Positions 1-43,875 of a DNA stretch of 43,875 nt are shown one piece after another. The notes beneath the pieces were generated by a model. It was not told the origin of the DNA. It was given only the letters and a program-made list of their open reading frames with translations, and searched no databases. Source of the stretch: Acidobacteriaceae bacterium (lineage in GTDB: Bacteria > Acidobacteriota > Terriglobia > Terriglobales > Acidobacteriaceae); the NCBI GenBank assembly GCA_025355505.1, contig JANXZM010000046.1:1-43875 (forward strand). The letters are read 5' to 3'. The translations under genes were made by a program, and so were the position numbers. Positions within the stretch are counted from its first letter, which is position 1; each line of letters starts with the position of its first letter.

Positions 1-148
1 GATGGGATTGGCCCAGGCAGAAGTGTATCCGTCTCCAGAGACGAACTTTGATGCCGCACAGAAGCCATTATCAGCGCTCCTTGACAACTTAAATGACACC
101 CGAGCAGTCTTTACCAGCCCTCGAATCCGGGCCAAAACGAAGTATTTC

Positions 149-206
149 GCCGCTAAGTCCTTATTCCAGAATACTTTGCCGTTAAGTCCTTATTCCTGAA
201 CACTTT
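149..206. repeat. Two tandem copies of a 29-bp repeat
   Basis: Copies at 149-177 and 178-206 differ at three positions. Each contains TAAGTCCTTATTCC followed by a variant of GAATACTTT. Function is unknown. It lies just upstream of a decayed transposase and may be the edge of a small repeat element. Confidence 0.8.
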
Positions 207-214
207 AGCGCAAA

Positions 215-749
215 TTGGGGGGGGGTACCAACCCCTTTCGAGATTCAGATTCATCAAGCCGTGGAGCGACGGTCGCGACGGCTCTCCTCTACCGCGCTCT
301 CGCCAACACCAGCGTCACATCGTCGGGCCATGTTTGGCAGGGGCGGTACTATTCCTGTCCGCTCGACTCGGCGCACCTCTGCGAGGCGCTACGCTACACC
401 GAGCTAAATCCGGTACGTGCCGGGCTGGTCACGGCTTCGCAGGATTGGCAATGGTCCAGCGCCGCTGCGCACTGCGGGGGCGCAACCTTCGACACCTCGC
501 TGGAAATGGAGCAGTGGCGTAACCGCTGGACGGTTGCGGAATGGCGAGAGTATCTGGCGGCCGGAGAGTCGGAATCGGGCCTCGATAGCCCCCGGCAGTG
601 CACCCACACGGGCCCGCCGCTGGGATCGCCCGAATTTATCGAGGCCTTGGAAAAATCAACTCATCGCCGTCTTACTCCCCGAAAAAGCAGGTCGCCCCGA
701 GAAGTCGGTCGCAAACGATGGGCAGCATGCTTTTTCCTTCAATCAGTAA
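215..749 (+). pseudogene. Remnant of IS200-like / REP-associated tyrosine transposase (RAYT)
   Basis: Only the C-terminal half of the family is recognisable. The reading frame from about position 320 gives SGHVWQGRYYS, then YTELNPVRAGLV and WQWSSAAAH, the typical tail of Y1-type RAYT transposases. The N-terminal region with the HUH motif is missing. Upstream of 320 the frame reads unrelated sequence after a run of ten G residues. Around 660-690 the expected C-terminus (GPPLGSPEFIEALEK, then a basic RPRK-type end) slips into another frame, where NDGQHAFSFNQ ends at 749. So it is both truncated and frameshifted. RAYTs are thought to mobilise REP palindromes, and REP-like palindromes occur elsewhere in this window (6705, 6762, 33410, 36068, 42235). 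An active copy elsewhere in the genome would be needed, because this one cannot be functional. Confidence 0.75.
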
Positions 750-826
750 TCGCGGGCAGCGAATCGGTGAATGTCCCGTCTGTCCCCAGGTTTCTCTCAA
801 CTGAGAACTGACGGCTCAAAATCGTC

Positions 827-3109
827 TTATTTTCCCGCCAGCTTCCTTGCAATCTCTTCCACGATCCTCGGGCGAAGATCGGCCATTACGCTGTCCACGA
901 TGCTGGCAATCGTACTGGCGTCCGTTGCAGACGTAACCGCTGAACCTTCCGATGCGGCCGCCGCTGCCATGGCCTTCGGAGCCGCCTCGGCCCCGTGTTC
1001 TGCCTGTTTCGCCGCTTCCACTGCGTCGCTGTTTGAGGCAGCGCTCGCCGGCGCCGTGCGGATCTGACGCCAGCTCGACTTCCCCGATTTCGATTTCACG
1101 CCTTTGCCCGTCGATTCCTCACCACCAGCATGTGAACTCGAATCCTGATTCTCTTCTGCCGTCGCAGCCTCAATCTCGTCCTTACCCACCGCATCCGCAA
1201 AGGTCGCTGCCGCCGCTTCTTCGCCAGGTGCTTCGTCTGCGACTTTCGCTGGAGAAGCTTTCTGCTCCGCTTCCATCAGCTTTGCTTCGATCTTTCCTCG
1301 TTCGGTCTCTGCTTCAATCTTCTCTGGCGCAACCTCTCGCACCAATCCGTCCACCACCGGATTCGCTGCGCTTGAAACCGTCGCCATCGCTTCTACAGGT
1401 GCTTCCGCAGCCAATGCCTCTGCCTTCTCGGCTTCCAACCTGGCCGCCAACTCTGCTTCTGCCAGTCGGTTCTCAACCGCAACCGTAATCGCTGAAACTT
1501 CGTTGATTCGTACCGCTTCAATTTCGCCACCCGACGCTGCCGCGGGCATTATCGCAAACGTGCGGAACATTTCCGTTTCCAGCGAAATCGCCGCTTCCTC
1601 CGAACTCAACGCCACCGGCTCCGCTACCCACCGCGGACCCGCTGCCGCATTGCGTGCCGCTTCTTCCGCCAGCAACTGCCCAACCGCAACCAAGCTTTGG
1701 TGCGACGGAATCGTCGAGACATCCGCATGTCCGGTAGCGGGTGTCAGCAAGCGCAACGCTTCGGCAAGTTCCGAGTCGCTCGGCGCCGGCTCTTCCGCCT
1801 CCGCCGCTTCTGGCACGCTCGCCGCAACCGGGACGGGTTGCGCAGTCTTCTCCGCCTTCAACTCTTCGGCTTGTAACTCCTGAACCTTCGATTCTTCGGA
1901 CTTGGATTCTTCCGGCTTGGATTCTCCGCCCATCGCAGCAACTGCTTGCGCAGCCGGATCCGCACTCGCAGCCCAAGCGAACTTCGGCTCATCGTTCCGA
2001 TCCACGGGCGCGGGCTCCTGCGCAAACAGGGCAGTATTCACCGCGACTACCACAGCCGGGGGCGCGGGATGCTGGGTCTCCGCATGCTGCGCTTCGTTTT
2101 GATGTGTTTCAACCGCGGACGAGTGGGCAACTACCGCAGCGCTTTCGCTCGCGGGCTCCGCGTGCTCGACCAAAATCTTGACTTCACTCTTTTCTTTGAC
2201 GACTGAAGCCGGGGCTTCAACGACTGCGGCTGTGGGCTCCACGACGGGTGCCGGAACTTCTACTTCCGTCTTTACCACCGCAAACTCTGCCGGCAAAGCC
2301 TCAACCGGGCCCATCTTTATCTTTATCTTTATCTCGTCCGCCAGCGGCGCAATATTCTCAGCCGCCGGAATCGGTTCATCGAGTTTCTCGGCCAACGCAC
2401 TAAGCGCGTCCAATTCTTCCGGCGTGATGTCGCGCGGAATATCTGGAACAAGGCCAGGCTCCTCTCCCGGCAATGCCGGCCCCTTCCCGGTGAACGCTCC
2501 GCTCCCGTCCGTCTTGCCCTTCCCCTTGCGGAAATCCCGGAAGGTCGCTCCATCCGCGGTATCTTCTGCCTCCGCTTCCGGTTCCTCTTTCTTTTTCTTC
2601 GACGGAAAACCCAGCCGGCTCTTCCATCCCGTATCCGCATCCGTGTTACTTTCCGTTTTCCTGCCGTTTCCCTCGCCCCCGAGCCGCTCCACGCCTGAAA
2701 CCGACGTATTAAACCGCGAGCCCTCGGATTGCTGCGGCACCATGCGGTCTTCCAGTCGCGTGATCACAGTCAGCAACTCGCTGGCTTCAAATGGCTTCAC
2801 GATGTGAGCGTCGGCCCTGACCCGGCGCGCTTCTTCCGCCTTGAAAGGTTCCAGCTTGCCCACCGTCAGCAGCACGGGAATGTGCGCCGTCTCAGCCGAA
2901 TCCTTCAGCCGCTGGCAGACCTCCAGCCCGCTGTACCCGGGCATATACACATCCAGCACTATCAAATCCGGTTTGATTTCGGTGATCCGCTTCAGGGCCG
3001 CCGATCCGTTGTTAACCGTGACGACGTCATACCCGGCATCCGCCAGTATCTTTCGCCCCATGTTCTGGGCCGTCACACTGTCATCGGCAAGCAGTATTTT
3101 CCGCGCCAA
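827..3109 (-). CDS. Response regulator with long low-complexity tail
   Basis: 760 residues. Residues 1-120 are a receiver domain: acidic pair D9/D10, phosphoacceptor D53 in LDVYMPG, switch T82 and conserved K105 in IVKPF. From about 150 to 700 the protein is Ala/Glu/Pro/Val/Lys-rich and of low complexity, with no domain I recognise. The last 30 residues (MADLRPRIVEEIARKL) form a conserved-looking amphipathic helix. There is no DNA-binding or enzymatic output domain, so it probably acts through protein-protein contacts. The cognate kinase is not in the window. It is the most downstream gene of a minus-strand block that starts at rplU; 197 bp separate it from bamD, so it may have its own promoter. 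The exact function is unknown. The receiver assignment is secure, the role of the tail is not. Confidence 0.85.
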   Translation of the reverse strand: MARKILLADDSVTAQNMGRKILADAGYDVVTVNNGSAALKRITEIKPDLIVLDVYMPGYSGLEVCQRLKDSAETAHIPVLLTVGKLEPFKAEEARRVRADAHIVKPFEASELLTVITRLEDRMVPQQSEGSRFNTSVSGVERLGGEGNGRKTESNTDADTGWKSRLGFPSKKKKEEPEAEAEDTADGATFRDFRKGKGKTDGSGAFTGKGPALPGEEPGLVPDIPRDITPEELDALSALAEKLDEPIPAAENIAPLADEIKIKIKMGPVEALPAEFAVVKTEVEVPAPVVEPTAAVVEAPASVVKEKSEVKILVEHAEPASESAAVVAHSSAVETHQNEAQHAETQHPAPPAVVVAVNTALFAQEPAPVDRNDEPKFAWAASADPAAQAVAAMGGESKPEESKSEESKVQELQAEELKAEKTAQPVPVAASVPEAAEAEEPAPSDSELAEALRLLTPATGHADVSTIPSHQSLVAVGQLLAEEAARNAAAGPRWVAEPVALSSEEAAISLETEMFRTFAIMPAAASGGEIEAVRINEVSAITVAVENRLAEAELAARLEAEKAEALAAEAPVEAMATVSSAANPVVDGLVREVAPEKIEAETERGKIEAKLMEAEQKASPAKVADEAPGEEAAAATFADAVGKDEIEAATAEENQDSSSHAGGEESTGKGVKSKSGKSSWRQIRTAPASAASNSDAVEAAKQAEHGAEAAPKAMAAAAASEGSAVTSATDASTIASIVDSVMADLRPRIVEEIARKLAGK

Positions 3110-3306
3110 GCGTCATCCTTCGCACAAAAGGTAGAGATAACGCGAAAATACCTTGTCCCTCAACCTAAGTCAACGATTCAGGCAGAGGCTACAGGTTACG
3201 AGCGTTCCTAGCCTGTTGGGGGGCAGTGTGCAGCGACGGCGTTCGCCGCCCGTCACGCTGGGGGCCGCACGGGGACGCCCAGCTTTCCACCAGCGAACTT
3301 CCAAAA

Positions 3307-4722
3307 CTAGAATGGGTTGATCTTTCCCAACCCCTTCTTCTTTTTCTTCTTGCTCGAAGAAATATCCGCCAGCTCCTCGGTTTTCGCCCCCGCGCTCGAA
3401 GAAGCTGCGCTCGTTGCCCCACCACCGCTCTCCAGTTGATTGCTCTGCTGCAACGGAGGAAGCGCGCTCGGATCGGCCTCCACATTCGGCTTCAGTTCAT
3501 TCGGATCCGCCACATTCGGCTTCAACTCCGCCGCCGCCGCCGTCGCAGGTTGTTCCGGAGCAGGCACCGTCGCCGCGTCTGCTGGCGGAGCATCCGAACG
3601 CGGCGCTTCCTGATTCGGCGCTACCTTCCCGTCCGCACTGATCGTTTCCACCCCAACCTTGTTGTCGCCACCCAACCCCGCCGCGTTTGCCACCCTTCGC
3701 ACCACATCACCCGGATTGGTCGGCACCGGATCCACCATCGTCGGATCGCCCACATGCGAAGCCTTGGCCACGTCGGGATGTTTCTCGAAATTCCCCAGCA
3801 TGCTCGACATGATTCCCGCTTCCCGCCGGCTCGCCACTTCCTTCTTATTCTGTTCCAGCATCGCCCGCGTCGGCCGCGGCACCGCCTGATGCAGCGCCTC
3901 CAGCCGCGCCTTCGCATCCAACGCCCGGTCCATCGCCGGATACCGCTTGATGATCCGCCCGTACGCCTCCGAAGCCTCCTTCGTGAGTTGCTCGATCATC
4001 TTGCCCTTGCCCACTTCGTTCATCCGCCCGTTCTTCCGGACCACATCAATCTCGCCTTCGTACGATTGCCCCAGCAGATACAGCGCCTCGTCCGCCCCGC
4101 TATATAACGGATAGCGGTCTACCAGCGTTTTCAGCCGCGCTATCGCCGCCGGATACGCCAGCCGCAGATAATAGAACCGCCCAATGTTGTACTCCCGTTG
4201 CGCCAGCACTTCCTGCACTTCCCGCAACCGCTGTTTCGCCTGCGGCACCAGCTTGCTGTCCGGATACTCCAGAATCAGCGACCGGTATTCCTCCTCCGCC
4301 CGCATCGCGTGCGTGTAGTCGCGGTCCGCTTTTTCCATCTCCTGATAATGGATGTTCGCCACCTTCAACTGCGCCTCGGCCGCCTCCGGCATGTTGGGAA
4401 AAAACGTGCGGAAATCCTTGTATTCAATCTCGGCCTGCTGCATCGCCGTCGTGCCGCCCTCCGCGTACCACGAATCCGCCACTGCCAGCTTGGACCGCGC
4501 GATGAACTCCGAATCCGGATAGGTGTTGATCAGCGTCTGCAGCGTCATCCGCGACACGTCGAAGCGGTTGTGCCTCATGGCATCCATCGCCCGGTCAAAC
4601 AGCACCTTGTCGGGCTGTTTCGACCCGACGTTCGCCAGTGGATTCACCGATTTCTTGTTCGTGCATGCCACCGTCAACGCCAGCAGCAACGCGAGAAGTA
4701 CGACAATAGAATTCCGACGCAT
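3307..4722 (-). CDS. bamD: BamD-like outer-membrane assembly lipoprotein
   Basis: 471 residues from the ATG at 4722. A TTG twelve bases further upstream is also open, but the ATG has a GAGG-type ribosome site in front of it. Residues 1-19 are a hydrophobic signal followed by a lipobox ending LTVAC, so the mature protein is probably lipidated on C20. Residues about 35-260 form a row of TPR-like repeats (NTYPDSEFIARSKLAVAD, LEYPDSKLVPQAKQRL, RYPLYSGADEALYLLGQ) typical of BamD/YfiO. BamD works with BamA to fold outer-membrane beta-barrels. The family usually ends near 250-280 residues. Here about 200 extra residues of Pro/Ala/Ser/Glu-rich sequence follow, ending in six lysines and GLGKINPF. The tail looks disordered and is common in this phylum. 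Neighbours are rpe and the response regulator on the same strand. Confidence 0.85.
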   Translation of the reverse strand: MRRNSIVVLLALLLALTVACTNKKSVNPLANVGSKQPDKVLFDRAMDAMRHNRFDVSRMTLQTLINTYPDSEFIARSKLAVADSWYAEGGTTAMQQAEIEYKDFRTFFPNMPEAAEAQLKVANIHYQEMEKADRDYTHAMRAEEEYRSLILEYPDSKLVPQAKQRLREVQEVLAQREYNIGRFYYLRLAYPAAIARLKTLVDRYPLYSGADEALYLLGQSYEGEIDVVRKNGRMNEVGKGKMIEQLTKEASEAYGRIIKRYPAMDRALDAKARLEALHQAVPRPTRAMLEQNKKEVASRREAGIMSSMLGNFEKHPDVAKASHVGDPTMVDPVPTNPGDVVRRVANAAGLGGDNKVGVETISADGKVAPNQEAPRSDAPPADAATVPAPEQPATAAAAELKPNVADPNELKPNVEADPSALPPLQQSNQLESGGGATSAASSSAGAKTEELADISSSKKKKKKGLGKINPF

Positions 4723-4824
4723 AGAAAACCTCAAACCCGCTTTTCGCTGTTGGCGATTCGCGAATAGCGATCAGCGAACAGCGCTCTTTCAGAACTTACC
4801 TCTGCAATCTGACCGCTGACCTTC

Positions 4825-5499
4825 CTACACTTTCTGCAAACTCGCGCTCCGCGCCGCCGCCAGCAGCGCCTCGGCATTCGCCTTCGCATCACCCTTGCCG
4901 AACACCGCATTCCCCGCCACCAGAATCTCCGCCCCGGCCCGCACTACATCCGCCACCGTGTCCATCCCCACCCCGCCATCTACTTCGATGCGGTATCCGT
5001 ATCCCCGCTCTGCCCGAATTTTCGCCAGCTTCCTTATTTTATGCAGCGTTTCTGGGATAAACTTCTGCCCCCCAAACCCCGGATTCACGCTCATCACCAG
5101 CACATAATCCACTATGTCGAGCACTTCGCCGAGCGTTTCCACTGGGGTCGCCGGATTGATCACCACTCCCGCCAGGCAATTATGCTGCTTGATAAGGTTC
5201 AGCGTCCGGTTCAAATGCCGGCACGCCTCTTGATGCACCGAAATCCAGTCCGCTCCCGCCTCCGCAAATTCCGCAATGAACTCGTCGGGGTTCTCTATCA
5301 TCAGATGGCAATCCAGCGGAAGCCGGGTTGCCTGGCGCAAAGATTTCACCACCGGAGGCCCGATGGTAAGATTGGGCACAAAGTGCCCGTCCATGATGTC
5401 AATGTGGAGGACGCTGCCGCCGCCCGCCGCCGCCTGCTCCACCTGGTCCGCCAAGTGGGCGAAATCCGCCGCGAGTATCGAGGGTGCAAGTTCGATCAA
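4825..5499 (-). CDS. rpe: Ribulose-phosphate 3-epimerase
   Basis: 224 residues of a TIM barrel that interconverts ribulose 5-phosphate and xylulose 5-phosphate in the pentose phosphate pathway. Visible family motifs are LAPSILAADF at the start, HIDIMDGHFVPN (metal-binding His and Asp), LDCHLMIENP (second metal His), MSVNPGFGGQ (phosphate loop) and EVDGGV with the catalytic Asp near the end. I start it at a TTG at 5499, which gives the usual MIELAPSIL. A further in-frame TTG at 5511 is possible. No strong ribosome site is visible at either. It lies between obgE and bamD on the minus strand, 125 bp after obgE. Confidence 0.93.
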   Translation of the reverse strand: MIELAPSILAADFAHLADQVEQAAAGGGSVLHIDIMDGHFVPNLTIGPPVVKSLRQATRLPLDCHLMIENPDEFIAEFAEAGADWISVHQEACRHLNRTLNLIKQHNCLAGVVINPATPVETLGEVLDIVDYVLVMSVNPGFGGQKFIPETLHKIRKLAKIRAERGYGYRIEVDGGVGMDTVADVVRAGAEILVAGNAVFGKGDAKANAEALLAAARSASLQKV

Positions 5500-5624
5500 A
5501 ACACAGTCCAAAATGTAGGGTCCGAAGCTGTGGAAATTTTAGCACGTGAGCAGGATGCCCATCCCCTAAAGAGTCGCTTAATTTCCCCTAGAGACGCCGC
5601 CAGCCCCGTCTCTACCTGCGGAAG

Positions 5625-6893
<1,269 letters not shown>

Positions 6894-6972
6894 CTAAAAC
6901 GATGCCCCGACACGAAGCAAGACACCGGAACCGAACCCAGGCCCTGCCCGGCAGCGCGCCGCAATTCGCGCA

Positions 6973-7242
6973 CTACTTCGCTTCGATAGCCTCGGGCTCG
7001 ACCATCACAAACTTCCCCATCGATCCCTTGTCGAGGAATTTGATGCGCCCCGTAATCTTGGCGAAAAGCGTGTCGTCCTTGCCCCGTCCAACGTTCAGCC
7101 CCGGCTTCGTCGGCGTGCCCCGCTGCCGTACGATAATCGTGCCGCCCGACACCAGCTGTCCGCCGAAAGCCTTAACCCCAAGCCGCTGCGCGTTCGAGTC
7201 GCGCCCGTTTCGTGAAGTACCCTGTCCTTTTTTATGCGCCAT
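6973..7242 (-). CDS. rpmA: 50S ribosomal protein L27
   Basis: 89 residues, full family length. It opens with [16 protein letters not shown] and continues through [19 protein letters not shown] and [11 protein letters not shown], the standard L27 sequence. The N-terminal tail reaches the peptidyl transferase centre of the 50S subunit. The start begins directly with the mature-type MAHKKG, with no leader of the Firmicutes kind. It follows rplU on the same strand after a 180-bp spacer that holds interspersed repeats. Confidence 0.98.
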
Positions 7243-7333
7243 AAAATCCGTTCCCGCTTCTCAGTGGCCAGTTGCCAGTAATTCCAATCCTTGTTTCTCC
7301 TACAGCAAACCAATTCTTCACCACAAACTAAAC

Positions 7334-7421
7334 TGTCATCCTGAGCCAGGCACAAGGATCCGATTGTCATCCCGAGCCAGGCGAAGGACCCGATTGTCAT
7401 CCTGAGCGAAGCGAAGGATCT
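7334..7421. repeat. Three degenerate copies of the TCATCCTGAGC repeat
   Basis: Copies begin near 7334, 7365 and 7395, each about 30 bp, of the form TGTCATCCTGAGC then GAAGGATC. They belong to the same family as the 13-unit array at 41477-41970, in opposite orientation. They lie between rplU and rpmA, directly after the rplU stop codon. Confidence 0.85.
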
Positions 7422-7422
7422 G

Positions 7423-7893
7423 CTACTTCTTCTTTTTCGTCTTCGCGACTGCCTTCTTAGCCGCCGGCTTCTTCTCAGCTGCTTTCTTGGCAGCCTTCCC
7501 CGGACGCGCCGAAACCTTCACTTCGCTGCCGCTCTCGACCGCCTTCTTTACTTTCTTCTTAGGAAGCTCGGGCGCTTTGAACGACTGCCCACCAAAAGCA
7601 ATCTCGGTGATGCGGACCGCGGAGTAATTCTGCCGGTGTCCACGCAGCTTCTTATATTGCTTCTTGCGCTTGTAGTGGAAGACCAGGATTTTCTCGCCGC
7701 GTCCCTGCTCCACGACCTCGCCGGTTACCAGCGCCCCAGCCCCCGCTGGCACAACGCTCCCCGCCTCGGACGAAACAGCCAGTATGTCGCTGAACTCGAC
7801 CTTGCCGTCTTTGTCTTCCTGTGTTTCCACCCGGATCACGTCGCCCGGGGCGACACGATACTGCTTTCCACCTGCGCGGATCACCGCGTACAT
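7423..7893 (-). CDS. rplU: 50S ribosomal protein L21 with lysine-rich C-terminal extension
   Basis: 156 residues from the ATG at 7893, preceded by a GAGG ribosome site. The core (residues 1-103) is L21: MYAVIRAGGKQYRV, then FHYKRKKQYKKLRGHRQ and the RITEI region. L21 binds 23S rRNA and is an early 50S assembly protein. The usual length is about 103. Here about 50 further residues, very rich in Lys, Ala and Pro, follow (AKKAAEKKPAAKKAV), a basic disordered tail seen in some phyla. The open frame continues 180 bases upstream to 8073, but without L21 homology; that region is the transcript leader. Promoter evidence at 8092-8121 supports this. Confidence 0.96.
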   Translation of the reverse strand: MYAVIRAGGKQYRVAPGDVIRVETQEDKDGKVEFSDILAVSSEAGSVVPAGAGALVTGEVVEQGRGEKILVFHYKRKKQYKKLRGHRQNYSAVRITEIAFGGQSFKAPELPKKKVKKAVESGSEVKVSARPGKAAKKAAEKKPAAKKAVAKTKKKK

Positions 7894-8091
7894 AGACGCT
7901 CCTCTGTAGTTCTCTATATAAAGTTCTTTTAAAAACTCTCGCAAACTCTGACAGGCCGGGACGATTACGTCCACCCGGCGCAAACAAGCTCCGCTTGCAC
8001 TCACATGTGCTTGCTGTTTTCCCGCTGCGGCTTCTGACCGGAAACGCGGCGCGGTCCCAGAACGGGTCCGCAAGTACAGGCAAACTCATCT

Positions 8092-8121
8092 AGTCTATCG
8101 TGCGCTGTGGAAATCGGTCAA
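8092..8121 (-). promoter_or_regulatory. Probable promoter of rplU-rpmA
   Basis: On the minus strand, TTGACC (8116-8121) and TAGACT (8092-8097) are separated by 18 bases, close to a sigma-70 consensus. The start of transcription would be near 8085, giving a leader of about 190 nt before rplU. The -35 box lies almost entirely within the left copy of the casposon target duplication (8117-8130). Confidence 0.6.
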
Positions 8122-8130
8122 ACGCAACCT
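8117..8130. repeat. Casposon target-site duplication, left copy
   Basis: GTCAAACGCAACCT, identical to 22913-22926. The base after each copy is also G, so 15 bp could be counted, but 14 bp leaves both element ends beginning with GGG. Confidence 0.95.
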
Positions 8131-8165
8131 GGGTTGGTATATACAGACGGCAAAATGCTCCCTCC
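8131..8165. repeat. Casposon terminal inverted repeat, left
   Basis: Begins GGGTTGGTATATACAG and ends AATGCTCCCTCC. It pairs with 22878-22912; 34 of 35 positions match, the only difference being base 17 (A here, G on the right). Confidence 0.95.
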
Positions 8166-8255
8166 CACTTCCGCTCGCCCGCGCAAGCATGTTGGCAGGC
8201 TAGGAAGCTGGCATGTCAATGAGTGAAATCGCCTGTTAACTACAACTGAGACTCT

Positions 8256-9389
8256 TTAGAGTCGTCGCTTCATCCGAAGGAACGGCTCTTCGAAATACCA
8301 GCGGGAGAGGGACGCGACCGCGACCGTGATGACGATGGCAATTGTGAAAAGCAAAGTCATCTCGCCAAAGTGTCCGCGTGGTGATGCGAGGCTGGGAAAA
8401 TACCGGGCAACAAAATGATCTTGCAGATCGAACACGAGCATGTGGATAAGGTAAACGCCGTAGCTTATGTCCCCGAAGAACTGCAATACAGGTCGGTTCA
8501 CAATCGCTTTCCAGCGCGAAGTCCCGATCAACAGCGTTAACACAATTGACCCGGCAAAAAGAAGATTCAGCGCTGTGGCTCGGAATGTCATTCCGAGAAG
8601 TCTGCTCGCAAGAAAAATACCGAACGGAGCGCCTACCGCAAAAATGAGGAGACTTGCACCAAGCAAGGTGGCAGCGACGAGCCACATGCGAGCTCGGGCT
8701 CCCCACGGGCCGCGAGCTATGGTGGACAAAATTGCGCCGGTCGCAAGCCCGTCGGCGACAAGCCATGTATATCCGGAGCCCGAGTTGTACCCGCGAATAA
8801 AGTAAAACGCTCGCAAACATGGGCAAACGACACAGATAATGACCGCCACGATGGCGACCCGTCGGCGGGACAGAGAGCGCACAACCGCTGGCCAGAGCAG
8901 ATAGAAGTGCTCTTCAACGGCCAGTGACCACAAAACACCATACTGCATGGGTACGGAAAACAGTTCGGTGACATTGGAGAGGTAGAAAAAACTGAGTCCA
9001 AGAAACGCCCAGGATGCGCGGCGGTCAACCCATCCCGTGCGCGTCAGGATTGCAAGAAGGAGAAGCACCGCATAGTACAGTGGCAAAATACGTAGAGCGC
9101 GTCGAATGTAAAAACTGCGGTAGTAATCTGCCTTGTTTTTCGAATCGAGCAATATACCGGTGATAAGAAAACCCGAGAGTACGAAAAACAGGTCCACGCC
9201 CATCCAGCCTGGAAAAGTGGCTTTGACAAACAGTTTCGGGAACCCCGATAGTCCCGCGATACCGTAGCGAAAACTGAAACCGTGGAAAAAAATTACGAGC
9301 AGGACAGCGATCCCACGAATCGAATTCAATTCTGGCATCAGGGGTCGCAGCAGGCTTTCCGGAGCGCCGGACTCTTTAGGGCTCGTCAT
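8256..9389 (-). CDS. Acyltransferase family 3 membrane protein (casposon cargo)
   Basis: 377 residues. It starts with the family motif ELNSIRGIAVLLVIFFHG, which carries the Arg and the catalytic His, and continues with GWMGVDLFFVLSGFLITG and WSLAVEEHFYLLWP. About ten hydrophobic segments alternate through the length, ending with SRWYFEEPFLR, as in OafA/YrhL-type proteins. Such enzymes transfer acyl groups to surface polysaccharides, lipids or peptides at the inner membrane; the substrate cannot be read from the sequence. It is the leftmost gene inside the element, 91 bp from the left terminal repeat, and lies downstream of the polB gene set on the same strand. As cargo it could modify the host surface, for instance to change phage receptors, but that is inference. 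Confidence 0.9.
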   Translation of the reverse strand: MTSPKESGAPESLLRPLMPELNSIRGIAVLLVIFFHGFSFRYGIAGLSGFPKLFVKATFPGWMGVDLFFVLSGFLITGILLDSKNKADYYRSFYIRRALRILPLYYAVLLLLAILTRTGWVDRRASWAFLGLSFFYLSNVTELFSVPMQYGVLWSLAVEEHFYLLWPAVVRSLSRRRVAIVAVIICVVCPCLRAFYFIRGYNSGSGYTWLVADGLATGAILSTIARGPWGARARMWLVAATLLGASLLIFAVGAPFGIFLASRLLGMTFRATALNLLFAGSIVLTLLIGTSRWKAIVNRPVLQFFGDISYGVYLIHMLVFDLQDHFVARYFPSLASPRGHFGEMTLLFTIAIVITVAVASLSRWYFEEPFLRMKRRL

Positions 9390-9497
9390 TCCGCTGGAAT
9401 CATAACGGATAGGCTATTGACCTCGCTCGACACTCGGTATGAAGTCCGAAACGCCGCGAAATTATTGGTGAAAAATCGCGATAGCACTCACAATTTC

Positions 9498-9725
9498 TTA
9501 CCGGTAGGCACGCCTGAACTGCCAAAGAAAACCAGCCACAAATACTGCCATGACGATCAGCAAGGAACTGGGCCTGACGACAGAAATGGGGTCCGAGCCA
9601 ATGGACCCTTCGCCATGTTGTTTAGATGCCAAGACCAATAGGTAGCTCATGATACAGACAAAGAGCAGGACGGCGACCGAAAACACAGCAACGAGTCCGG
9701 CCATTATGCTCTTGAGGTAAATCAT
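9498..9725 (-). CDS. Small two-helix membrane protein, unknown
   Basis: 75 residues with two hydrophobic stretches, about residues 8-32 (AGLVAVFSVAVLLFVCIMSYLL) and 53-69 (SSLLIVMAVFVAGFLW), joined by a polar loop and ending in basic residues. I do not recognise the family. It sits between polB and the acyltransferase on the same strand, with about 110 bp on each side. The flanking spacers share a weak repeated stretch (TCGCGAT near an ACTCA), perhaps from an old local duplication. Coding status is likely because the membrane topology is coherent, but not certain. Confidence 0.5.
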   Translation of the reverse strand: MIYLKSIMAGLVAVFSVAVLLFVCIMSYLLVLASKQHGEGSIGSDPISVVRPSSLLIVMAVFVAGFLWQFRRAYR

Positions 9726-9834
9726 TCGATGCCGTTTTCGTTTGGGATGGGTCAGTAGCCGCTTTGAAGCTTACGCTCCCGAATTCGCATGTCAATTGGC
9801 GAAATATCGCGATTACACTCATTGACCTTTCTGG

Positions 9835-12762
9835 TCACGAGTTCGGGTCACTTCTCGATTCTGATGTCTGGCTTGCCAGCCAACCTGCAAATTGACTATA
9901 GGAATTCCTCTTTACGGGTAACCCCCGAACAAGCTTTCTAATAAAGTTCTTGCGATCAAATCCGCTTTCGCGCGCACACCTGTTAATGCCGATCTCTTGT
10001 ATTGCTGCCTTTACTTCATCGCTTGCAACCACTTTCCCTTTTCGACCGTATTCGGTCGCAGCAAATTCCAGAACGCTGATTTCGTCCCCTTCTTCCCATT
10101 TGCGATCCGTCTCTTTCCCTACATAACGAATTTCTGCGGCGACAATGTGGCCACGTTTGAGCAATCCTTTGGTATCCGCTCGGCAAGGTCCACCATCGGG
10201 AGACAAGCTTTTCGCTTCTGGGTGCCTCTGGTACTGATTCAGCAAATGCGCGAACTGTGACGGGAACACCATGTTATACGGGATATTTCCGTTGATCTTT
10301 TTGCAATTCCGCATTTCGTATCTCTTTCCGTCATGTATGTTTACGCACTCCAGGCCAAGCCATTCGTTTTGCTTCGACGAAAACGGGCAGACCAGGAGCA
10401 CCTTTTCGGTCGATTTTCTGTGAAACGCAAATCCATATAGAGGATCAACCATCGGCAGCAGAAGAAAATTGTACGGGCGGGCAATTTTCCATTCTCCGAG
10501 CATTTCCAGCACGTTATAGGTCGTAATCGTCAGGCGCATCATTTGGGGAATATCGAGCCAAGATGGCTCTTTTCGCTTTACATTCAGCTCGCCGCGCACA
10601 ATATAGTCCCAGAGCTCATAAATCCATTCCGGTACTTCTTTGTCCCAATTCTCTTGCGAATTCTTCGGTGGATAAAGAAAGCCGATGCCATGCGCTTTCG
10701 GGTCAACAATGTTGATTTCCGATTTCCCCGTTTTCTCGTATAGCGTGTACCGCTTGGCTGCAATGCTGTAGCCGTAGAGCTGGCGTTGTGGCTTTGAGGA
10801 ATCAGAATCAACGAAATTGGCGTCAACCAGATTAAGAATAGAGCCTTTAACTGCCTTTGGGTCGTATGGGTTTAGAGATTCAAATCGATCGGTTATTTCC
10901 TTCACCTCGGCCCAGGAGAGAATTCTCAATCCCTCGCTGCCTAGGATTTTCAGGGGCCCGCCATCTTTCGAGCTGACGATTGCCAGCGAATCGGTATCGC
11001 AGAACAGGTATGTTCCTTTTTTCTCCGAGACGCAGGTTTCTGTCATTGCCAACAATAGACGCCCGGCAGAGGTGATCAACGAAGCCAGCGGAGCGAAAAA
11101 CCATTTTCCCTCTTTTTCGATTACATCCGAGGACTCTGAGAAAGTCTTTTCCCCGGAAAAGATTTCCAGCGAAATGTTTCTATTTTGCAGTTCCGGGATG
11201 AGCTCAACGAAAAAGCCATAAATCGAATTGGCAAGAATCTTCAGCCAGTAGTAGAGCTTTTTGTCCGCTTTGTTCAATTTTCTCTGTTCGATCACTTTTC
11301 GAAAGAGATCGTCTTTGTACGGATCGATTTCGACCATGCTTCCTCGCAAAGCAACGGTTTTCATGCCAGCTTGCTTTCCGTGCGGCACGATTCGAATAGC
11401 TCGGAGAATGCGGGGGGCTTTGCCAGTCCGGATCGCAGACGCAACCAAGTCACAGCCTGCAAACCAGAGCGGCGTTTTGGAGGTTAAGTAGTTGTTGCCG
11501 ATATTTTGGGTTGCGCCGTTGTAAACGGTGCGCACGGGCAGAATGTCATCGCTTGGTTCAACGAGCGCGAAAAATCTGAATTGTTTCCACAATGCCGGAT
11601 TGAAGCAACGATTTAGGGAAATCGTCTCGACCAACTTGCGGATGTTCTTGGTGCCATCTTCAAAGGTGACGCGCTTTGCGGTCAGGATGTCGAAAAGCCC
11701 CAATAGGGCACAGCAAGTTGGATATTCGCTTGTGAAATCGACAGGCACAACGGGAACCTCGGTACAGCGAATGCGTGTTTCCGAGCGCCCCCCATAGTAG
11801 GTTTGCATCGCGATTCCGTGGTATTTGGGTGGAATCTTAAATTTCTGTGCAGGGAGCTTGATGCCCATAGCTTCCAAATAGCTCTTCGCCACGCTGGCAG
11901 GCGAGTAGGCGTTGCAGGGATTTAAGGGAATCGGGTGTTTATCGAATTCTTCTTTTAGGGCATTAAGAGCGTCCACGGTGCACCGCCCGTCCTGGCGTGC
12001 GTATTCGATTTCTTCAACTGTCACTTCACCTGTCGGTTCGTGATCCAGTTTTTGATTCTCTGTCTTGAGTTCTTCGCAAAGACGCTTTAGAGAGTAGGCG
12101 CGATTGAATAAGGCCCATGCCAGAGTTCGCAGGTCCAGAAAACGCCCCCTGCCGTTACCCCTCCACTCTTTTGGTTTCCATGGATTTGCTAGTTTGATAA
12201 ACGCTTTCTTGCTGTCAATTGGCGATATCAGAACGCGCGGGCGATAGCGGTTTTCGACTCCGTTAGGGAACTTCGACATAACGAGAGACCATTCATCGTT
12301 GTCGCCTCTTTCCCAAGCCACAGCCAACCGGGAAAGGTCGAAGGGAAGATTTAGACCGCAAATCAAGGCTCCGTTGCGCTTGATTGCGGGCCAAAATACC
12401 TTTTGAAGAAAATCGGTACGCGAATAGAGCGGAAATTCTGGCGGGAATGACTTCACGTCTGAAATTTCTGTTTGTACATATCTCTGCAGGATTTGGAGCT
12501 CTGATAAGGGGAGATCGTCGGCATAGAACAAGCCTTCCCGGACAACTTCATATTTTCCGTTCCTGAGCTCGCAAAGACGGAAGACGCCAAACGTTAACGA
12601 CTGGTCTGCTGTTGTTCGTGTTTCCGTATCGAAGACCAGGGCATACACAGGCCATTTCAATCGGTTATTGGTTCTGGTGTTCCGTTTCTTACTTACTTTC
12701 TTTTCTTCTTGCTCTTTGTCGGTCGCGTATGCACGGACGAAAACATCATGGATTTCTGTCAT
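9835..12762 (-). CDS. polB: Family B DNA polymerase (casposon PolB)
   Basis: 975 residues from the ATG at 12762; an upstream in-frame start at 12813 lies inside the HNH gene. Numbered from 12813, the exonuclease motifs are FDTET (D62, E64), NLPFDLS (D159) and YARQD (D275). The linker motif YYGGR is at 339-343. The polymerase motifs are A, DFTSEYP (D359); B, KILANSIYG (about 525-533); and C, FCDTDS (D606, D608). All catalytic acids are present, so it should be a proofreading replicative polymerase. In casposons PolB is thought to copy the excised element, hence self-synthesising. The start overlaps the end of the HNH gene by 17 bp, indicating translational coupling. I cannot tell from sequence alone whether priming is by protein or RNA; no separate terminal-protein gene is obvious. 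Residues beyond about 700 are not recognised. Confidence 0.93.
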   Translation of the reverse strand: MTEIHDVFVRAYATDKEQEEKKVSKKRNTRTNNRLKWPVYALVFDTETRTTADQSLTFGVFRLCELRNGKYEVVREGLFYADDLPLSELQILQRYVQTEISDVKSFPPEFPLYSRTDFLQKVFWPAIKRNGALICGLNLPFDLSRLAVAWERGDNDEWSLVMSKFPNGVENRYRPRVLISPIDSKKAFIKLANPWKPKEWRGNGRGRFLDLRTLAWALFNRAYSLKRLCEELKTENQKLDHEPTGEVTVEEIEYARQDGRCTVDALNALKEEFDKHPIPLNPCNAYSPASVAKSYLEAMGIKLPAQKFKIPPKYHGIAMQTYYGGRSETRIRCTEVPVVPVDFTSEYPTCCALLGLFDILTAKRVTFEDGTKNIRKLVETISLNRCFNPALWKQFRFFALVEPSDDILPVRTVYNGATQNIGNNYLTSKTPLWFAGCDLVASAIRTGKAPRILRAIRIVPHGKQAGMKTVALRGSMVEIDPYKDDLFRKVIEQRKLNKADKKLYYWLKILANSIYGFFVELIPELQNRNISLEIFSGEKTFSESSDVIEKEGKWFFAPLASLITSAGRLLLAMTETCVSEKKGTYLFCDTDSLAIVSSKDGGPLKILGSEGLRILSWAEVKEITDRFESLNPYDPKAVKGSILNLVDANFVDSDSSKPQRQLYGYSIAAKRYTLYEKTGKSEINIVDPKAHGIGFLYPPKNSQENWDKEVPEWIYELWDYIVRGELNVKRKEPSWLDIPQMMRLTITTYNVLEMLGEWKIARPYNFLLLPMVDPLYGFAFHRKSTEKVLLVCPFSSKQNEWLGLECVNIHDGKRYEMRNCKKINGNIPYNMVFPSQFAHLLNQYQRHPEAKSLSPDGGPCRADTKGLLKRGHIVAAEIRYVGKETDRKWEEGDEISVLEFAATEYGRKGKVVASDEVKAAIQEIGINRCARESGFDRKNFIRKLVRGLPVKRNSYSQFAGWLASQTSESRSDPNS

Positions 12763-13069
12763 TGCCTTTATCCTCCATTTGAGCCTTGGTGTGTTTTTCA
12801 AGCTCTCCGACAACCATCCACAACCCGACGAGCAGCGCCTTTACAGCTTGCAAGCACCGCATCATTGAATTGCTTTGTTTCTGAAAATCGACATTTGCCC
12901 GCTCACAGTTCTTGTGAAACTGGTCGTGATCGTCTCCGCAGAACGGAAGCCACAGCCCACCGACGTGCTTCCGCCCGGCGACGTGGTTGTTTTCCAACCG
13001 GCGGGTACTTCCGCAGAAACACTCTTTGGGGCAATCGAGACATCGTTTGCGGGACCGCTTGACTGTCAT
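12746..13069 (-). CDS. HNH endonuclease-like protein
   Basis: 107 residues. The N-terminal half carries a Cys-rich segment (C10, C13, C17, C19) followed by ENNHVAGR (H29), LPFCGDDHDQFHK (C44, H48, H52), an HNH/beta-beta-alpha-metal arrangement with structural zinc ligands. The C-terminal half (VKALLVGLWMVVGELEKHTK) is helical and not recognised. It overlaps the upstream HTH gene by four bases (ATGA) and the downstream polB by 17 bp, so the three are one translational unit. HNH nucleases are a regular companion of Cas1 and PolB in casposons. The role there is unknown; excision or resolution of intermediates is a guess. Confidence 0.8.
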   Translation of the reverse strand: MTVKRSRKRCLDCPKECFCGSTRRLENNHVAGRKHVGGLWLPFCGDDHDQFHKNCERANVDFQKQSNSMMRCLQAVKALLVGLWMVVGELEKHTKAQMEDKGNDRNP

Positions 13070-13533
13070 GCAGCACCCCCGGTCAACGAGCGGTAGAGCG
13101 AATAGGGAAGAATTTCTTTTCGCGCTTGGTCGACTAGTGTCTCGGTATCGGTTACCAGCTCAATTCCCGCAATCTTCTTTCCGTGCCACGGGGCCATGGC
13201 ATTGCGATCACCGCGAAGCAACCGATTGACGGCAGCTTTGTAGTTCGCGAACTCGCTCGCACGTTTTGATCCACGAACGGTTATTTCTCTGGGTCCGTCA
13301 AGTCCGGGAATCTGCAAATATCGGACTAGTCGATCGCTTTTCGTTGCACGGATGCGTGCACCTGGGCGATCTTGCATTAGTGCCGAGCCAGCGTATTTCC
13401 TAATGGTCCGGGCTGTGACCCCGTTCTCGCGAGCGGCCACCGATAGCGAAGACCCTCGTCGCATGGCTGCGATCGTGTGGAGGGCTCGGTCACGAGCCAA
13501 CTTGTTACGTTCAGATTTATTTTTTCTCATCAC
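13066..13533 (-). CDS. Helix-turn-helix protein of the casposon core
   Basis: 155 residues. Residues about 20-55 (RRGSSLSVAARENGVTARTIRKY) form a homeodomain-like/resolvase-type helix-turn-helix. The remainder, with repeated Arg/Lys and an ITVRGSKRASEF segment, is not recognised. Its stop overlaps the HNH start in ATGA, and a 141-bp gap separates it from the sigma-like gene upstream. HTH proteins are commonly encoded next to cas1 and polB in casposons. It may bind the terminal repeats or repress the set; neither can be shown here. Confidence 0.8.
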   Translation of the reverse strand: MMRKNKSERNKLARDRALHTIAAMRRGSSLSVAARENGVTARTIRKYAGSALMQDRPGARIRATKSDRLVRYLQIPGLDGPREITVRGSKRASEFANYKAAVNRLLRGDRNAMAPWHGKKIAGIELVTDTETLVDQARKEILPYSLYRSLTGGAA

Positions 13534-13674
13534 CCTAAGGCCCCACGTGTGGGGTATGTGGGGTGGTGCTAGGTCGTGACCACTTGAGAATCCAACGACC
13601 TAGAGGGGTTCATTTTCAAGATTAAGGTTGGGGTTCGATCTACTGGTGTGGGGTGTCAGAATGTGGTTTAACTT

Positions 13675-14667
13675 CTATTCTGGTGTGCTCTTGGAGTCCT
13701 GCGCTTTACGCTTTTCGCCCGAATGGAATCTGCCCATCTTTGTTTCACCCGCTTTGATATGTTCATAGGCTGTTTTCCGGTCAAGCCCCATTCGCGAAGC
13801 AATTTCGCCTAGCTTCAGTCCATATTCATATTTCAACGAAATGGCTAGCTGCTGTTTTTCGGTCAAAGTATGCATATATCGGGAAAGATCGGATTTCCGG
13901 ACCAGCCCCTTAGTGCCCTTCAACCAATGTTCGGGGTTATGTGTTTCCCCGCCTTGATCGCCTGCCATTTCAGTTGGAATCGCACCAGCAGCTGCAAGTT
14001 CCTCGTTGCGCACGGTCTCAATTGCAGTCCCTAAGGCCCATAAGAAGACCTTCTGCGCTCCTTTGAATAGCAACCGAGTGTGGCTCTGCCCCAGCCTCTC
14101 CGAAGACTCCATGCTAGGTACATGCTCCGTCTTCATTAGGCCGACGCCGAAGAAAACCAGCGAGACTCCAAACAACCAGCTGGGCGCTTGCCAATCTGCT
14201 GATGGCGGTAACGGAGCAAGAAACGCTGGTACGGGAGTCGATACTGTCCCGCCAGGGACAAATGGGAACGACGCTATGCGGCGAATCTTTCGGTTTTCTC
14301 CTTCACACGCCAAAATGTACCAGTCACGCATCCATTCCAGGGCTGCATGGACGGCAGGTTGAAGTTGAAGCCACGCCCAGTTGGTCGGATCGCCTCCCGT
14401 TTGACTCAGATGGGCGAGACTCAGCTTGAAGTACCGTCGATATGTATCCGCGAGCAACGTCACCATCTGTACTCGCAATGGATAGAAAGATCGATAAAAT
14501 GCTGCACTCTTCTGGACTACCTGCATTCGCTCTATTTCAGAGTGGGCCATGAGTGCCTCGCTCCCACTCATCGAATCAAGTTTGGCGAACGCATCCCACC
14601 ATAAGTTGGCAACGGCTTCCAGCGCTGATATTAGAGTGGGGTTATTCTTGGGCTTTTTGCGACTCAT
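13675..14667 (-). CDS. Protein with C-terminal sigma-70 region 4-like HTH
   Basis: 330 residues. Residues about 265-312 (LTEKQQLAISLKYEYGLKLGEIASRMGLDRKTAYEHI) match sigma-70 region 4: a helix, then an HTH recognising DNA. No region 2 is visible. The N-terminal 250 residues are helical, Trp-rich (NLWWDAF, NWAWLQLQ) and unrecognised, with one hydrophobic patch near 165-180 (WLFGVSLVFFGVGLM). It diverges from cas1 across a 200-bp spacer, so it is well placed to control both transcripts. It is either a transcription regulator or a DNA-binding replication accessory of the element. Confidence 0.7.
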   Translation of the reverse strand: MSRKKPKNNPTLISALEAVANLWWDAFAKLDSMSGSEALMAHSEIERMQVVQKSAAFYRSFYPLRVQMVTLLADTYRRYFKLSLAHLSQTGGDPTNWAWLQLQPAVHAALEWMRDWYILACEGENRKIRRIASFPFVPGGTVSTPVPAFLAPLPPSADWQAPSWLFGVSLVFFGVGLMKTEHVPSMESSERLGQSHTRLLFKGAQKVFLWALGTAIETVRNEELAAAGAIPTEMAGDQGGETHNPEHWLKGTKGLVRKSDLSRYMHTLTEKQQLAISLKYEYGLKLGEIASRMGLDRKTAYEHIKAGETKMGRFHSGEKRKAQDSKSTPE

Positions 14668-14867
14668 GCCTGAGAGGGAAGTTTAATGGATGTGCGATAT
14701 ATCAGCTATTTCTTAAATGTATATGTATGACGGAAGGGGTATAGCTCCGAATCCACAGGAAAGAATGTAATATGCTCCGTTCGACCTAAATGATAGAATC
14801 GTAAGTAGATAGAACGGGCCTGCCAGCTGTTATCAGCAGCCGACAAGCCCTAACCACCACCGGAGGT
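14668..14867. promoter_or_regulatory. Divergent control region between the sigma-like gene and cas1
   Basis: Two hundred AT-rich bases with TATA-like stretches (GCGATATATCAGC, AAATGTATATGTATG, TAATATGCTCCG) in both orientations and no coding potential. It must hold promoters for both arms of the element. I cannot pick a single -35/-10 pair with confidence. Confidence 0.5.
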
Positions 14868-16406
14868 ATGACTCCTATGGCAGCTTCAGGCACCCTACCG
14901 CATCTGGTCCCTTCCATCAAATCTCCGATTGGAAAAACCGGGACATTGGCGCTTTCGGGCTTTGGAATCAAAGTGCGAATGCATTGTGGCCACCTCGAAA
15001 CGGAGGATGGTATCGGCCCTGATCGTCGCAAAATCAGACTTGCACGTATCGGCCACGGACTGAAACGACTTGTGCTGATTGGCTCCGATGGGTTCGTTAC
15101 GATTGAGGCTCTTCGCTGGATAGCTGATCAGGATGCAGCGTTCGTGATGTTGGACCGTGACGGGTCACTACTCACAACCACAGGACCTGTTCGTTCTTCC
15201 GATGCTCGACTTCGACGGGCTCAGGCTCTTGCCACGCAGTCCGATGTGGCCCTTCGAATTGCATTGGAATTGATCGATAAGAAGCTGGCAGGACAAGAGG
15301 AGGTTGCCCGCAACAAGCTGCACGCACCGAACAATGCAGATACAATTCATCGCTATCGATCGGAATTGGCCGAAGCTGATTCGATTGTGCGGGTCCGGTC
15401 GATTGAATCATCTGCCGCAATCGCCTACTGGTCGGCTTGGCGTTCCCTACGAATAAAGTTTCCTACGAAAGACGAAGCGCGGCTGCCGGATCACTGGCGT
15501 GTCTTTGGGGCCCGGATGTCTCCGCTCACGAGTTCTCCTCGTCTCGCCGTGAACCTGCCCAATGCGATGCTCAACTACCTTTACGGCGTGCTTGAATCGG
15601 AATGCGGCCTCGCTGCCGCTGCTCTCGGTCTCGACCCTGGGCTAGGGGTACTTCATCAGGACGCGAAGGCTCGCAATAGTCTTGCCTGTGATCTGATGGA
15701 GCCCATTCGCCCACAAATTGACAGCTACGTACTTGACTGGATAACTCGTGATCCGCTGAAAAAAGAATGGTTCGTCGAGCAACGTGATGGGAATTGCCGT
15801 CTCACAGCTGCGCTCGCCATCCGACTCTCCGAGACAGCTCCAATGTGGCGGCGAGCGGTCGCTCCAATTGCGGAGTGGATTGCTCACAAATTCTGGACGC
15901 CTTCGGCAAGGCCCAAGACCAGTTTGCCAACTCGATTGACACAACGGAACAAGCGCGAGGCAAAAGGTGCGGCACCACACGAAGAACCTGTTTCACCGCC
16001 ACGCAGAGAGAATGTCTGCGCGGGATGCGGGAAAACAATTCGACATCAGTTCACGCATTGTAGGGACTGTGCCAAGGACGGATGGTCCAAGAACATGGTG
16101 AACACCGCTCGTCTGGGACGGCTCACCGCAAACGGTTCAGCCGCCCAAGCCAAGAGAAGGAATACGCAACGTCGCAATCATGAAGCAGTTCGTGCATGGG
16201 ATCCGACGAATCAGCCTTCATGGCTCACGGAACAATTCTATTCGGAGAATATTCAGCCGTTGCTTGCCCAATCTTCGAACGCCGCCTTAGCAAGAGCATT
16301 AGGCGTGTCGCGTGCGTATGCAGTCCGAATCCGGCGGGGTCAGAGCCCGCATCCGAGGCATTGGTCGGCCCTAGCGCAATTGGTTGGAATTGGAGGAGCG
16401 TTATAG
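14868..16406 (+). CDS. cas1: Cas1-family integrase (casposase) with zinc finger and HTH tail
   Basis: 512 residues. Residues about 25-350 are Cas1: a beta-rich N-terminal part (KRLVLIGSDGFVTIEAL, AFVMLDRDGSLL) and a helical catalytic part. Expected metal-binding residues are present: E180 in IESSAAIAYW, H263 in GVLHQD, and D275 with E278 in ACDLMEPIRP. NAMLNYLYGVLE before them is the conserved helix. Residues 384-401 form a zinc ribbon (CAGC and HCRDC). Residues about 470-490 (AALARALGVSRAYAV) look like a helix-turn-helix. CRISPR-associated Cas1 is usually 300-340 residues without such a tail, whereas casposases do carry C-terminal DNA-binding extensions. GGAGGT abuts the first ATG; the ATG at 14877 has better spacing and may be the real start. 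No Cas2 or CRISPR is nearby. Predicted role: integration of the element via its terminal repeats. Confidence 0.93.
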   Translation: MTPMAASGTLPHLVPSIKSPIGKTGTLALSGFGIKVRMHCGHLETEDGIGPDRRKIRLARIGHGLKRLVLIGSDGFVTIEALRWIADQDAAFVMLDRDGSLLTTTGPVRSSDARLRRAQALATQSDVALRIALELIDKKLAGQEEVARNKLHAPNNADTIHRYRSELAEADSIVRVRSIESSAAIAYWSAWRSLRIKFPTKDEARLPDHWRVFGARMSPLTSSPRLAVNLPNAMLNYLYGVLESECGLAAAALGLDPGLGVLHQDAKARNSLACDLMEPIRPQIDSYVLDWITRDPLKKEWFVEQRDGNCRLTAALAIRLSETAPMWRRAVAPIAEWIAHKFWTPSARPKTSLPTRLTQRNKREAKGAAPHEEPVSPPRRENVCAGCGKTIRHQFTHCRDCAKDGWSKNMVNTARLGRLTANGSAAQAKRRNTQRRNHEAVRAWDPTNQPSWLTEQFYSENIQPLLAQSSNAALARALGVSRAYAVRIRRGQSPHPRHWSALAQLVGIGGAL

Positions 16407-16749
16407 TTTCTGATCCCACCGGTAGACGATTTCGACTGGCGCACTGCGCCGCGCGACATAGACTGACATTGCGACAAACCCAGAGTACCGAGGAGGTTGT
16501 GTCAGAGTTTCATGAACGTGGTCTGATGGAACCATCGCGTTAAGTGTTCTCTACTCGGATCAGGCGGACTTCTTGCTGCGTAGCAGCACGACTGTCGATT
16601 TGTTCAACCGCTGCGAAGACGAGAGCGTGTATGGCTGTCGCATAAAAGAAGGGGCCTTCAGTTCGGCGCCAGACACACTGCGATGGATCGCAGAAAGATC
16701 ATACGGACTGATCTGCGGACTTTTCGTTTTCTCATTCATATTTGCATCT
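16407..16749. other. Noncoding spacer after cas1
   Basis: About 340 bases separate the convergent cas1 and the TIR-like gene. I see no convincing gene, repeat or strong terminator hairpin. A short plus-strand frame (16573-16758) has no recognisable features. Confidence 0.5.
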
Positions 16750-18135
16750 CTATTCTGATGGTTCCAGGTAGAAATTCCAAAAACTATTCGTTAGCATAGC
16801 ATCCCCGGTCATGACACGGAAGACCGAGTTTGAGACCGCCTCTCGAAGGAGGTGATACTCGACGTTCCCAATTGATTTCCGTTCGATGCGGAACTGCAGA
16901 GTCGTTGTGACAATTCTGTATATCAGCTTCGCACAGTCCTCTAAAGTCCTCACCACTAGCACCCCATTTGCGACGCCGGTGTCGAGATTTACCTGAATAC
17001 CCAAAGGGTGGCTTTCCCTTAATGTTTCTGCTCGCTTCTCATAGTGTCCTTGGGCGGTTTTCACAAGCAATTCCAATGCGCTCTTGCTGTCAACTTTGTC
17101 CGGTGCATCGAGCCAGTGACGAACCTGAGGATTCTCCCACGCGAGGTTTGGAGAGAGAGCCTGAAGCCGTTCGAGGATCACAGACGATTCGGACCGGCCG
17201 TAAAGCGCCGAAAGGTCCCTAACGGACTTTACAACTTCGATTTCTGTAGGCGATGGTACGTAAGCAATGACAGGCTTTCCCTGAGCCAACGTCGATGCGA
17301 GTTCCGAATCCTTGCCGAGTGTGTCGGATTCTTGGGCCAAGTAAAGAGTGCACTTTGCTCGCTTCAGCATAAGTGCCTCCGCCAATCCCTTGTCGATACG
17401 ATCCGCGCAGTATGCCTGGGTTGGGTCGAACCACCGAAGTTTCAAATCCTTAATCAAGTCGTGGTTGAAAAGTTGGTTAGAGAACTGAGCCACCTCAACG
17501 TACTCATGCCTCCGTCGCATTGAGGTTGCCACATATACGTCCAAATGATCGGAGACAAGATAAGCATGCTGATTGCGAATTCCCTTTTCACGAACTCTCT
17601 CCAGGACCTTTTTCGCCGCCAAAGCTACAGGGTCATTCGGGTTTTTCTGAAGCTGGTCGTTCAGTTCTTTCTGAATCACATAGCCAAGGTAATAGGTTTC
17701 ATCTAAAGGGATCTGGTCCACCGCATGAATAGCGTCATTTCGCTGCTTGAGGGTTTGTTCGTCAACCGGCTGAGTCGAAGCGTGGTAAAAGCGCAATTCG
17801 TCTGCATCGCGAGCGAACTTCTTAAAGCCGAACTTAACGTTTCCGAAGAACAGGAGGGACAGTTGACGAGCCCGCTCCACTCCTGCTTCAAAATCCTCGA
17901 TTGATCGAATCGCGCAACCAGGCTTGTAGTCGAGTGTCCCGTCAGCGAGAAACTGAAAGAAAGTTCGGGTGACTCGATCATATCCGAGCAACAGTAGCAG
18001 TTCATTTAACTGGCTATAACCCAGACCCGTTTTAGGGAAGCTTGAAACTCCATCCAGCCCTTGGGGGAGCGGGGCACGCTGACCCGTAAGGGCCTCAAGT
18101 AATTTGCCAAGCGTTTGAGATTCACCTGTTGTCAT
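16750..18135 (-). CDS. Predicted sensor/effector with TIR/deoxyribosyltransferase-like domain
   Basis: 461 residues. Residues about 197-294 read LDVYVATSMR, then CADRIDKGLAEALMLKRAKCTLYLAQE and GKDSELASTLAQGKPVIAYVP. This is a Rossmann-like pattern of the TIR / nucleoside deoxyribosyltransferase group: a hydrophobic strand, an Asp-containing middle, and a Glu (E279) followed by A-x-GKPVI. In that group the Glu can be the catalytic residue for cleaving N-glycosidic bonds such as that of NAD. The N-terminal 190 and C-terminal 165 residues are not recognised. It runs opposite to cas1 and to the following cargo. By analogy it could be an NAD-depleting or nucleotide-sensing defence protein. The domain call is moderate and the function is inferred. 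Confidence 0.6.
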   Translation of the reverse strand: MTTGESQTLGKLLEALTGQRAPLPQGLDGVSSFPKTGLGYSQLNELLLLLGYDRVTRTFFQFLADGTLDYKPGCAIRSIEDFEAGVERARQLSLLFFGNVKFGFKKFARDADELRFYHASTQPVDEQTLKQRNDAIHAVDQIPLDETYYLGYVIQKELNDQLQKNPNDPVALAAKKVLERVREKGIRNQHAYLVSDHLDVYVATSMRRRHEYVEVAQFSNQLFNHDLIKDLKLRWFDPTQAYCADRIDKGLAEALMLKRAKCTLYLAQESDTLGKDSELASTLAQGKPVIAYVPSPTEIEVVKSVRDLSALYGRSESSVILERLQALSPNLAWENPQVRHWLDAPDKVDSKSALELLVKTAQGHYEKRAETLRESHPLGIQVNLDTGVANGVLVVRTLEDCAKLIYRIVTTTLQFRIERKSIGNVEYHLLREAVSNSVFRVMTGDAMLTNSFWNFYLEPSE

Positions 18136-18509
18136 CCCAACCCTCTTTTCTTGAGAGCGAACCAGCGATTATACTCACCGTCCCAAAGGGGTCTGCGCCT
18201 GAGGCTCGGAGCTTACGAAAAACGAACAAGCAGGACCGATGAAAGTACATTCCGTTGAAATGAGTGCACAATTGTTTGCCTCAATTCTGTCGGACAGCTG
18301 CAATTTGAGGTTTCTGATCCCCCCAGGCATATGGAGGTAGACGAACAAAAAGCGAATTTGTATTATCGTAGCCAATAGGCACTGGCATTCAGTGGGCGGA
18401 GTGGCTAGTTGGCAAGAATCGACAATCCCGTCGTTTCGGCCATGTCTCTCTATCGAGCCATTGTCATTGTGTCTCTCAAAAGGTGCGTAGAATAGGGAGC
18501 ATCGGAGCG
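18136..18509. other. Divergent spacer upstream of DUF5131
   Basis: About 370 bases between two divergent cargo genes. It should contain both promoters. A short minus-strand frame (18175-18573) exists but has no recognisable features. I see no CRISPR-like repeats. Confidence 0.45.
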
Positions 18510-19385
18510 ATGGCGACAAAAACCAAGATCGAATGGACAGACGCGACCTGGAACCCAGTTCGCGGCTGCTCAAAAATTAGTCCAGGATGCAAACACTGCT
18601 ACGCAGAGACCTTCGCGGAGCGGTTTCGCGGCGTAAAAGGACATCCATATGAGCAAGGCTTTGATCTGAGGCTCGTTCCTGACAAGCTCTTCGAGCCATT
18701 CTCGTGGGCTAAACCCAGTATGGTATTCGTGAACTCGATGAGTGACCTATTTCACGAAGACGTTCCGGATGACTACATCGCACAGGTCACTCGGGTCATG
18801 ATGGAGGCGAATTGGCACACCTATCAAGTCTTAACTAAACGTTCCGATCGACTGACGAAGATGCTCGGTAGCACTCTTAAGTTCGCGACTGAGACGCGGC
18901 ATATTTGGTGGGGAGTAAGTGTCGAAGATATCAAACACGGCAAGCCGCGGATCGAACATATCCGACAAAGTTCGGCCCGAATAAAGTTCTTATCAATTGA
19001 GCCACTACTCGAAGATTTGGAATTTGTGGATCTTTCTGGTATTGATTGGGTGATTGTAGGAGGGGAAAGCGGTCCCGGCGCACGTCCGATGAAAGAGCAA
19101 TGGGTCCACAACTTACTTCGATGCTGCCGTCAGTACAAAGTTCCTTTTTTCTTCAAACAGTGGGGAGGAGTGCAGAAAAAGAAAGCTGGACGGGAGTTCG
19201 GGGGGCAAACGTACGATGAATTTCCGTTTACGGCGGGGGAGACAATACCAGACCGGGTAGTACGAAGGCAGCTTGCCTCGGGCCTAGAGGCGCAATTCAA
19301 AGCACATGAAACCCACAAACTCGTCTGCGAAGATAGAGGACTCGAACAAACCCGTTCGGCCCCTATTTCCCGATCTACCACCTAG
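18510..19385 (+). CDS. DUF5131 (phage Gp37/Gp68) family protein
   Basis: 291 residues from the ATG at 18510; a GTG at 18483 is also in frame. The start IEWTDATWNPVRGC is the family signature. Three cysteines (C20, C27, C30, as C-x6-C-x2-C) resemble a radical-SAM-type iron-sulphur site. Further motifs are VFVNSMSDLFHEDVP, VLTKRSDRL, WWGVSVE, IKFLSIEPLL, WVIVGGESGPGARPM and PFFFKQWGG, all typical. The family is found on phages and mobile elements and is a regular neighbour of the gene that follows here, TcmP. The biochemical reaction is not established. Its 3' end overlaps TcmP by 80 bp in a different frame, so the two are co-expressed. Confidence 0.9.
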   Translation: MATKTKIEWTDATWNPVRGCSKISPGCKHCYAETFAERFRGVKGHPYEQGFDLRLVPDKLFEPFSWAKPSMVFVNSMSDLFHEDVPDDYIAQVTRVMMEANWHTYQVLTKRSDRLTKMLGSTLKFATETRHIWWGVSVEDIKHGKPRIEHIRQSSARIKFLSIEPLLEDLEFVDLSGIDWVIVGGESGPGARPMKEQWVHNLLRCCRQYKVPFFFKQWGGVQKKKAGREFGGQTYDEFPFTAGETIPDRVVRRQLASGLEAQFKAHETHKLVCEDRGLEQTRSAPISRSTT

Positions 19386-20274
19386 CAGCAACGCGAAAGC
19401 TCGTCGATTCGGTCGAATCCGCAGCCCGATCTGGTCCGAGCACAAAGCCAAGTTTATCCAGCAGTACCTGAGGATCTTCGTTCAAATCACCAAGCACGGC
19501 GCCTACGTGGATGGCTTTGCTGGGCCGCAAAACGATGGTCAAGTGGAAGCGTGGTCGGCCGAGCTAGTCTTGAAGAGCGAGCCCAAATGGCTCAGGCACT
19601 TCTTTCTCTGCGAAAAGAGTACGAAGGGACTCGCAGCGTTGAGGAGACTAAAGAAATCGCAGCCTATCCCCCGAGATAGGAACGGCAAAAAGCTTTATCG
19701 CAACATCGAAATTTGGCCGGGTGATTTCAACAAGAACGTGGCCGAAATCCTGAAGGGTGGCAAGATCACCCAAAAAGAGGCAGCGTTCTGCTTGCTGGAT
19801 CAGCGAATGTTTGAGTGCCACTGGGAGACCGTAAAAAAACTGGCGGCTTACAAGAACGAGCCGAACAAGAAGATCGAACTTCTGTATTTTCTCGGCGTGG
19901 GATGGTTGCATAGGTCACTTTCAGGGATCCGATATACCGAGAAAATGGACAAGTGGTGGGGACGCAAAGACTGGCAACAGTTGAAGACAATGACGCACAT
20001 CGCAATCGCCGACCTCATGCGCGACAGATTCCAGAAGGAACTAGGCTACCGATTCGCCGCAGCCTACCCCATTTACGACCGAGAAAACGGTAACAGGGTT
20101 ATGTACTACATGATTCATGCATCGGACCACGAGGATGCCCCGACGCTCATGGTACGGGCTCACCATAAGGCAGTACGGTCGTTGCCAAAGGAGACCCAAG
20201 AGGTTTTTCAATTCGCCAAAAATGAAGAAACGTGTATTCCAGAATCAGAGGGTCTGCTTCAACAGAAGTTCTAA
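19306..20274 (+). CDS. tcmP: Three-Cys-motif partner protein TcmP
   Basis: 322 residues. Residues 66-74 (GAYVDGFAGP) carry the DxFAGP loop typical of TcmP, preceded by WSEHKAKFIQQYLRIF. The fold resembles a Rossmann methyltransferase, but the usual second Gly after GP is Gln here. The family name comes from pairing with the cysteine-motif DUF5131 protein, exactly the arrangement here (80-bp overlap). It is known from mobile elements and suspected defence islands; its substrate is unknown. The downstream kinase-HD gene starts 12 bp after its stop codon, so three cargo genes probably form one transcript. Confidence 0.88.
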   Translation: MKPTNSSAKIEDSNKPVRPLFPDLPPSSNAKARRFGRIRSPIWSEHKAKFIQQYLRIFVQITKHGAYVDGFAGPQNDGQVEAWSAELVLKSEPKWLRHFFLCEKSTKGLAALRRLKKSQPIPRDRNGKKLYRNIEIWPGDFNKNVAEILKGGKITQKEAAFCLLDQRMFECHWETVKKLAAYKNEPNKKIELLYFLGVGWLHRSLSGIRYTEKMDKWWGRKDWQQLKTMTHIAIADLMRDRFQKELGYRFAAAYPIYDRENGNRVMYYMIHASDHEDAPTLMVRAHHKAVRSLPKETQEVFQFAKNEETCIPESEGLLQQKF

Positions 20275-20285
20275 TAAGAGGATGC

Positions 20286-22877
20286 ATGACAGTCGAGAAC
20301 ACCCAAGAACCTGTGTCGATTCAAGAGTTCCTTGCTGAGCTTGGCAAGAAATATGAAGCCGATTCGAACTTGACTCCCTTTTGGAAGGCGGAGTCGGCAG
20401 CCCTCACCGAAATCCTTCCCACGGTCCTTGAGGAACTACCCGACAATTACAGTCTTGGAAAACCTCTAGGGGTCGGCGGCAGCGGCATCGTTGCTGTTTT
20501 GTACGACACAAACCTAGACACCAGCAGGGCGCTCAAAGTGGCGCGACCGTCACCGGGCAAGGAACCCCTGTTGGCCCAAGTATTGTTGCAGGAGACACAG
20601 AGTCTGATGAGACTCTCTCACCAGAACCTCATCAAGATATACGCACAGGGCGTCGCGGAATACGAAGAAAACCAGTATCCCTTCTACGTAATGGATTGCG
20701 TCCCGGGCGTTCGTGATGCAGACGACTACCTTAAGCAGGCTACGATCACTTCTGATGGGGTAATACTTCTCCTAAAAGGCGTATTTAGCGCGATTGAATA
20801 CCTGCATGACAATCACACAATACACATGGACATTAAACCAGGAAATATTCTGGTCACTCCATCTGGTACACCGATCATCTCCGACCTTGGTTTCGCGAAG
20901 CATTTAACGACTAAGTCTGGTGAAACATTGATTGGAGGGACAGAGGGATATATACATCCTGACGCCCGGCGCTTTGTTGAGGGCAAGAGTGATCCGAATC
21001 GACTGAAAGGTCTTGTCAGCCGTACAGAGCTAAAACCCACGTGGGACTTGTACTCGTTGGGAAAGACTGTGCTAAGACTGCTGACGGTTCTCGATGAACA
21101 CAATCCCAAGAGTCTGGATTCTTATCGGAAGAGATACTTGAAGCTTCTAGCGTGCCGTCTTCTTGACGGCTACAACGGTCCCGAAGAGCGCGCAGTCGGT
21201 TTATCTTTAGCCACGTTCAGAGAAATAAAATATGCGTCTATTACGCAGTCTAAGACTGATCTGGAGAAACTGACCGGCGAGTACAATTTGGAATATCGCA
21301 TTCCTGAGCTTAATCTGCACATTCAAGACACTATCCAGGTTAGCACTCTGGCGTCCACTCCTTTCACCAGTCGGGTGAGCAAGCTCATTGGCCATCCGGT
21401 AATGATGCGTTTAGGAAGAGTCAGTCAGTTGGGTCTTCTCAATCTCGTATACCCGACCGCGACGCACAGCCGTTTAGAGCATTCTCTCGGTGCTTTTTCC
21501 GTTTTAATCAGGTACATCGTTGCTCTTTACAATGATCCGCTAAACCCCCTTTTTAAACAAATCATGGATGAGACAGATTATCGAGCAGCCCTCCTTGCGG
21601 GATTGCTGCATGATATCGGCCAATATCCGTTGGCCCATGATCTAGAGGACGCGGACGAAAGCGGATTCTCGCACGCTAGGATTGGCGCAACCATCTTAAA
21701 AGATGAATCCCTGGGCCTCGCGCAGATAATGAGGGATGATTGGAATGTATCCACAGATCGCGTAGTTGCTATTTTGCAGGCTGATCCACTTCGGTTGAGC
21801 GGCGACCTGAAGGATCGGATCTTGCATAGCCTAATCGATGGTCCGTTGGATGCCGACAAGATCGATTACTTGATTCGAGACAGTGCACGTCTGGGGCTCA
21901 CATACGGTCAAGGGATCGATTTAGCGCGCCTGATGAGCACTTTAACTATCGTGTTCAAAGAGGAAGATAATCAGACTGCTGCCGTATTGGGGGTTCATGA
22001 AAAAGGGAAAGTAGCGGCAGAGGCCGTAGCATTCGCGCGCTATGCGATGTTCGGAAGCGTCTATTGGCATCATGCCTACAGATCGATCAAAGCGATGCTG
22101 CAGCGAATCGTGTGGGAGGCTTTAGCCGCACAAAAGGATGACGTGGCACGTACGGACCTACGAAAGGAATTTCAAGCATATATCTACCCTAAGGGCAGAA
22201 AGGGTTCTCAGGAAACATTATTCTCCGATGCCGACCAAGACGATGGATTCCCGAAGGATGTTTCGCAATTGCAGGCAGGGGACCAGTCGGTGATCGAATG
22301 GATCGGAGGCAAGAGTTTCAGCGGGCGCAAGCTGGCCGATGGTCTGATACGCCGAAAACTATATAAGCGCGTCTTCGTTCTTTCTGTCGAAAAACCATCG
22401 GAGGAAAACGTTTGGGAGCGTCTTGGAGATTTTCGGCGGAGATTCAGGAACGCTTGGCAGAAGATGCGGGACCTACAGATAGAGTTTCAAGCGCGCATAG
22501 TTAACTTGATCGAACGAACTGACAGACCAAATATCGAAACTGCCGTTGTTACTCCCGATGTCAGAAACAGATTTTTGTCACGCCGCGAGGAGGCCCTGCT
22601 CTTAATTGACATTCCTCCTGTGCGGAAGAATCCGGAAGGGCTGCAATATTTGGCAGAGGAAGATCGCAGGCGATACAAGCTAGATGAGTTAAAGACTGGA
22701 AACTGGGAAAAATCGAGTCTTTGGAATGAACTCCAACAGAATTCGCGAGGTACGCTTGCCAAGGTGAGGGTTTTCAGTGATCCGGAGTTTTCTGAATTTC
22801 TGACCTCGTACGTAACCCACAGCCAGATCGAGGCCGAACTGCAGAGCGCGTTAAAGAAAATGGAATCGGAAGGATGA
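20286..22877 (+). CDS. Ser/Thr protein kinase fused to SAMHD1/dGTPase-like HD phosphohydrolase
   Basis: 863 residues from the ATG at 20286, preceded by AAGAGG; an upstream frame extension overlaps TcmP and is unlikely. Residues about 55-300 are a eukaryotic-type kinase: Gly loop LGVGGSG, K84 in ALKVARP, catalytic HMDIKPGN (D182, N187), ISDLGFAK (D200, DLG for DFG), and WDLYSLGK. Residues about 345-640 are an HD domain of the dNTPase/SAMHD1 type (COG1078): SQLGLLNLVYP, THSRLEHSLG, LLHDIGQYPLAH (H442, D443), and PLDADKIDYLIRDSARLGL. All catalytic residues of both domains look intact. The C-terminal 200 residues are unrecognised. dNTPases deplete nucleotides against phage, and kinases act as switches in several defence systems, so a kinase-gated dNTPase is a reasonable hypothesis, not shown. 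The stop codon directly abuts the right terminal repeat. Confidence 0.88.
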   Translation: MTVENTQEPVSIQEFLAELGKKYEADSNLTPFWKAESAALTEILPTVLEELPDNYSLGKPLGVGGSGIVAVLYDTNLDTSRALKVARPSPGKEPLLAQVLLQETQSLMRLSHQNLIKIYAQGVAEYEENQYPFYVMDCVPGVRDADDYLKQATITSDGVILLLKGVFSAIEYLHDNHTIHMDIKPGNILVTPSGTPIISDLGFAKHLTTKSGETLIGGTEGYIHPDARRFVEGKSDPNRLKGLVSRTELKPTWDLYSLGKTVLRLLTVLDEHNPKSLDSYRKRYLKLLACRLLDGYNGPEERAVGLSLATFREIKYASITQSKTDLEKLTGEYNLEYRIPELNLHIQDTIQVSTLASTPFTSRVSKLIGHPVMMRLGRVSQLGLLNLVYPTATHSRLEHSLGAFSVLIRYIVALYNDPLNPLFKQIMDETDYRAALLAGLLHDIGQYPLAHDLEDADESGFSHARIGATILKDESLGLAQIMRDDWNVSTDRVVAILQADPLRLSGDLKDRILHSLIDGPLDADKIDYLIRDSARLGLTYGQGIDLARLMSTLTIVFKEEDNQTAAVLGVHEKGKVAAEAVAFARYAMFGSVYWHHAYRSIKAMLQRIVWEALAAQKDDVARTDLRKEFQAYIYPKGRKGSQETLFSDADQDDGFPKDVSQLQAGDQSVIEWIGGKSFSGRKLADGLIRRKLYKRVFVLSVEKPSEENVWERLGDFRRRFRNAWQKMRDLQIEFQARIVNLIERTDRPNIETAVVTPDVRNRFLSRREEALLLIDIPPVRKNPEGLQYLAEEDRRRYKLDELKTGNWEKSSLWNELQQNSRGTLAKVRVFSDPEFSEFLTSYVTHSQIEAELQSALKKMESEG

Positions 22878-22912
22878 GGAGGGAGCATTTTGCCGCCTGT
22901 ATATACCAACCC
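22878..22912. repeat. Casposon terminal inverted repeat, right
   Basis: Reverse complement of the left end with one mismatch. It starts at the base after the stop codon of the kinase-HD gene and ends TATATACCAACCC. Confidence 0.95.
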
Positions 22913-22926
22913 GTCAAACGCAACCT
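22913..22926. repeat. Casposon target-site duplication, right copy
   Basis: Identical to 8117-8130. Joining the two flanks restores an uninterrupted spacer between the rplU promoter and the Abi-like gene. Confidence 0.95.
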
Positions 22927-22940
22927 GCCGAGGGCACGGT

Positions 22941-23715
22941 TTAATTTTGAACCTTTGGTTCCCTAGCCTCTGCTTCTTCGTTTGCTGACACCGGTCGATT
23001 TCGTTTTAGATTCTTGTTGTATCGCTCAACGAAACAGTTCCGATATGCAACCCAACACTTGACATCAGAGCTTAGCAGGCCGATTACTTCTAGGAGTTGC
23101 TGGAATTCCGCCGGTAAATCTCGGTCTCGTCCAATAACCCTCTCATGATGGGCGATGCGATTTCGCAGAGTCTTGCATCGAATCAGCATTCCGTGAAATG
23201 TCTTACGTCTTATGGTCTTTGGCACTATTTGATGAAGATATTTAAACCAGAGCGATCTTTCGTAGGTATGTGCCGCTAGCTTTACCCAAAAACCGAAGGT
23301 CAGTTCGGCTATCACTCGGCCTGGAGTGAGTGGGAGCAATTTCTGTTTAACATTGTCTTTATGCCTGCTGTAGGACAGCCAGTTCGGTAGGCTCCCAAAT
23401 GATTCGGTCGTACCACTCGGGAGTACCCACCTCTTTCAACATCACATTATGAACGGCATTTCGGAGAGTTATTTCGAGACCTTGGAGCCCGCCATACAAC
23501 GCTTCAGAGCATTCGGTATTGCGCTCGTAAAGCTGGAGACCGATCCATTTGTCGCCGCCAGCCAACACATAATAGGACGCAAGTCGTTCAGGAGAAAGGT
23601 ACTTTTCCAGCGTGGCAAGGGTCTTATCTGTATATTTAAAACCGCCTTGACCATTTGTCATAAGCTTGATATTCTCTATTCGTAAGCTTTGGTGTACCCC
23701 TGCTCTAGAGAGCAT
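22941..23715 (-). pseudogene. Abi-like protein gene, frameshifted
   Basis: Two minus-strand frames make up one protein. The first (ending 23359) contains LERYLS-type KYLSPERLASYYVLAGGD, GGLQGLEITLRNAVH and EWYDRI. The second (22941 to about 23380) continues with GRVIAELTFGFWVKL, then KTLRNRIAHHE. Together these are the hallmarks of the Abi_2 family (AbiD/AbiF, phage abortive infection): an RNA-binding-HEPN-like architecture with an R-x4-H pair in RNRIAHHE. The frames meet near 23375, where ELAVL in one frame is followed by SYSRHKDNV in the other, so a single-base shift explains the break. The start could be 23715 or 23661. It lies directly beyond the casposon's right end. Either the gene is dead or the base call is wrong. 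Confidence 0.75.
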
Positions 23716-23741
23716 GTCCCCAAAGCGCAGGATTCGGAAAG

Positions 23742-23765
23742 AGCCGCCCTTAAAAGGCGGCTTTT
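23742..23765. terminator. Hairpin upstream of the Abi-like gene
   Basis: AGCCGCC and GGCGGCT pair around a short AT-rich loop, followed on the plus strand by TTTT. It lies between dtd (minus, downstream) and the Abi-like gene start. It may be a terminator-like structure; its direction is unclear. Confidence 0.4.
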
Positions 23766-23811
23766 CCCATTCTAGCAAGGTCCATAACGTTAGGCCCAGC
23801 GAGAGCGGGCG

Positions 23812-24261
23812 TCAGAACGATCTCCCCGAATCCAGCAAAATCGTCACCGGCCCTTCATTCACCAGTTCCACCTGCATCGTCTCCTGGAACCGCCCCGTCT
23901 CACACCGCAACCCCGCCGCCCGCACCTTCTCCACAAAATATTCGTAGAGCTCGCGCGCCTGCTCGGGCGGAGCGGCCGCATCGAACGACGGACGCCTGCC
24001 GCGCCGCGCGTCTCCGTAGAGGGTGAACTGCGAGACCACCAGCACCGCGCCGCCAACCTCTGCCACGGACAAATTCATCTTGCCCCCCGTATCTTCAAAA
24101 ATGCGCAGGCCCATTGTCTTCTCCACCAGATAATCGGCCGCCGCCCGCGTATCTCCCGCCCCGACTCCGAGCAGCACCAGCAGCCCGAGCCCGATCTCGC
24201 CGGTGACCTCATCGCCGACCGTAACCTTGGCGCGGCTCACGCGCTGCACCACGGCGCGCAT
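23812..24261 (-). CDS. dtd: D-aminoacyl-tRNA deacylase
   Basis: 149 residues, full family length. It opens [15 protein letters not shown] and carries both active-site signatures: [12 protein letters not shown] (Ser/Gln/Thr) and NEGPVTI with the cross-subunit Gly-Pro. The enzyme hydrolyses D-amino acids, and glycine mischarged on tRNA-Ala, from tRNA. It ends 33 bp from the Abi-like start region. It abuts the DUF4440 gene (stop at 24262), so the two are probably co-transcribed. Confidence 0.97.
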
Positions 24262-24708
24262 TTAGCGGCTCGCCTCGCCCAGAAGCGATTCATGCCCAGC
24301 CAGCGCCTGCCACCGCCCTTCGCGATAGACGAAAACATCCGTGAACCGCACCCGCGCCACCACCTTGCCCGACGCATCCACCAGCGTAGCCAGTCCGCGC
24401 GTAAATCCCGAGTTCCCCTCGACGTGCCCACGCAACTCCGACAAATGATTCACACCCGGCTTCTTGTGGGGAATATGCTCCAGCGTCTGACTGCGCGTAT
24501 GCAGCGAGCCATCGACATCGGCGTCTTCAAACTCCCCGGCCAGCATGCACGCGACAGCCTCAGCATCTTTCCGGCTAAGAGCCGCGGCCCAGTTCTGTTC
24601 GATCTCAATAAGCGCGCCCTCGGTCTTTGGCTGATTCTTGGGGCAATCGGCGGCGAATGCGGATAACGCGAGCGCCAGCGGAACGGCAAGCAGGGTTAGA
24701 ATTTTCAC
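24262..24708 (-). CDS. Secreted DUF4440 / SnoaL-like (NTF2 fold) protein
   Basis: 148 residues from a GTG at 24708. The start gives a clean signal peptide (VKILTLLAVPLALALSAFAA, cleavage before DC). A longer frame to 24798 reads through a repeat (below) and is unlikely. Residues about 35-145 fit the DUF4440 pattern: IEQNWAAALSRKDAEAVACML, then FEDADVDG and VRFTDVFVYREGRWQALAGHES. These small NTF2-fold proteins have varied or unknown roles; no catalytic residues can be named. It is directly followed by dtd on the same strand. Confidence 0.75.
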   Translation of the reverse strand: MKILTLLAVPLALALSAFAADCPKNQPKTEGALIEIEQNWAAALSRKDAEAVACMLAGEFEDADVDGSLHTRSQTLEHIPHKKPGVNHLSELRGHVEGNSGFTRGLATLVDASGKVVARVRFTDVFVYREGRWQALAGHESLLGEASR

Positions 24709-24766
24709 GTCCAAATCGTGACACGAGTTCGGCGAAATGAGCAAGAGCGCAGGTAGCGTCCTAACT

Positions 24767-24845
24767 AACCACCAAGGCCACCAAGGAACACGAAGCAAAA
24801 CCCTCGGGGTTCATCCCTTCGCGCCCTTTCGTGCCCTTGGTGGTT
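24767..24845. repeat. Inverted repeat of the CCACCAAGG family
   Basis: AACCACCAAGG (24767-24777) and its complement CCTTGGTGGTT (24835-24845) bracket a spacer with further CCACCAAGG and TTCGTG motifs. A related inverted repeat lies at 34970-35048. Confidence 0.75.
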
Positions 24846-25070
24846 GATGAATTTCGGACACTGCCAAGCGGTGCTCAGTTTGACCGCTCTCCCCGCCGCC
24901 AGTTAGGATTCGTTAGTGACTCCACACACACCTTTGCATACTTTTCCGATCCATTTTAGACTACTGGTTCCGACTTCATTCGATCCATTGAGCACCATGC
25001 AGTCGTAAATCAGCAAACGCCGGCCCGCAACCCGGACCCGCGATTCCCAGATTTAGAAACGAGGAGAAAC

Positions 25071-25316
25071 ATGGCAGCCGTTGATGAAAAAGTGAAACAG
25101 ATTATTGTCGAGCAGTTGGGTGTGGACGAGGGCGAGGTTACGCCCAGCGCTTCGTTCGTGGACGACCTGGGCGCCGATTCGCTCGATACCGTCGAGCTCG
25201 TGATGGCCTTCGAAGAGGCCTTCGATATCGAAATTCCCGACGAGGATGCGGAAAAAATTCGCACCGTGTCGGATGCCGTCGACTACATCGGCAAGCACGC
25301 GAAGGCAGGCAAGTAA
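25071..25316 (+). CDS. acpP: Acyl carrier protein
   Basis: 81 residues. The phosphopantetheine attachment motif is [10 protein letters not shown] with S37. The protein is strongly acidic, as ACPs are. It carries growing chains for type II fatty acid synthesis in the cytoplasm. A good GAGGAG ribosome site precedes the ATG. The fabF start codon follows one base after its stop, so the two are coupled. Confidence 0.98.
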
Positions 25317-25317
25317 T

Positions 25318-26553
25318 TTGGCGCGACGGGTCGTCATTACCGGCATCGGCCTGATCTGCTCCGTGGGCAATACCACCAACGCGGTGTGGCAGGCCTTGCT
25401 CGCGGGCAAAAGCGGCGTCGACCGTATTACCAGGTTCGACGCCTCCGCATTTGCCTGCCAGATCGCAGCCGAGGTCCGCAACTTCGATCCCTTCGATTTT
25501 ATCGAGAAAAAAGAAGTGAAGAAAATGGGCCGCTTCATTCACTTCGCCATCGCCGCCGCCGATGAAGCAATGAAGATGTCGCAGCTCCAGGTCACGCCCG
25601 AAATCGCCGAGAACGTCGGCGTGCATATTGGCTCCGGCATCGGCGGATTCGATGTGATCGAGCGCGAACACACCGCGCTCCTCCAGGGCGGACCGCGCAA
25701 GATCTCGCCTTTCTTCATTCCTGCCGCCATCGTCAACCTCGCCGCCGGCCACGTTTCCATGCGCTTCGGCGCCAAGGGCCCCAATGAAGCGACCGCCACG
25801 GCCTGCACCACCAGCGCTCACTCCATCGGCGATTCCTTCCGCATCATTCAGCACGAAGATGCCGACGTGATGATCGCCGGAGGCGCCGAAGCCGCCATCA
25901 CTCCCATGGGCGTCGGCGGATTCGCCGCCATGCGCGCGCTCTCCACTCGCAACGACGATCCCGCTCGCGCCAGCCGTCCCTGGGACAAAGACCGCGACGG
26001 CTTCGTCATGGGCGAAGGCGCTGGCATCCTGGTGCTTGAAGAACTTGAGCACGCCCGCCGCCGCGGCGCTCCCATCCTCGCCGAAGTCGTCGGCTACGGT
26101 ATGTCCGCCGACGCGTATCACATGACTCAACCCGCCCCCGAACACGAAGGCGGTTTCCGCGTCATGCGCAACGCCCTGCGCGATGCGAAACTCGATGCTG
26201 GCGTTGTCGGCTACGTCAACGCCCACGGCACCTCGACGCCCATCGGCGACACGCTAGAAGCGCACGCCATCCGAAATTTGTTTGGAAAAAAAGTCCCAGT
26301 CAGTTCCACCAAGTCCATGACCGGACACTTGCTGGGCGGAGCGGGTGGATTAGAGGCGGGAGTCACCGTGCTCGCATTGCGCGATCAAATTCTGCCGCCG
26401 ACCATCAACCTCGAGAGTCAGGACCCAGAGACCGAGGGCATGGATTTCGTTCCCAACCAAGCCCGCGAAACTAAATTCGAATACGCCATGTCCAACTCCT
26501 TCGGCTTCGGCGGCACCAACGGCGCTCTGCTGTTCCGCCGATGGACGGAATAG
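25318..26553 (+). CDS. fabF: Beta-ketoacyl-ACP synthase II
   Basis: 411 residues from a TTG at 25318, one base after the acpP stop. This gives the usual RRVVITGIG start; a longer frame back to 25246 lies inside acpP. The active site is complete: C163 in TACTTSAHS, H303 in NAHGTSTPIGD and H337 in SMTGHLLGGAGG. It ends SFGFGGTNG, typical. The enzyme condenses malonyl-ACP with acyl-ACP for chain elongation. The TTG start may limit its level relative to ACP. Confidence 0.97.
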   Translation: MARRVVITGIGLICSVGNTTNAVWQALLAGKSGVDRITRFDASAFACQIAAEVRNFDPFDFIEKKEVKKMGRFIHFAIAAADEAMKMSQLQVTPEIAENVGVHIGSGIGGFDVIEREHTALLQGGPRKISPFFIPAAIVNLAAGHVSMRFGAKGPNEATATACTTSAHSIGDSFRIIQHEDADVMIAGGAEAAITPMGVGGFAAMRALSTRNDDPARASRPWDKDRDGFVMGEGAGILVLEELEHARRRGAPILAEVVGYGMSADAYHMTQPAPEHEGGFRVMRNALRDAKLDAGVVGYVNAHGTSTPIGDTLEAHAIRNLFGKKVPVSSTKSMTGHLLGGAGGLEAGVTVLALRDQILPPTINLESQDPETEGMDFVPNQARETKFEYAMSNSFGFGGTNGALLFRRWTE

Positions 26554-26567
26554 AGGCTTCGCATCAG

Positions 26568-26599
26568 GGTATCGCTTTAGCTTGAGCTTTAGCGATACC
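26568..26599. terminator. Palindromic hairpin after fabF
   Basis: GGTATCGCT (26568-26576) pairs with AGCGATACC (26591-26599) 15 bases after the fabF stop. No T tract follows, so it may be a repeat palindrome rather than a true intrinsic terminator. Similar GCATCGCT palindromes occur near 6890 and 32380. Confidence 0.5.
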
Positions 26600-26623
26600 G
26601 GAACCTGCTCTTTATCGACGCCC

Positions 26624-27238
26624 CTACTCCTTCTTCATCGCGTCGATCATCACATAGAGCTCTTTAGTGTCCGTAACCTCCACGTAAGGCTTGCCGTTAT
26701 GTTTGTTGCTCACCACCCAGATGGTCGGCGTGTGCTCCAGGTGCAGACTCACGCCCAACTCCTTGTCCGCCCTCACCAGCCCCGCCAGTTTGCCCGCCGA
26801 ATCCACCACGAACGGCAAACCAATCTTGTGTTCGCCGGCAAACTTGTCCGCAAATCCCCGCAGATTCTGCGGGTTGATCTCGAGCTGGTGCTCGAACACC
26901 GTGTCCCGGAAAGCGTTCCCCGTCTCCTTGGAATGCGTATCGAAGAAGCGCGCCAGCACCGCTGCGTCAAACGACCAGTTGTGCATCGGCAACGGGAAAT
27001 CGTGCCGCACCAGCGGAATTTTGTAAGTCCGTGAGGCCTGCGCCAGCAGCGGCGCGACTCGTCCGCATTGCGGACATTGCAGGTCTTCGAAAACCACGAT
27101 AGCCACCTGCGCCCCCTTCGGCGGACGGAGAGCTTCGGGCACATCCTGCGCAAAAACCGGCAGGCAGACCAGCGCCAGACACATCAGAACCAGACTCGGC
27201 AAAACAGCGGAGAGCTCCAGCATTCGTCGATTCTTCAT
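26624..27238 (-). CDS. Secreted DsbA/thioredoxin-like thiol oxidoreductase
   Basis: 204 residues. Residues 1-31 are a signal peptide (hydrophobic, ending FAQD). The active site is CPQC (C55, C58) in VVFEDLQCPQCGR, followed by a helical insertion (DFPLPMHNWSFDAAVLARF) and the cis-Pro loop EHTPTIWV, as in the DsbA/DsbC-like thioredoxin_4 family. It should work in the periplasm on disulphide formation or exchange; partner proteins are not in the window. It converges on fabF from the other strand. Confidence 0.88.
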   Translation of the reverse strand: MKNRRMLELSAVLPSLVLMCLALVCLPVFAQDVPEALRPPKGAQVAIVVFEDLQCPQCGRVAPLLAQASRTYKIPLVRHDFPLPMHNWSFDAAVLARFFDTHSKETGNAFRDTVFEHQLEINPQNLRGFADKFAGEHKIGLPFVVDSAGKLAGLVRADKELGVSLHLEHTPTIWVVSNKHNGKPYVEVTDTKELYVMIDAMKKE

Positions 27239-27312
27239 AGTTTTATTTGGATGCCCATCGAACTACCAATGTCTCCATGGTAGCGAATTCAGCCCATTCG
27301 CGCACCTGAAGC

Positions 27313-27320
27313 CAGACTTT
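27313..27320. repeat. Target-site duplication of the IS1-like transposon, left
   Basis: CAGACTTT, repeated at 29847-29854. One further flanking base could extend it to nine. Confidence 0.85.
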
Positions 27321-27329
27321 GGTAGTGGG

Positions 27330-28205
27330 TCAGTTTGAAATTCTTTTCTTGTAAGGGCCGCGCTTCGCAGATTTCGCCATCAACCCATCTGCCATCTGCA
27401 CGATTTCCTCAAGACTCCAAACGTGATCGGATAGCCCAGCGGCCATTGCCGGGGTAATCCTTAGCGTCTTGTGGATTCTAGAGAAATTGTGATAGATCGC
27501 ATGGATCGCGACCATCGCAATGTGGTTTTCGATCTTCTTGGAGAAACCGTTCGTCAACCGCGTGAATCGTCGCATAGACATTCTCATTGTCAGATTGTGC
27601 CGCTCCACATAGCTGGTGCTGACATGCGCCGCATCAGGATTGCCACTGACGGTTTCCATCTCGCAGCCGATACACGTTGCCGGAGAATAGCGCGAGTCGT
27701 TCTGCGCTGGTGCGCCATAAAGTTTTTGGAGCATCGCATAGTCGATGTCGGCACCGAAGGCGTCTTCCACCGCGTCTAGATACGCTCTGTGACCGTCTGT
27801 AGTGATCTGTACGCGCCCCTTTATGCGACTAGCGCAGTCCTGCATGAATTCCTTCGCCCAACCGCCGTCGCGCCCACCCACCAGATAGCTCACGCAGAGC
27901 TTTGTGTCCGCGTCCAAGCCCGTCCACGTCCAAACATCGCCCCAACCCTCTAGCTTCTTTTCTGCGGTGACGTTCTTAGCTTTTGCTCCAACGAAACACC
28001 AAATTTCATCTGCCTGTAGACGACGAACGCGAACATTCCTGACGCGCTGATCGTGGAACTTTTCGCAGGCCGCGCCCAATTCCATCAGCAGCTTCGTAAC
28101 GGTGTTGAGCGACACGTCAGCTAGGCGGCTGCAAGAGCGAAGGCTATTTCCCTCCACCAGCATCCCTAGAATCTTGGCGCGGTCGGCAATTGAAAGGCGG
28201 TTCAC
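27330..28205 (-). CDS. IS1-family-like DDE transposase
   Basis: 291 residues. An N-terminal HTH (EGNSLRSCSRLADVSLNTVTKLL) is followed by the DDE catalytic core: LQADEIWCFVG (first Asp), TTDGHRAY (second Asp) and SYVERHNLTMRM (Glu). The C-terminal end is basic (KRGPYKKR). No frameshift is needed, unlike classical IS1 with its InsA/InsB fusion, so it belongs to the single-ORF branch. The stop codon lies almost in the left terminal repeat. It looks intact. Confidence 0.88.
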   Translation of the reverse strand: MNRLSIADRAKILGMLVEGNSLRSCSRLADVSLNTVTKLLMELGAACEKFHDQRVRNVRVRRLQADEIWCFVGAKAKNVTAEKKLEGWGDVWTWTGLDADTKLCVSYLVGGRDGGWAKEFMQDCASRIKGRVQITTDGHRAYLDAVEDAFGADIDYAMLQKLYGAPAQNDSRYSPATCIGCEMETVSGNPDAAHVSTSYVERHNLTMRMSMRRFTRLTNGFSKKIENHIAMVAIHAIYHNFSRIHKTLRITPAMAAGLSDHVWSLEEIVQMADGLMAKSAKRGPYKKRISN

Positions 28206-28328
28206 GGCCCAATACTAAGCCGGAAGCGCAGCGTTGTCAAGCATAGTATTCAGTTTGAATAACAGCGACGCATCGCCTACTGTGTAAACTCCGCGGATTA
28301 CTGTCCCATCTTTGGTTATAATTATGCC

Positions 28329-29567
28329 ATGTCTGAAGCGCTGACACCACAGCGATCATTTGAGCTGTCGATAGAGGCGGGCCGAGTTTTCACCCCAGCG
28401 GCTCCGATTGACGACCGTGAACTGTTTGCTGGCCGCACAAACCAAGTTAGAAAGGTCCTTGACGCAGTCAACCAAAAGGGGCAGCACGCAATCATTTTCG
28501 GAGATCGGGGAGTTGGGAAAACGTCGCTGGCTAATGTGTTGGCTTCATTCATACCCGCGGGCGGCTACATGGTGACCCGTAGGATAAATTGCGACAAGGG
28601 TGACAGTTACAATTCCGTTTGGCTAAAAGTATTTGAGGAAATTCAGCATAGTGAAGTCACCAAAGTTAGTGGGTTCGCGGGACAAGGCCATCCGCCTCGT
28701 GTGGATGCTTCAGTCGATATTATTAGTCCCGATGTTGTCCGGCGTCAGTTGGAGTTTTGGTCAAAAGACTCTCTGCTTATTCTCATCATTGACGAATTCG
28801 ACAGAGTGGACGAGTCTTACCGTGCCATCTTTGCCGACACAATCAAAACGCTTTCAGACAATGCGGTGCCCGCAACGGTAATCCTGGTTGGGGTTGCAGA
28901 TAGTGTCGATCAGCTTATCGCCGAGCATGAGTCAATTCAGCGTGCACTGGTTCAGATCAAGATGCCACGCATGTCCAAAGATGAGATTAAAGAGATCGTT
29001 AACAAAATGACGAATCTCGGCATGACAATTGAACCGGAAGCTGTTGATCGAATCGCCGTGTTGGCGCAGGGATTGCCGCACTACGCGCACTTGTTGTCGC
29101 TCCATGCAACGCGAGCCGCTTTGGACGGAATGTCGTTGCACGTCAATCTGGCAATTCTCGATGTTGCGATTCGCAACGCCATAGAAGCAGCGCAGCAGTC
29201 TATTCGCAGTGCGTGGCATCAGGCTATCGTCAGCGCACGAAAAGACAATCTGTTCGGTGATGTGCTCCTGTCGTGCGCCCTCGCTCGCAGCGATGATATG
29301 GGAACGTTCGCGGCGCAGGACGTTAGAGCGCCAATGCAAGTAGTCACGGGAAAACCATACGAAATCCCCGCATTCGCGCAGCACTTAAATGAATTTAGCG
29401 AGACAAAGCGCGGCAACATTCTCAAGAAGCAGGGCGAGAATCGCAGGTTTCGCTATCGTTTCACCAATCCCCTAATGCCACCATTCGTGATTATGAAAGG
29501 ATTTTCCGACAAGAAGGTGACTACAGAAGTGCTAAAGCAGTTGGCGGACAGCCTGACCCTATTTTGA
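28329..29567 (+). CDS. AAA-type ATPase, passenger of the transposon
   Basis: 412 residues. Walker A is GDRGVGKTSL near residue 58, Walker B LLILIIDEFDRV near 145, with a sensor-like ATVILVGVAD and an Orc1/Cdc6-like lid (MPRMSKDEIKEIV). The C-terminus (RRFRYRFTNPLMPPFVIMKG) suggests a winged helix. A start region FTPAAPIDDRELFAGR is common to the ATPase group that binds a neighbour or DNA. It is unlike IstB or TniB and has no transposition partner motif that I can see. It may be a defence or target-selection ATPase. It converges with the small basic protein, overlapping by 9 bp. Confidence 0.85.
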   Translation: MSEALTPQRSFELSIEAGRVFTPAAPIDDRELFAGRTNQVRKVLDAVNQKGQHAIIFGDRGVGKTSLANVLASFIPAGGYMVTRRINCDKGDSYNSVWLKVFEEIQHSEVTKVSGFAGQGHPPRVDASVDIISPDVVRRQLEFWSKDSLLILIIDEFDRVDESYRAIFADTIKTLSDNAVPATVILVGVADSVDQLIAEHESIQRALVQIKMPRMSKDEIKEIVNKMTNLGMTIEPEAVDRIAVLAQGLPHYAHLLSLHATRAALDGMSLHVNLAILDVAIRNAIEAAQQSIRSAWHQAIVSARKDNLFGDVLLSCALARSDDMGTFAAQDVRAPMQVVTGKPYEIPAFAQHLNEFSETKRGNILKKQGENRRFRYRFTNPLMPPFVIMKGFSDKKVTTEVLKQLADSLTLF

Positions 29568-29780
29568 TCTTTTCCAGCGTGCCTTAGCTGCATCACTGGC
29601 AATTCTCTTGCGGTCATACGGCGATAACTTCTTTGACCGAGAAGCGCCTCCCTTTAGTCCGCCAGTTCGGCGGTTTGACGGATGGCGCTTGGATTCGCTG
29701 ATGGTATCTTCCGCTTCGCCGATGGCAATGTCGAATACCTGCTTGGCAAGCTGGACGGTATCACGCGGTCTTTTGGCCAC
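29559..29780 (-). CDS. Small basic protein of the transposon
   Basis: 73 residues with the pattern TGGLKGGASRSKKLSPYDRKR and ASDAAKARWKRS at the C-terminus. The motif GG-x-ARxxKLSPxxR-x-IAxxAAxARW is common in short uncharacterised bacterial proteins. It is highly basic and could bind nucleic acid. It overlaps the end of the ATPase gene by 9 bp on the other strand and lies just inside the right terminal repeat. Confidence 0.65.
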   Translation of the reverse strand: MAKRPRDTVQLAKQVFDIAIGEAEDTISESKRHPSNRRTGGLKGGASRSKKLSPYDRKRIASDAAKARWKRSK

Positions 29781-29846
29781 GAAGCGAGTATGCCACAGGA
29801 TGCGATACCCATTCCACCGCGCTAAATTTCAAACTGAGGCATTACC

Positions 29847-29854
29847 CAGACTTT
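29847..29854. repeat. Target-site duplication of the IS1-like transposon, right
   Basis: CAGACTTT, the second copy of 27313-27320, seven bases from the end of the TonB-family gene. Confidence 0.85.
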
Positions 29855-29860
29855 GTGTCT

Positions 29861-31000
29861 CTACTTTACGTCGCTGATTTCGAGATTGTAAAAATAATAG
29901 AAACGCAAGCCCAGGATTTGCCCCGGAAATTCTTTCGGCAGCGGCGGGAACGGGGTGGATGCGGTGATGCTACCCCACGCCGCACGGTCAAGCGCCACAT
30001 CGCCCGACGAGGTGTGCACCACCATGCCCGTCGTTTTGCCATCCTTCAGAATGACGAATTCAATCGCAAGCTTGCCCTGTTTCGAGATCGGCGGATACAC
30101 CGACGGCGGCATCAGGTTGTACCAGTTCTGGCGCACGATTTGCGTGATCCGCGTCAGATAAGGCCCAAAATCCACGCCCATCGTGTCGGTCAGGATTTCC
30201 GCCTGATCCAGCGCCTTCGCCCCGCCCCGGCCACGACTCAAGCCGTAATCGCCCGATTCTCCCCCGCCGTTGCGCCCCCGGTTGGCGACTGCCGCCCGGG
30301 CCGCTTGCTCGATCGCCGAGCCTGCCGTCATCGAAGTATTAAAATTCGGCTGCGGTCTGCTCTGCGGAGGCGTCTGCAACTGCGCCGGCTGATCGCTCGG
30401 CCGCGGCTGCGCCAATCCCTGCAAATTTTCCTGCGGCGCTGGCGGCGGCTCATTCTGCGCAACCTGGCTCTGCGCTGCCTGGCCCTCGGCCGGTGGCTGC
30501 TGCACCTTCGCTCCCGGCCGTCCCGGATGCGCGCTTTCCAGTATCTTCTTCAACTCTTCGCGATTGATCTGCGGCGCTTTGCTGGTCGCGATCCGGTCCT
30601 TATCCGAAATTACCTTCGCATCGGGACGCCGCATCAGTTTCTGTGCGTCGGGCGGCAACTCCAAAAACGTCGCGTCTTTTGACCGGTCCGTATCCGTCCG
30701 CATCACCAGATCCACCGTCCGGTGCGGCATCATCATCATCAGCTTCTCGCTGTTCCACAACAGAATGATCACGAACAAGTGCAGGATCACCGACAGCCAC
30801 AGCGCTTCCCGCTTGCGCGCCCGCGAAAGATCGTCCTGCAACTGGATCAGAAGATGCGGTACATCGTCAGGATTGAACCCGCGGTAAGCCGTCTCCCAGT
30901 GCTCCGCTTCGAATAAATCGCGCTGCTCCGGCGGCTCGGAGAGCGGGGTCGATGATTCGCCAGACAAGGGATCGCGCGACGGAATTTGGGTAACCGGCAT
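29861..31000 (-). CDS. TonB-family energy-transducer protein
   Basis: 379 residues. A cytoplasmic N-terminus of about 65 residues precedes one membrane helix (ALWLSVILHLFVIILLW). Next come a Pro/Gln/Ala-rich periplasmic linker, a Gly-rich patch (RGRNGGGESGDYG), and a C-terminal TonB-like domain (residues about 285-379: YLTRITQIVRQNWYNLMP, KQGKLAIEFVILKDG). Such proteins couple the proton gradient to outer-membrane receptors. No ExbB/ExbD genes are in the window. Downstream, the IS1-like transposon has inserted only seven bases beyond its stop codon, sparing the frame. Confidence 0.85.
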   Translation of the reverse strand: MPVTQIPSRDPLSGESSTPLSEPPEQRDLFEAEHWETAYRGFNPDDVPHLLIQLQDDLSRARKREALWLSVILHLFVIILLWNSEKLMMMMPHRTVDLVMRTDTDRSKDATFLELPPDAQKLMRRPDAKVISDKDRIATSKAPQINREELKKILESAHPGRPGAKVQQPPAEGQAAQSQVAQNEPPPAPQENLQGLAQPRPSDQPAQLQTPPQSRPQPNFNTSMTAGSAIEQAARAAVANRGRNGGGESGDYGLSRGRGGAKALDQAEILTDTMGVDFGPYLTRITQIVRQNWYNLMPPSVYPPISKQGKLAIEFVILKDGKTTGMVVHTSSGDVALDRAAWGSITASTPFPPLPKEFPGQILGLRFYYFYNLEISDVK

Positions 31001-31177
31001 CGGGCAGAGACTATAAAGCTTAGAGCCGCGGACAGCCTCCCGGGTTGCGTAGAATTACGCCCAAATTTCCTGCGTAAAGTTACGTAAATTATGGAGTTGC
31101 GACCGCGAATCCCATTGTCGCATTTTTTGCCCAACCCGAGTGAGTACCTGGGTAATCGCTGGGTGGAGGAACAGCCT

Positions 31178-32176
31178 TTAACCTCGCCCCACCCCAATCC
31201 GTCCCGCGTGCCGCCCAATCTCCTCGAGAATCGCCAGCCCAAGCTCCAGCGCTCGCCGCCCATCCTCCAGTGACACCACCGGGCGCGACCGCTCCCGCAC
31301 CGACTGCAGGAATGCTTTGATCTCCGCCAGCAACGGCTCCTCCGCCGTGATCGCCGGCTTCGCCATCTGGATCTGCGGATTCACGCTCGGCTCGCTGGCC
31401 ATTTCCGCCGCGCTTCCAACCGCATTGCCGGCCGCGCCGCCAACCGAGAACACCAGCACGTCCTGCCGTCCATAATCGATCGAAATATACTGCCCCGCCT
31501 GAAAGAAACGCAGCTTGCGCACCCGCTCCGTCGAAACCCGGCTGGCCGTGAAATTCGCCACGCAGCCCGATTCAAACTCGAGGCGCACGTTCGCTATATC
31601 CACCTTGCCCGAAAGAACCGGCAGCCCCACCGCGCGAATTTCTTTTACCTCCGACTTCACAAACGTCAGCACCACGTCAAGGTCGTGGATCATCAAATCC
31701 AGCACCACGTCCACATCCAGCGCTCGCGGAGAAAACACGCTCAGCCGGTGTACCTCAAAAAACATCGGCCGGTTGATCAGCGGCAAAGTAGCCCGTACCG
31801 CCGGATTGAACCGCTCCAGATGCCCAACCTGCGCCACCCGATTGTGCTCCGCTGCCACGCGCAGCAGTTCGTCCGCCTCGCCGAGCGTCGCCGCCACCGG
31901 CTTTTCGATCAGCACGTCAACCCCAGCTTCCATCAAAGTGCGCGCCACCTCCAAATGCAAAACCGTCGGCACCGCCACCGACGCCGCCTGCACCCCGCTG
32001 TGCGTAGTCAGCATCTGCTCGACCGAGCCGAACGCCTTACAGCTAAACTCACGCGCCATCGCGTCAGCCCGCGCCATATTCGGATCGACCACTCCCACCA
32101 GCCGCACCCTGCCCGCCTGCTGCAGTTGCTGATAGACACGCGCGTGATTGCGCCCGAAGGCGCCCACGCCAATCAC
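31178..32176 (-). CDS. Gfo/Idh/MocA-family oxidoreductase
   Basis: About 332 residues. An N-terminal NAD(P)-binding Rossmann fold (VIGVGAFGRNHARVY) is followed by the VLIEKPVA motif, with the conserved Lys, and a GHLERFNPAV stretch. The C-terminal part is the alpha/beta domain (LMIHDLDVVLTFV). The start is unclear: GTG at 32176 cuts into the Rossmann strand, while a CTG at about 32204 preceded by GGAG would give a full strand but is not a usual start. The substrate is a sugar or similar. Its position downstream of lpxI, lpxA and fabZ suggests envelope sugar or lipid A-related metabolism, which is inference. Confidence 0.8.
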   Translation of the reverse strand: MIGVGAFGRNHARVYQQLQQAGRVRLVGVVDPNMARADAMAREFSCKAFGSVEQMLTTHSGVQAASVAVPTVLHLEVARTLMEAGVDVLIEKPVAATLGEADELLRVAAEHNRVAQVGHLERFNPAVRATLPLINRPMFFEVHRLSVFSPRALDVDVVLDLMIHDLDVVLTFVKSEVKEIRAVGLPVLSGKVDIANVRLEFESGCVANFTASRVSTERVRKLRFFQAGQYISIDYGRQDVLVFSVGGAAGNAVGSAAEMASEPSVNPQIQMAKPAITAEEPLLAEIKAFLQSVRERSRPVVSLEDGRRALELGLAILEEIGRHAGRIGVGRG

Positions 32177-32204
32177 CGCAACATTGATCGGAAATTCTGT
32201 GCTC

Positions 32205-32544
32205 AGATGAGTAACTCCGAAACTAAGAAATCACGCGCTATTGTCGCAGTTCCAGCCCCACCTGGGAAAGCGCAAAACCAGAATCACTTAGCGTCAGCCG
32301 CCCTCGCTGTTCAGCCGGTACCACGAACCACCCAGACCCTCTGACTCACCCAGGTCTGTCGGAAAACTCAGGTTTCGTATCACGGCATCGCTTTAGCTGT
32401 TAGCGTAAGTTCTTCGAAATCATACGTCCCTTTAGGAACTGGGCATCGAATCTCGGATTTTTCGCAGCCTCGCAAGCCGTGGGGTCTTCACATCTTCTTG
32501 AGCAGCGCAATCTGCCCCGGCTGTTCCAGACGACCGCGCGCCCA
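32205..32544. other. Spacer between the oxidoreductase and lpxI
   Basis: About 340 bases without a recognisable gene. It includes a GCATCGCTTTAGC stretch near 32380, also found near fabF. Confidence 0.4.
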
Positions 32545-33390
32545 TCATTCCGCGCACACCGCGATCCCCGCATCGTCCGCTGCCCGCGTCGTCGCCTCGC
32601 CATCCAGCAACAGACATTTCCCCGCGTCCACCGCCAGGCAACTCGCCCCGGCGCGCGCCATCGTCTCAATTGTCTTCAAGCCAATCACCGGTACGTCAAA
32701 CCGCATATCCTGCTTCGGCTTTGCGATCTTCACCACCGTCAGCGCCCGACTCAGCGTGGAAGCCTCGCCTTCCAATTCCAATTCCAAAGACCGCATCAGC
32801 AGTCCCGCCCGCTCGATCGTCGCATCCGTGCCTTCCATCGCCTCCACCGTCACGCACGCCCCTTCCGCTATCACCACCGTTTGTCCTATGTCGTACTCCG
32901 CCAATCGCCGCCCCACCACCCGCCCGTATTCGATGTTCTTAAGTTCCTGCCCGTTCGGAGCTCGCTTGCCGAGCACGCCCGCTTTCGCCAGCAGCGGTTC
33001 CAGCAGCGAGGTCGAGTTCTCCAGCACGATGCCCTCATCCGCCAGCACCTTCGCCACCGCCCCCAGCAGCGAATCCGTATTGCGCGTGCCGAGCGACAGC
33101 AGCAGTTTCGCCAGCCGCCAGTCCGGCTTGATCGCGGAAAAAATCTGCTTGTGCTTAACCTGCCCCGCCATCACCGCGCGAGTAACTCCCGCAGCCTTAA
33201 AAGTGTCGATAAGCTTTGACAGCTCGCCCAGAGAGAACCAGTGAACCGAAGCGGCGCCATGCCTCTCAATCGCGGCGGATGTCTCTTCCTTAATGGCCGC
33301 GACAACAACCTCGTACCCCAGAGCCCGCGCCGCGTCCAGTACCAGAAAAGGAAATTTCCCATTGCCCGCAATAAGACCAAGACGTGTCAT
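32545..33390 (-). CDS. lpxI: LpxI-like UDP-2,3-diacylglucosamine pyrophosphatase
   Basis: 281 residues from the ATG at 33390. It opens RLGLIAGNGKFPFLVLDAAR, the LpxI/DUF1009 start, and continues with AGQVKHKQIF, DSLLGAVAKVL and VDAGKCLLLDGE. LpxI cleaves UDP-2,3-diacylglucosamine to lipid X during lipid A synthesis in bacteria lacking LpxH. Its position with lpxA and fabZ fits. The longer frame to 33468 crosses a repeat and is not needed. Confidence 0.9.
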   Translation of the reverse strand: MTRLGLIAGNGKFPFLVLDAARALGYEVVVAAIKEETSAAIERHGAASVHWFSLGELSKLIDTFKAAGVTRAVMAGQVKHKQIFSAIKPDWRLAKLLLSLGTRNTDSLLGAVAKVLADEGIVLENSTSLLEPLLAKAGVLGKRAPNGQELKNIEYGRVVGRRLAEYDIGQTVVIAEGACVTVEAMEGTDATIERAGLLMRSLELELEGEASTLSRALTVVKIAKPKQDMRFDVPVIGLKTIETMARAGASCLAVDAGKCLLLDGEATTRAADDAGIAVCAE

Positions 33391-33403
33391 GCGCAAAAAC
33401 CAC

Positions 33404-33466
33404 GTAGGTGCGGACGCCCTCGTCCGCTCCGCGCGGTTGGACGGACCAGGCCGTCCGTCCCTACGC
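33404..33466. repeat. REP-like double palindrome
   Basis: GCGGACG and CGTCCGC (33410-33427) and GGACGG/CCGTCC (33439-33456), enclosed by CGTAGG and CCTACG. It lies between lpxA and lpxI. Same sequence class as 6762-6777. Confidence 0.75.
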
Positions 33467-33484
33467 AAGCAGCGAAGCTCTCCA

Positions 33485-34261
33485 CTACTTAATCACCCCA
33501 CGCTCCGACGCTTCAATAAAGCGAATCAGCATCTCCACATCTTCCCCAATATCCATTTCCGCCTTCAGCTTCTCCAGGGCCTGCGACGTGTTCAGCTTCG
33601 ACGCCAGCAGCACCCGATACGCATGATGAATCTTCCCAATCCGCTCTTTCGTAAATCCCCGCCGCTCCAACCCCACCGCATTCATTCCATACGCATGCGT
33701 CCCGCGTTCGGCGGATGTCTTCGAAAATGGCAGCACGTCCCGCGTGATGGTCGTCCCCCCGCCGATAAACGCATGCGTCCCAATCCGCACAAAGTGATGC
33801 ACCGGACTCAGCGCCCCCACCGTCGCCCAGTCTCCCACCATCACGTGCCCGCCCAGCGTAGCCGCGTTCGCCATAATGACGTGGCTCCCCACCTGGCAAT
33901 CATGCGCAATATGCGCATAGGCCATGATCAGGTTGTAGTCGCCCACCCGCGTGCATCCCCCGCCCTTCACCGTGCCGCGGTTGATAGTGACAAACTCGCG
34001 TATCTCGTTATGGTCGCCTATCTCCAGACCAGTCGGTTCGCCCGCATAAGTATTGTCCTGCGGGGCCATGCCAATCGAAGTGAAAGGGAAGAAACCATTG
34101 TCCACGCCAATTTTTGCCGGCCCTTCAATCGCTACGTGCGAAACCAGATGGCAGCCCTCGCCCAGCTCCACCTCCGCCCCAATCACGCAATAAGCCCCAA
34201 TCACGCACGACGGATGTACCTTGCTTTTCGGATCGACGATCGCCGTAGGATGAATGGACAT
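33485..34261 (-). CDS. lpxA: UDP-N-acetylglucosamine acyltransferase
   Basis: 258 residues from the ATG at 34261. The hexapeptide-repeat left-handed beta-helix is evident (IHPTAIVDPKSKVHPSCVIG, IGDHNEIREFVTINRGT). The catalytic His is H120 in AYAHIAHDCQVG. It makes the first lipid A intermediate from UDP-GlcNAc and 3-hydroxyacyl-ACP. The chain-length selectivity cannot be read here. It follows fabZ on the minus strand, in the usual fabZ-lpxA order. Confidence 0.96.
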   Translation of the reverse strand: MSIHPTAIVDPKSKVHPSCVIGAYCVIGAEVELGEGCHLVSHVAIEGPAKIGVDNGFFPFTSIGMAPQDNTYAGEPTGLEIGDHNEIREFVTINRGTVKGGGCTRVGDYNLIMAYAHIAHDCQVGSHVIMANAATLGGHVMVGDWATVGALSPVHHFVRIGTHAFIGGGTTITRDVLPFSKTSAERGTHAYGMNAVGLERRGFTKERIGKIHHAYRVLLASKLNTSQALEKLKAEMDIGEDVEMLIRFIEASERGVIK

Positions 34262-34336
34262 CGTGAAATTTGTGATTGGTAATTGATGATTTGTAATCTG
34301 GGTTGGCAGTTTCAATCGCAAATTACAAATTGAAAA

Positions 34337-34801
34337 TTACAAATTCTCTTCCTCAGCCGCTCCCGCCAACACGTTCCGCGGCACCAGCCGGCAAGTGATT
34401 GTCGCCTCGCACACCACTTTGCCGTCCACATATGCCTTGCCTTCCAGACGAGCCGCCGTGATCCGCCACGCCCGCACCACCCCTTCGATCCGCAGCTGAT
34501 CTCCCGGCACCACCGGACGCCGGAATCGCGCCTTCTCGATCCCCGTAAACACCATCAGCATCTCGTCCCGGTTCGGTACCTCCCTCAGTAGCAGCAGCCC
34601 GCCCGCCTGCGCGATCGCTTCCACAATCAGCACCCCAGGCATGATCGGCTTGTCCGGAAAGTGCCCCTGAAAAAAGGGCTCGGTGATGGTCACGTTCTTC
34701 AACGCGACTATGCTCTTCGTCCGCACCAGCTCTATCACCCGGTCGATCAAGAGAAATGGATAGCGATGCGGCAAAATCTTGAGAATGTCGCCTATATCCA
34801 T
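34337..34801 (-). CDS. fabZ: 3-hydroxyacyl-ACP dehydratase
   Basis: 154 residues of hot-dog fold. Catalytic H47 in FFQGHFPDKPIMPG and E61 in LIVEAIAQAGG are both present. It dehydrates 3-hydroxyacyl-ACP in fatty acid elongation and competes with LpxA for substrate, which explains the fabZ-lpxA pair. The start is the ATG of MDIGDILKILPHR. Confidence 0.96.
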   Translation of the reverse strand: MDIGDILKILPHRYPFLLIDRVIELVRTKSIVALKNVTITEPFFQGHFPDKPIMPGVLIVEAIAQAGGLLLLREVPNRDEMLMVFTGIEKARFRRPVVPGDQLRIEGVVRAWRITAARLEGKAYVDGKVVCEATITCRLVPRNVLAGAAEEENL

Positions 34802-35221
34802 CCGGTTTTCGCCGCCGCCACGTCAGTCGCAGCCAATTCAGAAGTCTGGTTCATATCAGTCATGCCGTTTCGTTCAAGGCGAAGATTATACTGTAGCACA
34901 CCTTCCAATGAGCAACCAGCAATGCACCTGGTGGCGAATGAACTTGCGGTAGCCCGCTAAATTCATCCGCCACCAGGGACGCGAAGGTTTACAAAGCAAT
35001 TCCTGAAAGTTCTTGATTTTCCTTCGTAATCCTTCGTGTCCTTGGTGGTCAAAGAACCTGGCCGACGACCATCCCGCCGCCAACATCCGCCTGGCCCGGG
35101 ACGTTCCTTAGTAACCTCTTCCCCGCCGCTGCCGCCCTAAACTCCCCCACCCACGCCGCCGATGATCATTTCAGGGGCCACCCTGCAATCAACCACGTCC
35201 ACCGCCCCCGGGAGCCGATCC
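34802..35221. repeat. Spacer with inverted repeats
   Basis: About 420 bases without a gene. CCACCAGGGACGCGAAGG (34970-34987) pairs with CCTTCGTGTCCTTGGTGG (35031-35048) at 16 of 18 positions. CCTGGTGGCG near 34928 pairs with CGCCACCAGG near 34968. It is a composite interspersed-repeat region related to 24767-24845. The fabZ promoter should lie near 34802-34900. Confidence 0.6.
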
Positions 35222-35590
35222 ATGAATCCGCCCGAAGCCAAGCCCTCTTCCCCCGCTCTAACCGCAAACGATCGCCGCCACCATCGCCGCTACACCGTCC
35301 ACGTCCAAATCGAAATCCGCCAGGAACGCTGCGCTATCCCCATGCGTCTCCAAACCACCGACCTCAGTCGCGGCGGCTGCTACGTCGAGCTGATGATGCC
35401 CCTCCCAGTCGGCGCCCGCGTTCAAGCCACCCTCTGGCTCGGTGCCTCCTCCATCGTCATTCGAGGACGCGTTGTCACCTGCCATCCCAATTTCGGCAAC
35501 GGCATCATGTTCACCGAATTCGATGGTCAGGCGGAACAACTCCTCAACCTATACCTGGACGCTGTTACTACCGAAACTAGCGTCCCATAA
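35222..35590 (+). CDS. PilZ-domain protein
   Basis: 122 residues from the ATG at 35222; a further ATG at 35162 gives 142. The c-di-GMP-binding signature is present: RRHHRRY (the RxxxR box) and TTDLSRGGCYVEL (the DxSxxG box), followed by a beta barrel (GARVQATLWLG, GIMFTEF). It probably binds cyclic di-GMP. The output partner is unknown. It stands alone between fabZ and the minus-strand DUF971 gene. Confidence 0.85.
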   Translation: MNPPEAKPSSPALTANDRRHHRRYTVHVQIEIRQERCAIPMRLQTTDLSRGGCYVELMMPLPVGARVQATLWLGASSIVIRGRVVTCHPNFGNGIMFTEFDGQAEQLLNLYLDAVTTETSVP

Positions 35591-35656
35591 ATTCGCGGCA
35601 TCGATAGAAAAACTTTGAAACCGCGCCGCTTCTCCCGAAGTCCCCCGTACTCACCG

Positions 35657-36040
35657 TCACTTCCGCCCAGCCGCGCACTCCATGCAAGGACAAACTTCCC
35701 GCAAATAAAACCACGAATAAATTCCCAGATCGTGGTTATCGTTCCACGAAAACTTCAACGCATACTTGCCCACTGCCTCCGCCGACTGCGCTTTCACCGC
35801 CGCCTTGAACATCGGCAAAGCCCCCGGCGCCAGCTTCGCCGCCTCGCCCGCTTTTCGTCCCGATTTCGACCGCTCATCCTCGCAAAGCGCGCAAGGACAA
35901 GCATCCCGCAAGAACGCAAACGTATAAACGGACCGGTGCCCATCCTTCCACTCAATCTCCATCCCCGCCCCAGTCGTCAAATGAATCAACACCGACTTAG
36001 GATCGTTCCCCACCCGAGGCGTGAAATCCGGCAGCGTCAT
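35657..36040 (-). CDS. DUF971 family protein
   Basis: 127 residues. The family pattern is seen: IEWKDGHRSVYTFAFLRDACPC, NDNHDLGIYSWFYLREVCPC. It resembles the N-terminal domain of gamma-butyrobetaine hydroxylase with Cys residues (CPCALC and CPCMEC) that may bind a metal. The role is not established; related proteins are linked to iron-sulphur or Moco-type biosynthesis. Confidence 0.85.
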   Translation of the reverse strand: MTLPDFTPRVGNDPKSVLIHLTTGAGMEIEWKDGHRSVYTFAFLRDACPCALCEDERSKSGRKAGEAAKLAPGALPMFKAAVKAQSAEAVGKYALKFSWNDNHDLGIYSWFYLREVCPCMECAAGRK

Positions 36041-36067
36041 AAATTTGAGTATCGCACGTTAAGAACA

Positions 36068-36093
36068 TGTGGCGCGGACACTCCTGTCCGCGA
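36068..36093. repeat. REP-like palindrome, copy 2
   Basis: Same 26 bases as 6705-6730 in the same orientation, with an 8-bp stem. It lies directly upstream of the DUF971 gene start. The surrounding noncoding stretch (36041-36423) holds another GCTGCTCC...GGGCAGCAGC palindrome near 36150 and otherwise nothing recognisable. Confidence 0.85.
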
Positions 36094-36423
36094 AATTTCG
36101 CCCCAGCGTTTCCCTCGCGTTTTTCTCCAATACAGTGTCGAGAGTCTGGCTGCTCCCGCATGGGCAGCAGCTCCCGCCCCGGCCCCATTGGATATTCTGC
36201 TGCTCCGGCATGTCTAAAAGAAGCCGCGAACAAATGACGGCAATCCACCGCTTAGACCAACGGCACACAACTTTTTCCGGACAGCAGTGACCTCCGTGCG
36301 TTGACTAGGGATCACTTATATGTTGAGATCACGAAGTTCTTAGGAGCGACTCCCCCGTCGAACCCCAAGACATGCAGGTAAATTCTGATGGCCGCGGAAG
36401 CATTCCGCGGCGGAGGTACGAGT

Positions 36424-36945
36424 TTGCGCAGACACATTCTATTTCTTGGAATTCTTGCTTTACTGTCCGCCTGTGCGCTGGGACAGTCCACTCCGCGGTT
36501 CGATGCTTTTGGCGGCTACAGCTATCTGCATTCCGATCCCGGCAATGGGCTCAGCAGAGCCAATGCCAGCGGATGGGGAGCATCCCTCAATTGGAATTTT
36601 AACCGTCGGCTCGGTCTTAAGGCCGACCTGTCAGGCTCGTATTGCTGCGGCGGACAAAGGGAACACAACTTTCTTTTCGGTCCCCAGGTAAGCTTCCGCG
36701 GCGGCCGCACAAACTTCTTCGTCCACGGACTGGGCGGTGTGAGCCACGGCAATCCATCTGGAGTTTCGGGCAATGTCGCAGCATGGGCCTTGGGCGGAGG
36801 ATTGGATTGGAAGTTCACCCCCCACTCCCGGCTCGCCCTGCGACTGGTCCAGGCCGACTACTTAGGAACTCAGTACGCCAACGCGACACAGAACACGTTC
36901 CGTTTGACCACGGGGCTTGTCTTCAGCTTCGGCGGCAAGAAATAG
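36424..36945 (+). CDS. Outer-membrane beta-barrel protein
   Basis: 173 residues from a TTG at 36424, seven bases after GGAGG. This start gives a clean signal peptide (RRHILFLGILALLSACALGQ); the ATG at 36388 would add a charged tail before it. After cleavage the mature part alternates aromatic/hydrophobic strands (FDAFGGYSYLHS, GWGASLNWNFN) and ends in FRLTTGLVFSFGGKK, as in OmpA-like 8-stranded barrels. The role is unknown. It is 27 bp upstream of the beta-propeller lipoprotein, so they are probably one operon. Confidence 0.8.
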   Translation: MRRHILFLGILALLSACALGQSTPRFDAFGGYSYLHSDPGNGLSRANASGWGASLNWNFNRRLGLKADLSGSYCCGGQREHNFLFGPQVSFRGGRTNFFVHGLGGVSHGNPSGVSGNVAAWALGGGLDWKFTPHSRLALRLVQADYLGTQYANATQNTFRLTTGLVFSFGGKK

Positions 36946-36972
36946 CTTCCCAGAACTCTCAAGGAGAAAATT

Positions 36973-38130
36973 ATGAGGACAAAAATCATCGTCAGTGCCG
37001 CGGCGCTCTTGCTGGCGTGCAGCTTGATTTCGTGTACCAGCGGCAACCTGTTTCCCGGCAGCTCGTCGTCGTTCCCAACCATTCCAAAATTCCTGGTTGC
37101 CGTGGATGGCAGCGGGGTCGGCACTAACGTGAACGTGTTTCCGATCAACCCAACCACCGGTGCGCTCGGTGCAGCCGTCAGTGGTTCGCCCTTTGATTTA
37201 GGACTGACCGACGGAATGACCCTGGCGGTGCATCCCAATGGGCATTTTGTTTACGCCGCGGATGGCATCGACGGCTCGATCCACACCTGGAACGTCAGTG
37301 AAACAACGGGCGTGCCGGCCGAGATTGCCGCCAAGGTGATCAATGCATCCGGCACCTTCTACGAGCCCTGCTGCGGCACCGGTGACGCGCCTACCCACGT
37401 GATCACCATCACCCCCAGCGGGAAATTCCTTTACAGCGCCAACAATAACGCAACCGTCGGCGCCTACACCATCAACTCTAATGGTTCGCTTACTCACATT
37501 TCCGATCTTGACTTGGGTGCATGCTTCACCGGCGCGATCACGGCAAATGACAGCTTCGCCTGGGTCACCGATACGTGCGGCTCAACCGGGCCCTGGAACG
37601 TGTTCACTATGAAGATCGGTTCCACTGGCGCACTCACCAAGGTCAGCAGCGTGGCTTTGACGGGTGTTTTTTCCTGGCTGTGGTCAATCCAGGTAAATCC
37701 AGTGGCGAACTTCCTTTATGTGGGTGATGAGGGCGGTGACGCTCAGCTCTATAGCTTCTCGATCGCTGCCGATGGCTCACTCACGCAACTGGGACCACAA
37801 CTGGTCGAAACCAACAGCTCCGACTGCCGCGACATTGCACATTCTCCAGACGGCAAATTCTTCTACACCACGGACGATGATGGTGTAGTACACGCATTGT
37901 CCGTGAACACCACCACCGGCGCGCTCACCGAGCTGTCCGCTTCTCCGTACACTGGCGGCCCAGGGCAGGTGGTCGCGGATGTTACGGGAATGTTTGTGTA
38001 CCTCGGCGATCAGGGAAACACCGGCAACGTCATCGGCTTCACCCGAGACATGACCACAGGCGCCCTGACTCTGATCGGGAATACGACGACTGCAAACGGC
38101 AAGGCTCGAGCCGTCGGAATCGTTCGCTAG
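36973..38130 (+). CDS. Beta-propeller (lactonase-like) lipoprotein
   Basis: 385 residues. The lipobox is LLACSLISC (C21). The rest is a seven-bladed propeller with repeated blades of the form FLYVGDEGG, FVYAADGID, KFLYSANNN and TTGAL, similar to 6-phosphogluconolactonase-like proteins. The repeated TTGAL turn is a hallmark of this secreted family, which is abundant in Acidobacteriota. Whether it has lactonase activity is unknown; it may be only a surface binding protein. A GGAG ribosome site precedes the ATG. A strong terminator follows at 38141. Confidence 0.85.
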   Translation: MRTKIIVSAAALLLACSLISCTSGNLFPGSSSSFPTIPKFLVAVDGSGVGTNVNVFPINPTTGALGAAVSGSPFDLGLTDGMTLAVHPNGHFVYAADGIDGSIHTWNVSETTGVPAEIAAKVINASGTFYEPCCGTGDAPTHVITITPSGKFLYSANNNATVGAYTINSNGSLTHISDLDLGACFTGAITANDSFAWVTDTCGSTGPWNVFTMKIGSTGALTKVSSVALTGVFSWLWSIQVNPVANFLYVGDEGGDAQLYSFSIAADGSLTQLGPQLVETNSSDCRDIAHSPDGKFFYTTDDDGVVHALSVNTTTGALTELSASPYTGGPGQVVADVTGMFVYLGDQGNTGNVIGFTRDMTTGALTLIGNTTTANGKARAVGIVR

Positions 38131-38140
38131 ATTCACTCCG

Positions 38141-38172
38141 CCCTTGTCTTTCCTGGTCTGGAAAGACAAGGG
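38141..38172 (+). terminator. Intrinsic terminator after the beta-propeller gene
   Basis: CCCTTGTCTTTCC pairs perfectly over 13 bp with GGAAAGACAAGGG around a six-base loop, followed by CATTTTCTT. It lies 10 bases after the stop codon. Confidence 0.85.
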
Positions 38173-38250
38173 CATTTTCTTGCGATCGTGGCGGGTGACC
38201 CCCATCTCCCGCGGCTGGAATAGCGCACGTTGCTCTTAGTGCTGGCAGAG

Positions 38251-38295
38251 AAAAAAACGTCGGTGCCCCACTTTTCGCGCCTTTCGAAAAGTGGG
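38251..38295 (-). terminator. Terminator of the triplicated-domain gene
   Basis: On the minus strand, an 11-bp hairpin (CCCACTTTTCG with CGAAAAGTGGG, 38267-38295) is followed shortly by seven T residues (38251-38257). It lies 100 bases downstream of the gene ending at 38395. Confidence 0.65.
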
Positions 38296-38394
38296 CCGCC
38301 GAACCGCCAGCACCGGAGTGGACTCCGCTTTTTGCGCCCGGCTGTCGAGTCTTCATTGTGAGGACTTGGCGGTTGGCCCCGATCCGCTCCCGCC

Positions 38395-39456
38395 TTATCT
38401 CTGCCGCTCTCTTTCTCTCTCCTCGCGCTCTTCCCCGTCCCATCGCCCGCTCCACCGGTCTTTGCCATTGCCCCACTCGCCGCCGCCCCAGCCCCGGAAC
38501 TGCGCCCCATCAATCACGCTGTTATCCCGATACTCAAACATGCGCTCTCGCCCGTTCGGACCACGCGCAAAAATCCGCAGCACCTTCGCATTTCCCTCAT
38601 CCGGGTCCACCCCAAACGTTCGGTAGTCCAGCCGGAACGTAACATCCTGACGCGCCATTTCCCGCAGCCGCCGCGTAACATCCACATGCCGCCGCTCGCT
38701 TCCATATTGCGCCGTCAATATCACGTACTGGCCCGCGTCGCCCCCATTACCTCCGCCATTCCAGTTGCCGCTCCAACCACCATTGCCCCACTCCCCACCG
38801 CCCCAGCCCCGGAACATCGCTCCGTCAATCAAGCTGTTATCCCGGAACTCGAACATGGTTTCCTGTCCATTCGAACCGCGCGCAAAAATTCGCAGCGTCT
38901 TCGCATTTCCCTCATCCGGGTCCACCCCAAACGTGCTGTAGTTCAACCAAAACGCCCGCTCCTGACGCGCCATTTCTTTCAGCCGGTTCGTAACATCCAC
39001 ATGCCTCCGCTCGCTTCCATATTGCGCCGTCAGAATCACATACTCGCCGCCGCCGTTATCGCTTCCCCCGTTCCATCCGCCCTTCCAGTGTTCGTCGCCC
39101 CACTCGCCCCGTCCCCAACTCCGGAACATCGCTCCCTCAAACACGCTGCCATCGACAAACTCAAACATCCGTTCCCGCCCGTTCGGCCCGCGCGCAAAAA
39201 CCCGCAGCATCTTCGCCTGCCCGTGATCCGGATCTACCGCCATCGATTCGTCGCTGATCCGAAATGGCCGGTCCCGCCGCGCCAATATCTTCAGCCGCTC
39301 CGTAACCTCCACATGGCTGCGCTCCGAACCATATTGCGCGCTCAGAATCACATACTGTCCGGCGTCCCCACCCATCGGCCCCTGCGCCGCAACTGTTCCC
39401 AGCATCAAAAACGACAACCCCGTCATCAAGAAAATCCCAAAACGCATCCTGCACAT
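38395..39456 (-). CDS. Secreted protein with three tandem DUF3395-like repeats
   Basis: 353 residues from the ATG at 39456, preceded by GGGAGAG. A signal peptide follows (GIFLMTGLSFLMLGTVAAQ). The mature part is three copies of a domain of about 100 residues, each with QYVILTAQYGSERRHVDVT, then VDPDEGNAKTLRIFARG, G-x-E-x-MFE-F and GAMFRGWGGGEWG. The copies are separated by Gly/Trp/Asn-rich linkers. The pattern resembles the DUF3395 (DNAJC11 C-terminal) fold. The three repeats are close in sequence, indicating recent duplication. The protein ends in an acidic/basic ERE-type tail. Function unknown. Confidence 0.75.
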   Translation of the reverse strand: MCRMRFGIFLMTGLSFLMLGTVAAQGPMGGDAGQYVILSAQYGSERSHVEVTERLKILARRDRPFRISDESMAVDPDHGQAKMLRVFARGPNGRERMFEFVDGSVFEGAMFRSWGRGEWGDEHWKGGWNGGSDNGGGEYVILTAQYGSERRHVDVTNRLKEMARQERAFWLNYSTFGVDPDEGNAKTLRIFARGSNGQETMFEFRDNSLIDGAMFRGWGGGEWGNGGWSGNWNGGGNGGDAGQYVILTAQYGSERRHVDVTRRLREMARQDVTFRLDYRTFGVDPDEGNAKVLRIFARGPNGRERMFEYRDNSVIDGAQFRGWGGGEWGNGKDRWSGRWDGEEREERERERQR

Positions 39457-39531
39457 AAGAGTCTCTCCCGTTAAATTGAAATCCATCGACTCCAACTCAC
39501 AGCCCCAGTATCTTATAAGAACCGACACGAC

Positions 39532-40224
39532 ATGGACACCGCTCGCATCGCCGCCCTCCTCCAACCTTTTCTCGATCAATCGCTCCTACCATCCCAGCTC
39601 GATCAAATATCGATATACATCGATCTATTACAACGCTGGAACGCCCGCATCAACCTGACCGCCATCCGCCACCAGGAAGAAATCGTAACCCGTCACTTCG
39701 GCGAGTCCTTCTTCCTCGCCCGCCACCTCTTCACCGCGGGCACCCCGAATTCCGCGTCCATCCAGGCTCTGGAGGGTGCCCCGTCCAAGCTCCCCTTGGG
39801 CGGGGGTGTTCGCGTCCTCGACATCGGCTCCGGCGCCGGATTTCCCGCCCTTCCCCTGAAAATCTGGGCCCCGCACATCCACCTCTCCCTGATCGAATCC
39901 AATCACAAGAAAGCCGCTTTCCTCCGCGAAGCAGCCCGAGCACTTACCTTGACGGACATCCATGTAATCACCGACCGAGCCGAAGTCCTATCCTCGCGCC
40001 CCGACTCCCCCCAAGCCGAAGTAGTAACCCTCCGAGCCGTTGGCCATTTCGAAACCATCCTCCCCCAAGTCCTACCCTTCCTCTCCCCCAACGGAACCCT
40101 CGCCCTACTAATAGGAGCTTCCCAGCTCCCCCTCCTGAACACCCTAACCCCCCTGAAATGGCACCCCCCCATAACCGTCCCGCAGTCACATTCAAGAGTG
40201 CTGTCAATCGGCGTACAGGGCTAA
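39532..40224 (+). CDS. rsmG: 16S rRNA (guanine-N7) methyltransferase
   Basis: 230 residues. The SAM-binding motif is VLDIGSGAGFPALPL, with NLTAIR before it and an RAV motif after. It methylates G527 of 16S rRNA. An insertion of about 20 residues lies before the SAM motif (39739-39807; TAGTPNSASIQALEGAPSK), absent from most family members. Its DNA is C-rich and partly palindromic, so it may be repeat-derived. rsmG (gidB) next to parA-parB is typical of the region near the chromosome origin. Confidence 0.93.
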   Translation: MDTARIAALLQPFLDQSLLPSQLDQISIYIDLLQRWNARINLTAIRHQEEIVTRHFGESFFLARHLFTAGTPNSASIQALEGAPSKLPLGGGVRVLDIGSGAGFPALPLKIWAPHIHLSLIESNHKKAAFLREAARALTLTDIHVITDRAEVLSSRPDSPQAEVVTLRAVGHFETILPQVLPFLSPNGTLALLIGASQLPLLNTLTPLKWHPPITVPQSHSRVLSIGVQG

Positions 40225-40345
40225 AGTGGGACATATTTCTTTTCAATAGATAATAGTGGTATGCCATGCCACTTTACTCCCGATACAACAGTATAAAGTG
40301 GTAATACATTGCCAATATCTCAACATGAGACTAACCTAGTAAGAG

Positions 40346-40361
40346 TGTTCCACGTAAAACA
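40346..40361. promoter_or_regulatory. parS-like site 1
   Basis: TGTTCCACGTAAAACA differs from the consensus parS at two symmetric-type positions. It is followed by ACACTT and TTGCA, as is the next site, so the two are arms of a duplicated 25-base stretch 70 bp apart. Confidence 0.7.
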
Positions 40362-40415
40362 CTTCTCCCTAATTGCACCCCCGCAACCATCCCTCCAGAC
40401 TCCCAAATCGCGATA

Positions 40416-40431
40416 TGTTTCACGTGAAACA
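40416..40431. promoter_or_regulatory. parS, ParB-binding centromere site
   Basis: TGTTTCACGTGAAACA is a perfect match to the canonical bacterial parS palindrome. It lies 86 bp upstream of parA. Confidence 0.95.
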
Positions 40432-40516
40432 CTTTGCCGGGGTTGCACAAAAATCGGCCTTGATTTTGCCCACGCGTTCGCATATTCTGACCCGCTACAC
40501 TAAAAAGCAGGTAATT

Positions 40517-41311
40517 ATGGGACGTATCATCGCAGTTACCAACCAAAAGGGGGGGGTCGGCAAGACGACTACTGCCATCAACCTTGCCGCTTCGCTTGCC
40601 GCCGCTGAGGTCAACACGCTGCTGGTCGATTGCGATCCGCAGTCGAACTCAACCAGCGGTCTGGGCTTTGTGAAAACTCCGGAGCGCATCAGCATCTATG
40701 ACGTGATGATGGGCGTGGCCACTGCTGAGGAGGCCCTGCAGCTCACGGAGCTTGAACAGCTGTGGCTGATTCCATCGCATAAGAATTTGATCGGCGCGAA
40801 CATCGAACTGGTGGGGGTGGAGCGGCGGGAGTATCGTCTGCGGGATGCACTTGCCAGCGTGCTCGACCGCTTTCAGTTCATCGTGCTGGACTGTCCGCCG
40901 GCGCTTGATCTGCTTACGTTGAACGCTTTGGTGGCGGCGGATGGTGTGTTGATTCCGATGCAGGCGGAGTATTTTGCGCTTGAAGGCGTGTCGGAGCTGC
41001 TGGACACGATCGAGCGGATACGGGTGGAGCTTAATCCTACACTGGCGGTTGAGGGCGTGGTGCTTACGATGTTCGACGAGCGGACGAACCTGGCGCAGCA
41101 GGTGGCGGAGGAGCTGAAGAAATATTTTGGAGACAAGCTATGCACGACTACGATCCCGCGGAACATACGGCTGGCGGAGGCTCCTAGCCATGGGCTGCCG
41201 GCGCTGGTGTATGACGTGCGGTCGCGGGGAGCGGAAAGCTACATACGTCTGGCGAAGGAGATACTGGACCGGCAGGCGGGGATGATTCGCGGGCCGGGGG
41301 AAGCAGCTTAG
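40517..41311 (+). CDS. parA: ParA chromosome-partitioning ATPase
   Basis: 264 residues from the ATG at 40517; a longer frame starts inside the parS region. The deviant Walker A motif KGGVGKTTT is near residue 11, then LVDCDPQSNSTSGL and LDCPPALDLLT. ParA moves ParB-parS complexes along the nucleoid. It is separated from parB by a 690-bp gap filled with tandem repeats, so the two are perhaps not one tight operon. Confidence 0.97.
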   Translation: MGRIIAVTNQKGGVGKTTTAINLAASLAAAEVNTLLVDCDPQSNSTSGLGFVKTPERISIYDVMMGVATAEEALQLTELEQLWLIPSHKNLIGANIELVGVERREYRLRDALASVLDRFQFIVLDCPPALDLLTLNALVAADGVLIPMQAEYFALEGVSELLDTIERIRVELNPTLAVEGVVLTMFDERTNLAQQVAEELKKYFGDKLCTTTIPRNIRLAEAPSHGLPALVYDVRSRGAESYIRLAKEILDRQAGMIRGPGEAA

Positions 41312-41476
41312 ATTGATGGACGTAAATATTCATGGTCATCGATGTATGTAAAGAGTGGTTTCCGGTTCTCCAGTTGTCAGAGAGAAAAATCTTTACCACA
41401 GGGGGCAGGGGAGTTAGGAGGACTGGGGCTCTGTTGAGTGTTTGGGTGAGAACTCCCGCGGCGGCGCGGCAAAAAG

Positions 41477-41970
41477 CAGGTCCTTCGCTTCGCTCAGGAT
41501 GACACATTTTAAAACAGGTCCTTCGCTTTGCTTACGATGACATATTTTGAAAGCAGGTCCTTCGCTTCGCTCAGGATGACACATTTTAAAACAGGTCCTT
41601 CGCTTTGCTTACGATGACACATTTTGAAAGCAGGTCCTTCGCTTCGCTTACGATGACATATTTTGAAAGCAGGTCCTTCGCTTCGCTCAGGATGACACAT
41701 TTTGAAAGCAGGTCCTTCGCTTCGCTTACGATGACACATTTTGAAAGCAGGTCCTTCGCTTTGCTTACGATGACACATTTTGAAAGCAGGTCCTTCGCTT
41801 ACGATGACATATTTTGAAAGCAGGTCCTTCGCTTCGCTTACGATGACACATTTTGAAAGCAGGTCCTTCGCTTACGATGACATATTTTGAAAGCAGGTCC
41901 TTCGCTTCGCTCAGGATGACACATTTTAAAACAGGTCCTTCGCTTCGCTTACGATGACACATTTTGAAAA
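41477..41970. repeat. Thirteen-unit tandem repeat array
   Basis: Units of about 39 bp (two shorter, about 33 bp) of the form CAGGTCCTTCGCT, then TCGCTCAGG or TTGCTTACG, then ATGACACATTTTGAAAG. Units alternate between two variants. It is the same family as 7334-7421. The repeated frames (CHPERSEGPAF-type) are spurious. Positions 41312-41476 before it hold no gene. Confidence 0.95.
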
Positions 41971-41999
41971 GGGTACAGGCAACCCGGGGAGAATCATTG

Positions 42000-43130
42000 A
42001 TGACTACACCGAATGCGGCTGCGGTTGATAAGACGGCGGAGAAGAGTGGGATGGAGAAGGTTAGCGAGAAACTGGCGGAGAAGCGGCGGGCATTGGGGCG
42101 GGGACTGGAGTCGCTGTTGCCGGGGCCACGAGTTGTACCCGCGACTGCGAGTTCTCAGTTCCCAGTTCTCAGTTCTCAGGAACCTGGCTCGTCGCTCTCT
42201 TCTCTGCCGGGTGAGTATTCTACTGATGCCGAGGGACGGGCGGGGACGCCCGTCGCTCCACCGGAAATGGGGAGTGTGGGCGAATTGCAGGCGGCGGCGG
42301 CAGGGGACACGCCGGACGGTGGGGACGCTTTTGAGCTTGGCCTCGATAAGATTGAACAGAATCCTTACCAGACGCGGCAGGAGTTTGACCCGAGGGCGTT
42401 GGGGGATCTGGCCGGTTCGATCCAGACGCAGGGGGTATTGCAGCCGATCGTGGTGCGCCCGAGAGCGATGATTCCAGGAAGCGAGCAACGCTACATCCTG
42501 ATTTTGGGCGAGCGGCGTTTCCGGGCGTCGAAGATGGCAGGAAAGACGACGATCCCGGCGATCGTGAAGCGGGTGTCCGAGCAGCAGGCGGCGGAGATGA
42601 CGCTGGTCGAGAACTTGCAGCGGGAGGATCTGGACTGCCTGGAGCAGGCTGAGGCCTTCGCCAACCTGAGCACGGAATTCCACCTGACGCAGGAACAAAT
42701 AGGGAAACGGGTAGGGGTGTCGCGCGAGCAGGTGTCGAATTATCTGCGCCTGCTGAAACTGCCGCCCGAAGTGCTGGCGGCGCTACGGAAGAAAGACCTG
42801 ACATATAGTCATGCGCGTGTACTGCTTTCGTTGAGCGACGACAGCCATATCTCGAAAGTGGCGCGGGTGGCGATCGCCAAGAAGATGTCGGTGGCGCTGC
42901 TGGCGGAGATGGTGATGAACATCAATGTCCCCGCAGCGTTCCCGGGAGAGCGGCAGCCGAGCGGAGCGCGGTGGGTGGATCCGAATGTGCGGGCGGCGCA
43001 ACGGTCGCTGGAAGCAGCGCTGGGGATGAGGGTGCGGATTCGGGACCGGCGGGGGAAGGGAAAGATCATGATTGAGTATGGGACGCTGGAGGATTTTGAC
43101 CGGGTGGTGCAGATGTTGAAGGGGAAGTGA
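42000..43130 (+). CDS. parB: ParB chromosome-partitioning protein
   Basis: 376 residues from the ATG at 42000 (GGGGAG ribosome site). The N-terminus has the ParA-contact motif RALGRGLESLLPG. The linker (about 45-105) is low-complexity. The ParB/Spo0J core follows: QNPYQTRQEF, GVLQPIVVRPR, ILGERRFRASK (GERR, CTP-binding), ENLQREDL, then the HTH LTQEQIGKRVGVSREQVSNYLRLL and the C-terminal dimerisation part. The linker DNA contains triple AGTTCTCAG repeats (about 42148-42178) and a REP-like palindrome at 42235-42254, so repeat sequence has been absorbed in frame. Confidence 0.96.
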   Translation: MTTPNAAAVDKTAEKSGMEKVSEKLAEKRRALGRGLESLLPGPRVVPATASSQFPVLSSQEPGSSLSSLPGEYSTDAEGRAGTPVAPPEMGSVGELQAAAAGDTPDGGDAFELGLDKIEQNPYQTRQEFDPRALGDLAGSIQTQGVLQPIVVRPRAMIPGSEQRYILILGERRFRASKMAGKTTIPAIVKRVSEQQAAEMTLVENLQREDLDCLEQAEAFANLSTEFHLTQEQIGKRVGVSREQVSNYLRLLKLPPEVLAALRKKDLTYSHARVLLSLSDDSHISKVARVAIAKKMSVALLAEMVMNINVPAAFPGERQPSGARWVDPNVRAAQRSLEAALGMRVRIRDRRGKGKIMIEYGTLEDFDRVVQMLKGK

Positions 43131-43202
43131 GGAACAGGTTTTAAGGTTTCAGGGTTTCAAAACCTACGGTGTACGAGTGGTTTTGTTTTGGGAATTATAT
43201 AC

Positions 43203-43235
43203 TTGACTAGCCACTAATATTGGCGCATAATGCCT
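43203..43235 (+). promoter_or_regulatory. Likely promoter of the transposase fragment
   Basis: TTGACT followed by about 17 bases and CATAAT, upstream of the ATG at 43258, with GGAG near 43249 as ribosome site. Confidence 0.5.
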
Positions 43236-43257
43236 TTAGTCCAATTTTGGAGTAGGC

Positions 43258-43749
43258 ATGAAAACCAACATAAACCTAGGCATCATTAGCGTTTACGAGT
43301 TCATGCAGAAGTTCCCGACCGAGGATTCTGCTCGATTACACCTTGAAGCTCGTAGATGGGCTAGTGGCAGGTTCTGCCCCGCGTGCGCTTCTGTTCGCAC
43401 GGTTGAAGTCAAAGGACACAAGCCCATGCCATATCGCTGTCAGGACTGTCGCGCTCACTTTAGCGTGCGGACTGGTACAGTTCTAGCAGAGAGCAAAGTC
43501 GGCCTCCAAAAGTGGCTTATGGCAATATACATGCTACACACATCGCGCAAAGGCGTGTCCAGCATCCAAATGGCGAAGCAATTGGGCGTCACCCAAAAGA
43601 CGGCGTGGTTCTTAGATCACCGCATCCGTGAAGCCATGCGGCAGCGGGGAGGAATCTTTTCCGGCACGATTGAGGTCGATGAGACCTTTATCGGCGGCAA
43701 GGAAAAGAATAAGCACGCTGACCGCAAATTGCACCTAGGGAACGTCTGA
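43258..43749 (+). pseudogene. Truncated IS1595-family transposase
   Basis: 163 residues where the family has about 300. The N-terminal zinc ribbon (CPACAS and CQDC) and the HTH-like segment (VSSIQMAKQLGVTQKTAW) are present, as is the first catalytic Asp (TIEVDETFIGGKEKNKH). The frame then ends KLHLGNV, where the family continues with the remaining DDE residues. The junction at about 43730-43740 leads into unrelated sequence (GAACGTCTGAACAAG), so a deletion or another element has removed the rest. Not functional. Confidence 0.88.
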
Positions 43750-43828
43750 ACAAGTTCTGATTGCAACCGCTCGGCGCCGGAAGTAAAGGCGTCCAGCGGT
43801 TTTATACAGCTCAGAAAGATACAACGAC

Positions 43829-43862
43829 CCGCCGCATCTGCTCCGTGGGAGCGATGCGGCGG
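43829..43862. repeat. Strong palindrome near the window end
   Basis: CCGCCGCATC pairs with GATGCGGCGG, with an inner GCTCC/GGAGC stem, followed by TTTC. It may be a terminator or a repeat end. Confidence 0.7.
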
Positions 43863-43875
43863 TTTCGGGACACAC

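Follow-up and report, generated by a model that had tools for sequence, protein, structure and literature searches.

Casposons have been proposed as the source of CRISPR adaptation, and Cas1-Cas2 adaptation shares with them the joining of DNA by Cas1, the duplication of a target repeat and growth at the leader side. The casposon targets described in the portion of the literature covered here are few and mostly archaeal. Among bacterial elements, the family 3 casposons AceAut-C1 and NitAL212-C1 likewise combine a solo Cas1 with PolB, HNH and HTH proteins, terminal inverted repeats (TIRs) and a target site duplication (TSD), and the Cas1 of AceAut-C1 possesses zinc-binding and HTH C-terminal domains; the targets named in the available part of that account are EF-2, the 3' ends of tRNAs and intergenic loci, and promoter -35 targeting is not reported there (PMC4046053). 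According to parts of another account, the family 2 casposon of Aciduliprofundum boonei has a 14-bp TSD and a C-rich TIR 3' end and is inserted beside tRNA-Pro, where the border is CC and the leader carries the motif TCAAATC at -15 to -9 (PMC6614799). For MetMaz-C1 from the archaeon Methanosarcina mazei, excerpts describe a TIR beginning with GGGATA, a TSD of 14 nt and integration in tandem at the original site; the reported or predicted sites include tRNA-Leu-like ones (PMC10359463). Tn7 (TnsD at glmS) also inserts harmlessly beside a conserved housekeeping gene, but it employs an unrelated transposase and is directed to a coding gene's 3' end, not to a promoter (PMC4046053, in part).

The window analyzed here, 43,875 nucleotides of contig JANXZM010000046.1 from a soil Acidobacteriaceae bacterium (GCA_025355505.1), very probably contains a complete bacterial casposon of family-3-like type that was integrated by its own Cas1 and belongs to an acidobacterial group attaching at sigma-70-type promoters. 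Sequence comparison of the left TIR (8131–8165, plus strand) and the right TIR (22878–22912, minus strand), each 35 nt long, indicates complementarity at 34 of 35 positions. Both are flanked by the TSD GTCAAACGCAACCT (8117–8130 and 22913–22926), whose 14 nt agree perfectly; whether another base belongs to it as the 15th is ambiguous because flank and TIR both start with G. These ends, evident from the nucleotide sequence, are those given in the initial annotation, and the near identity of the TIRs makes a recent integration plausible. The element shares the 14-nt TSD with the casposons of A. boonei and M. mazei, the C-rich TIR 3' end with the former and the GGGATA start with the latter. It differs from A. 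boonei in having GTCAA at the border together with a promoter -10 box about 19–24 nt away, and from MetMaz-C1 in its bacterial host. It is called family-3-like for its bacterial host and its HNH and HTH genes, the HNH gene being assigned by motif only; hosts and cargo differ from those described for family 3 in the covered part of PMC4046053.

As the initial annotation had proposed, cas1, polB, HNH and HTH genes lie between the TIRs. The casposase (14868–16406, plus strand) displays a Cas1 domain (PF01867, 8.9e-40), a four-cysteine stretch (C384, C387, C398, C401) and a C-terminal HTH (HPRHW), an arrangement similar to that of AceAut-C1. The claim that all catalytic motifs are present holds by alignment for Cas1, where the E, H, D and E columns assigned by alignment to 6opm are invariant in 13 sequences, and by eye only for the family B DNA polymerase of 992 amino acids (9835–12813, minus strand), in which DTE, DFTSEYP, KILANSIYG and YLFCDTDS are recognizable, as is an HTH-like C-terminus. 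This polymerase matches PF00136 weakly (E 0.036) and a PHROG DNA polymerase at 1.2e-9, gave no match to PDB sequences at 0.1, and has homologs in 46 of the 63 stretches compared (the window and its relatives around Cas1 matches). The product of 12746–13069 (minus strand; homologs in 13/63 stretches), which we take to be an HNH-type protein from its motif, gave no family match in Pfam, PADLOC, NCBIfam or PHROG. The HTH protein HTH155 (13066–13533, minus strand) is conserved, as an alignment and homologs in 42/63 stretches indicate; its predicted model (pLDDT 83) has no PDB match, the best reaching only E 1.5, and a role as sigma mimic was rejected on this prediction. A further HTH gene encodes an accessory protein with a sigma-70 region-4-like C-terminus (13675–14667, minus strand; PF08281, 6.1e-7), which is not common to the relatives. 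No family match was obtained in the same four collections for a 461-amino-acid protein (16750–18135, minus strand). The cargo consists of a DUF5131 protein (18483–19385, plus strand; PF07505, 6.9e-96; PADLOC candidate families), a three-Cys-motif partner TcmP (19306–20274, plus strand; TIGR04474, 6.7e-43), a protein kinase with an HD domain (20232–22877, plus strand; PF00069, 9.2e-24; PF01966, 1.1e-6) and a membrane acyltransferase (8256–9389, minus strand; PF01757, 2.8e-27). Among the 11 element ORFs, Pfam searches (E 0.1) revealed no recombinase or transposase besides Cas1, and by analogy with studied casposases Cas1 would perform the joining. No tRNA or Rfam RNA was found in the window.

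In the Cas1 tree, the window protein falls in a clade (100/99) formed by 20 acidobacterial casposases, separate from eight CRISPR-type rows, two from PDB and six acidobacterial with Cas4g/Cas1g (5) or Cas1c (1) as best NCBIfam match; four fragments and a weak hit of 544 amino acids had been removed from the initial 34 rows. The only archaeal casposase in the tree groups with 4n06 on a long branch, a position that is not secure. Firm placement of the window protein within CRISPR-associated Cas1, named beforehand as the outcome that would speak against a casposon, was not observed with these rows. The best PDB sequence match is the M. mazei casposase 6opm, by a narrow margin over CRISPR Cas1 4n06 (81.2 versus 77.7 bits), and the predicted fold also matches 6opm best (3.7e-18 versus 8.4e-16). 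The host's own genome has two further casposons and no Cas1 matches other than casposases, and in 12 carrier genomes 17 of 17 Cas1 matches fall in casposases or casposase fragments. The element differs from CRISPR adaptation in that kilobases and not a spacer would be joined, in that the promoter points away from the array, and in that Pfam detects no Cas2 match among the 11 ORFs. A casposase match occurs in 45 of 398 sampled genomes of the host's family, so that the statement that bacterial cases are few is wrong for the acidobacterial group. Six named relatives are metagenome-assembled genomes of Acidobacteria/Terriglobia. Plasmid and phage records yielded no casposase match at 1e-5; in viral contigs one casposase locus was detected, and its visible end is TTGAC/GGG (the stroke marks the junction) in a search presupposing the motif, which gave ends of this type in 8 of 36 scanned stretches.

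The target-side gene is rplU for ribosomal protein L21 (7423–8073 as listed, minus strand, conserved start at about 7893; PF00829, 6.5e-31). Read toward rplU, on the minus strand, the gene-side TSD (8117–8130) is AGGTTGCGTTTGAC, and its last five bases are the first five of a -35 box that is followed by an 18-nt spacer and the -10 box TAGACT, giving a putative promoter core at 8092–8121 (minus strand; -35 TTGACC). The distal TSD (22913–22926, minus strand) adjoins the TIR and has no -10 at a spacer of 17/18. The rplU loci of 22 relatives were compared, and 20 align at the promoter; inspection by eye detected an element end in none of these 20, and all 20 have TTGAC at the target position. The promoter is conserved from TTGAC onward, the DNA upstream diverges, and dtd and rplU are still neighbours in five relatives. 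Unoccupied sites, which the initial annotation had suggested looking for, thus exist in related genomes, and relatives with the region but without the element boundaries at 8131 and 22912 were not encountered. Two points had escaped that annotation: the element targets the rplU -35 box, and its relatives follow the same rule.

A detector ignoring the target motif and imposing a 14-nt TSD (its length was left free only in a separate test with nine elements) returned TIR-TSD pairs in 28 of the 63 stretches and in none of 189 (3 x 63) Markov-shuffled ones; the 35 stretches lacking a pair, many of them contig-end fragments, are outside the target statistics. In total, 29 elements were delimited, 23 in a first set and six from genomes fetched later; 28 of the 29 come from one class. 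TSDs end in TTGAC in 26 cases and in TTGAG, TTGCG and TTGTC in the rest, that is, in TTGNN in 29/29, where orientation of the TSDs by their TTG/CAA end gives the motif two chances and the gene side was checked afterwards. In the first set, TAnnnT follows at a spacer of 16–18 in 10 of 12 sites versus 3.7% of 1688 TTGACs, and the later set has TTGAC in 6/6 and TAnnnT at 17/18 in 5/6. At the level of target loci, TAnnnT at 17/18 is present in 10 of 13, as against 59 of 2766 TTGACs anywhere (Fisher 1.2e-14) and 39 of 364 intergenic ones (Fisher 1.2e-7). In a logo of the 13 loci, from which one spacer base was removed in three sites, every column above 1 bit lies within TTGAC or the T-A-T of the -10 box; the boxes of G010 and G776 are imperfect. 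Downstream genes comprise rplU, valS, thrS, tRNA-Gln, tRNA-Ala and others, and the valS promoter, present in 14/14 examined loci of the genus, adjoins a CCC TIR-like end in 10. Position, conservation and downstream genes suggest that the -35 and -10 boxes are functional promoters, and the pattern probably results from targeting and not from selection.

Casposons often stand in tandem, and in such arrays a full-length Cas1 is usually found in the element on the promoter side. In a set chosen through Cas1, about ten arrays follow this polarity, one opposes it (G012) and one has both elements apparently intact (C23, from the host's own genome); in G169_C2 and G546 even the Cas1 on the promoter side is truncated. 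Empty sites, target geometry and arrays can likewise be read off the DNA, and we infer that arrays grow at the promoter end, recalling CRISPR leader-end growth.

In the reading that we regard as very probable, integration duplicates 14 bp; viewed on the gene strand, one cut falls behind the fifth -35 base (TTGAC/n) and the second 14 bp upstream. The gene-side copy therefore holds -35 box, spacer and -10 box together and the host gene would stay driven, whereas the distal copy has lost its -10. Because the promoter-side copy alone still resembles the target, new casposons are expected on that side, with arrays growing there. The favoured reader would be a casposase complex that touches GTCAA where the DNA is cut and also the -10 box, about two helical turns away. 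More tentatively, and with clearly less than even chances, acidobacterial casposons could be promoter-guided integrases whose complex reads both the -35 and the -10 box of housekeeping promoters, directly or via sigma70 RNA polymerase, cuts at the -35 box, restores a whole promoter only beside the gene and so builds promoter-end arrays.

The second choice of reader, possible but doubtful, is promoter-bound RNA polymerase-sigma70, which would recruit the integrase or expose the target while the element itself reads no sequence. The spacer varies from 17 to 18, a variation that RNA polymerase tolerates, and the targets include valS, rplU and tRNA promoters; against this, the bases at which the cut falls would lie beneath sigma region 4.

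It seems unlikely that the casposase recognizes only GTTTGAC at the cut, the promoters following from TTGAC being the commonest -35 box and from the loss of intragenic insertions. Such a reading agrees with the strongest logo signal being the TSD end, with the importance of the first leader-side TSD bases in archaeal casposons (parts of PMC6614799) and with G430, the one intragenic locus of 13 (TTGTC..TGCACT in a TonB-receptor-like ORF), where a promoter is not essential. However, the 10 of 13 loci with TAnnnT at 17/18 exceed about fourfold the strictest control, TTGACs that are intergenic by ORF calling and directly precede a gene (30 of 161; Fisher 2.6e-5), and two of the three non-TTGAC sites are followed by good -10 boxes, TACACT at the one ending in TTGAG and TATACT at the one ending in TTGCG.

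Target selection by the sigma-region-4-like protein of 13675–14667, in the manner of TnsD for Tn7, is very improbable. Sigma region 4 binds -35 boxes and the protein matches PF08281, but homologs occur in only 4 of 63 stretches, elements without it share the target, and in C23 and QHZC the match stops short of the region-4 end, G008 being cut by the contig end; a general role is thus largely refuted. Still less credible is that insertion is favoured by a new promoter for the casposon genes formed from duplicated -35 box and TIR. TTGNN does stand directly against the TIR at every distal TSD, but TAnnnT at 17/18 is found in 0/23 TIRs of the first set, which refutes a hybrid promoter of standard spacing there.

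No account of casposons or casposases in Acidobacteria/Acidobacteriota was found in the literature searched, apart from a single mention in a reference list. Promoter targeting by casposons is not evident from titles and the beginnings of abstracts; in these parts of the literature, no earlier description of a -35 target choice was found. Dozens of bacterial insertions with a two-part, promoter-shaped target offer a way to test how target choice by Cas1 relates to the CRISPR leader. They show how a large transposon can enter the promoter of an essential gene and leave it intact, and a safe-harbour integrase may be obtained from them. If true, a promoter-reading Cas1 integrase would serve as a present-day model of the way in which a CRISPR leader with its promoter acquired the role of directing spacer insertion.

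The element lies where the initial annotation had placed it, at 8131–22912, and its terminal inverted repeats (TIRs, 8131–8165 and 22878–22912), which match at 34 of 35 positions, are flanked at both ends by the target site duplication (TSD) GTCAAACGCAACCT. Of 63 stretches, comprising the window and relatives' DNA around Cas1 matches, 28 yielded such a pair with a detector requiring an inverted repeat plus a flanking 14-nt duplication, versus none of 189 shuffled stretches. The element is a casposon, and thus of an already known kind. Its Cas1 (14868–16406) matches PF01867 (8.9e-40), and the top solved structure by sequence is the M. mazei casposase 6opm (6.2e-22), with CRISPR Cas1 4n06 a close second (7.3e-21); 6opm is again best for the predicted fold (3.7e-18 versus 8.4e-16; model pLDDT 76). 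The Cas1 tree groups 20 acidobacterial casposases in a single clade (100/99) apart from eight CRISPR-type rows, of which six are acidobacterial, with Cas4g/Cas1g (5) or Cas1c (1) as best NCBIfam match. The lone archaeal casposase, on a long branch next to 4n06, is placed insecurely. At the C-terminus a stretch of four cysteines and an HTH that ends in HPRHW are invariant across 13 sequences, and short ORFs matching this HTH only are scattered among relatives (e.g., G014:C45:16976–17131). Casposase matches, fragments included, occur in 45 of 398 genomes of the family (1e-40), 25 of 399 of the class (1e-30) and 9 of 396 of the phylum (1e-40), samples that overlap; the named relatives are Acidobacteria and Terriglobia MAGs. 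The window's own genome has three matches, one cut by a contig end.

Homologs of the divergent PolB were found in 46 of the 63 stretches, of the HTH protein at 13066–13533 in 42, of an HNH-type ORF assigned from its motif only in 13 and of the sigma-region-4-like protein (13675–14667) in 4, many stretches being incomplete. The slot between Cas1 and the HTH gene varies among elements. The cargo genes encode an acyltransferase, a DUF5131 protein accompanied by TcmP, and a protein with kinase and HD domains; the acyltransferase, DUF5131 and TcmP had no homologs in the other, often incomplete, stretches. DUF5131, TcmP and kinase-HD, consecutive at 18483–22877, match candidate or known defence models and possibly form a defence cargo module.

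In the direction of the host gene, the last five bases of the window TSD are TTGAC, and TAGACT follows after a spacer of 18, the two resembling the -35 and -10 boxes of a promoter. The detector made no use of this motif; TSD orientation was set afterwards from the TTG/CAA end and the gene side then checked. Among 29 delimited elements (23 in a first set and 6 from genomes fetched later), 26 TSDs end in TTGAC and the others in TTGAG (G169_C1), TTGCG (G276) and TTGTC (G430). The targets, named from translations except rplU and the tRNAs, are rplU (window, G513), valS (the own-genome contig C23, G016, G004, G282, G092 with two in tandem, G468, G546), tRNA-Gln (G300, G213, G169_C2, G098, G137, G663), tRNA-Ala (G169_C1), thrS (G315), and genes for a radical-SAM protein (G001, G092_C10), a RodZ-like protein (G060), a GAF protein (G010), an FG-GAP-like protein (G276), two Tat-signal proteins (G302, G776) and a Ser/Thr kinase (G456); one site is intragenic, inside a TonB-receptor-like ORF (G430), and in G012 and G343 the host gene is out of view.

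In the first set, TAnnnT at a spacer of 16–18 was found in 10 of 12 sites versus 3.7% of 1688 TTGACs. At a spacer of 17 or 18 it is present at 10 of 13 loci, versus 59 of 2766 TTGACs anywhere, 39 of 364 intergenic ones and 30 of 161 that are intergenic and upstream of a gene, 62 known TSD copies being excluded from these controls. The remaining loci are GAF (GAGACT), TonB (TGCACT) and Tat-ADH (AATACT). When the 13 loci were aligned, with one spacer base dropped in three sites, every column above 1 bit belonged to TTGAC or to the T, A and final T of the -10 box; the next strongest (0.64–0.69 bits) were two -10 columns and the G preceding TTTGAC.

The initial annotation had proposed a search of related genomes for the unoccupied site, and at rplU it is found: loci of other genus or family genomes align at the inferred promoter in 20 of 22 cases, and by eye none of these 20 adjoins a TIR. 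TTGAC is present in all 20, the search anchor itself having required TTGAC or TTTAC. Conservation runs from TTGAC to rplU, DNA upstream of TTGAC being unrelated. In five relatives dtd and rplU are adjacent without an insert; the 885 nt between the distal TSD and dtd in the window do not align to these five. Within this stretch two small ORFs occupy 22941–23778, one weakly Abi_2-like (E 0.0019, below cut-off). Elsewhere, 41449–41969 holds ten in-register repeat copies, spaced mostly 38–39 nt apart, from which a 30-nt word recurs as a single inverted copy at 7395–7424.

At 18 of 24 tabulated sites either a second element end (CCC) adjoins one of the TSD copies or another element comes next, and the TSD copies compared within an array are identical. 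In G016 three TSD copies part an intact valS-side element, a 5.9-kb neighbour that lacks Cas1 and has a fragment of PolB, and one end of a third element. C23 (1–19242) carries a tandem pair at the valS promoter, including a 9.9-kb element with identical 38-nt TIRs, and Cas1 in both elements, the contig ending within the distal one. Ten arrays (G282, G213, G302, G468, G456, G060, G300, G092, G343, G016) have full-length Cas1 on the promoter side and none or a fragment in the visible distal DNA, the G302 neighbour being uncertain, the G343 gene side off the contig and the ends of the G300 distal stretch mismatched; G012 shows the reverse. Promoter-side Cas1 is truncated in G169_C2 and G546, and visible distal DNA was too short for this count in G004, G010, G001 and G513. 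Lone elements with broken Cas1 occur in G098, G137 and G663. The valS promoter is present in all 14 genus loci examined, own genome included, and a CCC TIR-like end adjoins its -35 box in 10. Four genomes (G003, G009, G013, G015), two of them less than 90% complete, have such an end yet gave no match in the Cas1 search, which suggests non-autonomous or decayed casposons.

The A. boonei casposon target (PMC6614799) combines a border CC with a leader motif spanning -15 to -9, whereas the acidobacterial elements have GTCAA, complementary to the -35 box, at the border and, as second motif, the -10 box about 19–24 nt away. The putative promoter target and the acidobacterial casposon group are new to us and were not met in the literature searched, including parts of PMC4046053, PMC9939771, PMC6614799 and PMC10359463; in PMC7305122, casposon appears only in the reference list. 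Either the casposase or RNA polymerase may be the reader of the -10 box. As the distal TSD copy has TAnnnT at 17 or 18 in none of the 23 first-set elements, the promoter-side copy alone would remain a promoter. Arrays would then be predicted to grow from the promoter end, and their decay pattern agrees with such growth.
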